This document shows, piece by piece, positions 1 through 64,000 of a stretch of DNA of 64,000 nucleotides. A program made the position numbers and the translations under genes. A model generated the notes under the pieces. That model searched no databases. It was not told the origin of the DNA and was given only the letters and a program-made list of their open reading frames with translations. Position 1 is the first letter of the stretch. The number at the start of each line of letters is the position of its first letter. This stretch comes from Clostridia bacterium (lineage in GTDB: Bacteria > Bacillota > Peptococcia > DRI-13 > UBA5745), in contig JAHDPO010000004.1 in NCBI GenBank assembly GCA_018434325.1, positions 1 through 64,000 on the forward strand, read 5' to 3'.

Positions 1-374
1 CCGGGGTCATTCTTAGCCAATCTCAGGCCAAATTTGTTCAATTTTTTCGTTTGTGTGTAGATTCCCCTTTGCATTTCACATACTAACGTAATTTTTGCTC
101 ACCCGGCCTCTGCTAATTGCATACAAGTGTAATTTTTGCACAAATGGGGGGGCGGCTTTCATCGTGACGTTTCCGTAACCATATCAATGGCACCTTCCAG
201 TGGATTTTACTTCGACAAGCCGGAACTTACCTTGAAATTCAACTAATTCTGCTTAAAAGGCTGAAGTTTTGACCGGCTTTTTCAGTGCCCTCGTCTCGCT
301 GCTCAATTTTGCGCATTTTTCAGTACTGGCCAAATTTGATGCTTTCTTCCCGATACTTTCCTCGTGATAAAATC
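1..374. other. Intergenic region, no gene seen
   Basis: No convincing coding frame is visible in the first 374 bases. The stretch holds two copies of GTAATTTTTGC (88-98 and 129-139, period 41) and a 40-base block at 250-289 that resembles one at 25232-25270. It lies upstream of the promoter of the hydrogenase maturation operon and may also contain the end of whatever lies left of the window. Confidence 0.5.
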
Positions 375-402
375 TTGACATTCTCGCGGGCTGTGATATG
401 AT
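375..402 (+). promoter_or_regulatory. Sigma-A promoter of hyd maturation operon
   Basis: A perfect -35 TTGACA (375-380) is followed after 16 bases by TATGAT (397-402), one base from the -10 consensus. Transcription would begin near 409, giving a leader of about 170 nt before the first gene at 578. Confidence 0.7.
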
Positions 403-408
403 TTAACC

Positions 409-534
409 ATCTGAGCCGTAAGAAGCTTCTTCCGGCGAAGTGCTTAATTTTCATACTGACACAAAGATTCGTTCTGCGTGAAAGGCCCAGCTATCGATAT
501 TGACTGATGCGCTTTTCACAAGCGCATTTTTTTA
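409..534 (+). ncRNA. Candidate leader RNA with terminator before hyd operon
   Basis: Between the promoter and the first gene sits a possible leader transcript that ends in an intrinsic terminator at 507-534: stem ATGCGCTT/AAGCGCAT around a short loop, then a T run. A terminator between a good promoter and the gene it serves implies attenuation, a riboswitch, or a short independent RNA. I do not recognise a known riboswitch class in it. Confidence 0.4.
507..534 (+). terminator. Intrinsic terminator in hyd leader
   Basis: An 8-bp perfect stem (507-514 with 520-527) is followed by six to seven T. It lies 44 bases before the first start codon of the operon, so some read-through or conditional antitermination is needed for expression from the promoter at 375. 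Confidence 0.75.
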
Positions 535-577
535 TTGTTAAATTTCCGATCACAAAAAAATAAAAAGGGGGCAAGGC

Positions 578-838
578 ATGGAAACAAGAGTAGCGATCAT
601 CGGTATTATTGTGGAAAATCCCGATTCCGTTGAGAGGCTCAACGGCATATTGCACGACTATTCACCCTACATTATCGGCCGCATGGGCATACCTTACCGG
701 GAGCGGAAGGTCTCCATCATCAGCGTAGCCGTCGATGCGCCCCAGGATACGATCAGCGCCCTGTCCGGCAAAGTGGGCAAGCTGCCCGGCGTCAGCGCCA
801 AAACGGCTTATTCCCCTGTGGGAGGCCGCAATGAATAA
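578..838 (+). CDS. TM1266-type iron-only hydrogenase system regulator
   Basis: Small 86-residue protein of the TM1266 family, which is habitually found with [FeFe]-hydrogenase maturases and is regarded as a putative regulator with an ACT/NikR-like fold. The pattern METRVAIIGIIVE near the start and the central GRMGIPYRERKVSII region are typical of the family. The ATG follows AAGGGGGCAAGGC, a strong ribosome binding site. Its stop codon lies inside the first codons of hydE (8-base overlap), so the two are translationally coupled. What it senses or binds is not established; the role is inferred from family context. Confidence 0.85.
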   Translation: METRVAIIGIIVENPDSVERLNGILHDYSPYIIGRMGIPYRERKVSIISVAVDAPQDTISALSGKVGKLPGVSAKTAYSPVGGRNE

Positions 839-1883
839 TGACAGCAAGCTGCTAATCGATAAGCTCGAGGCTGACGGAGCTTTAAGCCCTGCCGAATACT
901 TGTTTTTGCTGGAAAATCGGAGTCCGGAAACTGCCCAATACCTTTTTGAGCGGGCCCGCACCGTCAGGCAGCGTATTTATGGCGATGAGGTCTATACCCG
1001 AGGCTTGATTGAGTTTACGAATTACTGCAAAAACGACTGCTATTATTGCGGTATCCGCAAAAGCAACCGGGAGGCGGAGCGCTACCGCCTGACGAAAGAG
1101 CAGATTCTCGAGTGCTGCGCCGCCGGCTATGACTTAGGTTTCCGCACTTTTGTGCTCCAGGGCGGCGAAGACCCTTTTTACAGCGATGAAAAAATTGCCG
1201 ATATTGTCCGCGCTATTAAAGCAGCCCATCCCGACTGCGCCGTAACCCTTTCCTTTGGTGAAAAAGACCGTAAAAGCTACGAAGCCTATTTTGCCGCCGG
1301 AGCTGACCGCTATCTGCTGCGTCATGAGACGGCCGATTGCGATCATTACGGCAAGCTGCATCCCGGGGAGATGTCTTTGCAGCGCCGCAAGCAATGCCTT
1401 TGGGAGCTGAAGGACATCGGCTATGAGGTGGGCTGCGGCTTTATGGTTGGATCACCCTACCAGACCAATGAATGCCTGGTGGAGGACCTGCTTTTTATCA
1501 AAGAGCTGAACCCTCACATGATCGGTATCGGGCCGTTTATTCCCCACGGTTCTACGCCCTTTGCCGGCCAGGCTGCCGGTTCTCTGGAGCTTACCTTGTT
1601 TTTGCTGGGCATCCTCCGGCTGATGCTGCCGCGGGTGCTGCTGCCGGTGACCACCGCTTTGGGGACCATTCATCCGGCGGGCCGGGAGCAGGGCGTTTTG
1701 GCCGGCGCTAATGTGGTAATGCCCAATCTTTCGCCCCTGAACGTCCGTAAAAAATATATGCTCTATGATAACAAGATCTGTACCGGCGATGAAGCCGCCG
1801 AATGCCGCCGCTGCCTGGCCGGGCGTATGGAATCTGTGGGCTATCGGCTTGTGGTGGCCAGAGGCGACTACAAAGCCGTATAG
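831..1883 (+). CDS. hydE: [FeFe] hydrogenase maturase HydE (radical SAM)
   Basis: 350-residue radical SAM enzyme of H-cluster assembly; in known systems HydE processes the iron-cyanide/carbonyl/cysteine synthon delivered by HydG. The CxxxCxxC cluster motif is at Cys66, Cys70 and Cys73 (YCKNDCYYC), followed by a TIM-barrel body and the LQGGEDP and FGEKDRKSYEAYFAAGAD stretches typical of HydE. The start is ATG at 831 because GGAGG lies just upstream (821-825); longer in-frame extension would overlap the previous gene extensively. First in the maturase block hydE-hydG-hydF. No structural hydrogenase gene is in the window. Confidence 0.95.
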   Translation: MNNDSKLLIDKLEADGALSPAEYLFLLENRSPETAQYLFERARTVRQRIYGDEVYTRGLIEFTNYCKNDCYYCGIRKSNREAERYRLTKEQILECCAAGYDLGFRTFVLQGGEDPFYSDEKIADIVRAIKAAHPDCAVTLSFGEKDRKSYEAYFAAGADRYLLRHETADCDHYGKLHPGEMSLQRRKQCLWELKDIGYEVGCGFMVGSPYQTNECLVEDLLFIKELNPHMIGIGPFIPHGSTPFAGQAAGSLELTLFLLGILRLMLPRVLLPVTTALGTIHPAGREQGVLAGANVVMPNLSPLNVRKKYMLYDNKICTGDEAAECRRCLAGRMESVGYRLVVARGDYKAV

Positions 1884-1933
1884 GTATAAAGCTAACGGGG
1901 AAGAAAAATCTGACCCGAAAGAAAGGAGCAGCT

Positions 1934-3352
1934 ATGTATAATCCCAAGTCTTTACGTGCAGAAGAATTCATTGCCCATGAGGCGGTTCTGGAAACTCTGG
2001 CTTATGCTGAGGCCAATAAGGAGAATGAGGAGCTCATCGACTCCATTATTGCCAAAGCCAAGCTGCGCAAGGGCCTGTCCCACCGGGAGGCCGCCGTCCT
2101 GCTGGATTGCACTATTGAGGAGAAAAACAAGGAAATCTATGCCTTGGCCGAGCAGATCAAAAAAGATTACTATGGCAACCGCATTGTGATGTTCGCACCC
2201 TTGTATCTGTCCAATTACTGCGTCAACGGCTGCGTCTACTGTCCTTATCATCAAAAGAATACAAACATTGCCAGAAAGAAGCTGACCCAGGAGGAAGTGG
2301 CTCAGGAGGTTATGGCTTTGCAGGATATGGGTCATAAACGGCTGGCTATTGAGTCCGGGGAAGATCCCGTCAATAGTCCTATCGAATACATTCTGGAATG
2401 TATCAATACGATTTACAGTGTCAAGCACAAAAACGGCGCTATCCGCCGGGTCAATGTCAATATTGCGGCCACGACGGTGGAGAACTACCGGAAGCTCCGG
2501 GACGCCGAGATCGGAACTTACATCCTTTTTCAGGAGACCTATCATAAAGAAAGCTATGAGAAGCTCCATCCTACGGGCCCCAAGCATAATTATGCCTACC
2601 ATACCGAGGCCATGGACCGGGCTATGGAAGGGGGCATCGATGACGTGGGCATAGGAGTGCTCTTTGGCCTGGAGCTTTACCGCTATGAATTTGCCGGCTT
2701 ATTGATGCACGCGGAGCATTTGGAGGCGGCCCACGGTGTGGGGCCTCATACCATCAGCGTACCCAGAATCCGTCAGGCTGACGGCATCGATCCCGGCGCC
2801 TTTGATAACGGTATTGATGACGATACCTTTGCCAAAATTATTGCCTGCATCCGTATCGCCGCTCCTTATACCGGCATGATCGTTTCCACCAGGGAAAGCC
2901 AGGCTTGCCGGGAAAGAGTGATCCATCTGGGCGTCTCGCAGATCAGCGGCGGCTCCAAGACCAGTGTGGGCGGCTATTACGAACCCCAACCTGAGGATGC
3001 GGAGTCCGAGCAATTTGACGTCAGCGACAAGAGGACTCTGGACGAGATTGTGGAATGGCTGATGAAATTAGGCTACATTCCCAGCTTTTGCACGGCCTGC
3101 TACCGGGAAGGCCGCACCGGCGACCGTTTTATGAGCCTTTGTAAAAGCGGCAACCTGCAAAACTGCTGCCATCCCAATGCCTTGATGACCCTTAAAGAAT
3201 ATGTGGTCGATTATGCCTCTGATTCCACGAAGGCTTTGGGCGAAGCTTTAATAGCGGCGGAAATTGCCAATATACCGAAGGATAAGGTAAAGCAGATCGT
3301 CCGGGATAACCTTTCGCACATTGAACATGGGCAAAGAGACTTTCGACTGTAG
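1934..3352 (+). CDS. hydG: [FeFe] hydrogenase maturase HydG (radical SAM tyrosine lyase)
   Basis: 472-residue radical SAM enzyme that cleaves tyrosine to make the CO and CN ligands of the H-cluster. The radical SAM cluster is CxxxCxxC at Cys96, Cys100 and Cys103. The second, auxiliary cluster signature CX2CX22C near the C terminus (FCTACYREG ... NCCHP) separates HydG from the related thiazole enzyme ThiH. The start is ATG 1934 behind GAAAGGAGCAGCT. It sits 50 bases after hydE and 10 bases before hydF in the same orientation, so co-transcription is likely. Confidence 0.96.
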   Translation: MYNPKSLRAEEFIAHEAVLETLAYAEANKENEELIDSIIAKAKLRKGLSHREAAVLLDCTIEEKNKEIYALAEQIKKDYYGNRIVMFAPLYLSNYCVNGCVYCPYHQKNTNIARKKLTQEEVAQEVMALQDMGHKRLAIESGEDPVNSPIEYILECINTIYSVKHKNGAIRRVNVNIAATTVENYRKLRDAEIGTYILFQETYHKESYEKLHPTGPKHNYAYHTEAMDRAMEGGIDDVGIGVLFGLELYRYEFAGLLMHAEHLEAAHGVGPHTISVPRIRQADGIDPGAFDNGIDDDTFAKIIACIRIAAPYTGMIVSTRESQACRERVIHLGVSQISGGSKTSVGGYYEPQPEDAESEQFDVSDKRTLDEIVEWLMKLGYIPSFCTACYREGRTGDRFMSLCKSGNLQNCCHPNALMTLKEYVVDYASDSTKALGEALIAAEIANIPKDKVKQIVRDNLSHIEHGQRDFRL

Positions 3353-3362
3353 GTGATGATAT

Positions 3363-4616
3363 ATGGGACTTAATGAGACCCCCAGCGCCAATCGCATCCA
3401 TATCGGTATTTTTGGCAACCGCAACGCCGGCAAATCCAGCGTTATCAATGCCATTACCGGCCAGGATTTTGCCATTGTCTCCGAGATGAAGGGCACCACC
3501 ACGGACCCGGTTTACAAAGCCATGGAGCTTTTGCCCCTGGGGCCGGTGATGATTATCGATACCCCCGGCATCGATGACGAGGGAGCTTTGGGAGAGCAGC
3601 GCATCAAGAAGGCCAGGCAAGTGCTGAATAAGACGGACGTTGCCCTCCTGGTGGTGGATGCCTCAGTGGGCCAAAAGCCCCAGGATGGGGAACTGATCGG
3701 ACTCTTTGAAGAGAAGCAGATTCCGTATATCATCGTCTGGAACAAAAGCGATCTTTTGCCGAGTTCGGCAGCAGGCATAGAGAAGGAGACAAAGCCGGAG
3801 CCGGCGGCGCCGACCAGGGAAATTTATATCAGTGCCAAAACCGGTTTTCATATCGAAGCATTGAAAAATAAAATTGCCGCACTGACCCTGACAGAGGAGC
3901 CTCAGCAGCGGCTAGTGGCCGATTTAATCCAGCCTTTGGATTTTGTGATTTTGGTTACGCCTATTGATAAAGCCGCGCCGAAGGGTCGCTTGATCCTGCC
4001 CCAGCAGCAGACCATCCGGGATATTCTTGATGCCGGAGCCGTATCTGTCGTGGTCAGAGAGTCTGAGTTGAAAGAGACGCTGGAAAAACTGGGACGAAAA
4101 CCACAATTGGTGATCACCGACAGCCAGGTTTTTGCTCAGGTTGCCGCCCTGGTGCCTGAAGATATTACTCTGACCTCTTTTTCTATTTTGTTTGCCCGCT
4201 ATAAGGGGCTGCTGGATACGGCCGTCAAGGGCGCCGCAGCGCTAAAGGGCCTGCAGGATGGTGATAAGGTGCTGATCAGCGAAGGCTGCAGCCATCACCG
4301 GCAATGCGAGGATATCGGGACGGTGAAGCTGCCTCGCTGGGTCAGGAGCTATACAGGGAAAGAGCCGGATTTTACTTTTTCCGCCGGCAGGGAATTTCCT
4401 GAGGATTTGCAGCAATATAAGCTGATTATTCACTGCGGCGGTTGTATGCTCAATGAGCGGGAAGTCAAGTATCGCCAGAAATGTGCGGTGGATCAGGGCG
4501 TGCCCATCACCAATTACGGCATTGCTATTGCCGCCATGCAGGGTATCCTGCGGCGCAGCATCGCCATGTTCCCCCAGCTTATGGCGGAAATCAGTAAAGC
4601 TGAAATAAGAGCATAA
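3363..4616 (+). CDS. hydF: [FeFe] hydrogenase maturation GTPase HydF
   Basis: 417-residue GTPase and scaffold that carries the 2Fe precursor to apo-hydrogenase. N-terminal G domain: P-loop GNRNAGKSS (residues 18-26), DTPG switch II and NKSD specificity motif. The C-terminal iron-sulfur region carries CSHHRQC and, later, HCGGC, matching the conserved Cys-X(about 50)-HCXXC ligand pattern of HydF. The ATG is preceded by AGGTGATG 10 bases after hydG. A strong terminator follows, closing the operon. Confidence 0.95.
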   Translation: MGLNETPSANRIHIGIFGNRNAGKSSVINAITGQDFAIVSEMKGTTTDPVYKAMELLPLGPVMIIDTPGIDDEGALGEQRIKKARQVLNKTDVALLVVDASVGQKPQDGELIGLFEEKQIPYIIVWNKSDLLPSSAAGIEKETKPEPAAPTREIYISAKTGFHIEALKNKIAALTLTEEPQQRLVADLIQPLDFVILVTPIDKAAPKGRLILPQQQTIRDILDAGAVSVVVRESELKETLEKLGRKPQLVITDSQVFAQVAALVPEDITLTSFSILFARYKGLLDTAVKGAAALKGLQDGDKVLISEGCSHHRQCEDIGTVKLPRWVRSYTGKEPDFTFSAGREFPEDLQQYKLIIHCGGCMLNEREVKYRQKCAVDQGVPITNYGIAIAAMQGILRRSIAMFPQLMAEISKAEIRA

Positions 4617-4630
4617 AAGTATCGCTAAAA

Positions 4631-4677
4631 AAACTGCCGCAACCGGTCGGAAGAGACCGGGGAGCGGCAGTTTTTTT
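4631..4677 (+). terminator. Terminator after hydF
   Basis: Stem AACTGCCGC/GCGGCAGTT with an inner ACCGGTC/GACCGG hairpin and a run of seven T. It lies 15 bases after the hydF stop. Confidence 0.85.
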
Positions 4678-4753
4678 CGTGCGGCCGAGAACCATAAGCG
4701 AGGGCTTTTCATATCTTGTATACCGGAAAGAACTGAGAAGGGAGACGGTCTAT

Positions 4754-6229
4754 TTGGATATTTGTCTTTGGGGTCTTGGGGGCCGCATTGTTGTACCGGA
4801 AGATCCCGGCTATAACGAAGCCCGTCAGGGTTACAACCGAGCCATCCAACACTACCCGCTGATTATCAATTATTGCCGGAATAAAGAGGATGTGGCAAAG
4901 GCGGTGAACTGGGCAAGAAGGTATAGAATACCTTTGCGCATCCGCAGCGGCGGTCACAATTATGAAGGTTATTCCAACGGCAGCGGCACCCTGGTCGTGG
5001 ATATAAGCGAGATGCATGGCCTCAGCCTGGATGAAGAGGGGGGCTTTTTAACGCTGGAAGGGGGCGTAACCAACCGCCAGGTCTATGAATTTGTATCGGC
5101 CAGAGGCTATCCCTTTGCCGGCGGCACTTGCCCCACCGTGGGAGTCAGCGGCTATGCGACGGGAGGCGGCTGGGGCCTGTCCTGCCGCTATTTGGGTTTG
5201 GGATGTGACAGTCTTGAAGAAATTGAGCTAGTCAATGGCGAAGGACGCCTCATCAAGGCAAACCGGCGCCGTAATCCAGAGCTTTTTTGGGCTTGCCGCG
5301 GCGCCGGCGGCGGCAATTTCGGCGTCATTGTATCCATGGTATTCAGACTACCGCCTAAAACGGACAATGTGACCTTGATTGAAATCGATTATCTCCAGGC
5401 CACGACGGAAAGACAGGAGATATTCCTGGCAACCTGGCAGCAATGGCTGAAGGAAGCTGATCCCAGAATCACTCTGATTTCAAGAATCTATAACTCCGCA
5501 AACGACGGTTTGGCTATGCTGGTTCGAGGTATTTTTTATGGCGAAGCTGATGAGGCGAAGGTGCTCATGGAACCTTTCACCGGGCTTGAAGGGGCAGAAT
5601 ACAGTTTTCAATATCTGCCGTTTCTTGAGGCTGTGACTATCATCGGCAGCAATTACCCCGATTCTGAAAAATTCCAGTCCGTCAGCCGTTTTGTTCTGCG
5701 CAATTTTAACGGAGAAGAGATTGCGGAGCTGGTAAAGCTGATCGGGCAGCGGCCGCCGGGCTCTTTATTTGCGGGGCTGTCCATGTATGCCCTGGGCGGC
5801 AAGGTGCGAGAGATGGGGAGAGATCAGACGGCCTTTTTTTACCGGCAGGCGGACTATATTATCTGGCTGGAGACCATATGGGAGGAGAACAGATTTGCCG
5901 TGGCCAACAGAAGCTGGATCAACCGCCGTTTTCCGGCGCTGGCATCCGTGACAACCGGATCTTACGTTAACTTCCCTTATAGCCGGCTGCCCAACTATTT
6001 GGAGGAGTATTATGGCAATCATGCCGCTTTGCTTAAGGAGATCAAAAAAAAGTATGACCCCTGCAATATTTTTACCTTTCCTCAAGGACTCAAAAGCAGG
6101 GGCCGCAAGCAATCCAAACCGGCGGTTCTAACGGATTTGGAGGCGGAAGAAACAAAGGCCCAACCAGCGGATGATAGGACATATCGCCGGTTCCGCTACG
6201 TCAAAGATCATGCAGGAGCGGGCCGTTAA
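4754..6229 (+). CDS. FAD-linked BBE-family oxidoreductase
   Basis: Flavoprotein of the berberine bridge enzyme-like family (FAD_binding_4 plus C-terminal BBE domain). I choose TTG 4754 (491 residues), preceded by AGAAGGGAGA at good spacing; a GTG at 4679 would lie in the preceding terminator. In this numbering His68 (RSGGHNYEG) and Cys126 (GGTCPTVGVSG) fit the two sites of bicovalent FAD attachment known in this family. The end, YYGNHAALLKEIKKKYDP, is the BBE signature. No signal peptide is visible. Substrate unknown; relatives oxidise sugars or alkaloids. Placed alone between two hairpins. Confidence 0.85.
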   Translation: MDICLWGLGGRIVVPEDPGYNEARQGYNRAIQHYPLIINYCRNKEDVAKAVNWARRYRIPLRIRSGGHNYEGYSNGSGTLVVDISEMHGLSLDEEGGFLTLEGGVTNRQVYEFVSARGYPFAGGTCPTVGVSGYATGGGWGLSCRYLGLGCDSLEEIELVNGEGRLIKANRRRNPELFWACRGAGGGNFGVIVSMVFRLPPKTDNVTLIEIDYLQATTERQEIFLATWQQWLKEADPRITLISRIYNSANDGLAMLVRGIFYGEADEAKVLMEPFTGLEGAEYSFQYLPFLEAVTIIGSNYPDSEKFQSVSRFVLRNFNGEEIAELVKLIGQRPPGSLFAGLSMYALGGKVREMGRDQTAFFYRQADYIIWLETIWEENRFAVANRSWINRRFPALASVTTGSYVNFPYSRLPNYLEEYYGNHAALLKEIKKKYDPCNIFTFPQGLKSRGRKQSKPAVLTDLEAEETKAQPADDRTYRRFRYVKDHAGAGR

Positions 6230-6255
6230 AGCGTCTGCGCAGCTGCATCAAACAA

Positions 6256-6291
6256 CCAGGGGCTGCCGCACAATTTGCGAACAGCCCCTGG
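6256..6291. terminator. Hairpin between convergent genes
   Basis: A 10-bp perfect stem CCAGGGGCTG/CAGCCCCTGG (6256-6265 and 6282-6291). On the minus strand it is followed by TTGTTT, so it best serves the PadR gene that ends at 6313; it could stall the plus-strand transcript too. Confidence 0.6.
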
Positions 6292-6312
6292 CGCCTAATT
6301 ATTCTCTTGAAT

Positions 6313-6711
6313 TTATTGCTCAATTTTTAAAATGGATTTCGCTTCGACGATGATCGAATGGATGGTTTTGCTGTAGGTTTCCAGCGTGCCAATCCAAGTG
6401 CTTAAGCAGTCCAGGCCGTTGTCGGTGATGCGGTAGACCTTTTTCGCCGGGCCTGTCTTTTCCATTTCCCATTCAGACTGGACAAGCCCTTTTTCCTCCA
6501 GGGTGTTTAATGTGCGGTAAACTCCCGTATTGTCGGCCTTTTCGCCGTTGAACAGGTTTTTGTCTTCCAGGGCCTGTATAATAGAATATCCGTGAAGATT
6601 CTGTTTAGCAAGAAGGATCAGGATATTGGGCTGCAGCAGCTTATCGAGGGTATATCCTTTACAGGAACATTTCGCTCTTTTATATATGGGAGTTTTGGTC
6701 ATATCAGACAT
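6313..6711 (-). CDS. PadR-family transcriptional regulator
   Basis: 132-residue winged-helix regulator of the PadR type: HGYSIIQALED, GVYRTLNTLEEKGLV recognition region and KKVYRITDNG wing, followed by a C-terminal helix for dimerisation. The N terminus carries a CSCKG motif (about residue 14), which could bind a metal or respond to thiols; that is inference. ATG at 6711 has TGAGG nine bases upstream; a TTG six bases earlier would leave too little spacing. An inverted repeat overlapping its predicted -35 suggests autorepression. The gene diverges from an acetyltransferase. Confidence 0.85.
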   Translation of the reverse strand: MSDMTKTPIYKRAKCSCKGYTLDKLLQPNILILLAKQNLHGYSIIQALEDKNLFNGEKADNTGVYRTLNTLEEKGLVQSEWEMEKTGPAKKVYRITDNGLDCLSTWIGTLETYSKTIHSIIVEAKSILKIEQ

Positions 6712-6745
6712 AATCAATCACCTCAGAGTTAATCTAGCATATTGC

Positions 6746-6760
6746 TTGACGGGCTGTCAA
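6746..6760 (-). promoter_or_regulatory. Candidate PadR promoter/operator
   Basis: Perfect inverted repeat TTGAC-GGGCT-GTCAA. Its right arm, read on the minus strand, supplies a -35 TTGACA (6755-6760) with a possible -10 TAGATT 18 bases on. A regulator bound here would block the promoter, consistent with PadR autoregulation. Confidence 0.45.
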
Positions 6761-6841
6761 TATGGATAATTATGTGATAAAGTAATATGATAAAGTTCAT
6801 AACGCAATTGGATAAACAGGAATTTGACTGGAGGGATCGAT

Positions 6842-7351
6842 ATGGATTGTAGAATCAGACCCTGGCAAACGGAGGATGCCGAAAACATTGCAGAGGTATT
6901 GAACAATAAAAAAATTCAAAATAACCTCCGGGACGGCATCCCTTTTCCCTATACGGCTGAAGACGCCAAAGAGTATATCACAGCTATGCTGGCGGCGGAC
7001 AAAGAGATGACTTATGCATTTGCAATAACAATCGAAGATAAAGCCATCGGCAGCATCGGCGTCTTCCGCAAAGACAATATCCATATTCGGACCGCCGAGA
7101 TGGGCTATTATGTTGCCGAGCCTTATTGGGGTATGGGAATCGGAACAAGCGCAGTCAAGCAAGCGGGCAAGTATATTTTTGAGCATACTGACATTGTAAG
7201 GATTTTTGCAGAGCCCTTCGCTGATAATGCCGCATCCTGCCGTATTCTTGAAAAGTCGGGATTCCAATGCGAAGGCATTTTGCGGAAAAATGCCTTCAAA
7301 AACGGCAAAATACTGGATATGAAAATGTATGCGTTGGTCAAGGAAGCTTAA
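6842..7351 (+). CDS. GNAT acetyltransferase (RimJ/RimL-like)
   Basis: 169-residue acetyltransferase. The family features are IRPWQTEDAENIAEVL at the start, a central beta strand GSIGVFR, the acetyl-CoA pyrophosphate loop YWGMGIGTSAVKQ (Q/RxxGxG/A pattern) and SCRILEKSGFQCEG near the end, which is characteristic of the RimJ/RimL group. Start ATG 6842 has GGAGGG seven bases upstream. Substrate unknown. Confidence 0.85.
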   Translation: MDCRIRPWQTEDAENIAEVLNNKKIQNNLRDGIPFPYTAEDAKEYITAMLAADKEMTYAFAITIEDKAIGSIGVFRKDNIHIRTAEMGYYVAEPYWGMGIGTSAVKQAGKYIFEHTDIVRIFAEPFADNAASCRILEKSGFQCEGILRKNAFKNGKILDMKMYALVKEA

Positions 7352-7367
7352 AAAGAAGAAATAAACT

Positions 7368-7405
7368 GAGCCGTGATTCCCCTTGAGGAGCCACGGCTCT
7401 TTGCT
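7368..7405. terminator. Bidirectional terminator
   Basis: Stem GAGCCGTG (7368-7375) with CACGGCTC (7392-7399), followed by CTTTGCTT on plus and AGTTTATTTC on minus. It sits between the acetyltransferase and the convergent NifX-like gene. Confidence 0.6.
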
Positions 7406-7440
7406 TATCCTGCGCGGATTTTCAGATTTTTAATGCCAGG

Positions 7441-7878
7441 TTAACGGTGATGCTGCCCGTCGTGACCGCCGCAAATGTGATTTTCACCGTGATGATGTTC
7501 GCCATGGCTGCCGCAAGTATGCCCTGCGCCGTGATGATGTTCGCCGTGGTGATTGCACATGATATCCGGGTTATATTTTAAGCTGCCGGCCAGCAAATCA
7601 TTGACGGCCTTATCCGCATCGCCGCTGACGCCGCCGTACAGATCTATGCCGGCTTCAGCCAGAGCCTGCTTGGCGCCGCCGCCAATACCGCCGCAGATCA
7701 ATGTGTTTACGCCGCCTTTTTTTAGAATATCAGCCAATGCGCCGTGGCCGCTGCCATTTGTGTTCACGACGGAAGCCACCTGAATCTTGCCATTCTCTAT
7801 ATCATAGACCTTAAACCGTTCCGTATGCCCAAAGTGTTGAAACACGTTGCCATTTTCATAGGTTACTGCGATCCTCAT
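7441..7878 (-). CDS. NifX/NifB-like dinitrogenase iron-molybdenum cofactor protein
   Basis: 145-residue protein of the Nif-Mo-Co binding family (Pfam Nitro_FeMo-Co type). Core residues 1-108 show the family start MRIAVTYENGNVFQHFGHTE, GALADILKKGGVNTLICGG and the GGAKQALAEAGI loop. The tail (about 109-145) is strongly histidine- and cysteine-rich with repeated GEHHHG and CGGH/CGSH units, suggesting metal binding. It overlaps the upstream Mrp gene by four bases. The set DUF134-Mrp-NifX is common in anaerobes, probably for Fe-S cluster handling; no nitrogenase genes are present. Confidence 0.88.
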   Translation of the reverse strand: MRIAVTYENGNVFQHFGHTERFKVYDIENGKIQVASVVNTNGSGHGALADILKKGGVNTLICGGIGGGAKQALAEAGIDLYGGVSGDADKAVNDLLAGSLKYNPDIMCNHHGEHHHGAGHTCGSHGEHHHGENHICGGHDGQHHR

Positions 7879-8714
7879 TTTTTAGCCTCCATTTCTAAAA
7901 GCAGATTGGTTAACTCATCTAGACTGTTATCGTCAAACAATTCAATTGTCCCTGAATCGCTGGCTCTTGCCAGGCCGGGGTCGATCGGCAGTTTGCACAC
8001 CATATTGATGCCGTGCTTGGCGGCAATCTCATCCACATGGCTCTCGCCAAAAACAGAATGACAGCTTCCGCAATCCGGGCATTTGAAATAGCTCATGTTC
8101 TCCACGACGGCCAGCACAGGAATATCCATGGCGGCGGCCATGTTTACAGCTTTTTCAACGATCATGCCCACCAATTTCTGCGGTGATGTGACAATCACGA
8201 TGCCATCCAGCGGCAGAGACTGAAAAACGGTAAGGGGTACGTCGCCGGTGCCGGGAGGAAGGTCGACAAACATATAATCAATATCTCCCCAAATCACGTC
8301 TGTCCAAAACTGCTTGACCATTCCGGCTATAATCGGGCCGCGCCATATGACCGGATCCGTATCGTTTTCCAGCAGCAGATTTGTGGACATGATGGCAATG
8401 CCCGTTTTACTTCTAGCCGGAAATAATCCGAATTCACCAGCCGCCGCTTTTCCCTGAATCCCAAAAGCCTTGGGGATAGAGGGGCCGGTCACGTCGGCAT
8501 CAAGAATGGCCGCCTGATATCCGGCCCTTTGCATCGATACGGCCAGCAGTGACGTAACCAGTGTTTTGCCCACGCCGCCTTTGCCGCTGACCACGCCAAT
8601 TACTTTCCTGATTTTAGAGAGCTTATTTGGCGACTCCTGTAGGCTGTCGGGTTTTCTGTCTCCGCAATTTTCCACGCCGCATTGGTTGCAGCTTTCTGCA
8701 CATTGTTCACTCAA
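7875..8714 (-). CDS. Mrp/NBP35-family Fe-S carrier ATPase
   Basis: About 279 residues. An N-terminal Cys segment (CAESCNQCGVENC) precedes the deviant Walker A GKGGVGKTLV, the Walker B FVDLPPGTGD and the C-terminal CPDCGSCHS bridging-cluster motif, the standard layout of Mrp/ApbC scaffold ATPases. I start at TTG 8714, preceded by GAAAGGAAG with nine bases spacing; upstream in-frame sequence lies inside the DUF134 gene. The start overlaps the end of that gene by eight bases, so coupled translation is likely. Role: cytosolic Fe-S cluster transfer (family knowledge). Confidence 0.9.
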   Translation of the reverse strand: MSEQCAESCNQCGVENCGDRKPDSLQESPNKLSKIRKVIGVVSGKGGVGKTLVTSLLAVSMQRAGYQAAILDADVTGPSIPKAFGIQGKAAAGEFGLFPARSKTGIAIMSTNLLLENDTDPVIWRGPIIAGMVKQFWTDVIWGDIDYMFVDLPPGTGDVPLTVFQSLPLDGIVIVTSPQKLVGMIVEKAVNMAAAMDIPVLAVVENMSYFKCPDCGSCHSVFGESHVDEIAAKHGINMVCKLPIDPGLARASDSGTIELFDDNSLDELTNLLLEMEAKK

Positions 8715-9072
8715 GATTGTTTTCTTCCTTTCTGTTTGGGCTGTTTCGCCTGCGGCAGCATCCGTTGCCGCAAGATGGATTATGGTGCTCGCAAAAACGG
8801 ACGTCGCCGCCGCCAATTTGCAAAGGGTGCCCCAGCACAATGCATTGGGCCAGCTTTTTTCTGGCGCTGACATAAATGGCCTGTACCGTTGTCCGCGCCA
8901 CCTCCATTTGCTCCGCACATTGCTCTTGCGTCAGCCCCTCAAAATCAATCAGGCGGATGGCCTCATATTCGTCATAAGCCATTGAGATCAATTCTTCATT
9001 CCCTTCGCAGGGCCTGAAGCTGGTACAGCGGGGGCGGGAGCAGACGCGACGATGCTTCCGGGGTCTTGCCAT
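8707..9072 (-). CDS. DUF134 (UPF0251) DNA-binding protein
   Basis: 121-residue member of the DUF134 family. The start MARPRKHRRVC is a family hallmark, followed by SYEAIRL-like DEYEAIRLIDFEGLTQEQCA, a sigma-70 region 4-like helix-turn-helix (MEVARTTVQAIYVSARKKLAQ). The C-terminal part has FCEHHNPSCGNGCC, which could bind a metal. ATG 9072 is preceded by AGAGGTGAGG. First gene of the minus-strand operon with Mrp and the NifX-like protein, so it is the obvious candidate regulator of that operon, inferred to bind the CATATGTCA repeats upstream. Confidence 0.88.
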   Translation of the reverse strand: MARPRKHRRVCSRPRCTSFRPCEGNEELISMAYDEYEAIRLIDFEGLTQEQCAEQMEVARTTVQAIYVSARKKLAQCIVLGHPLQIGGGDVRFCEHHNPSCGNGCCRRRNSPNRKEENNLE

Positions 9073-9095
9073 GGCCTCACCTCTTTTATTATCGA

Positions 9096-9138
9096 CATAT
9101 GTCATTAACTATTTTACTCCTTTTCAGTCATATGTCAA
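9096..9138 (-). promoter_or_regulatory. Promoter and twin CATATGTCA operator of DUF134-Mrp operon
   Basis: On the minus strand TTGACA (9133-9138) and TAAAAT are 16 bases apart, a near-consensus sigma-A promoter. The sequence CATATGTCA occurs twice in direct orientation on the plus strand, at 9096-9104 and 9129-9137, start to start 33 bp (about three helical turns). One copy overlaps the -35, the other the start region. Such placement fits repression, most simply by the DUF134 protein itself. Confidence 0.6.
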
Positions 9139-9235
9139 TAATTAAAATGCTGAACAGGTAATATGCCTGTTGCGATGCAGAAAAACATGGTATTATTGAA
9201 AGTGCTTATGATGAAGCATAAGGGGGAGCTTTATT

Positions 9236-10834
9236 TTGGACAATGTAGACATCGTATATGTACTGTTGGTTCTATCTACATTGGTTGTGCTGTATTTTTT
9301 ATTAGCGGTAGCGGGAAGAAAAACAAAAAAGCAAATCCATCATGCTGTTTTAAGCATGACAGCCAGCATTTTCTTATGGAATATCGCCGTATTATTCTAT
9401 CTGACCTTCAGCAATGTGCCATGGATATTGGCAATTTGCGAGAGGCTGTACTTTTTGGGGACAATTCTTGCATCGATTTCAGTGTTATTCACCGGTTTGA
9501 TTTTTGCCAGGACCAAGATAAAATTCACCTGGAAGCATGGGCTGCTGTTTATCGTTCCCGCCATCTCTATTGTGGTTTTGTTTACGAATCAGAGTCATCA
9601 TTTATTTTATACTACCTTTAGCTTGATACCCTCGGTGCAAGATTTTGGCGTCTATTTTACAATCCACACGATATATTCCTATTTGTGCATCGGAATCGGT
9701 CTGGCTTATCTCCTGATTTTCTCCATAAAAGATTATGGCGTTTTTTCTAAACAATCTTCGCTGATCTTTATCGGTATTATGATTTCGCTGATCATTGACG
9801 CCATCAGCACATTTAAGATCTTCGATTGGTCGACAGCCATTGAAAATATTGCCTTTGCCGTAACCATCAGCTTTTTTATATTGGCTGTGGTAAAATTTAA
9901 TTTTTTGAACGTCATACCTATCGCTTTGCAGACAGTCATTGATTTGATACCTGACAGCTATGCGGTGATCGATGAGGATTTTGAGATCATTGATTACAAC
10001 AAAGCTTTTCTGGACGGTTTTAAAGGGGCCTCCAGGAAAGCCGGCATTATGACAATAATCCAAAAGAATTATAGCCCTTTCGATGTCAAAAGATTCGAGA
10101 GTTTCTTGCAGGAAGCGGTTCGTGAGCAAAAAAAAGTGAGCTTTGAAGTCTCCAGAGCTGCAGGCGAAGGCTTCGCCTATTATACGGTGGAAATCATTCC
10201 AATTTCTATCAGCCGGGATCATATAGGAACCATTATTTTAAAACGGGATATTACCGAGCATAAAAATGATTTGAAAGAGGTTATGCAGCTCAATGAACGC
10301 TTGCAGAGCCTGGCAACCCGGGATTGGCTGACCCAGGCCTATAATCGCTATTTCTTTGATGAAAGATTACAGCAGGAAATCGAACTGGTAAACAGGCTGC
10401 AAACCTACGGTCAGGACTCGGAGAAAAGCATCAATAATTTTGGATTAATCATGTTTGATATAGACTATTTTAAAATCTATAACGATAATAATGGACATCT
10501 GGCCGGTGATGAGCTTTTGCAGACAATTGTCACGGTTGTTAAAGGGGCGTTATATTCAACGGATATAGTATGCAGATACGGCGGAGAGGAATTTGCCGTC
10601 ATCTGCTGCCAAACTTCAGAGCAAGGAATCAGAGTGGCCGCGGAGAAAACCAGAAAAACTGTGGAGGAGTATGCATTCAGATTTCAGGATAAACAGCCGG
10701 GCAATAATCTGACCGTTAGCGTTGGCGCGGTATATTGCTCGACGGCCAACATGATAAGGGAGGATTTAATAAAAAAAGTTGATCATAATCTTTATTTAGC
10801 CAAAAGCGGCGGAAGAAATCAGGTTGTTTTTTGA
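9236..10834 (+). CDS. Membrane diguanylate cyclase: 7TM-PAS-GGDEF
   Basis: 532 residues. Residues 1-225 form about seven membrane helices resembling the histidine-kinase N-terminal 7TM sensor domain. A PAS domain (about 230-345, VIDLIPDSYAVIDEDFEIID) follows, then GGDEF (about 370-532): RDWLTQAYNRYFFDE, DIDYFKIYNDNNGH and the active-site GGEEF. The Arg of the allosteric RxxD inhibitory site is replaced (YSTD), so product inhibition at that site is unlikely. TTG start behind GGGGGAGC. Predicted to make c-di-GMP at the membrane. A 14-bp palindrome CCCGGCATGCCGGG follows the stop. Confidence 0.88.
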   Translation: MDNVDIVYVLLVLSTLVVLYFLLAVAGRKTKKQIHHAVLSMTASIFLWNIAVLFYLTFSNVPWILAICERLYFLGTILASISVLFTGLIFARTKIKFTWKHGLLFIVPAISIVVLFTNQSHHLFYTTFSLIPSVQDFGVYFTIHTIYSYLCIGIGLAYLLIFSIKDYGVFSKQSSLIFIGIMISLIIDAISTFKIFDWSTAIENIAFAVTISFFILAVVKFNFLNVIPIALQTVIDLIPDSYAVIDEDFEIIDYNKAFLDGFKGASRKAGIMTIIQKNYSPFDVKRFESFLQEAVREQKKVSFEVSRAAGEGFAYYTVEIIPISISRDHIGTIILKRDITEHKNDLKEVMQLNERLQSLATRDWLTQAYNRYFFDERLQQEIELVNRLQTYGQDSEKSINNFGLIMFDIDYFKIYNDNNGHLAGDELLQTIVTVVKGALYSTDIVCRYGGEEFAVICCQTSEQGIRVAAEKTRKTVEEYAFRFQDKQPGNNLTVSVGAVYCSTANMIREDLIKKVDHNLYLAKSGGRNQVVF

Positions 10835-10840
10835 CCCGGC

Positions 10841-11041
10841 ATGCCGGGGATAAGGATCTTTCCGTTGACATTTCGCACGGCATGGGACGAGGAAAACGAG
10901 GAATGGTTGTTTTCTGTCGTCGATGTTGTCGAGATATTAACTGAGCAGGCAGACCATAAAGGCGCGGCAAACTATTGGAAAGTCATGAAAAAGATATTGA
11001 GAGATGAAGGCAATCAGTCGGTTACAAATTATACCAACTGA
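10841..11041 (+). pseudogene. Bro-N antirepressor fragment
   Basis: 66 residues matching the start of BRO/phage antirepressor-like proteins (VRTAWDEE-type opening, WLFSVVDVVEILTEQ, NYWKVMKKILRDEGNQSVTN). Full-length relatives usually run to 250 residues or more, so only the N-terminal Bro-N domain is left and the frame stops right after it. The ATG lies inside a palindrome and has no clear ribosome binding site. Most likely a relic of a mobile or phage element together with the DUF1016 gene downstream. Confidence 0.7.
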
Positions 11042-11107
11042 ACCCCTTGTTTTAGTTGTGCTGAGAATATCTTTATGCTAAAATCGGTACAATAAGAGGT
11101 GAACAAA

Positions 11108-12124
11108 TTGAGCAAGTTAGTGAGTATAGAGTTTTATTCTCAAATCAAAGAAATTTTAACTTCAGCGCGAAAGCGGGTGTACAGCACCGCCAATTTTGCG
11201 ATGGTAGAAGCATATTGGAATATCGGCAAAAGCATTGTGGACTATCAAGGAGGCACGCCTTCCGCAGAGTATGGTGCTGGCCTTTTGAAAGCCTTAGCCG
11301 CGCAGATGACCGCTGACTTTGGCAAAGGCTTTACGGTAACCAACCTCAGTTATATGCGACAATTTTATTTAACCTTTTCAAATCATCACGCACTGAGTGA
11401 TAAATTGAGCTGGACACATTACAGGCATCTGATGAAGGTTGAAAATGAAAATGCACGTCAGTTTTATCTGGATGAATGTGCGAAGTCCGGCTGGAGTACT
11501 CGCCAGTTGGAGCGGCAAATCAACAGCTTCTTCTATGAGCGGCTGTTGTCCAGCCGTAACAAGGAGGATGTGACGGCAGAAATCACTCGGCTGGAGCCGC
11601 CCAAGATGCCGGAAGACATCATCCGCGATCCTTATGTCCTCGAATTTTTGGGGCTGATTCAGGCTGACCGCTTCTATGAGAGCGACTTGGAGCAGGCTCT
11701 CATTGATCATTTGCAAAAATTTCTGTTGGAGCTTGGGCGCGGCTTCTCTTTTGTTTCACGGCAGAAGCGGTTCACCTTTGACGGACGTCATTTCTATATC
11801 GATCTTGTTTTCTATAATTACATTCTGAAATGCTTTGTCCTTATTGATTTGAAATTAGGAGATCTCACCCATCAGGATCTTGGGCAAATGCAGATGTATG
11901 TCAACTACTATACCCGTGAAATGATGAATGACGGAGACAATCCACCTCTTGGCATTGTCCTCTGTGCCGACAAGAGCGACACGGTGGTCAAATACACCAT
12001 GCCGGAGGATAACACGCAAATATTTGCCTCGAAGTACAAACTGTATCTTCCTACAGAGGAAGAGCTGAGGTTGGAATTGGCACGTGAATATCGAGCGCTG
12101 GGCGAAACGAATCCACAGGAATAG
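11108..12124 (+). CDS. DUF1016/YhcG-type PDDEXK nuclease-domain protein
   Basis: 338 residues. The N-terminal half is the DUF1016 helical domain (YWNIGKSIVDYQ, LSYMRQFYLTF, LSWTHYRHLMKVEN). The C-terminal half is a PD-(D/E)XK nuclease-like domain with FYIDLVFYN and VLIDLKLGDLTHQDLGQMQMY, matching the D...(D/E)XK catalytic pattern (here DLK). TTG 11108 has AAGAGGTG six bases upstream; the GTG at 11099 would lie inside that site. Such genes travel with mobile DNA and restriction islands; exact function is unknown. Lies next to a Bro-N remnant. Confidence 0.85.
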   Translation: MSKLVSIEFYSQIKEILTSARKRVYSTANFAMVEAYWNIGKSIVDYQGGTPSAEYGAGLLKALAAQMTADFGKGFTVTNLSYMRQFYLTFSNHHALSDKLSWTHYRHLMKVENENARQFYLDECAKSGWSTRQLERQINSFFYERLLSSRNKEDVTAEITRLEPPKMPEDIIRDPYVLEFLGLIQADRFYESDLEQALIDHLQKFLLELGRGFSFVSRQKRFTFDGRHFYIDLVFYNYILKCFVLIDLKLGDLTHQDLGQMQMYVNYYTREMMNDGDNPPLGIVLCADKSDTVVKYTMPEDNTQIFASKYKLYLPTEEELRLELAREYRALGETNPQE

Positions 12125-12182
12125 ATGTACGCAAGACAAATAAAACTAAACTTCTATGGAAATCCGGAGACGGTATAGCCGA

Positions 12183-12212
12183 AGCCTGTGCGAAAAAGCG
12201 CGGGCTTTTTAA
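12183..12212 (+). terminator. Terminator after DUF1016 gene
   Basis: Stem AGCCTGTGC/GCGCGGGCT (one G-U type pair) around a GAAAAA loop, then TTTTT. Confidence 0.7.
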
Positions 12213-12302
12213 TTGGCGGTATGAAAATGCCAGGTATATATTTCGTAATGAAACGCCCCTAAAGACATATACTGATCTAGCAGCAATCTCTGGGGGGCGA
12301 AC

Positions 12303-12845
12303 ATGATGTTGAAAGCTACCATTGTCGGCGGATACAATACGCCCAGCAAAATGCTGCAGCGGAGGATTGGCGGCATTTTAAAAGATGTAGCCAGCGTAGA
12401 AATCTGCCTTTTTGATGAATTGGATAAAAACGAGTCCGATATTTACATTGCCTATTCTCACGGCATCAGGTATGAGAAGCTTCAGGAAAAATTTCGCAGT
12501 GAAAATAAAAAGCTGATCGCTGCCGAATTAACCCTTTTGCCAATCGGTATTCGTATGCTGAAGGCTATAAAAAAAGGCAGCCGGGTGGGAGTGGTGGCAG
12601 AGCATTTGCGGTGCGCCAACTACTTCTTGGGAGAAATTCTGAAAGCAGGCGTGCTTGACTATCATTTTGTAGCGGGCAAGATTACCGATATGAAAGGAAT
12701 GGATGTTGATATTTTTGCCATACCCGAAGAAATGCTTGACCTTGCCGAGACCGCCGTCCTGCAAGGAAAACAGGTCTTGCCTATTCCCCGCACCATAACC
12801 GCTTCCTGTTATGCCGATTTGATTAACGCCGCTATGGAAAATTAA
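12303..12845 (+). CDS. Unassigned protein, PrpR-N-like sensor domain without effector
   Basis: 180 residues, no family identified with certainty. Two alpha/beta halves are visible: SDIYIAYSHGIRYEKLQEK, KLIAAELTLLPIGIRMLKAI, KKGSRVGVVAEHLRCANYFL, and MDVDIFAIPEEMLDLAETA. This order (an 'is it there' strand, a retrieval strand ending in a gly-ser rich turn, then a GVV strand) resembles the N-terminal ligand-binding domain of PrpR-type sigma-54 activators, but no AAA+ or DNA-binding part is attached. No signal peptide. It precedes the leader RNA and organic-acid operon, so it may sense a pathway metabolite; that is inference. Confidence 0.5.
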   Translation: MMLKATIVGGYNTPSKMLQRRIGGILKDVASVEICLFDELDKNESDIYIAYSHGIRYEKLQEKFRSENKKLIAAELTLLPIGIRMLKAIKKGSRVGVVAEHLRCANYFLGEILKAGVLDYHFVAGKITDMKGMDVDIFAIPEEMLDLAETAVLQGKQVLPIPRTITASCYADLINAAMEN

Positions 12846-12854
12846 TTAGTAATA

Positions 12855-13049
12855 AATCTGCCGTATTTTTAATAAACATATGGTAAGGCGGCAAGTCAGG
12901 CTTAGGTTTCCTACAGTAGCGGTAGGACGCCAGGACTTGTTGGAAAAGCAGGAGCAAGGGTAATGAGATCATGAAAATTCTACAACTCGATAAATACGGG
13001 TAAGTGTGGAGCCTACATAAATAATTATTTATGTAGGTTTTTTATTTTT
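12855..13049 (+). ncRNA. Candidate structured leader RNA (riboswitch-like) before isochorismatase-tct-ubiD operon
   Basis: About 195 nt with several nested helices: CAAGTC (12892-12897) pairs with GACTTG (12934-12939), enclosing TCCTAC/GTAGGA (12909-12914 and 12922-12927). A second hairpin is CTACA (12980-12984) with TGTGG. The element ends in a 12-bp-plus palindromic stem CCTACATAAATAA/TTATTTATGTAGG and a long T tract. GTAGG of the upstream hairpin can pair with CCTAC of the terminator stem, a plausible antiterminator. I do not recognise a known riboswitch class. Confidence 0.45.
13012..13049 (+). terminator. Intrinsic terminator directly before hydrolase gene
   Basis: Perfect palindrome 13012-13037 followed by TTTTTTATTTTT. 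It ends only a few bases before the ribosome binding site GAAGGGAGA of the gene at 13066, so it must control or insulate that operon. Confidence 0.85.
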
Positions 13050-13065
13050 GAAGGGAGACAAGGGG

Positions 13066-13764
13066 ATGCGAGCCTGGGAAGCCGTTATCAGCGAAGAAGA
13101 GCGATTGGTCTATCAGCAAGCCGGCTATGGGACACAGCCGGTTCATTTAGGAAAAAAACCGGCTCTTCTGATTATAGACGTGACCCAATCCTTTACGGGA
13201 GGAGCCTCGCCGGAACAAGGGGAGGCTTATGCTACCGGCTGCCAGGGGGCCTGGGAAGCGGTGGCAGCCATCAAACAGCTTTTGAGCATCTGCCGCAGCA
13301 GGGGGATAACCATTGTATACACAACCGGGAATAGGCAGCAGGAAAAGTACTTTGGCGGAGCCACGATGCGGCCCCGCAGCCAAAGTGATCTTAACCCTGA
13401 AGGCGGCCTGATTCCCCCTTGTATTATGGCCCGGGAAGATGAGCTGGTGCTTAAAAAGAATAAAGCCAGCGCTTTTTTTGACACGCCCCTGGCCACCTAC
13501 TTTCACCGGCTGGGGATTGACAGCATTTTTGTGGCCGGCGCCGCTACTTCCGGCTGTGTCAGGGCTTCGGTGGTGGACGCCTTTTCTCATGGCTTTCAGC
13601 CGCTGGTGGTGGAAGAGGCTGCCTTCGACCGGTCCCGGACGTTACATCTGGCAAATCTGTTTGACATGAACGCCAAGTATGCTCATGTCATCACTTTGGA
13701 ACAGGCCGCTGCGCTGATTCTGGCATGGGATAAGTCCGGGGAGGTGGGAAGAGGGGGAAAATGA
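13066..13764 (+). CDS. Isochorismatase-family cysteine hydrolase
   Basis: 232 residues. The catalytic triad of the family is visible: Asp38 (LLIIDVTQSF), Lys133 (KKNKASAFF) and Cys164 (GAATSGCVRAS). The family includes nicotinamidases, N-carbamoylsarcosine amidases, maleamate amidases and isochorismatases; the sequence looks most like the amidase branch, but the substrate cannot be told. ATG 13066 has GAAGGGAGA seven bases upstream; a TTG at 13048 falls in the terminator tail. First gene of the operon with a tripartite organic-acid transporter and a UbiD-type decarboxylase, so it may open an amide or carbamoyl bond of the imported compound. Confidence 0.85.
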   Translation: MRAWEAVISEEERLVYQQAGYGTQPVHLGKKPALLIIDVTQSFTGGASPEQGEAYATGCQGAWEAVAAIKQLLSICRSRGITIVYTTGNRQQEKYFGGATMRPRSQSDLNPEGGLIPPCIMAREDELVLKKNKASAFFDTPLATYFHRLGIDSIFVAGAATSGCVRASVVDAFSHGFQPLVVEEAAFDRSRTLHLANLFDMNAKYAHVITLEQAAALILAWDKSGEVGRGGK

Positions 13765-13794
13765 AGCGTTCAATACCTGTGAAAAGGAGGGATA

Positions 13795-14250
13795 ATGATG
13801 GAGCCGGAACTGAGGAAAAAACTAGAGATAGGGTTTGCTTCGCTGATTTTTTTGTTCTTTGCGGTTTTCCTGATCGTTGGCGTAGCTTATCCGCCCAGGC
13901 CAAGGGAGCTGCCCCTGCTGGTCGATATTATCGGATTATTGCTAACCGGCAATATAATCTTTTCTGCCGTCAAAAAACCGGCAGGTTCCTATAAGCAGCC
14001 GGCGCGCCCCATGAATTGGCGGGCTGTCGGCCTGGGCTTTGGCAGCATGTTCCTCTACCTGATCTTCACCTATTTTGTCGGCATGGTGCTCTCCTCTTTT
14101 GTGATTGTCTATGGCTGCGGCCTGGCTTTCGGCGCCAAAAACAAAAAGACACTGGTTATTGTATCCCTGGCCTCGGTTGCGGTTGTATACCTGCTCTTCG
14201 GAATGCTGCTAAAAGTTAGCTTGTACCAGGGCATTCTTTTTGGAGGTTAA
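13795..14250 (+). CDS. Tripartite tricarboxylate transporter small subunit TctB
   Basis: 151 residues with four membrane helices (about 13-31, 42-58, 75-105, 118-148), the topology of TctB, the small membrane subunit of TTT transporters. AAAAGGAGGG lies just before the ATG. It follows the hydrolase by 30 bases and overlaps the ribosome binding site of tctA. Sequence is poorly conserved in this family, so the call leans on position before TctA and TctC. Confidence 0.85.
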   Translation: MMEPELRKKLEIGFASLIFLFFAVFLIVGVAYPPRPRELPLLVDIIGLLLTGNIIFSAVKKPAGSYKQPARPMNWRAVGLGFGSMFLYLIFTYFVGMVLSSFVIVYGCGLAFGAKNKKTLVIVSLASVAVVYLLFGMLLKVSLYQGILFGG

Positions 14251-14254
14251 GAAA

Positions 14255-15751
14255 ATGGAATCTGTTGTATGGCAAGGCTTGCTTGCATCTTTGGCTCCCA
14301 CTTCAATCCTAGCGGTTTTAATCGGCGTATTTGTCGGCATCGCCGTTGGTATTGTGCCGGGAATTGGCGCCGGCGTCGGGCTGTCTTTACTTTTGCCTAT
14401 CATATTCAACGTGCCGCCGCTGATTGGGCTCATGCTGCTTTTGGCTCTTTGGGCCTCTGACGGCTATGGCGCTTCTATTTCTTCGATTCTTTTAAACGTG
14501 CCCGGCGGGGCGGGGGCCGTGGCTACCTGCTTCGACGGCCACCCTATGGCCCAGCAGGGTAAGGCCGGTGAAGCCATAGGTATTTCTATGGCCGCTTCCA
14601 TGCTGGCCGGTATTCTGGGAACTTTCGTCTTAATGCTGGCGGCGCCGCCCCTGGCCAAACTGGCGGTGAAGATCGGGCCCGCTGAATACACCATTATGGC
14701 CGTATTAGGTATGACCCTGATCGGCGGTATGGCGGGAAAAAACAGGATCAAAGGCCTGGTTTCGGCTATTATCGGCTTAATGGTGAGCTTCATCGGCTAC
14801 GATCTGACCACCGGTTTTGTCCGCTATAACTTTGGCTCTACTTATTTATTTGACGGCATTGAGTTTGAATTGGTCCTGATCGGTTTCTTTGCCATAGGCG
14901 AGCTGATGCAAGCCGGTGAAGAGGGGGGCACGGTAGCCGAATTCGGCAAGATGACGGGTACTGTTTTGGGGGGATTTAAAGAAGCCCTGAAGCGTCCGCT
15001 GTCCATTATACGCTCCTCTTTAGTCGGCGTGGTGATGGGCGTGCTGCCGGGAATCGGCATTACCATTTCCAGCATGGCTGCTTATGAAGTGGAGAAAAGG
15101 TTCTCCAAAACGCCTGAAAAGTTTGGCACGGGAATAGTGGAAGGGATCATCGGTCCCGAGGCCGCCAACAACTCTTGCCAGCCGGCTGCTTTAATTCCCA
15201 CGCTGACCTTGGGTATTCCGGCCGGCAGCACCTCCGCCGTTTTTCTGGGGGCCCTGATCATGTACGGACTGACTCCCGGTATGGATCTTTTCACCAATAA
15301 GGCGCCGCTTGTTTGGGCCATGATGTGGGGCATTATCGTAGCCAGTATTGCTTATGTCCTGGTTGGTCTGATCTTTGCCAATTGGTTTGCCAAATTAACT
15401 ATTTTGCCTATTGAATATTTAGTTCCCTGCACGCTGGTTACCTGCTTTATCGGCGCCTTTGTTACGACGAACAGTTTCTACGACCTGGTGGTGGCCTTCC
15501 TGTTTGGCTTGATCGGTTACGTCATGGCCCTGCTTAAGTATCCTCCGGCGCCGGCGATTCTGGGCGTAGTGCTGGGCCCCATCCTTGAGAAAAACTACTT
15601 TCGGGCTTTACTTTTATCCGATGGTTCTCACCGGGTCTTTTTCAGCGGTACGCTGGCAATTTGCCTCTGGAGCTTGTTGGCGTTAATCCTTTTCGCACCT
15701 TTTCTTTTCAAACTATTCAAGAAGCGGAGAGGGATCAAAAGCTCTTCGTAA
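14255..15751 (+). CDS. Tripartite tricarboxylate transporter permease TctA
   Basis: 498-residue large permease with about 11-12 membrane helices. TctA landmarks: GIVPGIGAGVGLSLLLP near residue 35, YGASISSILLNVPG, ATCFDGHPMAQQGKAGEA and the second half repeat GVLPGIGITISS with EAANNSCQPAALIPTLTLG. ATG 14255 has GGAGG nine bases upstream. Together with TctB and TctC it should import a carboxylated compound with the ion gradient. Confidence 0.95.
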   Translation: MESVVWQGLLASLAPTSILAVLIGVFVGIAVGIVPGIGAGVGLSLLLPIIFNVPPLIGLMLLLALWASDGYGASISSILLNVPGGAGAVATCFDGHPMAQQGKAGEAIGISMAASMLAGILGTFVLMLAAPPLAKLAVKIGPAEYTIMAVLGMTLIGGMAGKNRIKGLVSAIIGLMVSFIGYDLTTGFVRYNFGSTYLFDGIEFELVLIGFFAIGELMQAGEEGGTVAEFGKMTGTVLGGFKEALKRPLSIIRSSLVGVVMGVLPGIGITISSMAAYEVEKRFSKTPEKFGTGIVEGIIGPEAANNSCQPAALIPTLTLGIPAGSTSAVFLGALIMYGLTPGMDLFTNKAPLVWAMMWGIIVASIAYVLVGLIFANWFAKLTILPIEYLVPCTLVTCFIGAFVTTNSFYDLVVAFLFGLIGYVMALLKYPPAPAILGVVLGPILEKNYFRALLLSDGSHRVFFSGTLAICLWSLLALILFAPFLFKLFKKRRGIKSSS

Positions 15752-15793
15752 TCTCTGGTTTTCCCCAATAAATTAAGCAGGAGGAGAGAAATC

Positions 15794-16819
15794 ATGAGGA
15801 AATACGCTTGGCGGAAGGTTTTGGCCATGGTTTTGGTTATCATCATGCCTCTGACCCTGGTTGGCTGCGGTGATAACAGCGCCAAAAACACCGAAAATTA
15901 TCCTGAGAAGAGCATTACCGTTATCGTCGGCTTCAATCCCGGCGGCGGTGTGGATACAGCTGTCCGGGGCATCCAACCCTATCTTCAGAAGTATATCGGC
16001 AAAACGATCCTTGTCGAAAACAAACCGGGCAACCAGGGGCTTATCGCCATGAACTATGTAGGCGAGCAAAAGCCTGACGGTTACACCCTGATTGCTACAA
16101 CAAACGCCATGAGCCTTAACGCCATGATCTTTCCGGAATCCTATAAGCTGAAGGCCGCTCCCGAAGAAGCGCTGATTCCTATTTACAGCTGGGTCAACGG
16201 CGACGGCAACGGCATCTTTGTTTCCAAAGAATCCCCCGTTAAGACCTGGGATGATCTGGTTGCCAAGGCGCAAACAGAGGCCGGGGTCAAGATTGCCGGC
16301 TCCGGCATAGGATCCACCGATCACATTACAGCCATCACCCTCACTAAGATCTATGGTGGCAATTGGGTCTTCGTGCCCATGGACAGTGCCGGCGAAGTAG
16401 CTTCCGCCGTATTGGGCGGCCAGGTGGACGCCGGCAGCAGTTCTCCGGGAGCCGCCAGCCTGGATCCAAGCCGGATCAATATGCTTGCCGTTACCCTGAA
16501 GGAGAGGGCTGAGAAATGGCCCGATGCGCCGACATTTATTGAGCTGGAAAAACCGGAACTCTATATCTTATTTGTGGTTGGCCTGATGGCTCCTGCGGGA
16601 ACGCCGCCGGAAATCATCGACAAGCTGGAAGCGGCCATGGATCAAGCCCGCAATGACCAGGCTTTCATTGACTGGGCCGAAAATGCCAAGCAGCCCATTG
16701 GCAAAGAGGGCTGGAATGCCGAAGCTTACAAGGCCTATTTGACGGATTACCAAAATAACATGAAGGCTCTGATTCCCGACATTCAGGAGGCGCTTAAAGC
16801 CGCTCAAGGCGGGAAATAG
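15794..16819 (+). CDS. Tripartite tricarboxylate transporter substrate-binding lipoprotein TctC
   Basis: 341 residues. A lipoprotein signal with lipobox LVGC (Cys25) is followed by the Bug-family fold: YPEKSITVIVGFNPGGGVD, VENKPGNQGLIAMNYV and the LMAPAGTPPEII motif. The GGG loop and the PGN region form the carboxylate-binding bridge in studied relatives. Anchored outside the membrane, it delivers substrate to TctA/TctB. AGGAGGAGAG precedes the ATG. Confidence 0.94.
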   Translation: MRKYAWRKVLAMVLVIIMPLTLVGCGDNSAKNTENYPEKSITVIVGFNPGGGVDTAVRGIQPYLQKYIGKTILVENKPGNQGLIAMNYVGEQKPDGYTLIATTNAMSLNAMIFPESYKLKAAPEEALIPIYSWVNGDGNGIFVSKESPVKTWDDLVAKAQTEAGVKIAGSGIGSTDHITAITLTKIYGGNWVFVPMDSAGEVASAVLGGQVDAGSSSPGAASLDPSRINMLAVTLKERAEKWPDAPTFIELEKPELYILFVVGLMAPAGTPPEIIDKLEAAMDQARNDQAFIDWAENAKQPIGKEGWNAEAYKAYLTDYQNNMKALIPDIQEALKAAQGGK

Positions 16820-16867
16820 CCTATTTATGATCAAATTCATGATCAAAAACGGAAAGGAGTTATGGAG

Positions 16868-18280
16868 ATGCCAAGAGATTTAAGAACATTTCTGAAAGAG
16901 CTGGAAGAGGCCAATGAGATAGTCGCTATCAATAAAGAGGTTGATCCTTTGAAGAACCTGGGCGGTTTGGCCTGGCAGGGTGAAAATAAGCTGGGGAAAG
17001 CCACGTTTTTCACGAATTTAACCGGCTTTCCCGGCTGGCGGGCCGTCAGCTATGCCGACGCCAGCCGTAAACGGCTTTCTATGGCGGTGGATACCAGTCC
17101 CCGCGATTTTATCCCGACAATGAATGAAATGCTGAAAAAAGGCCCTACCAAAAAACAATTGGTTGCCTCCGGCCCCGTGCAGGAAGTGGTCAAAATCGGG
17201 GCTGAAGCCAACCTTTATGATTTGCCTATCCATATCATGTCGAATCTGGACGCCGGCCAATATATGGGCGGAGCTATGGCGATAATCAGGGATCCGGAAA
17301 CGGGGATCCAGAACGTATCCTTGCACCGTCATCAGGTCAAGGGTAAAGACCGCCTTGGGGTTTTGATCCATCCGGGCCGCCACATGGATATGATCTACCA
17401 AAAATATGAGGCAAAGAATGAGAAAATGCCTATTGCGCTGGTTATTGGGCACCATGCCACCTATTATTTGACCTGCTGCTGGACCTTCCCCTTCGGCGTG
17501 GATGAATTTGAAATGGCCGGAACATTTTTGGGCGAACCGGTGCGCACGGTAAAAGGCAAGACGGTGGATCTGGAGGTGCCGGCTGATGCGGAAATCGTTA
17601 TCGAGGGCTATATGCTGCCCCATGTCCGGGAAGAGGAGGGGCCTTTTGCCGAGCATACCGGATACGCCAGAGCCGGCGCCGGACTTAACCCGGTAATCGA
17701 AGTGACCGCCATCACCCGCAGAAGCGACGCTATCTATTATGCCCTTCAAGGCGGCAAGCCGATTGCCTCCTCACAGATACTGGACGGACTGCCCATGGAA
17801 GTCGTTATTTACAACCGGGTCAAAGACGTAGGCGGCTTTGTGGATATTAAAGACGTTGTAGCCATCCCCTGTGCCGGCGGCAGCCATATTATCGTTGTGC
17901 AGATTACGCCGAAAATCCAGGGGGAGGCTAAAGACGTGGCGATGGCCGTGCTTTCCAGCACCTATCTCCATCCGAAAATTGCTATCGTTGTGGATGACGA
18001 TATTGATCCCCATGATAACAAGGAGCTGATTTGGTCTTTGTCAACCCGGGTCAATCCGGAAAGAGATGTGTTCATCGTCGGCGGTACCCACGGCCATCAT
18101 CTTGATGCTTCCCTGCCTTTGCTGACTCCTCCGGGAACCCATCCGCAAATCCGCAGGGGTTCCAAAATGGGCATCGATGCGACAAAGCCGCCCCTTACGG
18201 AACCGGAGGCCCGGGATCACTTTACCAGAAGCCATGCCATGGGATCAGATATATATGATATCAACGATTTCTTAAAATAG
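16868..18280 (+). CDS. UbiD-family (de)carboxylase
   Basis: 470 residues, a usual UbiD length. Recognisable features: PRDLRTFLKELEEANEI at the start, LPIHIMSNLDAGQY, HRHQVKGKDRLGV, and HVREEEGPFAEHTGYA carrying the Glu-Arg-Glu acid/base network that acts with prenylated FMN. The second ATG (16868) is eight bases from AAAGGAG and is preferred over ATG 16862. Such enzymes reversibly decarboxylate aromatic, heteroaromatic or unsaturated acids. No UbiX prenyltransferase is in the window, so the cofactor must come from elsewhere. Last gene of the hydrolase-tct operon; the transported acid is the likely substrate. Confidence 0.92.
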   Translation: MPRDLRTFLKELEEANEIVAINKEVDPLKNLGGLAWQGENKLGKATFFTNLTGFPGWRAVSYADASRKRLSMAVDTSPRDFIPTMNEMLKKGPTKKQLVASGPVQEVVKIGAEANLYDLPIHIMSNLDAGQYMGGAMAIIRDPETGIQNVSLHRHQVKGKDRLGVLIHPGRHMDMIYQKYEAKNEKMPIALVIGHHATYYLTCCWTFPFGVDEFEMAGTFLGEPVRTVKGKTVDLEVPADAEIVIEGYMLPHVREEEGPFAEHTGYARAGAGLNPVIEVTAITRRSDAIYYALQGGKPIASSQILDGLPMEVVIYNRVKDVGGFVDIKDVVAIPCAGGSHIIVVQITPKIQGEAKDVAMAVLSSTYLHPKIAIVVDDDIDPHDNKELIWSLSTRVNPERDVFIVGGTHGHHLDASLPLLTPPGTHPQIRRGSKMGIDATKPPLTEPEARDHFTRSHAMGSDIYDINDFLK

Positions 18281-19250
18281 CCGAGTCTTTAAAAACTCTG
18301 TAGGAATAATCCTGGCAGCGGTATTGCAGCAGAGGGGCCAGTGTCCGCAGCAGCAGATTAACGATCCTATAACGGCTGAAGGCGGCCATGTAGCGTTTTT
18401 CAATCCGGCAGCCCAGCTTGCACTTGAGATCTTCCGCCGTTTGGCCGAAGTCAATGCTGCGGCAGCCTTTTTCGATACCGAGCCGGATGATGGCAAGCAG
18501 CATATTGCAGTACAAATCAAAGCGGTCCCTTTGGGCATAATCCATTCCTCCAAAGAGAAAGTGCAGATCTTCGCCATACTGGGATAGGCAAAAAAAGGCC
18601 ACTTGTGCATCGCCATGATAAAAGGCATAAAGCTCGCCTGCGATTTCCTGAAAAAATTCCTTCTTCAGCATTTCCAAAGGGTATTGGGAGCGGCTCAGCA
18701 CATTTAAATAGAGACGGTGGGTTTCGTCGGAAAACTCCCGGGGGGTGATGCGCTTTAATTGAAGCTCGCCCCCCTTTTCTAAAGCGGTTTTGGCCCGGCG
18801 CCGATAGCCGCTGCGCAGACAGTCCAGATATTCCGCAAAGCTGGCAAAGCGATTGGGGAAGATACAGGCTCCAAGGGTTTCGCCGCTGGCGATTCCTTTG
18901 GGCAGAGACTCCCGGGGCAGCAGATTTAAGAGCAGGAACAGTCCTGCTCTTTTTTGATAATCGGCAATCAGCTCCTGAATGTTGCCGCTGTAGCCGGGCA
19001 TATCCAAAGAAGCGGGCAGCCCCACCACCGTCATGGGGATTTCCAGACGAAGCCCGCCAAAGGTAAAGAGATTGAGCTTGGTTTTATATTCGCAGCAGAT
19101 ATACGACCGATGGGTGACGTAAGAAAAAGGGGTATCGGAGTGCCGCGCCGCATTTAAAACAGCGGAATGCAGGAAGGGGTTGCCGCCTGTCTGCTCGTCC
19201 CAATGGGGCGGGCAGGTATTATGGCGTTTGCCCAGAAAGGTTTTTTTCAT
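18261..19250 (-). CDS. FemAB/GNAT-like acyltransferase, last gene of radical SAM cluster
   Basis: About 329 residues resembling FemAB-like or BioF2-type acetyltransferase proteins: YRRRAKTALEKGGELQLKRI, a core with AQVAFFCLSQYGEDLHFLFGG, and YCNMLLAIIRLGIEKGCRSI followed by DFGQTAEDLKCKLG, a pattern seen in peptide- or sugar-modifying acyltransferases. ATG 19250 is used; a TTG at 19259 is possible. The start overlaps the end of the preceding gene by 32 bases. Its end overlaps the end of the convergent ubiD-like gene by 20 bases. Substrate unknown; context suggests a step in making or attaching the cluster product. Confidence 0.65.
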   Translation of the reverse strand: MKKTFLGKRHNTCPPHWDEQTGGNPFLHSAVLNAARHSDTPFSYVTHRSYICCEYKTKLNLFTFGGLRLEIPMTVVGLPASLDMPGYSGNIQELIADYQKRAGLFLLLNLLPRESLPKGIASGETLGACIFPNRFASFAEYLDCLRSGYRRRAKTALEKGGELQLKRITPREFSDETHRLYLNVLSRSQYPLEMLKKEFFQEIAGELYAFYHGDAQVAFFCLSQYGEDLHFLFGGMDYAQRDRFDLYCNMLLAIIRLGIEKGCRSIDFGQTAEDLKCKLGCRIEKRYMAAFSRYRIVNLLLRTLAPLLQYRCQDYSYRVFKDSAILRNR

Positions 19251-20301
19251 AAACAACAAAACTTCCGCCTTTGCTTTTGGTATAGCGCTTTGTAAAAAGG
19301 CTGGATTTGGTATTGGTATCGATGATCCAGCTGCTGATTATGGTTTTGATGTCCGGATAATTTTTGAGGGCCGTATTCATTGCCTGCTGAAAGGCCAGGG
19401 TGACCACGCCCTTATTTTGATATGCCGGCAAAACGCCGATTTCCGCCATTTTTACTCTTGCGGGGCTGAAGCGAAGATGACGCTTCACTGCCGAGAGGAT
19501 GCCGAATCCGCGGCCCGGGCGGACCAGCTCGTTAAAGTCGGGATAATAAAACACCAGCCCGATATCGGTTTGCCCCTCCTTAATGAAAAGCAGGGCTCCC
19601 CGGTCAAGAATCAGTTTCATTTGACCGAGAAGCTCGGCGTCTTCCTGATACTCTCTTTTAAAATAAAAATCATGGCACTCAAAGATGGTGTTGGAAAGGT
19701 CGGTGTAGCGCTTGAGATTGCGGTCGTTGATCCTGGCCGGCTCAAAGCTGTATTGGGGACAGCGGCCGATAATTCGTGAGCAGTCATCGTCAATACGCTG
19801 CCGTACCAAGGAGGCTTCATCCTGAAAGCAGCTGAGCCTGACTTCGGAAAAGCCGCTAAAATAGCCGGCGTAATAGGAGGGGTTGTAGCTTTCGCCAAAG
19901 CTGGGCGGAGCGGTATTTTCCAGGGAAAAACCCAGGGAGTAATTGAGGTGGCCATCCATGCCCGCCACAAGCCTGGTGCATTTTTCCGCAGCAGCCCAAA
20001 TCTCCGCATATTCCAGCATGTGTGCCACTGCCTCACCGCTGTCGGGCAGGGCTTCAAAAAAAGCGATATTGGCGGCAGCGCCGGCATTTTTGTGGTGAAT
20101 CAGCACACACTGGCAAAGCCTTTTGCCGTTGTGGACAACGGCGATGATTTCCTGCCGGGAGTTTTGATAAAAACTGCTGCGCCGCCCGCAAACCAGAGGC
20201 AGCAGGCTGGACTTATTGTCCTTAAAACCAGGGTCTTTTCCGTACACAGAGGGGTAAAAGCTCCTGAGCTCCTCGGCGGAGCCCAATTTGATCATTTCCA
20301 T
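19219..20301 (-). CDS. GNAT-like acyltransferase in radical SAM cluster
   Basis: 360 residues, probably a double or extended GNAT fold. Middle part has AAAEKCTRLVAGMDGHLNYSLG; the C-terminal part VKMAEIGVLPAYQNKGVVTLAFQQAMN is the acetyl-CoA loop (QNKGV) and the following helix of GNAT enzymes. The residues SSWIIDTNTKSSLFTKRY close the fold. It starts 9 bases after the neighbouring radical SAM gene. No signal peptide or membrane helix. The acyl group and acceptor are unknown. Confidence 0.65.
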   Translation of the reverse strand: MEMIKLGSAEELRSFYPSVYGKDPGFKDNKSSLLPLVCGRRSSFYQNSRQEIIAVVHNGKRLCQCVLIHHKNAGAAANIAFFEALPDSGEAVAHMLEYAEIWAAAEKCTRLVAGMDGHLNYSLGFSLENTAPPSFGESYNPSYYAGYFSGFSEVRLSCFQDEASLVRQRIDDDCSRIIGRCPQYSFEPARINDRNLKRYTDLSNTIFECHDFYFKREYQEDAELLGQMKLILDRGALLFIKEGQTDIGLVFYYPDFNELVRPGRGFGILSAVKRHLRFSPARVKMAEIGVLPAYQNKGVVTLAFQQAMNTALKNYPDIKTIISSWIIDTNTKSSLFTKRYTKSKGGSFVVYEKNLSGQTP

Positions 20302-20310
20302 ATTGCCATC

Positions 20311-21621
20311 CTAAATAATATTTGGTGTGATGCCCCTGTCGATCTGATATTTATAATAGAAATTCACGTAGAGGTAAAAGAGATATTTCAAGGGGTGTCT
20401 TAAAAAGTCTTTCCGCAGCAGGGTGCGCCGGAAAATCCCGCTTACGGTAAATACCTGCTTGTACAGGCGCCAATATGCCCCCGTCAGCTCACGGGGGGAC
20501 ATGTGTTTCGGCTGGTGCACCGCCTCCGTGCCGTTGTAGCTGTAAATATCATCGTTGACAATCCGGCCCTGCTCCAGCATCTGGTGATAGAATGCAGTGC
20601 CGGGGATGGGGGTCAGAATGTAAAATCGGGGAACAGTGATTTTATTGCGGATAATGAAAGCCCCGGTCATGGCGATGCTCTCCGGCGTATCGCCGTCAGC
20701 GCCGACCACCATCTCGGTGGAAACGTCGATGCCCGCACGGGTTATCTGCCGGATCTGCTGATCGTAGCGGTCTGCCTTGGCCCAGCTCTTTTGCATGGCG
20801 TCAAGGCTCTCCTGGGAGATGCTTTCCACCCCGAAGGAGAGGGTGATGCAGCCGCTGCGGCGCAGGATGACCAGAAGCTCCCGGTCGTCGGCCACGCTGA
20901 TGGAACATTGGGACATCCATTGCATGCCCAGGCTCTCGATCTCGCGGCAAAGCTGGATGATATACTGCCTGTCGGCCAGGATATTGTCGTCAAGCAAGAG
21001 GAATTTTTTATAGCCCAACCGCTTGACTTCTTTGATATCGCGGATTACCTCTGCGATCTCCCGGCGCAGGTAGCGGTTTTTATAAAGGCAGTAGACCGAA
21101 CAGAAGCTGCAGGAATTGGGACAGCCTCGCCCCGCCTGCACCGGCAGAAAGTCGCCGATTCTTTTGGAGGTCAAGAGGTCATAGCGGGGCAGCGGCCAGG
21201 AGAGTGTCTCCAGGGGCATATCATAAACCGGCTTCAATGTGCCCCTGCGGTAATCCCCAATCATCGCCTTGAAGCTTTCCTCGCCGTCACCGATGATGAC
21301 GCTGTCACAGTATTTTTTCGCTTCCTCAGGCATCAGGCTCACCATGTATCCGCCCATAACCACCGTCTTGCCCCGGCGCTTAAATTCCTTGGCAAGATCG
21401 ATGCTGCGGATGACGGCGTGTCCCATAGAGGAAATGGCGATCAGATCGGCGTCGGTTTCAAAATCCACATCTTCAATGGTCTCGAAGCAGGCCTCAAATT
21501 GAAGGCCGGGAACGAGGACCGCCAGAATCGCCGGAGCCAGCCCCGCAAAATAGAGCCGCTTTTTTTTAATCAGCTTCTTCCCATCATAATAAGGGGTAGG
21601 CTGAATAAACAGTATTTTCAT
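20311..21621 (-). CDS. B12-domain radical SAM protein 3
   Basis: 436 residues. The N-terminal 150 residues form a cobalamin-binding-type Rossmann domain (MKILFIQPTPYYDGKK ... TVVMGGYMVSLMPEEAKKY, VIIGDGEE). It lacks an obvious DxHxxG, so B12 may bind base-off without His or not at all. The radical SAM cluster CxxxCxxC is at Cys167, Cys171, Cys174 (GRGCPNSCSFC). The segment LLLDDNILADRQY and SFGVESISQESLD are typical of the B12-radical SAM class that includes methyltransferases and ring-forming enzymes. Directly abuts the next radical SAM gene upstream (stop and start adjoin). Confidence 0.85.
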   Translation of the reverse strand: MKILFIQPTPYYDGKKLIKKKRLYFAGLAPAILAVLVPGLQFEACFETIEDVDFETDADLIAISSMGHAVIRSIDLAKEFKRRGKTVVMGGYMVSLMPEEAKKYCDSVIIGDGEESFKAMIGDYRRGTLKPVYDMPLETLSWPLPRYDLLTSKRIGDFLPVQAGRGCPNSCSFCSVYCLYKNRYLRREIAEVIRDIKEVKRLGYKKFLLLDDNILADRQYIIQLCREIESLGMQWMSQCSISVADDRELLVILRRSGCITLSFGVESISQESLDAMQKSWAKADRYDQQIRQITRAGIDVSTEMVVGADGDTPESIAMTGAFIIRNKITVPRFYILTPIPGTAFYHQMLEQGRIVNDDIYSYNGTEAVHQPKHMSPRELTGAYWRLYKQVFTVSGIFRRTLLRKDFLRHPLKYLFYLYVNFYYKYQIDRGITPNII

Positions 21622-22998
21622 TCAACGCCCCTCAATCTTGCGGGTGAGATAGTCCATGAGCATGTTCTTGTAGAAGGCAAGATCCATAAAATCATAAATT
21701 CCGGCCTTGTTTGCCATTTTATAGAGACGCAGAAACAGCCGGCGGTACTCTCTGTAAAACTCCCGGCGGGAGAGCTTAGCGGGCTCCACAACAAGATGCA
21801 AAAAGTCCCAGTCGACAATGTCCGTTGAGGTGATGCGGTCCTTGTGTTCTTCGTAAAGAGGGGTTCCCGGAATCGGGGTGAAAATGGATACGGTGACATA
21901 GGTGAGACCTGCTTTGGCGATCCAGTTGTAGAGGTTTTCAAAGTAGGCTTTGTCGGCGTCAAGGGGAGCGATCATCAGGGCAATGCACTGGGCCGGCGTT
22001 TCCCGGATGATTTCCACACAGCGCCGGTTCATGTCCACGCTGGTTTTTTTGTTCATGCCTGCCAGTTCGGCGTCGGTGACTGCCTCCAGCCCTACCAGAA
22101 AATAGTGAAATCCGATTTCAGTGAGAGCCCGGACGATATCCGGGTTTTCGCAGATGAAATCGGCCCTGGCATAGCAGATATAGGTTTTTTTGATCTGCCT
22201 TTCCTTTATAAGGGCAATAAACCGCCACAGCCGCTTGGGGTCCACAAGGAAGTCGTCGTCCACAATTTGAATATGCTCCGCATCAATGCCGGCAAGCTCC
22301 TCGATGACCAGATCAAGGTCCCTGGGCTGATAGCTGCCGCCTCCCAACAAGGTGCAGTAACAAAAATTGCAGCTGTAAGGACACGAGAAAGCGGTCTTGA
22401 TGGAAGCGACCTCGGTTAGCTCCAGATAACGGAAGTGCTGTCGGTTGGCATAAAAGAAGCTGCGGTCGGGGATGGGCAGGCTGTTGATGTCCACGGGACT
22501 CAGGGGATTTTCCTGATACTCCCCGTTTACTCGATAGCAAAGCCCGTTGATGCCGCCAAGCTCATTGATACCGTCCAGCCCCAGTCCGTCCTTTGTCCGG
22601 CCCTGGCCCACAAGAGACACAAGCCTTGCGTAATCCGCCGGGGATTCGCTGCGAAAGACATAGTCGACGTAATCACCGTAAAAGCTTCTGTAGTTAAGCT
22701 GGGCGTGAACGCCGCCCACAATGGTTACCGTTTGGGGATTGTATTTCTTGGCCAGCTCGCAGAAGCCGATCATCAGGTTCTGCTGGGTGATATAGCCCGT
22801 CACGGAAAGGACGTCGGGCCGCTCCCGCTTCAGGGTCTCCTCAAAGTCATTGCGGATCAGCCCGTCAAAAATTACGCTGGCGATGCCTTTTTCTTTAAGG
22901 GCCGTATATATATATTCCAGATCCAAGGGCTCGTTTTCCAAAATCTTGGTAAAACTCAGCAGATTTGGGGCTTGGGGCCGTACCAAAAGCACCTTCAT
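21622..22998 (-). CDS. B12-domain radical SAM protein 2
   Basis: 458 residues; N-terminal B12-binding-type domain (MKVLLVRPQAPNLLSF, VTIVGGVHAQLNYRSF) and radical SAM core with CPYSCNFC (CxxxCxxC). The stretches IQIVDDDFLVDPKRL, ICYARADFICENPDIV and FFTPIPGTPLYEE-like IFTPIPGTPLYEEHKD are family landmarks. ATG 22998 has AAGGA about nine bases upstream; the frame runs further left without a good start. About 45% visibly similar in layout to the neighbour at 23034, suggesting gene duplication (by eye). Reaction unknown. Confidence 0.85.
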   Translation of the reverse strand: MKVLLVRPQAPNLLSFTKILENEPLDLEYIYTALKEKGIASVIFDGLIRNDFEETLKRERPDVLSVTGYITQQNLMIGFCELAKKYNPQTVTIVGGVHAQLNYRSFYGDYVDYVFRSESPADYARLVSLVGQGRTKDGLGLDGINELGGINGLCYRVNGEYQENPLSPVDINSLPIPDRSFFYANRQHFRYLELTEVASIKTAFSCPYSCNFCYCTLLGGGSYQPRDLDLVIEELAGIDAEHIQIVDDDFLVDPKRLWRFIALIKERQIKKTYICYARADFICENPDIVRALTEIGFHYFLVGLEAVTDAELAGMNKKTSVDMNRRCVEIIRETPAQCIALMIAPLDADKAYFENLYNWIAKAGLTYVTVSIFTPIPGTPLYEEHKDRITSTDIVDWDFLHLVVEPAKLSRREFYREYRRLFLRLYKMANKAGIYDFMDLAFYKNMLMDYLTRKIEGR

Positions 22999-23033
22999 GG
23001 TCTCTTTTCCTTCATAAACAAAACTCTCATCGG

Positions 23034-24311
23034 TTACCCCTTTATGATTTTTTTCAGATACTGCCTGGTGATGTGAAGTGCGCCAAAAGACAGCTTGCAG
23101 GTAGTGACAACACCGTATTTGCGAAACATGTAGAGGGTATTGCCGGGCGTCACCGTGATCTTGTAATAGAGGGCCAGGATATTCCAATAATACCTGCGTA
23201 AGCTCATGCCCGTGGGGCAGATGACCAGATGGGCCATATCCCATTTTTCGTGTTCGGCGTAGGGAATCAGCAGGGAGTCTTTATATTCTTCGAAATAAGG
23301 AGTGCCCGGCATGGGGGTAAAGGGCTGAAGATTGACGAAGACCAGCCGGTTTTCTTTGATAAACCGGTAAAGCCGGCGGAAGTTTTCCACTTGCCAATCC
23401 ACGCCCAGAATGACGGTGGCATAGCATTCGATATCGTGCTTTCTCAGAATGCGAATTGCCTCGCTGCTTTGGGCTACCTGGGATTTTTTATTGTAGGAGT
23501 CAAGCTCCTCCTGGCTGGCGGCTTCAATTCCCACGATAACGGCCGCAAGGCCGATTTCCCGCAGCTTGATGATAATATCTTCGTTTTCGGCGATGAAATC
23601 AGCCCGGCCGTAAACGAGATAGTTTTTGCGGATGCCCTGCTCTTTGACCTGGCTGTAAAACTCCAGCAGCCGTGCCCGGTTAAACAGGAAATTGTCGTCA
23701 ACAATGTAGACTTCCCGCTGGGGGATGGACAAAAGCTCCCGGATAACCTGGTCCACCGGCCGGGCGGCGTAAGGCGCGATCTCCTTGCAAAAGCAGAAAT
23801 TGCAGCTGTAGGGGCAGCCAAAGGACGTCTTAATCAAGGCGCAGTCCTGCTGAAAAAGATAGTAGTAGCGACCGGCATATTCCTTCGCCACTTCTCGGTC
23901 GGGCAGGAATTCCCCCTGCAATTCGCAGCCCAGGCGGTCGTACAAATCCCGGTCCTTGCGGCAGACATAGTCGATGGAGGGGTGAGAAAAATCTTCGGGA
24001 CAGACAGAAGCGTGAACGCCTCCCACGAAAACCTGAGCTTCGGGACATATCTTTTTTGCGGCGTCGGCGTATTCTTTGATGACGCCGATATGGCTGATAT
24101 AACCGGAAATGCACATAGCCTCCGGCGAAAAATGCCGCAGATGATCTTCCAGGGGTTTTTGTTCCAGTATCATATCCGCAAGCTTAATCTCATGACCGTT
24201 GCTTTTCAGCACCGCCGCCAGCTGCATCAGCTCAAGGGGCTCGCAGATCATGACGCTTTGCAGGCCGATGGTCTCTTCGTGGGGCCGGGGCCTTACCAGC
24301 AATATTTTCAT
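23034..24311 (-). CDS. B12-domain radical SAM protein 1
   Basis: 425 residues. B12-type domain (MKILLVRPRPHEETIG, VFVGGVHASVCPEDFSHPS) followed by radical SAM core with CPYSCNFC, VYIVDDNFLFNRARL, LVYGRADFIAEN and PFTPMPGTPYFEEYK. Clear paralogue of the gene at 21622 by the same order of motifs. ATG 24311 is ten bases from AAAGGA; a TTG nine bases earlier would be too close to it. Second gene of the minus-strand cluster, 19 bases after the methyltransferase. Substrate unknown. Confidence 0.85.
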   Translation of the reverse strand: MKILLVRPRPHEETIGLQSVMICEPLELMQLAAVLKSNGHEIKLADMILEQKPLEDHLRHFSPEAMCISGYISHIGVIKEYADAAKKICPEAQVFVGGVHASVCPEDFSHPSIDYVCRKDRDLYDRLGCELQGEFLPDREVAKEYAGRYYYLFQQDCALIKTSFGCPYSCNFCFCKEIAPYAARPVDQVIRELLSIPQREVYIVDDNFLFNRARLLEFYSQVKEQGIRKNYLVYGRADFIAENEDIIIKLREIGLAAVIVGIEAASQEELDSYNKKSQVAQSSEAIRILRKHDIECYATVILGVDWQVENFRRLYRFIKENRLVFVNLQPFTPMPGTPYFEEYKDSLLIPYAEHEKWDMAHLVICPTGMSLRRYYWNILALYYKITVTPGNTLYMFRKYGVVTTCKLSFGALHITRQYLKKIIKG

Positions 24312-24330
24312 TGTTTCCAATCCTTTAGCC

Positions 24331-24954
24331 TTATGGCATATCCTTTAGCTTCATCACGTATCCGCAAATGGAGGGCATAAACCACTTTTCTTTGACAGCG
24401 AATTCTTCCACCGGGCAAAGCCGATCCGCGGTAAGCCTCAGGAAGTCTTTTCTTGAAAGATATTCCGCTTTTTCCGCTGTTTTCTCAATAAAATACATGA
24501 CAATCCCATCGTAAAGATGGTTGACGGAGGCCTGAACGAAAAATAAGACGGTTTGTTCGGACATTAGTCCGGTGATTTTATGGATGATCTCCTGCTTATT
24601 TTCGTAATAAGGCAGAGAGTGGGTGCAAGCAATCACATCGAAAGCGCCCCGGCTGATTTCTGCCGGAAGGGGAGCGGAAATATCCAGTGTATAAAATTCT
24701 GCATTTAAGTTTTTGGCCTTCGCCGCTGTGATCATGGCCTTTGATTTATCGATTCCGATACACTGAACCTCTGGGTCGGCAGCAAGAACGTCGGCAATCA
24801 GCTGGCCGGTGCCGCAGCCAATGTCCAGAAGGCGCTTGGCTTTCAATGCCCGGATGCGGCGCAGCAACTCCCTGCGGGTGGGTTCGAGGGAATACTTCTG
24901 AACCCAGAGCTTATCATACTTTGCCGCCAATGTGTCCCATATCAAATAACTCAC
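24331..24954 (-). CDS. Class I SAM-dependent methyltransferase
   Basis: 207 residues. Motif I LLDIGCGTGQL, the acidic end of strand 2 IGIDKSKAM, motif DVIACTHSLPYY at the post-II position and a lid-like C-terminal part. No N-terminal signal. GTG 24954 is the only plausible start; the ribosome binding site is weak (GATGGCGG next to it). First gene of the six-gene minus-strand cluster. Methyl acceptor unknown; a small molecule is more likely than RNA or protein from the compact size, but this is inference. Confidence 0.8.
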   Translation of the reverse strand: MSYLIWDTLAAKYDKLWVQKYSLEPTRRELLRRIRALKAKRLLDIGCGTGQLIADVLAADPEVQCIGIDKSKAMITAAKAKNLNAEFYTLDISAPLPAEISRGAFDVIACTHSLPYYENKQEIIHKITGLMSEQTVLFFVQASVNHLYDGIVMYFIEKTAEKAEYLSRKDFLRLTADRLCPVEEFAVKEKWFMPSICGYVMKLKDMP

Positions 24955-24977
24955 CCGCCATCATCGTAATTATTTCA

Positions 24978-25018
24978 TTATATCAAGATGAGGATGCCTT
25001 GGCTAGGCTAGTCTAGCC
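24978..25018 (-). promoter_or_regulatory. Candidate promoter and operator of radical SAM cluster
   Basis: On the minus strand a perfect TATAAT lies near 24978-24983, about 25 bases before the first gene. No good -35 is present at 17 bases; instead an inverted repeat GGCTAG-N6-CTAGCC (25001-25018) occupies that place. A missing -35 with a palindrome there suits an activator-dependent promoter. Confidence 0.4.
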
Positions 25019-25074
25019 GGCACAAGTCCATGTGGCCTCACTGTCCCAAGTGAGCAAAAATCAATTGCGGCAGA

Positions 25075-25234
25075 AGGACACTGAAAATGAGCAAAATTGC
25101 AAGTTTAAAGTGTCCTACTTCTTCAGAATAGGGGCATCTCCTGACTGCGACACTAAATACATCCAAATATAGTCAAATATAGCTAAAGTCAGCTGCTAGG
25201 TGATGTTTCAGGCACTTTAAACTTGCAATTTTGC
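25075..25234. repeat. Intergenic inverted-repeat block
   Basis: A perfect 22-bp inverted repeat, 25091-25112 and 25213-25234, arms containing GCAAAATTGCAAGTTTAAAG, separated by 100 bases. A second, nested inverted repeat AGGACACT/AGTGTCCT (25075-25082 and 25109-25116) shares the left arm, so two mutually exclusive folds are possible. The spacer has no coding frame. It could be a decayed small insertion element or a structured RNA in the gap between the serpin gene and the radical SAM cluster. Confidence 0.6.
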
Positions 25235-25298
25235 GTAAAAGACTGAAGCTTGAGCGAATTTTTCAGCGCCTTCCTAGGACGGCACCCTTTGGTACGGT

Positions 25299-26549
25299 TT
25301 AGCCCACAGCGTTTAATACACCCATAAAAATCGGCAGACTAAACTGGTTATCCACGATCATGAAGAAGAAGGGGCGGTCCAGGTTGACTCTCTTAGGCTC
25401 TGCCGGAGCGGCAGACGAACCAGACATCTCTACGGCAGTAACGGCGCCTGCTTTTGTGCCTTTTTCGTCCACCTCGATTTTCGTCTTATGAATAACACGG
25501 CTTATAAAGATATTGCCATCGCTCAGCTGACCAAGGGAGCTGAAATCCGCAAGCTCCCCATCAAAAGCATCCTTTATACCAAGATCCTGCAATATTTTGG
25601 AAAGCTCCTTACTATATTCAAAGGAAAATTTAGGCATAGAGGCATATACCTGGTCACCTCTTTGATTTCTAACGGCGTCAATCAGCGCTTTGCCGTCAAT
25701 TGAGGCGATAAAATCCGATACTGCAAGTCCCTGATCGGGCAATAAGGCCACAAAGGAATATTGATTATCGGCGTAAGGCTTTGAAAAGCCGATGGCTCCC
25801 GGCATCTCAATATAGCCGTATTCAGTGCTGTGCAGGAAGTCAACCGTCTTTTTATCACCGTTTTGCGCAGTGAATTCGCCCCGGCGCACAGAAGTATTTT
25901 TGTAGATATTCAGCCACTCGGCGTCAAAAGACAGCGCATTGATAAGGTACATTACCGCATCTGCGGGAGGTTTTTCCTCTAAAAGCTTTTTAATCTGCCC
26001 GCCAGTTTTTTCATTTACCCAGGCATTAATGTCATTTTTCGTGCCGTCGTCAAAAGGAGCTTGATAAACCTCGGCGTCGTAATAGTCCTTGTTTTTCTGC
26101 AAAAACTCCTTTTTTATCTGTAAACTCTCTTGATCCTTAAACCAAATGGAATTGGCAAGGCTCACCTTATATTTGTCGGCAGTGGGGAGATAAGCTTTAT
26201 AGGCATAGAGGTATTCGTTCAGACTGCTGATATCAGCGCCGAAAATCTTTTCCATTTGGGACAGCGTTTCTCTGTCCGCACCATTTGCCGTCATCGATAG
26301 GGCGGAAATGATAGAGAGCGGAGAGATAAGCGTGTTTTTGCCCTCATGGATTTTTTCGAAAATAGCCAGGGAAAAGTCAGCAATTGCCGTTGTTTTATCC
26401 GCATTACTTTCCCGGGAGCTGTCAATGACGATGGGAGCGATGTTATTGCTGTCAACACCTGTCATTAAGTTGGTGGCCGCCAAATTTGCAGTGCCGCTGC
26501 AAGCTGTCAATGTTAGCAGCAACACAAGCGGCAGAATAGCTTTCTTCAT
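25299..26549 (-). CDS. Serpin-family protease inhibitor, lipoprotein
   Basis: 416 residues. Lipoprotein signal ending TACSG; full serpin fold with NTLISPLSIISALSMTANGA, LANSIWFKDQ, VMYLINALSFDAEWLN, the hinge and reactive loop EKGTKAGAVTAVEMSGSSAA and the C-terminal DRPFFFMIVDNQ...PIFMGVLN. The hinge (small residues at P12-P9, Thr at P14) fits an inhibitory serpin. Counting from the hinge Glu as P17, P1-P1' falls at Ser-Ser, suggesting an elastase-like or cysteine protease target (inference). ATG 26549 follows GAGGAGGTG. Outside-facing on the membrane, single gene. Confidence 0.93.
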   Translation of the reverse strand: MKKAILPLVLLLTLTACSGTANLAATNLMTGVDSNNIAPIVIDSSRESNADKTTAIADFSLAIFEKIHEGKNTLISPLSIISALSMTANGADRETLSQMEKIFGADISSLNEYLYAYKAYLPTADKYKVSLANSIWFKDQESLQIKKEFLQKNKDYYDAEVYQAPFDDGTKNDINAWVNEKTGGQIKKLLEEKPPADAVMYLINALSFDAEWLNIYKNTSVRRGEFTAQNGDKKTVDFLHSTEYGYIEMPGAIGFSKPYADNQYSFVALLPDQGLAVSDFIASIDGKALIDAVRNQRGDQVYASMPKFSFEYSKELSKILQDLGIKDAFDGELADFSSLGQLSDGNIFISRVIHKTKIEVDEKGTKAGAVTAVEMSGSSAAPAEPKRVNLDRPFFFMIVDNQFSLPIFMGVLNAVG

Positions 26550-26654
26550 ATACAACACCTCCTCATGATTAAGACGATAATTCTTGCTAAATGTTCCGTA
26601 TCTGGTCAGCTAAAGAGGCGCCTCAAAAAAATGAAGCGCCCAAGTACTATTGCA

Positions 26655-26681
26655 ATAAAAAGACCCCGCACTAAGGCGGGG
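26655..26681 (-). terminator. Terminator of symporter gene
   Basis: On the minus strand CCCCGC-CTTAGT-GCGGGG followed by TCTTTTTATT. It is 54 bases after the symporter stop. Confidence 0.8.
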
Positions 26682-26734
26682 TAGACGGCATACGACAGTA
26701 AACCAATATACTGCTGAAGTTATTTGCAAATCGA

Positions 26735-28192
26735 TCAATCTTCCGCTTCGGGAACGAGCTCGGTAGTTTCATTTTTCGGAGGCATGACAAAGGAGAAAAT
26801 AATAAATCCAATAAAAGCGGCCACCAGTCCCGGTATAATGGGCTGGCTGAATTTGATTCCCAACAGCATCCCTTTGGAAATACGCTCTAAATATACCACC
26901 ACAATGGTTCCGGCGATGAGAGAAGCAATGGTTCCTGCCGGCGATGCTTTTTTCCAGTAATGGCCCATAACATAAGGGAAGAAAGAGCCGGCAGCCCGAA
27001 GAGTGAAGCAGAACATGAGAATGGATACGATGCTCTGGGTATTAAACAGGGCAATGAGCATGGAAGCCACACCAACCAGACACATAACAAGTTTTGTAAC
27101 TTTTATGACAGATTGACTGGAAGCATTGGGCTTTAACACGGCTTTATAAATATCATTGGCGAAGATGGAGCCTGCTCCTAAAAGGTCGGAATCCGCACTG
27201 GACATTGTGGCGGAAATAATGCCGGAAAACAAAAGTCCGCAAATTATTGCCGGCATGGTATTGATGGCCAGGATAGGCAGCGCGTATCTGGCGCCCACCT
27301 CCGCAAACTGAGCAGAGCTAAATTTACCCATATTTATCAGCGCCAGGGTGATGACGCCAAGGATTGTGGGAATAAAAGCATAGATGAAATTAACAAGAGC
27401 TGCCAGCCAGGCGCCGCTTTTTGCCGCCTTTTCATCTTTGGCTGCGTAAAAACGGGATACCGCCTCCTGGCCTACCGAGAATGTTGCCGTGTACATAATA
27501 ACAAGAGAAATGATACCGAATAGATCATAACCCTGGAACATGCTCAAGGTTCCGGCCGGAATGTTAGCCGTTACATTTTCCCAGCCGCCGGCATACCGGA
27601 GTGCGAAGGGAACAGAAATGAGCATACCGATAACGATCAAAAACACCTGGACAAAATCCGTTAAAGTGACACTCCACAAACCACCCATAATAGAATAAAC
27701 CGTTACGACAACCGCCACGATAATGACAGCTACTTGATAATCAATGCCAAGCATTGTGGATAGAATGACCGCTGAGGCGATGAATTGTCCTGCCGTAAGT
27801 CCTACTAAAGGAAGAAGCATGATAATAGCGGTGATAAGACCGGAGGATTTGCCATAGCGTCTCCGGAAATATTCCGGTACGGTCTTAACTGTTGCAGCCC
27901 TGAACTGGGGTGCAAGAAAGCTTAAGATAACGAAGGCGATTCCCATGGTGATTATGTACCAGGCGGCACTGAGGCCAAAGCCTGACATGCCGTTTTGCAC
28001 TACGCCCAGAGAACTTCCTCCGCCGATTTCTGTGGCAGCCAGCGTTCCGGCCATGAGAAAGGGGCCCAGGCGGCGTCCGGCCACCAAAAAGTCGGTGCTG
28101 GTAGTAATTTTCGTAGATGAATACCAACCGATCCACAGCATGAGCAACAGATAAATGATAACAATAGCGGTTACAACAATATTTGCTCCCAT
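26735..28192 (-). CDS. Sodium:solute symporter family protein
   Basis: 485 residues with about 13 membrane helices, the SSS topology. Family landmarks are TDFLVAGRRLGPFLMAGTLAATEIGGGSSLG near residue 35, VPEYFRRRYG, YSIMGGLWSVTLTDFVQ and FSGIISATMSSADSDLL with the conserved sodium-site Ser/Asp region. AAAGGAGGGT precedes the ATG. It diverges from a LytTR-type two-component system 170 bases away, which is likely to regulate it. Substrate not deducible; relatives take up sugars, amino acids, pantothenate or carboxylates. Confidence 0.9.
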   Translation of the reverse strand: MGANIVVTAIVIIYLLLMLWIGWYSSTKITTSTDFLVAGRRLGPFLMAGTLAATEIGGGSSLGVVQNGMSGFGLSAAWYIITMGIAFVILSFLAPQFRAATVKTVPEYFRRRYGKSSGLITAIIMLLPLVGLTAGQFIASAVILSTMLGIDYQVAVIIVAVVVTVYSIMGGLWSVTLTDFVQVFLIVIGMLISVPFALRYAGGWENVTANIPAGTLSMFQGYDLFGIISLVIMYTATFSVGQEAVSRFYAAKDEKAAKSGAWLAALVNFIYAFIPTILGVITLALINMGKFSSAQFAEVGARYALPILAINTMPAIICGLLFSGIISATMSSADSDLLGAGSIFANDIYKAVLKPNASSQSVIKVTKLVMCLVGVASMLIALFNTQSIVSILMFCFTLRAAGSFFPYVMGHYWKKASPAGTIASLIAGTIVVVYLERISKGMLLGIKFSQPIIPGLVAAFIGFIIFSFVMPPKNETTELVPEAED

Positions 28193-28361
28193 AAATACCC
28201 TCCTTTTTATGAAAATTCTTTACAACCCCAATTTAACACAATTATCAGTTTAATCACACAACCGAATCTGCTAATTTCTTACCAAATATGCAGATTCTTT
28301 TAACTGCTTGATTTCTATAAAAATTTTCAATAAAATGGGAGGGGATCGGAGGGATTTTTCT

Positions 28362-29069
28362 ATGCTGCGCATTGCCATCTGTGACGACAATAGGGAAGAC
28401 AGGAAGAGTATTCTTGACTTTGTATGCAACTACTATAAAATGCAGGATATAGATGCCCAGATTGATGATTTTGAAAGTGCTGAACAATTACTTTCTGTCA
28501 AAGAGAGCTATGACATCTATCTTTTGGATGTCATCATGCCCCACATGACTGGTATTGCGGCTGCCAAAGAACTGGTGAAAAAGAAAGAAACGCCTGTAAT
28601 CATATTTATTACCTCATCCTTAGAATCCGCCGTGGATGGCTACCGGGTCAATGCCGCAGGCTTTGTTTTAAAACCATTGGCAGAAAAGGACTTTGAGGAA
28701 ACCCTGAAACGAATCATGGAGCAAAACTTCAAATCCAGGGAAGCTGTAATTTCCATTGTCCATAATCGGATTCCCATGGAGCTAAAGCTAAGCCGGGTCT
28801 TGTACTTTGAAAACAGGCTGCACCGGATCTACATTACCCTTAGAAACGGAGAAGTGCTTTCCATTCACCAAAAGCTCAATGAGCTTCAGGAGGCATTGCA
28901 GTCGCAGCCTGCCTTTCTCCGCTGCCACCAAAGCTATATCGTAAACTTGAACCATGTGGAAGCTTTGAAAGACACAGGCTTTCTAATGATAAACGATGAT
29001 ATTATCCCTATCTCCCGCAATTTTTACAAGGAATGCAAGTACGTTTACTATCATTTTCAATTGAAGTGA
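28362..29069 (+). CDS. LytTR-family response regulator
   Basis: 235 residues: receiver domain (1-120) with acidic pair DD near residue 8-9, phosphoacceptor Asp56 (YLLDVIMP) and Lys in VLKPLAEKDF; LytTR DNA-binding domain (about 130-233) with YFENRLHRIYI, FLRCHQSYIVNLNHV and ISRNFYKECK. ATG 28362 has CGGAGGG eight bases upstream. Followed by its kinase after 7 bases. The divergent symporter is the nearest candidate target. Confidence 0.92.
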   Translation: MLRIAICDDNREDRKSILDFVCNYYKMQDIDAQIDDFESAEQLLSVKESYDIYLLDVIMPHMTGIAAAKELVKKKETPVIIFITSSLESAVDGYRVNAAGFVLKPLAEKDFEETLKRIMEQNFKSREAVISIVHNRIPMELKLSRVLYFENRLHRIYITLRNGEVLSIHQKLNELQEALQSQPAFLRCHQSYIVNLNHVEALKDTGFLMINDDIIPISRNFYKECKYVYYHFQLK

Positions 29070-29076
29070 GGCCTGC

Positions 29077-30375
29077 GTGAACGAAGCAGTATGCAATGTT
29101 ATATTAAATCTGATCAATCTGGCAGTCCGCATGATGCCTATTTTTGTCTGCCTGGAGCCCAAAAGAAAAAACCGTGAAAATATTGCGGCCGTATCCGTCT
29201 ATCTTTGGGTCATCATGGTATCCCTCCAATCCCTATTTCACATTAAGGAACCGGTGTTTCTCCTTATCCAGGGGATTTTTTCCTGTCTTTTTTTTCTGCT
29301 GCTTCTCATCTTTTTCAATGGAGAGCTAATCAAAAAAGTTTTTCTTTATTTATCGGCCTGGCTTTTTGCAGTTCTGTCCATGTCGTTAAACGAGTTTGCA
29401 GCTTCTGTTTTAGGAAAGTCTATATTCCTCTCCTACAGCCAGGTCTGTGTTATCGTTTCCTTATTGTCGGCCTGCGGTTTCTATCTTTTTATTCGTTATT
29501 GGCTGAAAGACAGAAGCAGCCGGCTTTTTACCCAGCTGCCTAAACGTACCCATTTGCTTCATGCAGCATACCCAGCCATTTCCCTGGCCGTTTTACTGTT
29601 TGGCACTTCCACCATCTTTGCCAGGGAGTCCCTTGCCAAAAGAGGCTTTGAAGATGTGGTGTTCTATCTGGCCTTTTGCGCCATGATTCTGGTGCTTTAT
29701 GTCATGGTTCTGGAGGGTACGCTGCAGGCTGTTTCCAGAAAGAAAACAGAGGAAGAGCTTTTGTTTGCAAGGCAGCTCATTGGAAAGCAGAGAGAACATT
29801 ACAACAAGATGCTGGAACATGCGGAGGAGCTTCGGATCATCCGCCACGATTTCAGGCATCATATTCATGCGCTTCTCCATATGGACAGAGATCGGCAACG
29901 AAAATACTTGCTTGACTTAAACAAGGAGCTGGATAACGCAAAAGAGCAGAATTACTGTGAAAATCCTGCTGTTGACCAGGTCCTTCAGGAATATGGCGCC
30001 CGATGTCAGGAGAACCAGATTGAATTTGTGGCAAGTACAGATATATCCGCCCACATTCCCATCGACGACCTGACTCTCTGCGTTGTCATAGGCAATCTTC
30101 TTGAAAACGCCATGGATGCCTGCTTAAAGCTTAAGGAAGACCGTTTTATTCATTTGCAGGCAAGATGGATAAAGGATCATCTTATGATGCTTGCCGAAAA
30201 TTCTTATAACGGCCAGATCAAAGAAAGCGAAGGGAAGCTTTTATCCAGCAAACAGGATGGCGGCCTGGGGCTTTTAAGCATTCGCAGGATATTAAACCGG
30301 CCGGGAGATGATTTTGATGTATGCTTTAATGATACCACCTTTACGGCTATGGTGAACATCATGGATCGCTCCTGA
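29077..30375 (+). CDS. AgrC-like sensor histidine kinase (GHKL)
   Basis: 432 residues. Six or so N-terminal membrane helices (about 5-25, 38-52, 58-80, 87-110, 120-140, 165-215), then the dimerisation region with phospho-His257 (RIIRHDFRHHI) and the GHKL ATPase with N box VVIGNLLENAMDA and GLGLLSIRRI. This layout equals AgrC-type kinases that sense peptides, but no AgrB/AgrD genes are nearby, so the ligand could be another compound, for instance the symporter substrate. GTG start 7 bases after the regulator. Confidence 0.88.
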   Translation: MNEAVCNVILNLINLAVRMMPIFVCLEPKRKNRENIAAVSVYLWVIMVSLQSLFHIKEPVFLLIQGIFSCLFFLLLLIFFNGELIKKVFLYLSAWLFAVLSMSLNEFAASVLGKSIFLSYSQVCVIVSLLSACGFYLFIRYWLKDRSSRLFTQLPKRTHLLHAAYPAISLAVLLFGTSTIFARESLAKRGFEDVVFYLAFCAMILVLYVMVLEGTLQAVSRKKTEEELLFARQLIGKQREHYNKMLEHAEELRIIRHDFRHHIHALLHMDRDRQRKYLLDLNKELDNAKEQNYCENPAVDQVLQEYGARCQENQIEFVASTDISAHIPIDDLTLCVVIGNLLENAMDACLKLKEDRFIHLQARWIKDHLMMLAENSYNGQIKESEGKLLSSKQDGGLGLLSIRRILNRPGDDFDVCFNDTTFTAMVNIMDRS

Positions 30376-30652
30376 AATGGCGATAAAACACAGCTGAATT
30401 TTGAGCGTCGGGAGTTCGTCAGGGGCTTGGCTTTTGTTTGTCCCGCCTTATCTGAGGGGACTCCGAGCGCGCTATTTTTTGCGCAAAATTTCAAGATTCG
30501 CAGACGCTAAGTCGAGACCCCTAATCGGCGACGACCGATTGTTGCGGGGGGCGATATAAGAACGCACGTTTACAGCTATTTACAAGCTGCAGCCGTGCTT
30601 AATATTATAAAATTGAATGCCAAGCAGAGGAAGCAAAATATGAGGTGATAAA

Positions 30653-31117
30653 ATGATAAAAACAATTACCGTTGATATGGTGGAAGAATCTGGTGTATTA
30701 GATTTGGTTTGGGATGTTTTCAAAGAGTTTGAAGCGCCGGGATATTCCGATGAAGGAATACGGGAGTTTCAGGATTTCATAGCGGTGAACACAATGAAAG
30801 ATCGTTTGCGCAGCGGGAAACTGCTATTGTGGGGTTATTGGGAGGATAACAAACTTGTTGGGACCATCGCTACACGGCCTCTCTGCCATATCTCGCTTTT
30901 GTTTGTGGATAAAGAATACCATTGCAGGGGTATTGCAAAAAGCCTATACCGCACGGTGCTCGATTTCTACACTGAAAACAGCTCTTACAATGAAATAACT
31001 GTCAATTCCTCACCATACGCTGTAGAAATCTATCATAAACTTGGCTTTGCAGATATGGGCGCCGAGCAAACAGTGAATGGAATTCGTTTTACTCCGATGA
31101 AACATGCTTTCCGATAA
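30653..31117 (+). CDS. GNAT acetyltransferase
   Basis: 154 residues with a compact GNAT domain: KLVGTIATRPLCHISLLFVDKEYHCRG (beta 4 and the pyrophosphate loop, here CRGIAK) and VEIYHKLGFADMG. ATG follows GAGGTGATAAA. The final part VNGIRFTPMKHAF is common in small uncharacterised GNATs of Clostridia. The 277 bases upstream hold no recognisable gene. Confidence 0.82.
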   Translation: MIKTITVDMVEESGVLDLVWDVFKEFEAPGYSDEGIREFQDFIAVNTMKDRLRSGKLLLWGYWEDNKLVGTIATRPLCHISLLFVDKEYHCRGIAKSLYRTVLDFYTENSSYNEITVNSSPYAVEIYHKLGFADMGAEQTVNGIRFTPMKHAFR

Positions 31118-31138
31118 TCAGGCGCTGCTTCAATAGTA

Positions 31139-31349
31139 GCGAAGGGACTTGCTCCGCTCGCCTGCTCCTGGGAACGAACCCTGGCAGCTCGCTATCACGC
31201 CTGGGCGGGCAAACCCTCCCCATAGGTCGGCTTTGCTGCTCCTTAAGTCCGCCCGTTCAAGTCCCTTCCTCAGCCACAGATTAAAAGACATGGAGAGAGA
31301 ACTTTTCTAGCTCTCTCCCCATGTCTTTTAATGCCGGCGAAGGGACTTG
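31139..31349. repeat. Duplicated tRNA-Leu T-arm sequence
   Basis: The 13-mer GCGAAGGGACTTG of the tRNA 3' part (31337-31349) recurs at 31139-31151 in the same orientation, and its core recurs inverted at 31258-31268. Short tRNA 3' copies of this sort are what integrases leave as att sites, but there is no integrase or cargo in the 200 bases between them. Confidence 0.45.
31281..31332 (-). terminator. Long hairpin after tRNA-Leu
   Basis: Inverted repeat TTAAAAGACATGGAGAGAGA (31281-31300) with a near-perfect partner at 31311-31332. On the minus strand it directly follows the tRNA 3' end and runs into TCTTTTAAT, so it is the probable tRNA terminator; the symmetric A/T flanks allow action on both strands. 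Confidence 0.65.
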
Positions 31350-31414
31350 AACCCCCACATAGTTGCCTATAGTAGATTTTGAGTCTACCGCGTCTGCCAT
31401 TCCGCCACGCCGGC
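31332..31414 (-). tRNA. tRNA-Leu (anticodon CAA)
   Basis: 83-nt class II tRNA. Acceptor GCCGGCG pairs with CGCCGGC, discriminator A, no encoded CCA. The anticodon stem GTAGA/TCTAC encloses loop CTCAAAA, giving CAA. A long variable arm (CTATAGGCAACTATG region) and the T arm GGGGGTTCAAGTCCC follow. Read on the minus strand. Confidence 0.93.
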
Positions 31415-31442
31415 TGGTTCTTGCGAACATCATTTATTGTAT

Positions 31443-31484
31443 GCAAAAAATCCGAAGCTGTCAATAGGCAGTTCCGGGTTTTTT
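31443..31484. terminator. Bidirectional terminator, copy 1 of a repeated hairpin
   Basis: Hairpin flanked by A6 on the left and T6 on the right, stem about AAAATCCG/CGGGTTTT with inner GCTGTC region. It differs from the hairpin at 51335-51376 at only four of 42 positions. It separates the minus-strand tRNA from the plus-strand radical SAM gene. Confidence 0.65.
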
Positions 31485-31586
31485 ACACCATTCTGAATTG
31501 CTGAATTGAACATGGTATTTCTGTTTTGTGGCAAACTACAATGACCGGGCAGATTAAACGGAAGGAATTAAGCGGGAGGAATTAAA

Positions 31587-32633
31587 ATGGACAGGAATTT
31601 TGACTTTACGGGCTTTGACTCCACGAGATTTGACACCATGAGCTTTGATGCGGTATATTACGAGCCGGCAGCTCTTGACTATGAGCTGGGCAAAATGCTG
31701 CGGGTTAAATATGCAGACCTGCCTTGGCTGCCCATAGAAAATCACAATCGGATACCGGAGCTGACGGCGGCGGCTAACCGGGATTTCCCAAAACTAAAGC
31801 GCCACCTCATCGTCGGGCTGAGAAAGACGCATAAATACATGCCCAACCATAAGGTATCCGACTGGCTTGTGCCGTATACCTCCTCCGGCTGCCGGGCTAT
31901 GTGCCTGTATTGCTATCTGGTTTGCAATTACAATAAATGCTCTTATCTGCGCCTCTTTGTTAATCGCCGGCAGATGCTGGATAGATTGCTCAAGAAGGAT
32001 GCCGGGTCTCTTGTGCCGCAAACCTTTGAGATTGGCAGCAATAGCGATTTAGTGCTGGAAAATACAATAACGGATAATTTGCATTACACAATTGAACGTT
32101 TTGCGCGGGAGGGCAGGGGTAATTTGACCTTTCCGACAAAATTCCATATGGTGGGGCCTTTGCTTAGCCTTGATCACAGAGGTAAAACCATATTCCGCAT
32201 GAGCGTAAATCCCCGGGAGATTATCCGCCGTATTGAGCTGGGCACCTCACCCTTGGATTTGCGTATCCGCGGACTTAACGATATGGCGGCAGCCGGATAT
32301 CCTGTGGGGCTGCTGATTGCGCCGGTAATCCTGCTTCCCGATTGGCAGCGCTTATACGGAGAACTGATAGAGCAACTGGCCGATGAGTTAAGTGAGAAAG
32401 TTAAGCAAGAGGGATTCATTGAGATTATATTGATGACCTATAGTTTTGTACACGATGCTATTAACACAGAGGCTTTTCCCAATGCCGTCAAGCTTTTAAA
32501 TCGAGAGGCAATGACCGGCCGCGGCCGAGGCAAATACTGCTACCGCAATGAGCTGCGCGGTGAAGCGGAAGCGTTTTTGCGGGAAAAACTGGCGCGGCGG
32601 CTGGGAACCATGCCCATACTGTATATTTCGTGA
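31587..32633 (+). CDS. Spore photoproduct lyase-like radical SAM protein, catalytic Cys missing
   Basis: 348 residues. SPL family features: VPYTSSGCRAMCLYCYLV with cluster Cys102, Cys106, Cys109; LTFPTKFHMVGPLL; FRMSVNPREIIRRIELGTSPLDLRI; AAAGYPVGLLIAPV; and the ending ILMTYSFVHDAINTEAFPN. The conserved Cys that donates hydrogen in repair (Cys141 of the Bacillus enzyme, in FEASCTSD) is Ser151 here (FEIGSNSD). An extra Cys (CNYNKC) follows the cluster. So it may be a divergent lyase with a relocated donor or have another role. GGGAGGAATT precedes the ATG. Confidence 0.85.
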   Translation: MDRNFDFTGFDSTRFDTMSFDAVYYEPAALDYELGKMLRVKYADLPWLPIENHNRIPELTAAANRDFPKLKRHLIVGLRKTHKYMPNHKVSDWLVPYTSSGCRAMCLYCYLVCNYNKCSYLRLFVNRRQMLDRLLKKDAGSLVPQTFEIGSNSDLVLENTITDNLHYTIERFAREGRGNLTFPTKFHMVGPLLSLDHRGKTIFRMSVNPREIIRRIELGTSPLDLRIRGLNDMAAAGYPVGLLIAPVILLPDWQRLYGELIEQLADELSEKVKQEGFIEIILMTYSFVHDAINTEAFPNAVKLLNREAMTGRGRGKYCYRNELRGEAEAFLREKLARRLGTMPILYIS

Positions 32634-32703
32634 CAGCATTACAAATAAGAAGGCGTTTCAATAGGAAAAAATGGAAAAAAGCCTGTGAAAGCATCGGAAT
32701 TTT

Positions 32704-32712
32704 TGTTATAAT
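32704..32712 (+). promoter_or_regulatory. Extended -10 promoter of the interrupted c-di-GMP gene
   Basis: TGTTATAAT: a perfect TATAAT (32707-32712) with the TGn extension. The -35 region (about 32684-32689, TGTGAA) is weak, as usual with extended -10 promoters. A leader of about 130 nt follows; it contains two hairpins (GAGA/TCTC at 32722 on, and GGCTGTCA pairing with TTGATAGCC near 32774-32803) of unknown purpose. Confidence 0.5.
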
Positions 32713-32850
32713 GAATATATAAGAGAACCGTCTCTCATATACCCCTGACTTTGGTGGAGAGAAAGATGCCGGGCTGTCAGCTTCGCCATAAGTTGATAGC
32801 CTAATTTAAATCCTGTATTTAAATAGACGGAGAACGCAAGGAGGGGGAAT

Positions 32851-33291
32851 ATGTCGAAGAAACAAATACGAGTTTGGATCGCAATTCTCACCCTTTATAC
32901 TTTGATCATCATACTGTTTCCGCTGGCGTTTTCCCAAAGCATTAATAAAGATTTTACGCAGCATATGGTGCGGCAAAGGCAAAACTCCGTCAGCAGAATG
33001 GTTTTTTTGGCTTACAATACTGCCGAGCCCTTGATTGATCAGTTAAAAAGAGGCGAAGTCAGCGCTGAAGAGGCCAGGAAAAGAATTGGCGACCTGGTCA
33101 GAGCCATGACTTACGAGGATGAATTTGGCCCCAATTATATCTTTATGAGCGCTTACGACGGTATAATGCTGGTTCAGCCTTTTGAGCCGGAAAAAGAAGG
33201 CACCAATCAATGGCTCCTTCAGGATGCCAGAGGAAGATATATCATACAGGAGCTGGTGAAGGCGGCAAAAACAAAGCCGGAGGGTTCCCCA
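32851..33291 (+). pseudogene. 5' part of Cache-PAS-GGDEF-EAL gene, cut by integrative element
   Basis: Codes the first 147 residues: one membrane helix (about 8-30) and the first two thirds of an extracellular Cache domain (NYIFMSAYDGIMLVQPFEPE). The gene is interrupted after KTKPEGSP by the 16.1-kb element; frame continues seven meaningless residues into the element and stops at 33315. The missing rest begins at 49413. Joining both parts gives an uninterrupted 786-residue protein. AAGGAGGGGG precedes the ATG. In the integrated state only a secreted/membrane stub would be made. Confidence 0.88.
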
Positions 33292-33315
33292 CGGTCTCAT
33301 AGGGACATTTTCTAA
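33287..33315 (+). other. attL junction
   Basis: Host sequence ends at CC (33289-33290); element sequence ACGGTCTCATAGGGAC follows. The segment TCATAGGGAC is the inverse of the terminal GTCCCTATGA at the other end. Confidence 0.8.
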
Positions 33316-33380
33316 ACCGTGGTGAAGTTATGCGGTATGTATCGGCAGACAGTGAGTATTCGCTGTCTGCCGATTACTGT

Positions 33381-35048
33381 TTATGCTACTTCTATTGAAG
33401 CTTGAGGCTCGTCATGTTCTGCCGCCGGCTCAATGACATTGTCCAAAAGGCCAATATCCCGATAATAGATATTGATTTCCTGCATGGCAGTGCGTGACCA
33501 TTTTTCGCCACGCTCACCAACTTCCACTCGTTCAATAAAGAGATGTAAGATTTCAGCGGTGAGCTTATTGATTTTAGTGTATTGCTTCGCCTTATCGATA
33601 AAGGCACTAACATTGCTGACCGAATCTTTTAACCGTTCCAGATTACTTTCCTTTTTGGGGATGGTAGTCTGGATTTCTTTTTGCTCGGCAAGGTAATCAT
33701 CACTGAGCTTGCGGAAGACTTCATTCGGAATTTTTCCCAGCACATTGTCCTCATACAGCCTTTTGAATAAAGCGGTCAGCTCGGTATCTCTGCGTTTCAG
33801 CGACTCCAGCTCTCGCTCGGTTTGAGCAATTTCTCTGCGAATTTCAGCACTGTTCTTCTGCGTGACATGCTTGGCGAACAGGATTTCATTCTGCCTTGCG
33901 TAGTGTGTCACCCTGCGGAGGTCATCCAGAATAATCTCGGCAAGCTGAACCTCTCGAATAAAATGCCCTGTGCAAACATCCTTACCTCTCTTCTTGTAGG
34001 TTCTGCAAGTAAAATTATTTTTGACAGCATCCATGGTATGTGCCCGATGTAAAACCATCGTACTTCCGCAGTCCTTGCAACAAATCAGCCCAGAGAAAAT
34101 ATTCTGTTCTGCCATATTAGCCCTGCGGCGTTTGTGCTTGCGGATATCCTGTACAATATCCCATGTGGTCTTATCAATAAGGGCTTCATGGGTATTTTCA
34201 ATTCGTACCTGCTCATTTTCTGGTCGCTCCATACGCTTCTTGTTTTTGAAGGACAAGGTTGTGTACTTGAGATTAATCGTATGACCGAGGTAGACTTCGT
34301 TTTCCAAGATATGAACCACAGTAGTTTGTTCCCATTTGTAGGGTTCATCAGGCTTGTACCCAGTCATCATTACACCGTGCTTCTGATAATAAAATTGAGA
34401 AGGTGTGGGTATTTGCTCCTCTCTAAGCTGACTTGCAATCTGGCTGGGGCCTTTGCCACTCATACACAGAGAGAAAATGCGCTGTACAATCGGTGCGGTT
34501 TCCTCATCGGGAATGATTTTACGCTTGGGGTCATCAGGGTCTTTTTGATACCCAAAGGGAGGTCTTGAGCCTACCCTTGCACCGCTTTCTGCCTTGATTC
34601 TTGCCGATGCTTTTCCCTTTTTGCTACAGTCTTTTGCGTACCACTCGTTGATAATGTTTTTGAACGGAGTAAACTCATTGTCACCATATAGGCTATCAAC
34701 GCCATCATTCATAGCGATAAATCGCACGCCATAGCTTGGAAACACAATTTCTGTAAGCCTGCCGACCTCTAAATATTCTCTGCCCAATCTGCTCATATCT
34801 TTGACGATTAGAGTTGCTACCTCGCCGTTTTCTACCAGTGTCATCAGCTCTTGAAATGCAGGGCGATTGAAGTTTGTGCCTGTTGCACCATCGTCACACA
34901 GAAATTTGATATTTTCAAAGCCGTTGTCCTTTGCGTACTTTTCAAGCATCAACCTCTGGTTTTGGATGCTGTTCGAGTCCCCCTGACTGCCATCATCCTG
35001 GCTAAGTCTTGCGTATAAAATGGTGTATTTTTCGTTTGCCTGTTTCAT
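33381..35048 (-). CDS. Large serine recombinase (TndX/TnpX type)
   Basis: 555 residues. N-terminal resolvase domain with catalytic Ser16 (LYARLSQDD), DGATGTNFNRPAF and the VKDMSRLGREYLEVG motif with its Arg residues. Recombinase domain (ASARIKAESGARVGSRPPFGY), zinc ribbon ICCKDCGSTM ... FTCRTYKKRGKDVC, coiled coil about 390-480 and a C-terminal DUF4368-like end (EILHLFIERVEVGER). This is the layout of TnpX/TndX enzymes that integrate and excise clostridial elements. It lies 90 bases inside the left end, transcribed towards the end. Responsible for insertion and possible excision. Confidence 0.95.
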   Translation of the reverse strand: MKQANEKYTILYARLSQDDGSQGDSNSIQNQRLMLEKYAKDNGFENIKFLCDDGATGTNFNRPAFQELMTLVENGEVATLIVKDMSRLGREYLEVGRLTEIVFPSYGVRFIAMNDGVDSLYGDNEFTPFKNIINEWYAKDCSKKGKASARIKAESGARVGSRPPFGYQKDPDDPKRKIIPDEETAPIVQRIFSLCMSGKGPSQIASQLREEQIPTPSQFYYQKHGVMMTGYKPDEPYKWEQTTVVHILENEVYLGHTINLKYTTLSFKNKKRMERPENEQVRIENTHEALIDKTTWDIVQDIRKHKRRRANMAEQNIFSGLICCKDCGSTMVLHRAHTMDAVKNNFTCRTYKKRGKDVCTGHFIREVQLAEIILDDLRRVTHYARQNEILFAKHVTQKNSAEIRREIAQTERELESLKRRDTELTALFKRLYEDNVLGKIPNEVFRKLSDDYLAEQKEIQTTIPKKESNLERLKDSVSNVSAFIDKAKQYTKINKLTAEILHLFIERVEVGERGEKWSRTAMQEINIYYRDIGLLDNVIEPAAEHDEPQASIEVA

Positions 35049-35133
35049 CTATAAGCTCCTTTCCGGCAAACCGAATACGGTATTACACATCATACCGCAA
35101 CGGTTTGCACAAGTCTATCTGAACAGTTAAAAG

Positions 35134-35376
35134 TTATTTCTTTTTGGCATCACTATCGATCAATCTGATCAGTTGCTCCGTGGGAGTTGCCTTGGGAGCT
35201 GAAGGAAAGAGGGATTTGACATAAAAGCTTTTGCCATCTACCCTCATTACTCGTTCCGTGTGAAATCCGTTCTCATCTTCGTAGACAGCTCTATCTCGAA
35301 AGGCTGTGATGATCTTATCATCACGGTGCAAAACCCTCGGCTCGGTTTCCATATAAAATCCTGAATTTTTATCCAT
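35134..35376 (-). CDS. TnpW-like transposon-encoded small protein
   Basis: 80 residues. The end, VMRVDGKSFYVKSLF...EQLIRLIDSDAKKK, has the pattern of TnpW family proteins (a GKTTYxVxVHF strand followed by a KIxRLI helix) found next to TnpX-type recombinases. GGAGGGAAATA precedes the ATG. Function unknown; it might modulate recombination. It lies 85 bases upstream of the recombinase in the same orientation. Confidence 0.55.
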   Translation of the reverse strand: MDKNSGFYMETEPRVLHRDDKIITAFRDRAVYEDENGFHTERVMRVDGKSFYVKSLFPSAPKATPTEQLIRLIDSDAKKK

Positions 35377-35392
35377 GCTATTTCCTCCCTCG

Positions 35393-35533
35393 TTACAATG
35401 AATGTGTAAATTCCTGCTCCTGCTCGCCCTGAAGCTTATGCCCCTGCGCCAGTTTTTTTAGTGCCTCTCGCTGGCGCTGCTTGCTCTCTGTCCAAGTTTG
35501 TGGGGTAATGGGTGGCTGAAAGTATATGCTTTA
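35393..35533 (-). pseudogene. Gene relic (C-terminal fragment)
   Basis: An open frame without start codon ends at 35393 and reads ...PQTWTESKQRQREALKKL then AQGHKLQGEQEQEFTHSL. Its charged, helix-forming character is that of the C terminus of a mobilisation or replication protein, but it is too short to assign. Two stop codons lie directly upstream. Confidence 0.35.
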
Positions 35534-35922
35534 TTACGTACAGCACCTGTTAACGCACCCTGGAAATGGCATAATATCGCGCTTTGTAAGGTGTTACAGC
35601 ACCTATGACAGCACAAACTGCGATTTACAGCACCTAAGCTGGCGGCATCGTCTTGTTTTAAAATTACCCGCAAATCCGCTAACGGTGGGGCTTTGCGGTC
35701 GGCACTGCCGTCCGCTGTGACCGCAAGGAGCCCTTTTTAGGGCACCTTGCTTTCTCCTGCTCTTCTTTCGACCGGTGGGTTCACTGCCGAATGTGCCAGT
35801 TATGCTGAGTTCGCAAAACTCCCTCACAAATCGCCTGTGTGGGCTTCTTAGGTCTGCAAGGGTACATCCGCTCGCTCATGCTTGCAAAGCCGCAACACGG
35901 GGCGAACAGGGGGACACGGTGG
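35534..35922. repeat. Gene-free stretch with three TACAGCACCT repeats
   Basis: No gene is recognised here. The 10-mer TACAGCACCT occurs at 35540-35549, 35595-35604 and 35626-35635; the middle copy is part of an AGGTG/CACCT inverted repeat. The GC-rich right half (35680-35920) shows no clear structure. It may be the remains of deleted mobilisation genes or an origin region. Confidence 0.4.
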
Positions 35923-36978
35923 CTAATTAGTGCCGTCAGGGTCAACAGGGTCGATATTTTGCACACTGGAGCCGCTCTCCCTTTTATCGTCACTAACGGC
36001 ACTATCGGCACGGATGCTGATTAAAGAAATCAATCGGCTGCCGTTGCTTCGATGACAACGAACCTCAATTCCTTTTTGAAAAAGCTGCTCTTGGTTTTGT
36101 AGCAGCAAGCGTGAGAGGGTTCGGTGGCTGATTTTATTTTCTTTTCTGTCGATAAGCTCTGCCAACTCGGTAGGTGAACCTTGGTAATCTTGTTTGTCTG
36201 TCATAAAATCAGAAACAAGTAAAACAATATCAGGCAACAGTAAATCAGGATTTTCTTTACTGTCGGAAATCAGCTCCCACACATTATTTTCATTGCGCTT
36301 CAGCTCCATCTCCCGATATTCAATATCTCTGCCGATACAGGTGAGAGTTGCCTTACCGCTGCCACGCTTTTCTTCAATCAAAGTAAAACTGCTATCCACT
36401 GCACCGGATAAACCAGTGGTGCCAGAGATGCGATTGAACGGATCGGTATCTTTTTGTTTTCTGAGATGATGAATAAGCAAGATTGCAAGCCCGTTTTTGT
36501 CAGCAAGCTTTTTGAGTACGGAGAGGTCAGCATAATCATTGGCATAGGAATTGTCAGCGGTGGGTTTACGAATCATTTGCAGGGTGTCGATGATAATTAA
36601 CACTGTATCGGGATGGTCTGCGATAAACTGATCAATGCGTTCCTCCAGCCCTTCGCCCAGCCGACAGCTCTCTTCACAAAAATGCACATTGGGTGGTGCA
36701 TCGTCTGTGATGTCGAACAGTCGGTTTTGGATACGCAGGCGGCTATCCTCAAAGCAGAGATATAGAGTTGTGCCTTGTTTGACAGCATTATCCCAAACCG
36801 ATTCGCCCTTGGCAACCGTTACCGATAGCCAGAGTGCAAGCCAGCTCTTGCCTGACTTTGGCGCACCGGCAAGCAGATGAAGTCCATTTGACAATAGTCC
36901 CTCCACCACAAACTGCATTGGTTGCAGAGGTTGGTTCATAAGGGTTTCACCGTCGATGGTATGAAATCGTGTTTGCAT
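35923..36978 (-). CDS. RepA-like AAA ATPase (RecA-fold helicase)
   Basis: 351 residues. Walker A GAPKSGKSWLAL near residue 38, Walker B VLIIIDTLQMIRKP, ILLIHHLRKQKD (His/Arg sensor region) and SGTTGLSGAVDSSFTL, the signature of RepA/AAA_25 hexameric helicases of plasmids and integrative elements. The C-terminal 100 residues look like a winged helix (SPTELAELIDRKENKISHRTLSRLL). GGAGGAAACC precedes the ATG. Probably unwinds the circular form of the element so it can be maintained. The repeats upstream may be its binding sites. Confidence 0.88.
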   Translation of the reverse strand: MQTRFHTIDGETLMNQPLQPMQFVVEGLLSNGLHLLAGAPKSGKSWLALWLSVTVAKGESVWDNAVKQGTTLYLCFEDSRLRIQNRLFDITDDAPPNVHFCEESCRLGEGLEERIDQFIADHPDTVLIIIDTLQMIRKPTADNSYANDYADLSVLKKLADKNGLAILLIHHLRKQKDTDPFNRISGTTGLSGAVDSSFTLIEEKRGSGKATLTCIGRDIEYREMELKRNENNVWELISDSKENPDLLLPDIVLLVSDFMTDKQDYQGSPTELAELIDRKENKISHRTLSRLLLQNQEQLFQKGIEVRCHRSNGSRLISLISIRADSAVSDDKRESGSSVQNIDPVDPDGTN

Positions 36979-37083
36979 TTTGGTTTCCTCCTTGATTTTG
37001 GTATTGATGAAAGCTCAAAAAGCATCCCTCACTGTGTAGGCATTGAGAAAACCTTTTTGTCAACCTCATCTTGAAAAAAATAG

Positions 37084-37228
37084 CCCTCTGCTATTAAGCC
37101 GATTTCAGAGGGGGGGTGAGCGGAAAGTTTTTATCCCCTACTACTAATCCGGTTTCAGAGGGTGATTGGACGAAATTATTTTTTGGAATCCATAAAACAC
37201 TCTTATTACTAATCCGGTTTCATAAGGG
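37084..37228. repeat. Three iteron-like repeats upstream of RepA-like gene
   Basis: Degenerate repeat of about 23 bases, centred on TAATCCGGTTTCAGAGGG, at 37090-37112, 37140-37162 and 37205-37228 (spacing 50 and 65). The first copy also pairs with CCCTCTG at 37084-37090. Located 110-250 bases upstream of the RepA-like start, the usual site for replication-initiator binding or autoregulation. The rest of 36979-37331 shows no gene. Confidence 0.55.
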
Positions 37229-37331
37229 AGGCTACAAAACAAAATGAAAAAATGCCGCTCACTTTTCAGATGGGCGGCATTCGGTTCAATTTAGAGTATA
37301 AAAGATGGAATTCCACAGTTCAGTTGTGTAT

Positions 37332-37655
37332 TCAATCCTCCACTTTCTCATGCTCGTGCGGAACACAGAAACGGCCGCCTGCATCGAGATTTTTCTCAAG
37401 CAAACGACCGCTGTCATAGATATTCAGTTGTGTAAGTAACCGCCAAGCAAGCCAGAAACCACATTTGAAGCTTTCTCTGGCACGAGCTCCGGCAATCAAA
37501 TCCTTGTTGTCTATGATACGGAGCACCAGCTTGCGATCAGGTTTCTCTAAGCTACGGATAAGCTGCTGGTGAGCTTCTTCAATTATCTGCGTAGCATATG
37601 GGTCTGGGGTGAAATTGCTATACTGAGTAAATAGTCCTTCTAAAATAGTTTTCAT
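37332..37655 (-). CDS. DUF6809-like small protein
   Basis: 107 residues. Opens MKTILEGLFTQYSNF, ends with FKCGFWLAWRLLTQLN before a short tail; this order resembles DUF6809 proteins, all-helical proteins abundant on clostridial mobile elements. AGGAGGCGATACTC precedes the ATG. No function known. It is the first minus-strand gene right of the repeat cluster, apparently expressed with or just before the RepA-like gene. Confidence 0.5.
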   Translation of the reverse strand: MKTILEGLFTQYSNFTPDPYATQIIEEAHQQLIRSLEKPDRKLVLRIIDNKDLIAGARARESFKCGFWLAWRLLTQLNIYDSGRLLEKNLDAGGRFCVPHEHEKVED

Positions 37656-37919
37656 TGAGTATCGCCTCCTTTAGCAACACAAGATACCACAGGAAAATGA
37701 GAATAGCTATCATCATTTTACATAAACCCGAATTCACTCCTGTGTAAATGGGAAGCGGGAACACAATATTTTTAAAGTCTAGAGATTTGACATAGGATCC
37801 TTAACTCTACGGAATTTCTTTTCACTTTTGGTTACACAGCTAAGATAATACTGATAAAACTATTGTTATTATCAACCAAATGGTTCATGATATATCTTAG
37901 TGTACATTGGAGGTGCTGT

Positions 37920-38144
37920 ATGACTACGGCAGATATGATTAAGCAACTATGTGAACAAATAAATATAAGCATTGCGGAACTCGCTAGACGTATTGGCCAG
38001 ACTCCACAAAATTTCAATAAAAAATTAAAACGTGAAACTGTAACCTTGGATGAGTTGAAAGCTATAGCGGATGTACTTGGAGTGTTTTTCAAACAGTCAT
38101 TTACTTTGTCGGATGGCAATGAAATAAAAATAAGTAATGAGTAA
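37920..38144 (+). CDS. XRE-family helix-turn-helix regulator
   Basis: 74 residues, nearly all of it a Cro/CI-type domain: MIKQLCEQINISIAELARRIGQ, TPQNFNKKLKRETVTLDELKA and IADVLGVFFKQSF. The ATG is preceded by TTGGAGGTG. It diverges from the DUF6809-like gene and so may switch between the two halves of the element. A single-domain regulator with no ligand-binding part. Confidence 0.85.
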   Translation: MTTADMIKQLCEQINISIAELARRIGQTPQNFNKKLKRETVTLDELKAIADVLGVFFKQSFTLSDGNEIKISNE

Positions 38145-38234
38145 TGAAGGTATGCTTGCTGTAGAAGAACTGAAAAAAGAGAACCTATGCTTGTGCAAAG
38201 TATTACATAGAATTTAGGAAAGGGGCGAAAAGAT

Positions 38235-39677
38235 ATGATTGAAACACCGCAAAAAAGAATCACCAATGAACGTAGATTAACCGTCATTGTTTTTTCGCTG
38301 TTCTTCTCCTGGCTTCTGGCATTCCCTTTTGAAGGCAGGCTTTTATACGCCCTTGCAGACTACTACAACATCTCTGCCCGATCCTTTGTTTTTGGAACAA
38401 TGGCCTCTCATTTTACCGGGTTATTTGTCTGCGGCTTTTTTGTTAGGAACATACAAACCGCCAAAAAGCTCATGATTTTTTCCATTGCGTTTTGCATCGC
38501 GGTCTCCGGCGTGTTTCTTTGCCCGCCTTCCTTTTTATGGACGGTGGCGCTACTCTCGGCGGCATTTCTGGTCGGTGGCTGCTTGGCAGCATGGGGCTTT
38601 TATTTCAAAGGCTGCACTCACAAGGATGAGCGCATCAAGACCATGGCAGACGGACTCATCTTCTCGAACCTCCTGATGATCCTGCTGAATATAGTATCTA
38701 TTCACATTTCCCCGCACATCGGGCTTGGTTTCTCCATGCTGATTCTGGCTGCAGCGTTCCTGTTTGCGCTCAGGTTGCCCAAAGAGGAAGTGACGGAAAC
38801 TCCGCCTTCCAATCAGGGGGAGATTTATGTAAGTAAAGCCGGCCCCCTCACTTTTCTGTGTTTGTTCATTGTGGTCATAAGCATCAATTCCGGTCTTATG
38901 TATCAGGTGCAGGGTCCTGCCTTTGCCCATCTGGAATGGCTGACAAGCTGGTATTGGGCTGTGCCATATATCGCAGCTCTGTTTATTATGCGAAATCTGC
39001 CCCGAAAAACAAACCGGGCATATATTCTCTACGTGGCTATTGCTATGATTGGCTTGTCTTTTATTGCTTTTCTCGCCCTTGATCGCTTATGGGCTAGCTA
39101 TCTCGTAGTCAATACCCTTATGCTGGGAGCCTGCGGTGTGTATGATTTGTTCTGGTGGAGCATCTTGGGGGAAATGCTGGAGCTGGACAAAAACCCTGCC
39201 AAAATTATGGGGATTGGCCTTTCCGCAAATGTTTTAGGTGTGCTGCTGGGAGGGCTGATCGGAAACGCAATTACCTCCACCGATGGGCAAAGCCAAAACC
39301 CTACCCTGTTGGCACTGGGGGTGGTATGCGTAACCCTTGTCATGCTGCCTCCCTTACATCAGCGGCTAAGCTCTCTTCTCAAAAGTCATATTTTTTTAAC
39401 CTCGATTATAGCAATGCCCAGCCGCAAACAAACTAACCTGCTTTACGAGCTCACTTTGTCGGAGAAATTTACCGAGCGTGAAAGAGAAATCGCCACTTTA
39501 CTTATCTCGGGAAAAACCTACCGAGTGATTGCCGCAGAGCTTTATGTGAGCGAAAATACAATTAAAACCCATATAAAGAACATTTACGCCAAGGCGGGCG
39601 TTCAAAGCCGCACAGAACTGATGAATCTCCTGCTGAATATTCAGACGCCTTCTAAACAGAACACAAAACCCCTATAA
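38235..39677 (+). CDS. Membrane-bound LuxR-type regulator (12-TM plus HTH)
   Basis: 480 residues. Residues 15-385 form about twelve membrane helices in a major-facilitator-like arrangement. After a short linker the C terminus (about 415-472) is a LuxR/GerE helix-turn-helix: LSEKFTEREREIATLLISGKTYRVIAAELYVSENTIKTHIKNIYAKAGV. The first half of this combination is common in Coriobacteria and some Clostridia. It presumably senses a small molecule or membrane state and binds DNA at the membrane. AGGAAAGGGGCG precedes the ATG. A strong terminator follows. Confidence 0.88.
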   Translation: MIETPQKRITNERRLTVIVFSLFFSWLLAFPFEGRLLYALADYYNISARSFVFGTMASHFTGLFVCGFFVRNIQTAKKLMIFSIAFCIAVSGVFLCPPSFLWTVALLSAAFLVGGCLAAWGFYFKGCTHKDERIKTMADGLIFSNLLMILLNIVSIHISPHIGLGFSMLILAAAFLFALRLPKEEVTETPPSNQGEIYVSKAGPLTFLCLFIVVISINSGLMYQVQGPAFAHLEWLTSWYWAVPYIAALFIMRNLPRKTNRAYILYVAIAMIGLSFIAFLALDRLWASYLVVNTLMLGACGVYDLFWWSILGEMLELDKNPAKIMGIGLSANVLGVLLGGLIGNAITSTDGQSQNPTLLALGVVCVTLVMLPPLHQRLSSLLKSHIFLTSIIAMPSRKQTNLLYELTLSEKFTEREREIATLLISGKTYRVIAAELYVSENTIKTHIKNIYAKAGVQSRTELMNLLLNIQTPSKQNTKPL

Positions 39678-39691
39678 GTAGCGGCTTTCAG

Positions 39692-39723
39692 AGCCCCTCA
39701 CCCGAAAAGGTGAGGGGCTTTTT
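39692..39723 (+). terminator. Terminator after LuxR-type gene
   Basis: Stem AGCCCCTCACC/GGTGAGGGGCT, loop CGAAAA, then TTTTT. One of the strongest in the window; it separates the regulator from the cargo operon. Confidence 0.9.
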
Positions 39724-39813
39724 GCACATAATCACCCTGTTTGGTGATTTAAAGAACTGCCTATTTTATATAAAATATAAATAGGGAAAGAGGTTTTTAA
39801 GGGGGGTATTATT

Positions 39814-40332
39814 TTGAACAAGCTTTTGCGCCGCACTCGCTATTATTTAGCTACCCTCATTATTTGTGCGGCTACCTTTACAGCGGTAATAATTTTGCGA
39901 CCTCCAAACTGGGAGCCATATACAACTATAGTCTTAGCAATCGGGATTGCTGTTCTCCTGCTTTATGTAAAAGCAAACCAGAGGTTAAAAGCCGCCCGGT
40001 TAATTGTTGAAAATCAAATTCTTCATATCCAACCCGCTGTGATTCAGGATTATATTGGGGAAAAGAGATTTCCCCATCCCCATGATTCTGTGGAAGTGTT
40101 TGTTTCCTGCTTCGGAATCTTGCTGGATTCTAAAATTATTAAATTCAATCAAGAGGGCGTTCGGCTGAAAACCGTAGAGTTCGGTCGGGATTTTATACGG
40201 CTGACCTATGGCACAAAGCAAAAGGTACGCAGCACCAAGCTTCTTCACGGAAAAATCAGTGATGGTGAGCTTGCGGAAATTTCTCGCAGATTCCTTTATG
40301 AAACCGGGATTACACCCACAATTCTAAATTAG
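39814..40332 (+). CDS. Two-TM membrane protein, first gene of cargo operon
   Basis: 172 residues, no family recognised. Two membrane helices (about 11-30 and 38-54) are followed by a soluble part of about 115 residues rich in beta strands (ARLIVENQILHIQP, VEVFVSCFGILLDSKII, GVRLKTVEFGRDFIRLTY), which recalls bacterial PH-like domains. TTG start behind AAGGGGGG. Starts a run of eleven plus-strand genes without terminators stronger than the hairpin at 42496. Confidence 0.6.
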   Translation: MNKLLRRTRYYLATLIICAATFTAVIILRPPNWEPYTTIVLAIGIAVLLLYVKANQRLKAARLIVENQILHIQPAVIQDYIGEKRFPHPHDSVEVFVSCFGILLDSKIIKFNQEGVRLKTVEFGRDFIRLTYGTKQKVRSTKLLHGKISDGELAEISRRFLYETGITPTILN

Positions 40333-40346
40333 GAGGGATAATCTAT

Positions 40347-41039
40347 ATGCACTGCAAACATTGTGGAACCGCTTTATGGGATAACACCCGCTTCTGTACC
40401 GGCTGCGGGGCGCAAACAAGCTCCGCACCGGACAGCCGCCCTGCTGCTACGAGCGACGGGAGAATTGGCTACTCTAGCCGAATCAACGACCCAGCCTTTG
40501 CCGGGTATCTCAAAAACACCAACCGCTGGTCTGCTATTTTTTCCGTTATTCTGGCAGTCGCCGCCGTCATAGGGTTCTTCATTTACGGAGAAACCGGAGC
40601 CGAAATGGAAAACCCACAGGCGCTGTTCATCGGTCTGGGCATCGGCGGGATGTTTCTGGTGATTGCACTCTATACCATCATTGCCAGAAAAAGAAGCAAA
40701 ACCTGGGACGGCGTGGTGGTGGATAAAACCATCAAGAAGAAAGACCGCCGCCAGAGCACCGGTAGCGGCGAAAACGATTATTACATCCATTATTACACCG
40801 AATATGCGGTCATCGTCCGCGACGAGCGTGGCAAAACGCACCGCCTAACCGCCGAGGACGACGACACACAGTACAACTATTTTCAGGTGGGCGACCATGT
40901 GCGGCATCATGCGGGACTAAATTCTTATGAGAAATATGATAAGACAAAAGACAGCATCATCTTCTGCAGCGCCTGTGCTACTTTGTGCGACATAAGCGAT
41001 GATTACTGCTTTCGGTGCAAGTGTCCTCTGCTGAAATGA
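40347..41039 (+). CDS. Membrane protein with two zinc ribbons
   Basis: 230 residues. N-terminal zinc ribbon MHCKHCGTALWDNTRFCTGC (CxxC-x11-CxxC), two membrane helices (about 60-79 and 92-110), a beta-rich middle part (GVVVDKTIKKKDRR, EYAVIVRDERGKTHRL, QVGDHVRHHAG) similar to soluble modules of DUF3592-like proteins, and a second zinc ribbon FCSACATLC...YCFRC at the C terminus. AGGAGGGATAATCT precedes the ATG. Function unknown; the ribbons may hold protein partners at the membrane. Confidence 0.65.
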   Translation: MHCKHCGTALWDNTRFCTGCGAQTSSAPDSRPAATSDGRIGYSSRINDPAFAGYLKNTNRWSAIFSVILAVAAVIGFFIYGETGAEMENPQALFIGLGIGGMFLVIALYTIIARKRSKTWDGVVVDKTIKKKDRRQSTGSGENDYYIHYYTEYAVIVRDERGKTHRLTAEDDDTQYNYFQVGDHVRHHAGLNSYEKYDKTKDSIIFCSACATLCDISDDYCFRCKCPLLK

Positions 41040-41098
41040 ACAAAACGATCTTAGGCGAAAAGATTCAGGTCAAATTACACTAAAAAGGAGAGGCTGAA

Positions 41099-41509
41099 AT
41101 GAAAAGAAATGTGTTTATGCTGATAACGATGCTTATTTTAACAGTGGGATTGATGGTAGGGTGCAGTGAGTCGGATGGTGGCAAAAATCAATCCAATGAG
41201 TTCTTAGGGAAATTCTCCGGAACGGCGGGGACTCTGGAATTTCTTCCTGATAAACAAGTAAGGGTTGATCTTGAGGGAGATGCAGTCTGGATGATCAGTA
41301 ATGAAGATAATAATCATAAAACTTATACCTATAAATTTATTACTAAGAGAAACGAAGTCGTGGATTACGATGAAGCTGCGGCAATTAATTATTACAAACC
41401 TGACCAGGAGAGATTTTTCATGCAAAATTTCATTAAAGTAGAAAAAGAAAAAGTAATCCTTTATCCGGAGAGACACGATCCAGCGGTGTTTGACAAAGAT
41501 GTACAGTGA
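41099..41509 (+). CDS. Small lipoprotein of cargo operon
   Basis: 136 residues with a lipoprotein signal ending MVGCSE. The mature part (GKFSGTAGTLEFLPDKQVRVDL, WMISNEDNNHKTYTYKF) suggests a beta-sandwich of about 110 residues. No recognised family. AAAGGAGAGGCTGAA precedes the ATG. Base composition is visibly A+T-richer than the chromosomal genes around the element. Confidence 0.7.
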   Translation: MKRNVFMLITMLILTVGLMVGCSESDGGKNQSNEFLGKFSGTAGTLEFLPDKQVRVDLEGDAVWMISNEDNNHKTYTYKFITKRNEVVDYDEAAAINYYKPDQERFFMQNFIKVEKEKVILYPERHDPAVFDKDVQ

Positions 41510-41544
41510 ATTTTATTGATTTATCGTAGAAGGGATTGGTATGT

Positions 41545-41988
41545 ATGAAGAAAATTTTAGTGCTGTTACTGGGTTTAATGATATGCGTTAGCCTGACGGG
41601 CTGTGGTTCCGGGGAGGGTGGTGCAAACGGGCAAAGCAGCTATGAGGGATATTGGTTCATCCTGGCGGAGCTTGACGAAAACGACAAGGAGATTGAATTT
41701 TACGGAAATACCCGTTTTCACATCTCTCTGTCCGCGGACGGGAAAGTAGAGATCTATATGGAACGATACAACTATGATAAGAAGATATGGTATGAAAGAG
41801 AAGATATGCTGCCGGGCTTTACTTATACCTATGACAAGGAGGCCGACCTGCTGACTGTGAAAAAGTCTGGAGAACCCACCGTCACATTCCGAAAGGTCTC
41901 TTACAATGGGAAAGACGAGGTAGAAATGTTCCCCGATAATTCCAAGGAAAAAACCATTCTAACCAGAGAAAACCCAAAGCCGAAATAA
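41545..41988 (+). CDS. Small lipoprotein of cargo operon
   Basis: 147 residues; lipobox LTGCGS. Mature part with SYEGYWFILAELDENDKEI, HISLSADGKVEIYMERY and VTFRKVSYNGKDEVEMF, a lipocalin/beta-strand pattern like many small clostridial lipoproteins. ATG 41545 preferred (AAGGG ten bases upstream). No function known. Confidence 0.7.
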   Translation: MKKILVLLLGLMICVSLTGCGSGEGGANGQSSYEGYWFILAELDENDKEIEFYGNTRFHISLSADGKVEIYMERYNYDKKIWYEREDMLPGFTYTYDKEADLLTVKKSGEPTVTFRKVSYNGKDEVEMFPDNSKEKTILTRENPKPK

Positions 41989-42009
41989 AGCATTAAAGGA
42001 GAGATGATC

Positions 42010-42459
42010 ATGAAATCAAAAATTTTGTTGGCGCTGGTACTTGTGATTTGCGTTATGCTGGGAGGCTGCAATGAAAAAGGCGAAACACAGAGTGAGCAGA
42101 TAAAAAAGGAGCAAACTTTTTACGTAGGGATCAGCGTTGCTATCGATTCCTCGAAGCCAGTGAAAGCCTATGCCGACTGCATGCGAGAAGAGGATCGAAA
42201 GAAAATGGACGATAGGGAGACCACCACCAGTGATGACTTAGATTTCTTGGCGGCCCCAGCTTACACCAGGAATGGGGAGAAATTAGAGATGGACGGCTCT
42301 GTTACAGTATATATAACAGATGAAAACAAGACATCCATCACCATCCCCGTGAAGGGTTCCTATATCGTGGATGATGATACAACGCCTGCTGCTTTGGAAA
42401 CCTATTACTTCAGGTATATCCAGGGAGAATTGATTCAATCGTTTCCGCCCAAATATTGA
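42010..42459 (+). CDS. Small lipoprotein of cargo operon
   Basis: 149 residues; lipobox MLGGCN. Mature part contains QTFYVGISVAIDSSKPVK, AYTRNGEKLEMDGSVTVYI and TPAALETYYFRYIQGE. No recognised family. ATG 42010 lies eight bases from AAAGGAG; ATG 42004 would be too near. Third lipoprotein in a row, all short, each preceded by its own strong ribosome binding site. Confidence 0.65.
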   Translation: MKSKILLALVLVICVMLGGCNEKGETQSEQIKKEQTFYVGISVAIDSSKPVKAYADCMREEDRKKMDDRETTTSDDLDFLAAPAYTRNGEKLEMDGSVTVYITDENKTSITIPVKGSYIVDDDTTPAALETYYFRYIQGELIQSFPPKY

Positions 42460-42495
42460 ACTGCTCAACCCAACGCCGATCTGCGCCGGCTAAAA

Positions 42496-42533
42496 TTATG
42501 CCTAAGAAGGAGGCGATGCCCCCTTCGGCATAA
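42496..42533 (+). terminator. Hairpin inside cargo operon
   Basis: TTATGCC/GGCATAA with an inner AAG.AGG/CC.CTT continuation. No T run follows, so it may be a processing or mRNA-stability element, not a full terminator. Confidence 0.45.
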
Positions 42534-42621
42534 CACCTTTGGAAATCAGGTAATTTAAGGCCTTGCCGTGTTTTTGCTGTGCCTATCCTGACGGATGTTA
42601 CCTATACGAGGAGGAAAACCC

Positions 42622-43143
42622 ATGAAAAAATCATTCGCGCCAGCGACGCTTCTTATCACTCTTTGCCTATTGCTCACAGGCTGTTCGGCAAGTGAGAGCG
42701 CCGATGGCACCCTGAAAATTACGGAGATTTACGGCACCTATGAAGGCTCGGGAAGCACAACGAAATATGAGGTTGAGCGGATCGAAACTGATATAAAAAA
42801 CCAACGGTACCTGTTTATAACGGGTGATGCGAGAGAAATCCAAGGTGAATTTGATGGCATTGTCATTACCTTCGAAGAGGATGAAGAGGATACCATCCGG
42901 TACGAGAACATGCATACCGCCTCTAACGGCGAGCTTGTGTACAATTCCGACACAGGGCAATGGGAACACAATGCGGATTATCCATTAGGAACGGTAAGCA
43001 CTGCCGTTGTCTTTACAAAGGACGCAGACGGGACTCAAGCGACATTCGTTTTTACCCAGACATTTGAAAGAGATCACTTTGAAAACCCCGAACCGTCCGA
43101 CGGCGTGAACGAATTTACCCTTTATCTGACCAAAACAAAATAA
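42622..43143 (+). CDS. Small lipoprotein of cargo operon
   Basis: 173 residues; lipobox LLTGCSA. Mature part has two repeated beta patterns, LKITEIYGTYEGSGSTTKYE and TVSTAVVFTKDADGTQATFV. No known family. GAGGAGGAAAACCC precedes ATG 42622; in-frame sequence upstream is in the hairpin region. Fourth lipoprotein of the operon. Confidence 0.68.
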   Translation: MKKSFAPATLLITLCLLLTGCSASESADGTLKITEIYGTYEGSGSTTKYEVERIETDIKNQRYLFITGDAREIQGEFDGIVITFEEDEEDTIRYENMHTASNGELVYNSDTGQWEHNADYPLGTVSTAVVFTKDADGTQATFVFTQTFERDHFENPEPSDGVNEFTLYLTKTK

Positions 43144-43169
43144 GCCCATTCGAAAGGTAGGTGTAACTT

Positions 43170-43724
43170 ATGGAAAATACCAAGCCATCGCTATTTAGAA
43201 CGATTTTTGGCATGATGATCAACCCGGGGGGAACATTGAAAAATTCCATGCTCACCACAAAATGGTATTTTTCCGTCGCGGTGTCGGCGGTAGCCTTCGG
43301 CCTGTTTTTTGGGCAGACAGGGTTTGATCTTTATAAAACAGGACAGAAAGGATTGGAGTTTGTCCTGCTCTCGGGAGCCATCGGCCTTGCTTACGGACTA
43401 CTGGTCATTCCTCTCATCGGATTTATTATCTGGACAGTTTTGAAGCTGTCCAAGGGAGAGCGGAAAATGAAAGAGACCGTATCGGCTTTTTGCCTCAGCT
43501 ACAGTGGGGCATTGATTTATGGTTTGATTGGACTTGTTTTTTCCCTTGCATTGGGCTGGAAAACCTCTGTGGCGTTTGGCGTGACAGGCGTATTATGGGC
43601 TATCGGCCCCATGATTATTACCATCAGGGATCTGACCGGCGGGAGAAATGCCCTAAGCGTCCCCATTGCTACGACAGTAGGCATAGCGGTACTTATTTCA
43701 TGGTCAGTTCTTGGGAACATATAG
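43170..43724 (+). CDS. Yip1-like membrane protein
   Basis: 184 residues with about five membrane helices (about 28-48, 62-84, 103-124, 128-150, 160-182). The opening TIFGMMINPGGTLKNSM and WIIWTVLKLSKGERKMKETVS-like middle (LSKGERKMKETVSAFCLSY) match the Yip1/YIP family of bacteria. GAAAGGTAGGTGTAACTT precedes the ATG. Often found near zinc-ribbon membrane proteins; role unknown. Confidence 0.6.
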   Translation: MENTKPSLFRTIFGMMINPGGTLKNSMLTTKWYFSVAVSAVAFGLFFGQTGFDLYKTGQKGLEFVLLSGAIGLAYGLLVIPLIGFIIWTVLKLSKGERKMKETVSAFCLSYSGALIYGLIGLVFSLALGWKTSVAFGVTGVLWAIGPMIITIRDLTGGRNALSVPIATTVGIAVLISWSVLGNI

Positions 43725-43736
43725 GAGGTGAAGCAG

Positions 43737-44294
43737 TTGGAAAATGATAAACAGACAGGAGAAAAGGGACGGAACTTTGTACGGCGGTTATGCTTTATCG
43801 CCATAGGAATCAGCGCCTTCTCCGACCCGATGGAGCGTTTAAACCCTTACGATATGATATTTGGAGCATTGGTTGGTCTTTTGTTCGGCTGGCTATTCAG
43901 AAAATTTCTTAGGAGCTTTTTAAGCCTGTTCAATGGTAAATTAAAAAAAGAAAAGGGCAAGAAGCCCATCTGGGATGCTGTAGACAGCGGTATGCTTTTT
44001 TTGGTTCCCTTCACGGTCATGCTGTTGCTTGCCGTCTATTATCTGAATTGGTCTGAGACACGAGGATTTGTTGCGGCAGGTATTATGGCGGTAGGGACAG
44101 CGGCAGCTATAGAGTTTGGCAAAGCAAAGGGCAAGCAGGAGATCAAAAACACCCTGGCGACCTCAGGAACATCCTTCCTGTTCTCCTTCCTGTGGACTCT
44201 GTCCTATGCCTATATGGCAAAGGCGCCCTCACTGATTGAGGGCGGAGTTAGGCTGATTAGAGGAATTGTATCGGGAGGGGGTGTCGGATTATGA
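43737..44294 (+). CDS. Membrane protein of cargo operon
   Basis: About 185 residues with four or five hydrophobic segments (about 18-35, 44-62, 89-105, 110-130, 147-165) and basic loops; no family recognised. TTG 43737 lies seven bases from AGGAGG; GTG 43728 is inside that site. The stop overlaps the next ATG in ATGA, so the following large secreted protein is translationally coupled to it. Confidence 0.6.
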   Translation: MENDKQTGEKGRNFVRRLCFIAIGISAFSDPMERLNPYDMIFGALVGLLFGWLFRKFLRSFLSLFNGKLKKEKGKKPIWDAVDSGMLFLVPFTVMLLLAVYYLNWSETRGFVAAGIMAVGTAAAIEFGKAKGKQEIKNTLATSGTSFLFSFLWTLSYAYMAKAPSLIEGGVRLIRGIVSGGGVGL

Positions 44295-47161
44295 AAAAAA
44301 TGATAGCTAGAGTTTTTATCCTGTGCTTTGCACTTATAAACTTGTTGCCCCTTACGGCATTGGCGGCAGGAGATAGTGTGGCCCCTAATAAGCCCTATGA
44401 AAAGGTCGCTGCCCAAAGCGGACGCTGGTATGCTGAAGCGCTTGAGTACAATGGAAAAACAAATCTGGTGGTGGGTTATACCGGAAGCTGGAAAAGCTCT
44501 GAAGAAACTCAGATAGTGTTTGAGATTAAGGAAAAGACCGTGCTGTCGGGTATTTATCTCCCCCTTGAGGGAAACGCGGAGGGTGAGGTTGTTTTACGTC
44601 TGGAGGACGCCGCTGGAAATAGTTACAAAGGCTTCACCCTGGAAAAACAAGCATCCGGCGGAATCAGAGAATCCCGGCAGCCGGGCTCGTCAGAGATCGG
44701 AACCACCTACATTTTCACACCAAACGGCGACATCACCCTACCAAAAGGGCAATATACCCTGTCCGTAGAAGGATCGGGAAATCTGACCGGCGCCTTTTTG
44801 GTGAAGGGCTTTCATTATGGAGCTTATGAGAAATACAGGCAGTCTCTTCTTGCCTGGGAGCAGCAAAATAATCCGGCTAAAGGTAAGGAGGTAAAAACCG
44901 AGCAAGCCTTTGGCAAGGAAGAGCTTAGCAATGACACAGAGGCGGAGTATGACTACAGTGAACAGCAAGCAACCCGTCCTCCTGTGTTTGCGCTGGATGC
45001 GGAATATCAGATTGATGAAATTATCGTGAGTACTTTTAACGACGGCAAGGGAGCCTCTCCCGGCAAGATCTCAATTATGGACGCAAACGGGAAGACGGTG
45101 TATTCCGGCCAATCCTACGGGGTCAGTATTGAGAATATCGCCAACGGGGCATGGAAGATTGCTCCCGCTATGCTGCTGCCTGCCGGTAATTATTCCATTG
45201 CCCTGTCCCAACCGGAGGTTTTAAGCTACGATCAAGCTGGCGAACCTCTCTTCTATGTAAAGGCTTCTCTTCCCGTGCAGCTTCGGGAAGATTTCACAGG
45301 AACCTACAGAATAAATCTGGATACTTATAAAACAAGCACCTTGAAGGGGGCAGTGACAGAGAAAAGCAGCAGTTTTTCCCTGAAGGATTTTGAGCTTACG
45401 GTTCTGGATAAAGGGACGGAGCTAGAGCTGATTGGACAATACGAGGGTCTGCCTTTTTCCCAACGCTGTGAAATCGTAGAGGAAACAGCAGAAAAAATTG
45501 TTGCCCGGTTTGACTTCGCCGCTGATCTTACTAAGCTGCCCTACAAGGCTAAGATTTCGGCGAAAGCGACGGTAACCCTTGTCAAAGTTGCTGGCGGCGC
45601 AATACAAATCGGCATAAACGGTACCGGTGTCTACGACCGTGCAGCAAGTGCGGAAAAGGGTGCAGATCACAACACCTATGACTTAAAAGCAGCGGGAATC
45701 ATGGCTCAGCGGGAGCTTCCCCCCTTCGTGATGACGGCGCTTGGAAAGGCTAGCGGAGCGGGAAAGATTCCAGGACCGGACAATGCCTCTCAGGCTGCGG
45801 CAGGCATCCTGTTCCCTCCCCTCGTAGGACTTGTGGTCAGCGTCCTGCAGGAAGCACTCAAACCTAAGGTGCCTGCTAAAGGTGCAGTACGTGACAAGAA
45901 CTGGTACAAGAAGAAATATCCGGGCAAAACCGACGAGCAGATAGCCATGATTATGCTGGGGGATGCCATGGGAAGTACCGACAATCCCGACGAAGGAGAT
46001 GCTGTTTCCATCGGAGACAATGAACGCAGCGAAAGCAGTTCCGGTCCTTCCGATGGAGACAATTTTGGAAGCGATTATGAAGAGGAAGCCGAGCCTATCT
46101 GGGAAACGGAAGAAGCTCAAGAGCCAGAGCCAGAGCCCACGTCCGATGGTGGACAGATTGAAGAAAAACCGGCTACCGAGGCTGATCAATCTGACCAAGA
46201 GCCTGAAACCATGGTAGTGCAGACCTCAGCCAACGGTGCGCAAACCCTGTATGTTAAAGATCCCAAAACAGGTGAATGGGTGGATCCCCAAACAAACAGC
46301 GTTCTGGATATCGAAAAACATGGCGCAGCATTAGAACAGATGAAAAATGAACAAGAGTGGAGCAACAAGGAGTTTGATAAGATCAGCGCAGGAGAAAGCG
46401 AATACGATAAAGCTCTGCGTGACAGTATGAAGAAAATTTCGCAAAAAGAAGATCAGGATAACTATAAAAATATACTGAAAAAGAAGTACGGTACCGACGA
46501 TCTGGAACAAATTTCAACTATCGTTGAAGAGAGGCAGAAAAGAGCTGCTGAATGGGCCAAAACCTGGCGCAGAAACGATAAAGTTCTCGGTGCAATGGAA
46601 GTTGGCGCAGTAGCTGTCGGCACAGCCGCAGACGTGGGTATTGACGGTCTTGCTCTCATCACCCCAGGGGGCACAAAGGTCCGCGCCGGATACAAGGTGC
46701 TTAAGGGAGTAGCAGGTACCATGGCGGATGCCGGAGCAAAGGGAAAAGACGCAGCTACCCTGGCGAATCTTGCTGAGGGTTTGATTAAGGGCGGAGCTGA
46801 TGCGGCTCTTGATAAAATCCCAGGCGGCACCGGTCGCTTAGGTGGGGTGATGAGCACTACTGCCAAAGCGTCTCTTACCACTGCGGGTGAAGCGGCAGGC
46901 TCAGGGGTTGGTGCAGCGTTGCGGGGTGAGGATGTGGGCGAAGCTGTAACCAAGGGTCTAAAAGACGGTGCCTACAAGGCGGCGGTCGGTGCTGTTACAG
47001 ACAGATTAGCCGGCGATCTGCCCAACCCTGTTATTTCAAGAGGTTCTTTTAAAGCCGTGCCAAACCTGAAGAACGTTATTGTCAGCAACACGAGCGCTAA
47101 AAAAATTGGTGCCGCACTGGGAGATGAATATGGTATCAAGCCTGTTGTGCTGGGTGACTGA
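44291..47161 (+). CDS. Large secreted protein with toxin-like C-terminal region
   Basis: 956 residues. A signal peptide (cut near LTALAAGDS) precedes two jelly-roll-like beta regions (about 45-170 and 215-330), a third beta region (about 340-470), a hydrophobic segment near 505-520 (ILFPPLVGLVVSVLQEAL), an acidic Ser/Glu/Pro linker (about 570-640) and a helical Gly/Ala-rich end (about 760-900: AVAVGTAADVGIDGLALI, VRAGYKVLKGVAGTMADAG). The last part is like the pre-toxin segment of polymorphic toxins, but no known toxin fold is visible in the final 50 residues. Longest cargo gene; no family assigned. Confidence 0.55.
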   Translation: MKKMIARVFILCFALINLLPLTALAAGDSVAPNKPYEKVAAQSGRWYAEALEYNGKTNLVVGYTGSWKSSEETQIVFEIKEKTVLSGIYLPLEGNAEGEVVLRLEDAAGNSYKGFTLEKQASGGIRESRQPGSSEIGTTYIFTPNGDITLPKGQYTLSVEGSGNLTGAFLVKGFHYGAYEKYRQSLLAWEQQNNPAKGKEVKTEQAFGKEELSNDTEAEYDYSEQQATRPPVFALDAEYQIDEIIVSTFNDGKGASPGKISIMDANGKTVYSGQSYGVSIENIANGAWKIAPAMLLPAGNYSIALSQPEVLSYDQAGEPLFYVKASLPVQLREDFTGTYRINLDTYKTSTLKGAVTEKSSSFSLKDFELTVLDKGTELELIGQYEGLPFSQRCEIVEETAEKIVARFDFAADLTKLPYKAKISAKATVTLVKVAGGAIQIGINGTGVYDRAASAEKGADHNTYDLKAAGIMAQRELPPFVMTALGKASGAGKIPGPDNASQAAAGILFPPLVGLVVSVLQEALKPKVPAKGAVRDKNWYKKKYPGKTDEQIAMIMLGDAMGSTDNPDEGDAVSIGDNERSESSSGPSDGDNFGSDYEEEAEPIWETEEAQEPEPEPTSDGGQIEEKPATEADQSDQEPETMVVQTSANGAQTLYVKDPKTGEWVDPQTNSVLDIEKHGAALEQMKNEQEWSNKEFDKISAGESEYDKALRDSMKKISQKEDQDNYKNILKKKYGTDDLEQISTIVEERQKRAAEWAKTWRRNDKVLGAMEVGAVAVGTAADVGIDGLALITPGGTKVRAGYKVLKGVAGTMADAGAKGKDAATLANLAEGLIKGGADAALDKIPGGTGRLGGVMSTTAKASLTTAGEAAGSGVGAALRGEDVGEAVTKGLKDGAYKAAVGAVTDRLAGDLPNPVISRGSFKAVPNLKNVIVSNTSAKKIGAALGDEYGIKPVVLGD

Positions 47162-47198
47162 CAGACAATGGATAATTATGTAGAAGGGGGACTAAACG

Positions 47199-48110
47199 AT
47201 GAGATTAAATAAAAAAGAAATGTCATTTTTGGCAAAAACATTCCCCAATTCCAATCCGCTGAGCCTTTTTTCCGGTACCAATACGGCTACGGCGCTGAAG
47301 GGTGATGAGCAAAATACGTTGGAGGAAAAGGGCGTTCTGGCTGGAGGAAAACTTACGCAGAAGGCCGGTAAGTTGCTCAGCGCTGCAGAAAATCCACAGC
47401 GTTGCACAAGGCTTGTATTGAAAGACGGCTCATATTTCATTGAAAAATATGCCTACAAGACCGGTGATGCTTATACCCTGGCAGAAAACGACGGAGGGGA
47501 AGTTCTCCTTTCTCCGCAGGAAAAGCTGGATGAAGCGTTGTTTCAGCTTTCCCAGTGGATCGGCATATCCGATTTGAAAACCTTCGACCTAAACACAGTG
47601 CTTTCAGGAGATGAGCTGTTGGTACTTTTAGCCATAGTGGATATCCGCCGGGCAAATGTGCTGCTATCTTATTTGGGGAGGGAGACAAAAAAAGAAATTT
47701 CCTTTGCACAGATACGCCAGCAGCTTGATCAGCCTGAACCGGGTAGCCTGACTCGCATCCTCACCGGAAACTATAATTACTCCGTTCCTAAAATCGAAGA
47801 TACAAAGGCAATTCTGGATCGGCTTACAACAAAAAAAATTACGATCTTTAATGAAGGATACTCTCTTCTCGGCTCATATGAGGAATTCGCAGAAAAATTC
47901 CTCATACCCCAGACCGTTGTGATGCTCGAAGCCTTTAATCTGACAGAAAAAAATCAAATTGTAGGCGCGGGTGTGTTGTGTGTATGTGCGGGGATACGGG
48001 AAATTGTGTCCATTGTTTTCAGAGAAGGAGCCGTTGAATTCGCTTCTATTTCCGGTCGACAGCTCTTAAAAATGATGGAGGACTTCCTTAATTGCCCAGA
48101 TGTGCTTTGA
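47199..48110 (+). CDS. Cytosolic protein with winged-helix-like start
   Basis: 303 residues, no signal peptide. Residues 1-100 resemble a winged helix: MRLNKKEMSFLAKTF, LEEKGVLAGGKLTQKAGKLL and the wing CTRLVLKDGSYFIEKY. The rest is alpha/beta (LDEALFQLSQWIGISDLKTF, LLVLLAIVDIRRANVLL, FAEKFLIPQTVVMLEAFN). No family assigned with confidence. Placed right after the large secreted protein, it could be a chaperone, immunity or partner protein (inference). Confidence 0.5.
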   Translation: MRLNKKEMSFLAKTFPNSNPLSLFSGTNTATALKGDEQNTLEEKGVLAGGKLTQKAGKLLSAAENPQRCTRLVLKDGSYFIEKYAYKTGDAYTLAENDGGEVLLSPQEKLDEALFQLSQWIGISDLKTFDLNTVLSGDELLVLLAIVDIRRANVLLSYLGRETKKEISFAQIRQQLDQPEPGSLTRILTGNYNYSVPKIEDTKAILDRLTTKKITIFNEGYSLLGSYEEFAEKFLIPQTVVMLEAFNLTEKNQIVGAGVLCVCAGIREIVSIVFREGAVEFASISGRQLLKMMEDFLNCPDVL

Positions 48111-48204
48111 AAGGTAGTCATATCGTCAGGTACCTGGTAATATCACTGCAGATTTATGGGACAGTGATGCACGCTGGGGAAAGGAACTTATCGGGGGAAT
48201 CGTC

Positions 48205-48777
48205 ATGAACGATATTCAAGAGGTAATTCAATGGCAAATCAGTGTGCCGATCTTTAAAAACAGGGTTATTTTGAAGCAGTTGGTAGTTGCGATTGGGATT
48301 CCCTTCGGTCTTGTGGCGTTGGTCATTGGGCTTGCGTCGGGCAGGAGTGTCTACACACTCTATGCGCTCGGGCTGATTGGCACGCTGCTACTTTGCACCT
48401 GTCTTTTCATCATGGCGGTTTATCGGGGAAAGTATGAAGCGGAGTTTATGCTGAATACAAAAGGTGCGTTCTGCCGCACACAGGCAAAACAGGCAAAAAA
48501 GAACCGATTCATCAACGCATTGACGGTTATTCTTGGTATGCTTTCCGGCAGACCCGCCGTGGCAGGAGCAGGATTGTTGGCACAGTCAAGACAGGAGGTT
48601 TTTCTCCGATGGAACCACGTTACAAAGGTAAAATTCAAGCCCAAAAATCACACCATTTTACTACGCGGTGGTTGGACGGAGAATATCGCACTGTTTTGCA
48701 CGAATGAGAACTATACGCTGGCAGAACATTTTGTGCTTGAGAAAACTCGGGCGCTGCAGGAGATGCTCCGTAAATGA
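48205..48777 (+). CDS. Two-TM protein with PH-like domain
   Basis: 190 residues. Two membrane helices (about 28-45 and 52-70) split a soluble part; the C-terminal stretch VFLRWNHVTKVKFKPKNHTILLRGGW is a PH-like strand pattern as in bacterial PH membrane proteins. GGGGGAATCGTC precedes the ATG. Overlaps the next gene in ATGA. Confidence 0.55.
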   Translation: MNDIQEVIQWQISVPIFKNRVILKQLVVAIGIPFGLVALVIGLASGRSVYTLYALGLIGTLLLCTCLFIMAVYRGKYEAEFMLNTKGAFCRTQAKQAKKNRFINALTVILGMLSGRPAVAGAGLLAQSRQEVFLRWNHVTKVKFKPKNHTILLRGGWTENIALFCTNENYTLAEHFVLEKTRALQEMLRK

Positions 48778-49208
48778 AAAGAAAACTCTTACCTCGCATT
48801 CTCATCTCCTTTCTCGGGGTAGCGTTTATTCTTTGGGGAGTTATGAGCACTGCTCTGGGAATTTTAGGGGAACCGGCAACCGCAGCCGTTACCCATATTC
48901 GGCGGGAGGGCGGAGAGCGGAATGATGGCAGACCGGGGCGGTATACTTATAATATCAGCTATACTTTTACCCTGCCCGACGGAAAAGAGATCAGTGGGTT
49001 TACCAAGAAAATTGGGAATGGGGTCTATTTGAAGGCTGACGGAACTGGTAGGATACCTGTGAAATACTTTAAGGAAATGCCCTATCTTAACTCATCAGTG
49101 GAAGACTCGCAGTTCTCAATCAGACAGGTGATATTAATAGGAGTTAGTGTATTATTGATTTTTCTGATGAATAGAAAACTGAAAGATTCAAATATAGTGG
49201 TAGAGTAG
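48774..49208 (+). CDS. DUF3592-like membrane protein
   Basis: 144 residues: one membrane helix near each end (about 8-30 and 117-133) with a beta-rich extracytoplasmic or cytoplasmic middle (YTYNISYTFTLPDGKEISG, IPVKYFKEMPYLNS). This layout is that of DUF3592 proteins. Last cargo gene; translationally coupled to the previous one. Confidence 0.6.
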   Translation: MKRKLLPRILISFLGVAFILWGVMSTALGILGEPATAAVTHIRREGGERNDGRPGRYTYNISYTFTLPDGKEISGFTKKIGNGVYLKADGTGRIPVKYFKEMPYLNSSVEDSQFSIRQVILIGVSVLLIFLMNRKLKDSNIVVE

Positions 49209-49328
49209 AATGTGCAAGCTTGGTAGAGAGGATAAGCTTGCACACTTGCAGAGTTCTGTTTTTATATGGATTTGATACAGGGCACGATAGCTTATGTTAC
49301 TTAAGCCAACACCTGTCATGATAATCAA

Positions 49329-49372
49329 ACACCCCGCCAGTCAACAAAGTTGTTGTGCGGCGGGGTGTTTTC
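49329..49372 (+). terminator. Terminator at right end of element
   Basis: Stem ACACCCCGCC/GGCGGGGTGT with a 20-base loop that holds an inner CAAC/GTTG pair, then TTTTCC. It lies 40 bases before the right junction and stops cargo transcription from entering the host gene fragment. Confidence 0.85.
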
Positions 49373-49395
49373 CGTATTCAGTTTGCGTTTCTTAA

Positions 49396-49414
49396 ATTGT
49401 CCCTATGACACCGT
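49396..49414 (+). other. attR junction
   Basis: Element end ATTGTCCCTATGACA, then core CC (49411-49412), then host sequence GTGGGCTTC. Combined with attL it gives the reconstructed host site TTCC-CC-GTGG and an element attP with 15-base near-perfect inverted arms. Confidence 0.8.
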
Positions 49415-51333
49415 GGGCTTCTTTTGTCACTTATGATTATTATTTGCCAGACCGCTGGGACGTGGAGGAAAAGCTCTCTTTTGTTATAGGAATACCGGAA
49501 ATTGAGGCCTATATCGGTGCCGGCATGTATGTCGAAAGCACTTACAAAAGGCTGGGAGCCATTCTTACAAAACAAAGGGCGGGATATCTGGCTATAACGA
49601 TGTTTATCCTGATATCGCTGCTGGTCTATGCCTTGATTTTGCTGAGAAGCAATCAGCGCCTGCGCAGGGAGATTCAGGAACGAATCTATGCGGAAAATAA
49701 TTTAGGGACGGTTTTTGATACCATTCACGATGGCATTATGATTCACGATGAGGCCGGCAAGATCCTGCATACCAACAAGCAAGCGGCCATCATGTACGGG
49801 CTGAGCCGGGAAGAGATGCTGAATTACAAAATAGAGGGTTTGTCGGCTGATCCGAATATGGCAAAGCGATGGCTTGAAAGGCAAGAGAAAACAATCGACG
49901 GTCAAGGCTACGTTCTTTTTGAATGGGAAGCGGAACGGCCGTTAGAAAAAACCGTATTTGACGTAGAGATTGGCCTGCGCAAAACCCGCTGGTCCGGAAG
50001 GCAAGCCTATGTGGCGGCGGTGCGGGATATTACGGAACGAAAGCAATCCATGGAGAAAATACACCGTCTTGCTTATTTTGACAATTTGACAGGGCTGCCC
50101 AACAGAGCCTACATTATGAACGAATTGCAGGCCAGACTGGATCAGAGCATTGCCGGCTCCGAAACCGGCGCCGTCTTTTTTATCGATGTGGACAACTTCA
50201 AGGTCGTCAACGATACTCATGGCCATTTATTCGGGGATCGGATGCTGGTGGAGATCGCCAAGCGGCTGGATACGCTGTCCTCTCCGCAATTGAGCCTGTT
50301 GCGCCTGGGGGGCGATGAATTTCTGATTCTTGCAGTTAATAGCGCCGAAGAAAGCCAGGTGCGGCGGCTGGCCGATCAAATTCGCGGTTTGTTCGATGAA
50401 GCGATCAGTATCGATAATACCAGCTTCCATATTACCTGCAGTATTGGGGTGGCGGTTTATCCCCGGGACGGCAGCACAATGGAGGAGCTCCTTAAATATG
50501 CTGATTTGGCGGTGTTTAAAGCCAAGAATCGGGGAAAAGACAGATGGGTTTTGTATGACAGCAGCATGGCCCTGGAGCTGTCAAAGCGGACAGAGCTGGA
50601 AAAGCGGTTGCGGGAAGCTTACCGCAAGGGTGAATTCATCTTGCATTATCAGCCCCAAATCGCTGCGAAAAGTGGCCGGGTTGTGGGTATTGAAGCGTTG
50701 ATCCGCTGGCAAAGCCCATTCGACGGCTTGGTTTTTCCGGGAGAGTTTATTACGGTTGCCGAGGAAATAGGGCTGATCAATGAAATCGGCAAATGGGTCA
50801 TCGAAAACAGCTTTGCCTTCGCGAAAAGCTTGATGCATAAAGGGGTTTGTGTTTCCTGCAACGTGTCGCCGGTGCAGTTGAATCAAAGCAGCTTTGTAAC
50901 GGATGTTATAGAAGCCTTTGACCGTTTTGGCCTCAAAAAAGGCAGCGTAGCGCTGGAAATTACGGAATCCTGCCTGGTGGAGTCCTTCGGCGACACTTAT
51001 TCAAAACTGGCAAAATTACGGGACTATGGCATTATGATTTATTTGGATGATTTTGGTACGGGTTATTCTTCTCTCAATTACATGAAGAGTCTGCCCATCG
51101 ATGTGCTGAAGATCGACAAATCCTTTATCGACAATATTACGGCAGACGCTGTTGAAGGACAGATCGTCAAGACGATTGTGGCGCTGGCCCGGGAAATCGG
51201 GCTGAAAGTAATCGCCGAGGGCGTGGAGGTAGAGGAACAGCAAGCCTATCTGGCTGCCTGCGGCTGCAATACCATTCAGGGGTATCTTTTCAGCAGGCCG
51301 GTGACGGAGGCGGAAATTTTGGATTTGCTTTAA
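49405..51333 (+). pseudogene. 3' part of Cache-PAS-GGDEF-EAL gene, cut by integrative element
   Basis: Open frame of 642 codons; all but the first three residues are host sequence. It supplies the end of the Cache domain (FVTYDYYLPDRWDVEEKL), a membrane helix (YLAITMFILISLLVYALIL), PAS (about 95-215), GGDEF with intact RLGGDEFLIL, and EAL with GIEALIRWQSP and LDDFGTGYSSLNYM, both apparently active. It has an ATG made by the element but no good ribosome binding site. Whether the fragment is made while interrupted is doubtful; the sensor is in any case split. Intact form would respond to an external ligand by making or breaking c-di-GMP. Confidence 0.88.
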
Positions 51334-51334
51334 A

Positions 51335-51376
51335 GCAAAAAACCCGAAACTGTCAAAAGGCAGCTCCGGGTTTTTT
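51335..51376 (+). terminator. Terminator after EAL gene, copy 2 of a repeated hairpin
   Basis: Stem AAAAAACCCG/CGGGTTTTTT with inner ACTGTC region; four mismatches in 42 to the hairpin at 31443-31484. Starts at the gene's stop codon. Confidence 0.8.
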
Positions 51377-51431
51377 GTATAGGGATGAAAGAGGAGAATA
51401 GGAGAGTTAAAGAGAGTAGATAGAGTAATTG

Positions 51432-51569
51432 TTATTTCGCTTTTTTGTCTTTGGGTTGTTGCTTTTTGTTTTGGCTTTGATTCATTTTATAGGTTTTGCT
51501 TTGGACGAATTCATTGGCGAACTCTTGACTGGACTGCTTAAAATTACCTTTTTTCATCTGATCTTTCAT
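51432..51569 (-). CDS. Small basic hydrophilic protein (45 aa)
   Basis: MKDQMKKGNFKQSSQEFANE begins a 45-residue protein ending in KKQQPKDKKAK, almost without hydrophobic residues. AAGGAGG is present but 14 bases from the ATG; an ATT at 51578 in the same frame would have five bases of spacing, so the true start could be there (rare codon). It has the look of small spore or nucleic-acid-binding proteins, but no family can be named. Own transcription unit, convergent to the EAL gene. Confidence 0.55.
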   Translation of the reverse strand: MKDQMKKGNFKQSSQEFANEFVQSKTYKMNQSQNKKQQPKDKKAK

Positions 51570-51655
51570 GTAAGGAATCGCCGCCTCCTTCTGTAGTTTA
51601 CTATAGTAGTGGCCAAAATTAGAATCTTTTATTCATAGCTTTTAAAATTAGGGAA

Positions 51656-51664
51656 TGGTATAAT
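51656..51664 (+). promoter_or_regulatory. Extended -10 promoter of ECF sigma operon
   Basis: TGGTATAAT, a TGn-extended perfect -10, about 37 bases before the TTG start of the sigma factor gene. No clear -35. Confidence 0.45.
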
Positions 51665-51700
51665 TGGCAAGGAAACTTCTGTCTTGAAGGAGGGATAATT

Positions 51701-52381
51701 TTGGGACATGAAGAGATGAATCACCAGTGGTTGGAAGAGAAAACCCTGATAGCCATGTGCTCAAAAGGCGACATGAGAGCCTTTGAAGAATTAGTGCTGC
51801 GTTATGAAAAAAAGGTCGTAGCCGCTGCTTTTCGCCTCTGCGGCGACCGCCAGCAAGGAGAGGATTTAGCCCAGGAGACTTTTTTAAGGGCTTGGCGGGC
51901 CCTGTCCGGTTATCGGGGACAGGCCTCCTTTGGCACCTGGCTGATGGCCATATTGACAAACCTTTGGCGGGACAAACTGAGAAAAAACCAGCTGCCTCAA
52001 GAATCTTTGGATGAGGCTTTCGAAGGTGATGAAGGGCCGCTGCAAAAGCAGTTTCAGGATACGGCCCCTGGCCCGGAAGCGCTGACGGAAGCCGCGGAGA
52101 CGGATCAGGTGCTGGGCCATCTTTTGCAGGAGCTGAAGCCGGAATATAAAGAAGCTTTAGTCCTAAGGGATGTCCAGGGTTTCAGCTACGAAGAGGTGGC
52201 TGTGATCACCGGCAGCAATCTGGGGACAGTCAAATCCAGGATCAATCGGGCCCGTACATTGATGAAGGAAAAGATATTAGGCTTTCAGGAACAAAACCCT
52301 GGCTTTTTTCGTCTAAACCAGGCAAAGGAAGACAAAAGCAAAGCCGGTAAGGCGAAAGGAGGTGTGTCTCATGAAGGATGA
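51701..52381 (+). CDS. ECF-type RNA polymerase sigma factor
   Basis: 226 residues. Region 2: MRAFEELVLRYEKKVVAAAF, LCGDRQQGEDLAQETFLRAW and the -10 contact stretch GQASFGTWLMAILTNLWRD. Region 4: ELKPEYKEALVLRDVQGFSYEEVAVITGS followed by NLGTVKSRINRARTLMKE. The tail after residue 195 is basic and Lys-rich. TTG start with AGGAGGG upstream. Its end overlaps the start of the DUF4349 protein by 11 bases, the usual pairing of sigma factor and membrane regulator. Confidence 0.93.
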   Translation: MGHEEMNHQWLEEKTLIAMCSKGDMRAFEELVLRYEKKVVAAAFRLCGDRQQGEDLAQETFLRAWRALSGYRGQASFGTWLMAILTNLWRDKLRKNQLPQESLDEAFEGDEGPLQKQFQDTAPGPEALTEAAETDQVLGHLLQELKPEYKEALVLRDVQGFSYEEVAVITGSNLGTVKSRINRARTLMKEKILGFQEQNPGFFRLNQAKEDKSKAGKAKGGVSHEG

Positions 52382-53858
52382 GCAGAGGACAGCAAGGATT
52401 ATGGATTGGCTGGAAGATCGGTTAAGCCCTGAGGAAATCCAGGCCTTCGAGAAAGAAAGAGCAGCTGATGCCGATTTTGCCGAAGAATGCAGAATCATGA
52501 CGGAGCTGATTGCCGGTCTTCATGATTTAGACCGCGATATAGAGCCTTCCGGGGATTTTCACCAAAGTCTGATGGCAAAGCTTTATCAGGAAAAAGAGAG
52601 CCAGGCCAGCTATACGTCGGAAGCCGTCCTGATGGATACCGCCGATTCCGCTAAGCTGGAGAGCAGCGGGCTCAATAAGGGTGCGGGCCATGATTGGCAA
52701 AAGAAACTCTCTGCCGGCAAGGGCAAAGAAAAGGAAAAGCGGCCATCGTTTAAGGATTTTATTTCTTTCTTACGGCACCGGCCTTTAGTGCCTGTGGTAG
52801 CCGCCTGTTCTTTGGTTCTGGTTTTGGTTTACGGCGGCGGCGGTTCCCTGTCTTTTGGCTCCAAGGGTCAGGGAAGCCCTGACGAAATGTATTACAGCAG
52901 CAGCAATTACGACAATGGTGCTTCTGCCGGATCGGCGCCTGCCACACCCATGGCTGAGTCTTTCAATTCCGGCGGCGGTATGGTCATAGAGAGCCAGAAA
53001 ATCAGAGGCGGGGGTACCGCAGCCTCTCCTGCTATGCCGCCGGCTGCGGATCAGAATTCCAGAATCAATGATACATTCGACAACGTTGCCGCCGAAGAGC
53101 CGCGTTTTATGGCCGAAGGCTCCGGTCAGGCCGATACCTTGTCCGCCGAACCCATTGAGCAAAAAATCATCCGTACAGGCAATATCAATCTGGAGGTTGA
53201 CCGTCACGATGAAGCCATAGTCACGATCAAAAGCGCAGCCCTTTCTCTGGGCGGCTATGTCACCGGCGAATCCAGTTATTTGATTGACGGCAGGGAACGC
53301 AAAGCCGGCAATATTCAGGTTAAGGTTCCTTATGACCGCTATGATCAGCTGGTTGAGCAGGTGGAGGCTTTAGGAAAAGTAACCAACAGCGGTTCAAACG
53401 CAGTGGATGTGACCAGCCAGTATGTGGACTTAAAAGCCAGGATTCAGGTTTATGAGACAAAACAGGAGAGGCTGCTGGCTCTGCTTAACCAAAGCGGCGA
53501 CTTGGCCGCCATACTATCCATTGAAAATGAGCTGGCCAATACCAACGCCGAGCTGGAATCATTGAAAGGCCAGATGCGTTATCTGCTGGATCGCACCGAC
53601 TATTCAACTCTGGATATTTCCCTGATGGAAAAAATGCCTGAGGCTGTGGAGATCAAAACCACCGGCTTTGCCGGCTTTATCCAGAAATTAAAGGAATCCT
53701 TCTTCTTAGGCGTCAACGGCTTGATTGCGGAAGTGGGCAGCTTTATTCTCTGGCTGGCCGAAAATTTGATCGGAATAATAATCGTATTAGTCCTGCTTTG
53801 GTTCTTCTGGATTAAGGTTTTGCGGCGCCGCTGGAGAGGCCGGCGTTCATCGGACTAA
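52371..53858 (+). CDS. DUF4349 membrane protein, probable anti-sigma factor
   Basis: 495 residues. N-terminal cytoplasmic zinc-finger-like or anti-sigma helix region (RIMDWLEDRLSPEEIQAFEKE), a membrane helix near 143-160 (PLVPVVAACSLVLVLVYGG), a Ser/Gly-rich outside linker, the DUF4349 domain (about 265-425: IIRTGNINLEVDRHDEAIVT, coiled coil with LENELAN-type heptads) and a C-terminal membrane helix (about 462-482). ATG 52371 is eight bases from AAAGGAGGTG. Likely keeps the ECF sigma factor inactive until an envelope signal arrives. Confidence 0.85.
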   Translation: MKDEQRTARIMDWLEDRLSPEEIQAFEKERAADADFAEECRIMTELIAGLHDLDRDIEPSGDFHQSLMAKLYQEKESQASYTSEAVLMDTADSAKLESSGLNKGAGHDWQKKLSAGKGKEKEKRPSFKDFISFLRHRPLVPVVAACSLVLVLVYGGGGSLSFGSKGQGSPDEMYYSSSNYDNGASAGSAPATPMAESFNSGGGMVIESQKIRGGGTAASPAMPPAADQNSRINDTFDNVAAEEPRFMAEGSGQADTLSAEPIEQKIIRTGNINLEVDRHDEAIVTIKSAALSLGGYVTGESSYLIDGRERKAGNIQVKVPYDRYDQLVEQVEALGKVTNSGSNAVDVTSQYVDLKARIQVYETKQERLLALLNQSGDLAAILSIENELANTNAELESLKGQMRYLLDRTDYSTLDISLMEKMPEAVEIKTTGFAGFIQKLKESFFLGVNGLIAEVGSFILWLAENLIGIIIVLVLLWFFWIKVLRRRWRGRRSSD

Positions 53859-53884
53859 AATCCGCATCAGAGAATAGGAAAAAG

Positions 53885-53931
53885 GCTGCTGCAAATGGTT
53901 TGAGGAAAAAACCGCTTGCGGCAGTTTTTTT
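53885..53931 (+). terminator. Terminator after sigma/anti-sigma operon
   Basis: Imperfect stem CTGCTGCAA..GGTTT with AAACC..TTGCGGCAG and T7. Confidence 0.8.
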
Positions 53932-54058
53932 ACGGGCTTGAGCCTGTTTCCCACCCATGGCGTGGGAGACGCCTACCCTTAATGATTTGACAAATTATCA
54001 TAAAACGATACAATAGTTTTGCTGCTTTACTAAACAAACAAGGAGAAATTAAAACATA

Positions 54059-55462
54059 ATGGCCGAACTAATAGAATTAAGGTCGGATAAAAGACGCAAC
54101 GAGTTTGCCGACGTTCCGATAAATAAACTGCTTTTTCGCTTTGCCGTACCGGGTATTATTTCTTTGCTGGTCAATTCTTTATATAATATTGTGGATCAGA
54201 TTTTTATCGGCTGGGGTGTGGGATACTACGGCAATGCCGCCACCAACGTCTCTTTTCCCCTGGTCACCCTGTGCCTGGCCCTGGGTCTGTGGATCGGCAA
54301 CGGTACTGCCGCCGTATTCAGTCTGAAGCTGGGGGCGGGGTATAAGGAGGAAGCCGCCGTAACGGTAGGCAACAATACCGTACTGTCCTTGATTACCGGG
54401 ATTGGCGTGTTGGTTATCGGCACTCTGTTTTTAGAACCCTTACTGCGGCTGTTTGGGGCTACCGATCAGGTACTGCCTTATGCTAAAACTTATGCCGGTA
54501 TTTGTCTGTTGGGCATGCCTTTTGTCGTGGCCTCCCTGAGCATCGAAAATGTCATCCGGGCTGACGGCAGCCCCCGTTTTGCGATGATGGCCACTTTATC
54601 CGGCGCCGTGATCAATACAATTTTAGATCCGATTTTTATTTTCGTTTTTGACTGGGGCGTGGCGGGAGCAGCTTATGCCACCGTTATCGGTCAAGGGGTA
54701 GCCTGCCTGTTGTTTTTGTCCTACTTGCCCAAATTCAAATTGATCAAATACAGTATAAAACATTGGCGGCTGCGCGGAAGTGTTTGCCGGAATATTTTCA
54801 GTATGGGGGCGGCCAGCTTTCTGACCCAAAGCGCTTTTCTGGTTTTGCAGATTGTGATGAACAATACTTTGGGTCACTACGGCGCTCTATCGCCTTACGG
54901 TGAGGTCATACCGCTGGCCTGCATGGGCATTGTAATGAAGGTCAACCAGATCATGATTGCCTTTGTAATCGGTATTTCTATTGGTGTGCAGCCGATTATC
55001 GGCTATAACTATGGAGCGGGGGCCTATGGCCGGGTCAGAGAGGCTTACCGGTTGGCGGTAATTGCCTCCAGCGTGATCAGCGGCGTCGGCTTTTTGTTGT
55101 TTCAGCTTTTTCCCGTGGCTATTATCAATGTTTTTGGCCAGGAAAACCAGTATTACGTCAGCTTTGCCGTAAAATGCTTCCGTATATATTTGATGCTGGT
55201 TTTTACGGCGGGTTTCCAAATCATTTCCGCAAACTTCTTTCAGTCCCTGGGCAAGCCCTTAAAGGCTGCCGCCCTTACCTTATCCAGGCAAGTGCTTTTT
55301 TTGATCCCTCTTATTTATCTGTTTTCCTGGTTATTTGGTCTGGAAGGCATACTTTATGCCGGGCCCGCCGCAGATTTGCTGGCGGCGGCGGTGACCGCCA
55401 CCTTTATTTTTAAAGAGTTACACAGGATGAAATCGGATGAAGGACATTTAAAAACAATATAG
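54059..55462 (+). CDS. MATE-family efflux transporter
   Basis: 467 residues with twelve membrane helices. MATE landmarks: LLFRFAVPGIISLLVNSLYNIVD and QIFIGWGVG in the first lobe, NPLLRLFGAT-like EPLLRLFGATDQVLPYA, NVIRADGSPRFAM, and GVQPIIGYNYGAGAYGRV in the second lobe. Closest in pattern to the MepA/DinF branch. ATG with AAGGAG 13 bases upstream. Exports drugs or metabolites with Na+ or H+. Placed 54 bases before polA, but probably not functionally linked. Confidence 0.9.
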   Translation: MAELIELRSDKRRNEFADVPINKLLFRFAVPGIISLLVNSLYNIVDQIFIGWGVGYYGNAATNVSFPLVTLCLALGLWIGNGTAAVFSLKLGAGYKEEAAVTVGNNTVLSLITGIGVLVIGTLFLEPLLRLFGATDQVLPYAKTYAGICLLGMPFVVASLSIENVIRADGSPRFAMMATLSGAVINTILDPIFIFVFDWGVAGAAYATVIGQGVACLLFLSYLPKFKLIKYSIKHWRLRGSVCRNIFSMGAASFLTQSAFLVLQIVMNNTLGHYGALSPYGEVIPLACMGIVMKVNQIMIAFVIGISIGVQPIIGYNYGAGAYGRVREAYRLAVIASSVISGVGFLLFQLFPVAIINVFGQENQYYVSFAVKCFRIYLMLVFTAGFQIISANFFQSLGKPLKAAALTLSRQVLFLIPLIYLFSWLFGLEGILYAGPAADLLAAAVTATFIFKELHRMKSDEGHLKTI

Positions 55463-55516
55463 AAAATATAACGGCGATAGATTTTTTCGTCTCTGCACGC
55501 AGAAGGGAAAGCGAAT

Positions 55517-58357
55517 ATGGTTAAATTAATGTTGATCGACGGCAATAGCTTGGCAAACCGGGCTTTTTATGCCGTTCCTCCCTTGACGAACCGGGAAGGT
55601 TTCACCACGAATGCAATTTACGGATTTTTGAATATGCTGAGCCGGGTCAGGAAGGAAGAAAAACCGGATTATCTGGCGGTGGCTTTTGATGCGGGCAAAA
55701 TCGTTTTTCGCCATGAAATGTACGAGAATTATAAGGGCAGCCGCAAAGCCACGCCGGAGGAGCTGAAAGCCCAATTTCCGGTACTGAGGGATGTGCTGAC
55801 GGCTGTAGGCGTGCCTTGGCTGGAGCTGGAAGGCTATGAAGCCGATGATCTGATCGGCACCCTGGCGGCCATGGGCAGCGCCCAGGGGATGAACGTCAGC
55901 ATTATCACCGGCGACAGGGATTGTTTTCAGCTCATCGATGAGCACGTCAATGTTTTGTTTACCCGTAAGGGCATTTCTGAGTTGGAGCTTTTTGACGCCG
56001 CTCATTTGCATGAAGTTTACGGTTTAGAGCCCTGGCAGATCGTAGAGCTTAAAGGGTTAATGGGCGATAGCTCCGATGATATTCCCGGCATTCCCGGCGT
56101 GGGTGAAAAAACGGCGTTGAAGCTTTTAAACGAGCACGAGAGCGTCGAGGGTGTGCTGGCTGCCGCCGGGGATTACGCCGGCAAAAAACTGGGTGAGAAG
56201 TTAGTTGAACATGGAGACTTAGCTCGATTAAGCAGGGAACTGGCCAAAATCGACAGCCAGGTTCCTTTAGATATATCCCTGGAGGCTCTTTTGCCTAAAG
56301 AAGGGGATCGGGAAGAAAAAATCCGCCTGTTCCGGCAGCTGGAATTTAAGGGCATGCTAGCGGAGGCGCTGAAAGAAGCTGAAACGGCAGGTCAAGCCGG
56401 TCCCAAGGCTGCAAGTTCAGAGGGGCTCCGGCCCGATAGCGATGGCAAGGGCCAGTTAGGCATGTTTGAGGAGTCTCTTACGGCAGATAGCGGCGCTCAA
56501 AGCATCGCAGCCCAAGAGCGGCCGGCTCCCCGACAGCTGACATCCGCCGCAGAACTCCGTGATTACCTGGCTCCGCTGCAAGCCGGCGGCCGACTGTATA
56601 TCCTGCCGGTTGCCAAAGGCCAGAGCTGGCGTGCCTTTACCTGGCAAGGCTTAGGTTTAATGAGGGAAGGGCAGGAAGCCGTTTGGCTGGAGGAGGAAAG
56701 GGCCGGCGATGCAGGCGAGGTTGCAGCTGCCGACGCAGGCGCTGATGCAGCTGCCGAAGCAGCCGCTACTGCCGCTGCTTTCGGACCGGCGGCGGCTTTG
56801 CCGGTCCTGGAAGCCTGCCTGCAATCTGAGCAGGTCACCAAAATCTTTATTGACGCCAAACAGGCCTATTTATATTTGCGGGCTGCCGGCAGCCTGCTGC
56901 GGGGCCCTTACGAAGATCTGCATTTGATGAGCTATCTGCTGAATCCTGCCAATCCCTGGCAAATGCTGGCGGGGCTGGAGGAGTTGGAGCCGGCGCAGCT
57001 GATCCGCAGCGGCAAGGAAGCCGCCAAGGCGGGCCGCAGCCTTTGGACATTGACCAAGGCGGCAGATTATCTGGCGGCTATGGCGGAGCTGGCTGCGGAG
57101 CTGAAAGCAAAGCTTGAGGCCGGCGGCCTTTGGCAGCTTTATAAAGACGTCGAAGAGCCCTTGGCCTTGATTTTGGGCTCTATGGAATGGCAGGGCATTT
57201 GCCTGGACTCCGAGGTTTTACGGCAGCAGGGTTATGGCTTAAAGGAAAAAATCGCCGCCACAGAAGAAGAAATTCACCAAATGGCAGGGGTGCGGTTTAA
57301 TATCAATTCTCCCAAGCAGCTGGGCGAAGTACTTTTTGAAAAAATGGGTTTGTCACGGGGCAAAAAGACGAAAACCGGTTATTCCACCGACGCCGAGACT
57401 TTGGAATATCTGGCGGCGGAGCATGAGATTGCCCGCAAGATTTTGGAATACCGCCAGTACGCCAAGCTGCAAAGCACTTATATCGAAGGGCTGATGGCCA
57501 TTGCCGATCCGCTGACCGGAAAAATCCACACCTCATTAAATCAAACGATTACGGTGACGGGACGCCTTTCCAGCACCGAACCGAATTTACAGAATATCCC
57601 CATCCGCATGGAAGAAGGCCGCCAAATCCGCCGGGCTTTCGTGCCCTCGCCGGGCTGTTGCCTGCTTTCCGGCGATTATTCCCAGATCGAGCTGCGGATA
57701 CTGGCGCATCTTTGCGGTGATGAGGCTTTGCAGCAGGCTTTTCGCCAAGGCCAGGACATCCATCGCAGCACGGCTGCCGAGGTTTTTGGCGTCGCGCCGG
57801 AAGCGGTGACGCCGGCTCTGCGCCGGGCGGCCAAAGCCGTCAACTTCGGCCTGATTTACGGAATCAGCGATTTTGGGCTGGCTCAGGACCTGGGTATTGC
57901 CAGGGGTGAGGCCAAAGCATATATGGAGCGCTATTTCAGCCGCTATCCCGGCGTTAAGCGCTATTTCGATCATTTGCTTCTGGAGGCGGCAGAAAAAGGC
58001 TACGTCGAGACCATGTTCCATCGCCGCCGCTACCTGCCGGAATTAAAAAGCGCCAATTTCCACACCCGCAGCTTCGGCCAGCGGGCAGCGATGAACGCCC
58101 CCCTTCAGGGCACGGCGGCGGATATCATGAAGCTGGCCATGATCGGCGTGCAGCGGCTGCTGGAGCAAGAAGGATTGGGAGAGGTCATGGTGCTGCAGGT
58201 TCACGACGAATTGCTCTTTGATATCCCCAGGGAAAAAGCGTTGGCCTTAAAAGACAAAATCAAGCATATTATGGAAGAAGTAGTCTCCTTAGAGGTGCCT
58301 TTGCAGGTCGATATGAAAATAGGTGAAGACTGGTATGCCATGGAGGCTCTTTCATGA
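55517..58357 (+). CDS. polA: DNA polymerase I
   Basis: 946 residues. Residues 1-290 form the 5'-3' exonuclease (MLIDGNSLANRAFYA, AFDAGK, YEADDLIGTLA, GDSSDDIPGIPGVGEKTA). The middle (about 330-530) is where the proofreading domain should be, but no acidic exonuclease motif is visible (LYILPVAKGQ in place of the DxE strand), so proofreading is probably lost, as in many Bacillota. An Ala-rich insertion of about 30 residues (near 400-430) is unusual. Polymerase: DYSQIELRILAHL (motif A), RRAAKAVNFGLIYG (B), QVHDELLFD (C). Overlaps coaE by four bases; mutM, often between them, is absent. Confidence 0.96.
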   Translation: MVKLMLIDGNSLANRAFYAVPPLTNREGFTTNAIYGFLNMLSRVRKEEKPDYLAVAFDAGKIVFRHEMYENYKGSRKATPEELKAQFPVLRDVLTAVGVPWLELEGYEADDLIGTLAAMGSAQGMNVSIITGDRDCFQLIDEHVNVLFTRKGISELELFDAAHLHEVYGLEPWQIVELKGLMGDSSDDIPGIPGVGEKTALKLLNEHESVEGVLAAAGDYAGKKLGEKLVEHGDLARLSRELAKIDSQVPLDISLEALLPKEGDREEKIRLFRQLEFKGMLAEALKEAETAGQAGPKAASSEGLRPDSDGKGQLGMFEESLTADSGAQSIAAQERPAPRQLTSAAELRDYLAPLQAGGRLYILPVAKGQSWRAFTWQGLGLMREGQEAVWLEEERAGDAGEVAAADAGADAAAEAAATAAAFGPAAALPVLEACLQSEQVTKIFIDAKQAYLYLRAAGSLLRGPYEDLHLMSYLLNPANPWQMLAGLEELEPAQLIRSGKEAAKAGRSLWTLTKAADYLAAMAELAAELKAKLEAGGLWQLYKDVEEPLALILGSMEWQGICLDSEVLRQQGYGLKEKIAATEEEIHQMAGVRFNINSPKQLGEVLFEKMGLSRGKKTKTGYSTDAETLEYLAAEHEIARKILEYRQYAKLQSTYIEGLMAIADPLTGKIHTSLNQTITVTGRLSSTEPNLQNIPIRMEEGRQIRRAFVPSPGCCLLSGDYSQIELRILAHLCGDEALQQAFRQGQDIHRSTAAEVFGVAPEAVTPALRRAAKAVNFGLIYGISDFGLAQDLGIARGEAKAYMERYFSRYPGVKRYFDHLLLEAAEKGYVETMFHRRRYLPELKSANFHTRSFGQRAAMNAPLQGTAADIMKLAMIGVQRLLEQEGLGEVMVLQVHDELLFDIPREKALALKDKIKHIMEEVVSLEVPLQVDMKIGEDWYAMEALS

Positions 58358-58950
58358 AAGTAATCGGCCTTACCGGCGGTATTGCCACGGGCAAAACCAC
58401 AATCACCGATTACCTTCTGAGCCTGGGCGCCACCGTCATTGACGCCGACAGTATTTCCCGGCGGCTGACGGAGCCGGGCAACGGGGTTCTTTTGGAGATA
58501 GCGGCGGCCTTCGGCCAAGAATACCTGGATGAGAATGGCTCCCTAAAGCGCAAAGAATTGGGGCGGCTGATTTTTAGTGATGAAGCCAGCCGTTTAAAAC
58601 TCAACCAAATCCTCCATCCTAAAATTGCCGAGGGCATCAGGGAAGAGCTGGCCCGTTATCACGGGATGGGTCTTGGCGCCGTAATCCTTTCCGCCCCCCT
58701 TTTATTTGAGGCCGGGTTGGATGCGCTAACCGATGAGGTTTGGCTGGTGGCTTTGACGCCGGAAGAACAGATCAGGCGTTTAATGGCCAGGGACGGTGTC
58801 AGCGAGGAAGAGGCCCAAAAACGTTTAAATGCCCAAAGCAGTTTACAGGATAAGCTGGCTAAAACCGGCCGGATCATTGATAATAACGGCAGTACCGAAA
58901 GGGCCAGAGAAACAGCGAGAAGGTTTTGGGAGGAGATTAGTGGCCAATAA
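58354..58950 (+). CDS. coaE: Dephospho-CoA kinase
   Basis: 198 residues; last step of coenzyme A synthesis. P-loop GLTGGIATGKTT at residues 5-16, DADSISRRL (the conserved DAD-h-R pattern), ILHPKI, PLLFEAGLD and RLMARDGVSEEEAQKRLNAQ. Start ATG overlaps the polA stop in ATGA. Standard length, all key residues present. Confidence 0.95.
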   Translation: MKVIGLTGGIATGKTTITDYLLSLGATVIDADSISRRLTEPGNGVLLEIAAAFGQEYLDENGSLKRKELGRLIFSDEASRLKLNQILHPKIAEGIREELARYHGMGLGAVILSAPLLFEAGLDALTDEVWLVALTPEEQIRRLMARDGVSEEEAQKRLNAQSSLQDKLAKTGRIIDNNGSTERARETARRFWEEISGQ

Positions 58951-59515
58951 ACGGAGATATCGGGGACGCTGGGGGAAGACCCTGCTTCTTTTGATCATGG
59001 TTTTGCTTATTGCCATAGTAGCGGCCAACAAAGACACCCTGCTGCGAACCTTATATCCGGTCCCCTATTATGATGAAATTGCCCTTTTATGCCAGGAGTT
59101 CGGGGAAGATTTGCCTCTGGTGCTGGCTCTGATTCAAACGGAAAGCCGTTTTCGTCAGGACGCCCTTTCTTCTCCGGGAGCTGTAGGCTTGATGCAGGTA
59201 ATGCCCGATACTGCCCAATGGATGGCGGATCAGCTGGGCCTGGAGGATTATTCGGCCGAGAAGCTTTACGAGCGGGAATGGAATTTGAAGCTTGGCATAG
59301 CTTATCTCCACTACCTGCGGCAGCAATTTCCCGGCAGTCTGGTTCAAGCTTTGGCGGCTTATAATGCAGGGCCCACGAAAGTCCGTTCCTGGCTGGCGGC
59401 GGATCAATGGGACGGCAGTCGGGATAATTTAGAGGAAATCCCCTATAAAGAGACGAGAAATTACGTGGAAAAGGTGATGAATCGTTATGAAACTTACCGG
59501 CAGATTTATCCTTGA
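58940..59515 (+). CDS. Membrane-anchored lytic transglycosylase (SLT domain)
   Basis: 191 residues. A basic start and one membrane helix (about 13-29) anchor an SLT domain: VLALIQTESRFRQDALSSPG with catalytic Glu, GAVGLMQVMPDTAQWMA, NLKLGIAYLHYL and ALAAYNAGPTKVRSWL. Cleaves peptidoglycan glycan strands. GTG 58940 has GGGAGGAG six bases upstream and overlaps the coaE stop by 11 bases. A polA-coaE-transglycosylase order is common in Clostridia and Negativicutes. Confidence 0.93.
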   Translation: MANKRRYRGRWGKTLLLLIMVLLIAIVAANKDTLLRTLYPVPYYDEIALLCQEFGEDLPLVLALIQTESRFRQDALSSPGAVGLMQVMPDTAQWMADQLGLEDYSAEKLYEREWNLKLGIAYLHYLRQQFPGSLVQALAAYNAGPTKVRSWLAADQWDGSRDNLEEIPYKETRNYVEKVMNRYETYRQIYP

Positions 59516-59537
59516 TCAGCTGCCGGCCAAGCCCTTA

Positions 59538-59598
59538 TCCCAAGGATTTCGTGCCCAAAGGACTTATAGAAATCCTTTGGAATTTCTGCTTTTTTTAT
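59538..59598 (+). terminator. Terminator after transglycosylase gene
   Basis: Stem CAAGGATTTC/GAAATCCTTTG with a long loop, then after a short spacer TTTTTTT. Confidence 0.6.
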
Positions 59599-59692
59599 GG
59601 ACAAGATATGGTGATTGACGTATGATAAAGCTTAATAGAAAAAACTGATAAATTTACATATAGATGAATCAGTCAATGAAGGGGGACTACCC

Positions 59693-60751
59693 ATGGCCAA
59701 AGCAAACGTGAAACCCATTGTAACACTAGCCCAGGTGGAGGAACTGACCATTGATCAAAACCGTATCTTGCATTCTGCCACCCATGAAGAAATATTGAAT
59801 GGAGCTACAACGGATATTTATTTTGTCAAAACCCATGAAATTTTGACGAAAAAAGGTTATGCCGACAAAGTGGTGACGGCGGAGGTCTTTGCCCGGGGTG
59901 AAGGCGTATTGGCCGGTATGGAAGAAACCATTGCCCTCCTTACGGCGGGTATAGCCACCTCAGGATTGGAGCTTTGGGCTTTGCCGGAGGGCAGCCGCTT
60001 TAAGGATCGGGAGGTTTTATTGCGGATCAAGGGCCGCTATACGGATTTCGGCCTTTATGAAACGGCTTTGCTGGGCTGCCTGGCCAGTGCCTGCGGCTGG
60101 GCCACGGCCGCCGCGCAGATAAAGGCTGCGGCCGGCGATTCCCCCGTAACCTGCTTTGGCGCCCGTCACGTTCACCCGGCGGTAGCCCCCGTTATGGAAA
60201 GAGCGGCCATCATTGGCGGCGTGGATGGAGCCAGCTGTATACTCGGTGCGAAGCTGGCCGGCAAGGAACCGGTAGGAACTGTTCCCCATGCCGTATTCCT
60301 GATCATCGGCGATACGGTACAAGTGGCCAAGGCTTATCATGAACTGATGCCTGCCGGTGAAAAACGGACGGTGCTGGTGGATACCTTCAAAGATGAATGC
60401 GAGGAAGCCCTGCGGGTGGCGGAGGCCTTGGGCCCCGATCTGAACTTCATTCGTTTGGACACGCCAGGCGAGCGGGGCGGCGTAACGCCGGGATTGGTAA
60501 AGGAGATAAAATTCCGTCTTGATAAAGCCGGTTTTGGCCATGTCAAGGTAATTGTCAGCGGCGGTTTGACGCTGGAAAGGATTCCGTTGCTTAAAGAGGC
60601 CGGGGCAGATTCTTTTGGGGTGGGCAGCTTCATTTCCGCCGCCAAGCCCATCGATATGACGATGGATATTAAAGAGATTGAGGGAGTACCTATCGCCAAA
60701 CGGGGCCGGCTGCCGGGTATCACTCCCAGTCCCCGCCTGGTTAAGAGATGA
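59693..60751 (+). CDS. Nicotinate phosphoribosyltransferase
   Basis: 352 residues; makes nicotinate mononucleotide for NAD salvage. The layout is that of the short NAPRTase branch related to QPRTase: DIYFVKTHEIL, CFGARHVHPAVAPVMERAAI, VGTVPHAVFLIIGD, VDTFKDECEEALRVA, IRLDTPGERGG and IVSGGLTLERI...DSFGVGSFIS phosphate-binding loops. GAAGGGGG precedes the ATG. Followed by a sigma-54 activator after 21 bases, possibly in one transcript. Confidence 0.9.
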   Translation: MAKANVKPIVTLAQVEELTIDQNRILHSATHEEILNGATTDIYFVKTHEILTKKGYADKVVTAEVFARGEGVLAGMEETIALLTAGIATSGLELWALPEGSRFKDREVLLRIKGRYTDFGLYETALLGCLASACGWATAAAQIKAAAGDSPVTCFGARHVHPAVAPVMERAAIIGGVDGASCILGAKLAGKEPVGTVPHAVFLIIGDTVQVAKAYHELMPAGEKRTVLVDTFKDECEEALRVAEALGPDLNFIRLDTPGERGGVTPGLVKEIKFRLDKAGFGHVKVIVSGGLTLERIPLLKEAGADSFGVGSFISAAKPIDMTMDIKEIEGVPIAKRGRLPGITPSPRLVKR

Positions 60752-60772
60752 GGGCGTTGAGGATAGGGGAAA

Positions 60773-62509
60773 ATGAGTAAAACAGGCAAAAAAAGAGAAC
60801 GGGACAGGATCCGGGTGGTGCTGATCGGCGGCGGTAAAGGCGGCTGCAGCATATTGAAGGAATTAAGCATGCTGGATAATATAATCACTGTGGGCCTGGC
60901 GGACAATAACCCCCAGGCTCCCGGCATTTCCCTGGCCGAATCTCTGCAAATACCTGTATGGCAAGATTTCCGCACTATGCTGGAAAACCCAAACTATGAT
61001 GTGGTCATCGAGGCCACCGGCATCAAAGAAGTCAGCGAAGAAATCGACAGGGTGAAATCTCCTTCATCGGTACTGATCGTGGCTGAGGCTGCCCGGCTGA
61101 TGATGCTGCTTGTGGAGCATCACGAGGAGCTCCGCAATATCAAGTGGGATGTGGAGCGACTCTCCGCTATTATGGACGCCGCTCAGGAGGGCATACAGAT
61201 GGCGGATAATGAAGGCAAGATTTTATATATCAATAAAGCTTTCACCTGGATTACGAAGACGAAGCCCGAAGAGCGCATAGGCCAAAATGTTTTTGAGGTG
61301 TCGCCTGAAGGCGCTTTGGCAGAGGTGCTGCGGACGGGCAAGCCGGTCTTTGGCAAACGCAATGTGGTGATGAATACCGGCGTCGAGGTTCTTTCCAATG
61401 CCTCGCCGCTGATGATCAATGGCCGTATGCAGGGGGCGGTTGTGCTTTTTCGCAACGTTTCCGACATCCAGAAGCTTAGTCAGAAGCTGGGCGAAAGCCG
61501 GGAAGTAATCCGCAATTTGAAAGAAGAAATCAGTGAGCTGGCGGCCCCCCGCTATACTTTTGACGATATTGTGGGGGAAAGCGAGGCTTTGATCAGTCAG
61601 CTGAAAATCGCCCGCTACAGCGCCAAGGATGCCTATACGGTTTTGATTACCGGCGAAAGCGGCACCGGCAAGGAGCTTTTGGCTCATTCCATCCACAGCG
61701 CCAGCCCCAGAGCCGGCGGCCCTTTTGTCAAAGTGGATTGTACCGCCATTCCTCTTAATTTACTGGAGAGCATTTTATTTGGCTACGAAAAAGGCGCTTA
61801 CACCGGCGCCGACAAGCGCAAGATGGGCAAGTTTGAGCTGGCCGCCGGCGGTACGATTTTTTTGGATGAGATCGGCGAATTGGACATTCAGCTGCAAGCC
61901 AAGCTTTTGCGGGTGCTGCAGGACCGGGAAATGGAACGGCTGGGCGGCACTTACCCGATCAAGCTGGATGTCCGTATCATTGCCGCCACCAACCGGGATT
62001 TAAAAGCCGAGGTGGAAAAAGGCAAATTCCGTTTGGATCTCTATTACCGCTTGAATGTGATCAACGTGGAGCTGCCTCCCTTGCGGCAGCGCAAGGAGGA
62101 TATCGATCTTTTAGCTGCGGCAATCCTGGCCAAAAAAAATGCCCGTCATCAAAAAAACTGTGTTTTTGCCTCCGGCGCTTTGCAGGAGCTGAAAGGCTAC
62201 GATTGGCCGGGCAATCTGCGGGAATTGGAAAACACCATCGAGAGGGCTGTGATTTTGTCGGAAAGCCCCGTCATCACCCGGGAGCTGATCCAGGTTTTTG
62301 TGGGCGACAAGAAGGAAAGCCAGTCTTTCAAAACCTTGCGGGATGTGGAATTGGAGCATATTTGGCAGGCCTTGCACCGCAATGGCCGCAGCCTTGAGGG
62401 CAAAAAGAAATCGGCGGCAGAGCTGGGGATATCCCTTGCCACCTTGTATAATAAGCTGGAGCGTTACCCTGAATTAGGAAGGGATACAGATAAAAGAAGC
62501 GGATTCTAG
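60773..62509 (+). CDS. Sigma-54 activator with N-terminal Rossmann-like domain, PAS, AAA+, Fis HTH
   Basis: 578 residues. Residues 15-115 form a dinucleotide-binding-type fold (VVLIGGGKGGCSILKEL, VGLADNNPQAPG, YDVVIEATGIKEV) in the place of a receiver. PAS about 125-235. AAA+ about 262-500: Walker A GESGTGKELLAHS, GAYTGADKRKMGKFE (sigma-54 contact loop, GAFTGA variant), Walker B GGTIFLDEIGEL, WPGNLRELENTIERA. Fis-type HTH at the end (SAAELGISLATLYNKLERY). It likely activates the sigma-54 promoter at 62727. NAD(H)- or metabolite-responsive control through the N-terminal domain is inference, supported by the neighbouring NAD-salvage gene. Confidence 0.92.
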   Translation: MSKTGKKRERDRIRVVLIGGGKGGCSILKELSMLDNIITVGLADNNPQAPGISLAESLQIPVWQDFRTMLENPNYDVVIEATGIKEVSEEIDRVKSPSSVLIVAEAARLMMLLVEHHEELRNIKWDVERLSAIMDAAQEGIQMADNEGKILYINKAFTWITKTKPEERIGQNVFEVSPEGALAEVLRTGKPVFGKRNVVMNTGVEVLSNASPLMINGRMQGAVVLFRNVSDIQKLSQKLGESREVIRNLKEEISELAAPRYTFDDIVGESEALISQLKIARYSAKDAYTVLITGESGTGKELLAHSIHSASPRAGGPFVKVDCTAIPLNLLESILFGYEKGAYTGADKRKMGKFELAAGGTIFLDEIGELDIQLQAKLLRVLQDREMERLGGTYPIKLDVRIIAATNRDLKAEVEKGKFRLDLYYRLNVINVELPPLRQRKEDIDLLAAAILAKKNARHQKNCVFASGALQELKGYDWPGNLRELENTIERAVILSESPVITRELIQVFVGDKKESQSFKTLRDVELEHIWQALHRNGRSLEGKKKSAAELGISLATLYNKLERYPELGRDTDKRSGF

Positions 62510-62527
62510 TTGTTAGAATCCGCTTCT
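62495..62527 (+). terminator. Hairpin over the activator stop codon
   Basis: A perfect 14-bp stem AGAAGCGGATTCTA/TAGAATCCGCTTCT with loop GTTGT that spans the stop codon of the sigma-54 activator. T-tract is weak (TAATTGTTAG). Its upper part is one of three similar inverted repeats upstream of the sigma-54 promoter, so it may serve as both a transcript end and an activator site. Confidence 0.5.
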
Positions 62528-62621
62528 AATTGTTAGAATAAATTAAATTGTTCTTGATAAACCTTGTTTTATTTCAAGGTAGAATCAGAAGCTAACAGTC
62601 TAAATTCTAAGAAATAGAATT
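62503..62621 (+). promoter_or_regulatory. Three inverted repeats, candidate upstream activator sites
   Basis: TTCTA-N5-TAGAA type sites at 62503-62519 (ATTCTA-GTTGT-TAGAAT), 62524-62538 (TTCTAA-TTG-TTAGAA) and 62603-62621 (AATTCTA-AGAAA-TAGAATT). Centres of the first two are 20 bases apart, two helical turns. They lie about 110-220 bases upstream of the sigma-54 promoter, the usual distance for enhancer sites, and next to the gene of the activator. Confidence 0.6.
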
Positions 62622-62726
62622 AGGGCCTATGTCAAGGCAAGTCGGAAAAATGCGGAAAGACGAAAAAATCACGCAAACAAAGGAGGTTAGTAAAAAATTT
62701 TAATTGCAGCGGTATTCCGACTTGTT

Positions 62727-62740
62727 GGCATAAAATATGC
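62727..62740 (+). promoter_or_regulatory. Sigma-54 promoter of 2Fe-2S/flavoprotein operon
   Basis: TTGGCAT-N6-TGCAA with GG at 62727-62728 and GC at 62739-62740, exactly ten bases between, the -24/-12 rule. Start of transcription is expected near 62752, 50 bases before the first gene. Confidence 0.75.
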
Positions 62741-62804
62741 AACAGTATTAGCTCATGTTTAGAAATGTGGATGGTGGAATAAAAAAGAGGGAGGAATTAG
62801 GATC

Positions 62805-63119
62805 ATGCGTGTGGTGAAACATCCGATTTTGCCGGAAGATACGAAACCGGAAATGACGATCTTCTTTGATGGCAAAGAAATTCCAGCCAAAGCGGGAGAA
62901 CCCATTGCCTCTGCGCTTTTGGCTTCGGGGGTTCGGATATTCAGAGAAACCGCCAAAAAGGGCTATCCCAGGGGAATTTTTTGCGGTATCGGCCGCTGCA
63001 CAGACTGTGTGATGACCGTTGATGGTCAGCCTAATGTGCGCACCTGTGTCACTCCTGTCCGTCAGGGCATGAAAGTGGAAACTCAAAAAGGCTTAGGAAG
63101 GTGGTCGGAAGAAGCATGA
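62805..63119 (+). CDS. (2Fe-2S)-binding protein
   Basis: 104 residues with a ferredoxin-like 2Fe-2S pattern: GIFCGIGRCTDCVMTVDG...RTC (C-x4-C-x2-C-x11-C). The protein resembles the small subunit of sarcosine oxidase/hydroxyproline dehydrogenase-type complexes, in which it passes electrons next to a flavoprotein. GGGAGGAATTAGGATC precedes the ATG. Overlaps the flavoprotein gene in ATGA. Confidence 0.85.
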   Translation: MRVVKHPILPEDTKPEMTIFFDGKEIPAKAGEPIASALLASGVRIFRETAKKGYPRGIFCGIGRCTDCVMTVDGQPNVRTCVTPVRQGMKVETQKGLGRWSEEA

Positions 63120-64000
63120 GAAAAGTACAAGCTGTAATTGTTGGCGGGGGACCTGCAGGCTTGGCTGCTTCTATTGAAATTGCTAAGGCCGGCGGCAAGG
63201 TTGTAGTCATTGACGAAAATGGCAAGCCCGGCGGACAGCTTTTTAAGCAGATTCATAAATTTTTCGGCTCCAGAGAGCATAGGGCCGGTGTTCGCGGCTA
63301 CGATATCGGCACCCAATTATTGAAAGAGACGGAAGAACTGGGCGTCGAAGTTATTTTAGACGCTCCCGTTTACGGCTTATTCCGGGATCCTGCCGGCATT
63401 ATGGTCAGCTATATGAAAGATGGCCGGGAACAAGCCATTATAGGCGAAAAAGTAATTTTGGCGACCGGCGCCGCCGAGAATGCTTTGGTATTCCCCGGCA
63501 GCACTCTGCCCGGTGTCATGGGAGCCGGCTGCGCTCAGACCATGATCAATGTCAACCGGGTGCTGCCCGGTCAAAAAGTCATCATGGTTGGTTCCGGCAA
63601 TGTGGGTCTTATCGTTTCTTATCAGCTGATGCAAGCCGGCGCCGAAGTATTGGCTCTTGTGGAAGCAGCTCCCAGCATCGGCGGCTACGGCGTTCACGCC
63701 GGCAAAATCCGCCGGGCAGGTACTCCCATTTATGTGGGCCATACGATTAAACGTGTCCTCGGCAAGACTCAGGTTGAAAAAGTCGAGCTGGTGGCTTTGG
63801 ATGAGAAGTTCCAGGAGATTCCCGGCACGGAGAAGATGCTGGAGGCCGATACGGTCTGCATCGCCGTCGGTCTGACTCCTTTAACGGAATTAGCCTGGCT
63901 GGCCGGCTGCGAGTTCACCTTTATTCCTCTTTTGGGCGGTCATATCCCCATCCATAATGAAGATATGGAAACCACAGTGCCCGGCTTATATGTGGCCGGC
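63116..64000 (+). CDS. NAD(P)/FAD-dependent oxidoreductase, cut by window end
   Basis: At least 295 residues, open at the window edge. FAD-binding start VQAVIVGGGPAGLAASIEIA with GGGPAG, followed by VVVIDENGKPGGQLFKQIH; a second dinucleotide fold at KVIMVGSGNVGLIVSYQLM; EVIL/ATGAAENALVFPG and ADTVCIAVGLTPL...TTVPGLYVAG at the current end. The pattern is that of the alpha-type subunit of hydrogen cyanide synthase, sarcosine oxidase and D-hydroxyproline dehydrogenase relatives. Forms an operon with the 2Fe-2S protein under sigma-54 control. Substrate unknown; an amino or imino acid is likely from the family. Confidence 0.85.
   Translation, partial: MRKVQAVIVGGGPAGLAASIEIAKAGGKVVVIDENGKPGGQLFKQIHKFFGSREHRAGVRGYDIGTQLLKETEELGVEVILDAPVYGLFRDPAGIMVSYMKDGREQAIIGEKVILATGAAENALVFPGSTLPGVMGAGCAQTMINVNRVLPGQKVIMVGSGNVGLIVSYQLMQAGAEVLALVEAAPSIGGYGVHAGKIRRAGTPIYVGHTIKRVLGKTQVEKVELVALDEKFQEIPGTEKMLEADTVCIAVGLTPLTELAWLAGCEFTFIPLLGGHIPIHNEDMETTVPGLYVAG

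Follow-up and report, generated by a model that had tools for sequence, protein, structure and literature searches.

The window analysed here, a stretch of 64,000 nucleotides from contig JAHDPO010000004.1 of an anaerobic Clostridia bacterium, contains an operon of six minus-strand genes. Each gene is open at the coordinates listed below, and the successive gaps from MT through rS1, rS2, rS3 and GNAT to FemAB are 19, 35, 0, 9 and −32 nt, in agreement with the first-pass annotation, which had described a tightly packed minus-strand cluster whose gaps range from −32 to +35 nt. The count of six genes holds in the window but describes only one version of the locus, as MT and rS2 are accessory and differ among loci.

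24331..24954, minus strand: MT, SAM-dependent class I methyltransferase (Pfam Methyltransf_31, 54.6 bits); accessory
23034..24311, minus strand: rS1, B12-binding radical SAM protein, HpnR-like; core
21622..22998, minus strand: rS2, B12-binding radical SAM protein, paralogue of rS1; variable gene
20311..21621, minus strand: rS3, B12-binding radical SAM protein from a distinct family with strong conservation; core
19219..20301, minus strand: GNAT, predicted N-acyltransferase with a tandem-GNAT fold, assigned from sequence and a structural model to the YghO / CC_1154 (bacterial ceramide synthase) family; core
18261..19250, minus strand: FemAB-like acyl/aminoacyl transferase (Acetyltransf_6, PF13480, 36.5 bits); core
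24977..25005, minus strand: promoter-like site TAGCCA-17-TATAAT with TG before the −10, from a consensus scan only

The MT reading frame could begin at GTG 24954 or at ATG 24939, and the −10-like TATAAT (24982-24977) is situated just upstream of it. The promoter-like site is a possible but weak candidate for the operon promoter because such sites are fewer than in shuffled sequence. A 144-bp inverted-repeat element upstream of the operon was set aside as a dispersed repeat.

The three radical SAM proteins belong to the B12-binding radical SAM superfamily, and their use of cobalamin is predicted from their domains. Pfam B12-binding domains are present in rS1, rS2 and rS3 at 61.1, 42.8 and 39.8 bits (cut-off 32.1), together with Radical_SAM domains at 50.7, 41.7 and 60.4 bits (cut-off 29.5). 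The CxxxCxxC motif reads CPYSCNFC in both rS1 and rS2 and CPNSCSFC in rS3, and is found in all 109 radical SAM proteins from the window and its relatives; the cobalamin-ligand motif DxHxxG is absent from the first 140 residues of every one of these 109 proteins. The window genome contains four cobalamin riboswitches. The tandem paralogues proposed earlier are indeed related, with rS1 and rS2 sharing 40% identity across the radical SAM part, and rS3 proved to be of the same class by its two domains and is ∼25% identical to rS1. Across 25 rS3 orthologues, including those of Bacteroidota, 74 positions are invariant, and the mean column identity across phyla is 63%. PDB matches of the rS3 profile include AprD4, CysS, TokK, MiaB and RimO, and none is named a tetraether synthase. 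Viral carriage was rejected, as one close-relative scan of IMG/VR returned no rS3 relative.

The presence of a methyltransferase and FemAB/GNAT-like enzymes, also part of the earlier description, is borne out by Pfam, with the GNAT match of 21.2 bits lying barely above the cut-off. Escherichia coli YghO, however, matches the GNAT family profile along almost its entire length, at 204 bits, and reaches 92 bits when the profile is built from Clostridia alone, and the predicted model of GNAT (pLDDT 92) adopts a tandem GNAT fold that also matches FemX and L-PGS at lower rank. GNAT is a near full-length homologue of YghO and a predicted YghO/CerS-like N-acyltransferase. The yghO gene has been grouped with CC_1154, the N-acyltransferase required for ceramide formation in Caulobacter (PMC9386255; also PMC11324152), although the ceramide N-acyltransferase role of YghO itself is only proposed. 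Stand-alone YghO-type homologues adjoin housekeeping genes in loci L056-L058, so the family is broader than the operon and membership in it does not fix the substrate. The FemAB-like protein is likewise modelled with pLDDT 92 as a tandem-GNAT fold resembling FemX and MprF; its nearest folds in Foldseek are Sbb17, the aminoacyl-PG synthases L-PGS and A-PGS (MprF), and FemX, with TM scores of about 0.5-0.56. Because these neighbours are aminoacyl-tRNA transferases, the FemAB step may be an aminoacylation. Against PDB sequences, the FemAB-like profile matches FemX alone, at a non-significant E=0.29, and no useful PDB sequence relative was found for either GNAT or the FemAB-like protein. MT is a generic class I methyltransferase, with no NCBIfam equivalog above cut-off, that usually directly precedes rS1; it occurs in many relatives but was not found in L019, L021, L026, L028, L031 and L036-L046.

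At least seven Bacillota families share a core of GNAT, FemAB, rS1 and rS3 set among differing neighbours, and more distant versions occur in five other phyla; the core is kept in every Bacillota locus complete enough to judge. Orthologues of rS3 (>490 bits, next match 392) and of FemAB (>370 bits, next match 64) have identical distributions: both are confined to one set of 8 among 398 Bacillota genomes, about 2% of the sample. Named carriers are Acetivibrio mesophilus, A. alkalicellulosi, Petrocella sp. FN5 and Sedimentibacter hydroxybenzoicus. Copies of rS2 type number from zero to three in the relatives, and each locus holds two to five radical SAM genes in all. The separation of genes in relatives that would have spoken against a pathway was not seen for the core genes, and conservation of the unit across phyla shows that the cluster does not reflect chance. 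In the non-Bacillota loci rS1 and rS3 are only about 37-40% identical, and their product may differ from that of the Clostridia.

Genes of lipid type accompany the core in several relatives. Six Lachnospiraceae loci contain an acyl-AMP ligase and an acyl carrier protein (ACP), neither of which is linked to the window operon. Loci L097 and L098 each encode a FeeM-like N-acyl amino acid synthase (43-48 bits, cut-off 27) and a phosphatidylserine decarboxylase (Psd) homologue (155-158 bits, cut-off 22), a pair that is also present in L054. An alpha-oxoamine synthase is found in five of the six non-Bacillota loci, some of which add a YegS/DAGK-type lipid kinase, an SDR, a P450 or a desaturase. For the C-terminal half of a fusion in L045 an acyl-ACP-reductase-like identity was considered and not confirmed. 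The window genome yielded no match to alpha-oxoamine synthase, which rules out an ordinary sphingolipid pathway in this organism and indicates that the product is not an ordinary ceramide; the matches in G091 and G009 adjoin Tdh-like and Bio-type genes.

The operon matches no known cluster and is undescribed: literature searches returned no published account of the gene combination, and none of the genes matched an NCBIfam equivalog. The best NCBIfam match of both rS1 and rS2 is the hopanoid C-3 methylase HpnR, whose B12-binding radical SAM architecture they share, but the scores of rS1, rS2 and rS3 (148.7, 155.9 and 55.3 bits) are far from the equivalog cut-off of 650, and squalene-hopene cyclase (PF13243), detected in two control genomes, is absent from the window genome; a hopanoid assignment was therefore rejected. 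A bacteriochlorophyll assignment was rejected on BchE scores of 128.5, 118.5 and 84.1 bits (cut-off 481.35), and a ladderane assignment on scores of 50.7, 45.2 and 80.9 bits (cut-off 360) against TIGR04072, a ladderane-associated B12 radical SAM family named for lipid biosynthesis, to which rS3 comes closest. Caulobacter ceramide synthesis (spt, cerR, cerS CC_1154, acpR, aasR) is resembled in the YghO/CerS-family GNAT of the operon, in the ACP and acyl-AMP ligase of the Lachnospiraceae versions, and in the alpha-oxoamine synthase and SDR of the non-Bacillota versions. It differs in that the window genome has no alpha-oxoamine synthase and in that at least two B12-radical SAM enzymes and a FemAB-like protein, all outside the five ceramide genes, are obligatory here. 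FeeM clusters share a FeeM-family gene with the relatives noted above, but FeeM is absent from the window operon and the B12 radical SAM core is additional. The likeness of the FemAB-like protein to MprF and FemX lies in the overall fold; no significant sequence similarity emerged from the profile search, and an MprF-type membrane domain is absent.

The best-supported frame remains that of the first-pass annotation, an unknown small molecule or lipid modification involving cobalamin-type radical chemistry; this chemistry is predicted, and the lipid half is sharpened by the YghO/CerS-like GNAT and the lipid-type neighbours. We give an even chance to a reading in which the operon builds a ceramide-like lipid, or an amphiphile of lipid type, that carries an amide-linked N-acyl group and has its hydrocarbon part altered by cobalamin radical SAM chemistry. 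The lipid reading draws on the GNAT assignment and on the ACP, acyl ligase, FeeM, Psd, alpha-oxoamine synthase and lipid kinase of the relatives, and C-methylation of the lipid on the scores of rS1 and rS2 against HpnR, a lipid C-methylase. The cell would supply a fatty acyl thioester, in Lachnospiraceae by means of the dedicated acyl-AMP ligase and ACP. GNAT would move the acyl chain onto an amine, and the FemAB-like protein would attach a second acyl or aminoacyl group. The HpnR-like rS1 and rS2 would then C-methylate unactivated sp3 carbons of the chain, rS3 would perform a further obligatory radical step, and MT would cap a polar group, probably a carboxylate or amine. Evidence for a lipid is indirect for the window operon itself, where the direct observations concern gene content, conservation, co-occurrence, the family relationship of GNAT and the cofactor domains; we infer the lipid nature of the product, its amide linkage, and both the sequence and the kind of all the reactions.

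A secreted natural product, for instance a signal or antibiotic of the N-acyl amide or N-acyl amino acid type, would be a soluble amphiphile with several radical C-methylations and not a membrane lipid. The family name of the FeeM-like synthases, the variation in the number of radical SAM copies, which is typical of tailoring, and the patchy distribution among Bacillota are all consistent with such a product, but the core is not accompanied by any conserved exporter, NRPS/PKS or resistance gene, the strong conservation of rS3 is unusual for a fast-evolving product, and the Psd homologue, lipid kinase and alpha-oxoamine synthase favour a lipid; we consider this alternative somewhat unlikely. 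Alternatively, the FemAB-like protein could act as an aminoacyl-tRNA-dependent transferase that, like MprF, aminoacylates a lipid; GNAT would then N-acylate the amino acid, and that aminoacyl-lipid would be modified by the radical SAM enzymes. This scheme is a variant of the preferred reading with aminoacyl-tRNA as the source of the amine. It would account for the lack of an alpha-oxoamine synthase in the window genome, and it agrees with the nearest folds of the FemAB model. Fold similarity of this kind is, however, common to the whole tandem-GNAT superfamily, GNAT included, and the sequence profile offers only the FemX match; we consider the variant unlikely.

Lipid-tail coupling by radical SAM enzymes has precedent (PMC9433317, PMC11186832, PMC8941075), and rS1 and rS3 could in principle join two hydrocarbon chains into a membrane-spanning or tail-cross-linked lipid, as do Tes and Gms in archaea or the reported bacterial Mss (PMC13274423). 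We regard this as improbable, since the highest scores of rS1 and rS2 among the NCBIfam models are those against the methylase HpnR and against BchE, and since Mss, together with Ger, has been reported across numerous Clostridia families (PMC13274423), compared with the small fraction of sampled Bacillota genomes that carry the core. Maturation of a RiPP or other peptide by B12-radical SAM enzymes is very improbable: rS3 does share sequence with ApyD-type RiPP radical SAM proteins, but its 87 bits are far under the ApyD cut-off of 750, and no peptidase or transporter is conserved. A RiPP cluster was rejected because a search out to 1.5 kb from 40 loci found no conserved, precursor-type small open frame apart from ACP and the shadows of longer genes.

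Returning to the amide-linked lipid, the recurrence of the four-gene core in distant phyla, often adjoining lipid-making genes, may mark a lipid class yet unreported. We tentatively suggest a class of amide-linked membrane lipids whose synthesis would do without serine palmitoyltransferase in Clostridia and would employ an alpha-oxoamine synthase in the distant phyla. Their chains would be modified by an obligatory pair of cobalamin radical SAM enzymes, rS1 and rS3; these two, the CerS-like and the FemAB-like proteins would constitute a single module that about six phyla share and combine with exchangeable genes for supplying the amine. A lipid substrate is known for few B12-radical SAM enzymes, and the greater part of the superfamily has yet to be characterised. 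A module of four genes that crosses phyla, with perfect co-occurrence of rS3 and FemAB and named carrier strains, gives direct experimental access to a new class of lipids and to the compounds on which new radical SAM families act. If the proposal is true, it would extend ceramide-type N-acyltransferases to anaerobes that have no serine palmitoyltransferase.

Six genes lie on the minus strand of the window, with the coordinates and tight packing described in the first-pass annotation (gaps of -32 to +35 nt):

24954-24331, minus strand: class I methyltransferase (MT), first in transcription order
24311-23034, minus strand: B12-binding radical SAM protein rS1, 19 nt after MT
22998-21622, minus strand: B12-binding radical SAM protein rS2, 35 nt after rS1
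21621-20311, minus strand: B12-binding radical SAM protein rS3, 0 nt after rS2
20301-19219, minus strand: tandem-GNAT YghO-type N-acyltransferase (GNAT), 9 nt after rS3
19250-18261, minus strand: FemAB-like (Acetyltransf_6, PF13480) transferase (FemAB), last gene, -32 nt relative to GNAT
25299-26558: serpin-like gene, upstream border (identity read from the translation)
16862-18280: UbiD-type decarboxylase gene, convergent, overlapping the final codons of the operon (identity read from the translation)

B12-binding and Radical_SAM domains score above the Pfam cut-offs in all three radical SAM proteins; rS1 and rS2 are indeed paralogues, as had been suspected (40% identity), and rS3 is more distant (25%). 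The serpin-like (protease inhibitor) gene directly upstream has a lipoprotein-like start and is also kept in the sister species (loci L018/L059). Between it and the operon, a non-coding element (25080-25245) carries perfect 22-nt terminal inverted repeats (25091-25112 / 25213-25234); it recurs at ~40 places with 72-87% identity on many contigs of the genome and looks like a MITE-type dispersed family. From their translations, the genes at 12303-18280 (UbiD-type decarboxylase, tripartite tricarboxylate transporter-like genes, isochorismatase-like hydrolase and AroM-like small protein) look like a cluster for carboxylate uptake and catabolism, and 11099-12124, likewise judged from its translation, looks like a DUF1016/YhcG-like predicted nuclease gene.

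A scan of genome contigs with rS1 as query gave 32 loci, with which, together with stretches from further genomes, the six proteins were compared by tblastn. GNAT, FemAB, rS1 and rS3 are constant in every Bacillota locus not cut by a contig end, so that the frequent separation in relatives that would have spoken against a cluster is not seen for these four. MT and rS2-type genes vary in presence, and other flanking genes are mostly unrelated from locus to locus. The exact order MT-rS1-rS2-rS3-GNAT-FemAB recurs in the sister species (82-95% identity) and in Acetivibrio alkalicellulosi (L020), as well as in MAGs from Clostridiaceae (L022) and Family XIII (L025); L036-L040 contain the four core genes only. 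The same families occur, where contigs are long enough, in Calditrichota, Gemmatimonadota, Planctomycetota, Bacteroidota and the ANGP1 group, with rS1 and rS3 ~37-40% identical and GNAT divergent; no FemAB was seen in L042 and L046. When 109 radical SAM proteins are placed in one tree, rS3 forms a clade (support 100) with one protein per locus; rS1 and the rS2-type proteins each fall into several clades, and there is a second HpnR-like clade.

Profiles for rS3 (A3) and FemAB (A1) were run against the same draw of 398 Bacillota genomes. Each detected eight, at 496-757 bits for rS3 (next score 392, another family) and 374-417 bits for FemAB (next score 64), and the eight are identical (G000, G023, G029, G055, G091, G123, G139 and G315; seven families). 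By hand calculation the chance of this is ~1 in 10^16, assuming independent genomes; these are not independent, but they are scattered.

No known cluster, hopanoid and bacteriochlorophyll included, was matched, all NCBIfam scores being far under the cut-offs. For rS1/rS2/rS3, HpnR gave 148.7/155.9/55.3 bits (cut-off 650), BchE 128.5/118.5/84.1 (481) and ladderane TIGR04072 50.7/45.2/80.9 (360); ApyD gave <=87 (750). Squalene-hopene cyclase was not found in the organism's own genome. We found no description of this gene combination in the open-access papers searched. The operon is real and undescribed, wide but sparse in distribution, a new combination of known enzyme families.

GNAT is a YghO-family protein: nearly all of E. 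coli YghO (L062:14044-15216) aligns with the GNAT profile, at 204 bits for the full profile and 92 for one of Clostridial members only, and the FemAB profile does not match YghO. yghO (ECD_02850) has been listed beside Caulobacter CC_1154, an acyl-CoA N-acyltransferase needed for dihydroceramide synthesis (PMC9386255) and named CerS (PMC11324152). The relation is at family level, because stand-alone YghO-type GNATs (365-380 aa; L056-L058, several Bacillota) adjoin housekeeping genes. Canonical ceramide is excluded in the window organism, since no alpha-oxoamine synthase was found in its genome (98% complete), unless the gene sits in the missing 2%. Matches in two other genomes, one next to a Tdh-like gene (L103) and the other next to Bio-type genes (L104), resemble Kbl and BioF. 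The organism's genome has one PF13480 protein, one YghO-type GNAT, one phosphatidylserine decarboxylase (elsewhere than the operon) and four cobalamin riboswitches.

Several relatives carry lipid-type neighbours. In Lachnospiraceae, the loci L026-L031 open with genes for an AMP-binding acyl ligase and an acyl carrier protein, a pairing reminiscent of AasR/AcpR in Caulobacter (PMC9386255); L097 and L098 have an inserted FeeM-family gene and phosphatidylserine decarboxylase homologue, a pair also present, judged by sequence start, in L054. An alpha-oxoamine synthase immediately follows rS1 in L041-L044 and L046, some also with SDR, YegS/DAGK-type lipid kinase and P450-like genes; it scores under every equivalog cut-off (bioF, 381.6 of 426; SPT, 329 of 640). 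In L045, a fatty acid desaturase and a P450-like gene accompany an aminotransferase fusion. The fusion (7977-10544, 856 aa, Cryomorphaceae MAG), a class III aminotransferase with a Rossmann reductase-like domain beside the rS1/rS3 genes, is a possible fatty-amine former. In L026, from a Lachnospiraceae MAG, NifH-like and NifD-like nitrogenase-family genes (16966-18982, from translations) directly follow the operon.

The proposed small-molecule or lipid modification with radical chemistry stands, narrowed by the YghO-type GNAT and the lipid-type neighbours to an amide-lipid hypothesis; we consider the chances that the product is an N-acyl (amide) lipid to be about even. GNAT and FemAB would assemble it, rS1/rS2 would perform radical C-methylation, rS3 an additional obligatory radical step, and MT may add a methyl cap. 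A soluble N-acyl natural product is conceivable, if on the unlikely side. Both structural models are confident (pLDDT 92, pTM 0.90): GNAT is a tandem GNAT, best matching glucosamine acetyltransferase, clavulanate tandem GNAT and mycothiol synthase, with N-myristoyltransferase lower, and FemAB lies nearest Sbb17, L-PGS/A-PGS (MprF) and FemX (TM ~0.5-0.56). An aminoacyl-tRNA-dependent step by the modeled FemAB is therefore possible; a tRNA-dependent route to an aminoacyl-lipid, with which these neighbors would agree, we judge unlikely. Tail coupling seems very unlikely, and a RiPP, for which a precursor-type small ORF would be expected and none is conserved within 1.5 kb of 40 loci, highly improbable. 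Under the amide-lipid reading, the core probably does the same chemistry on related amide lipids, because it is constant while the amine- and acyl-supplying genes differ by lineage.
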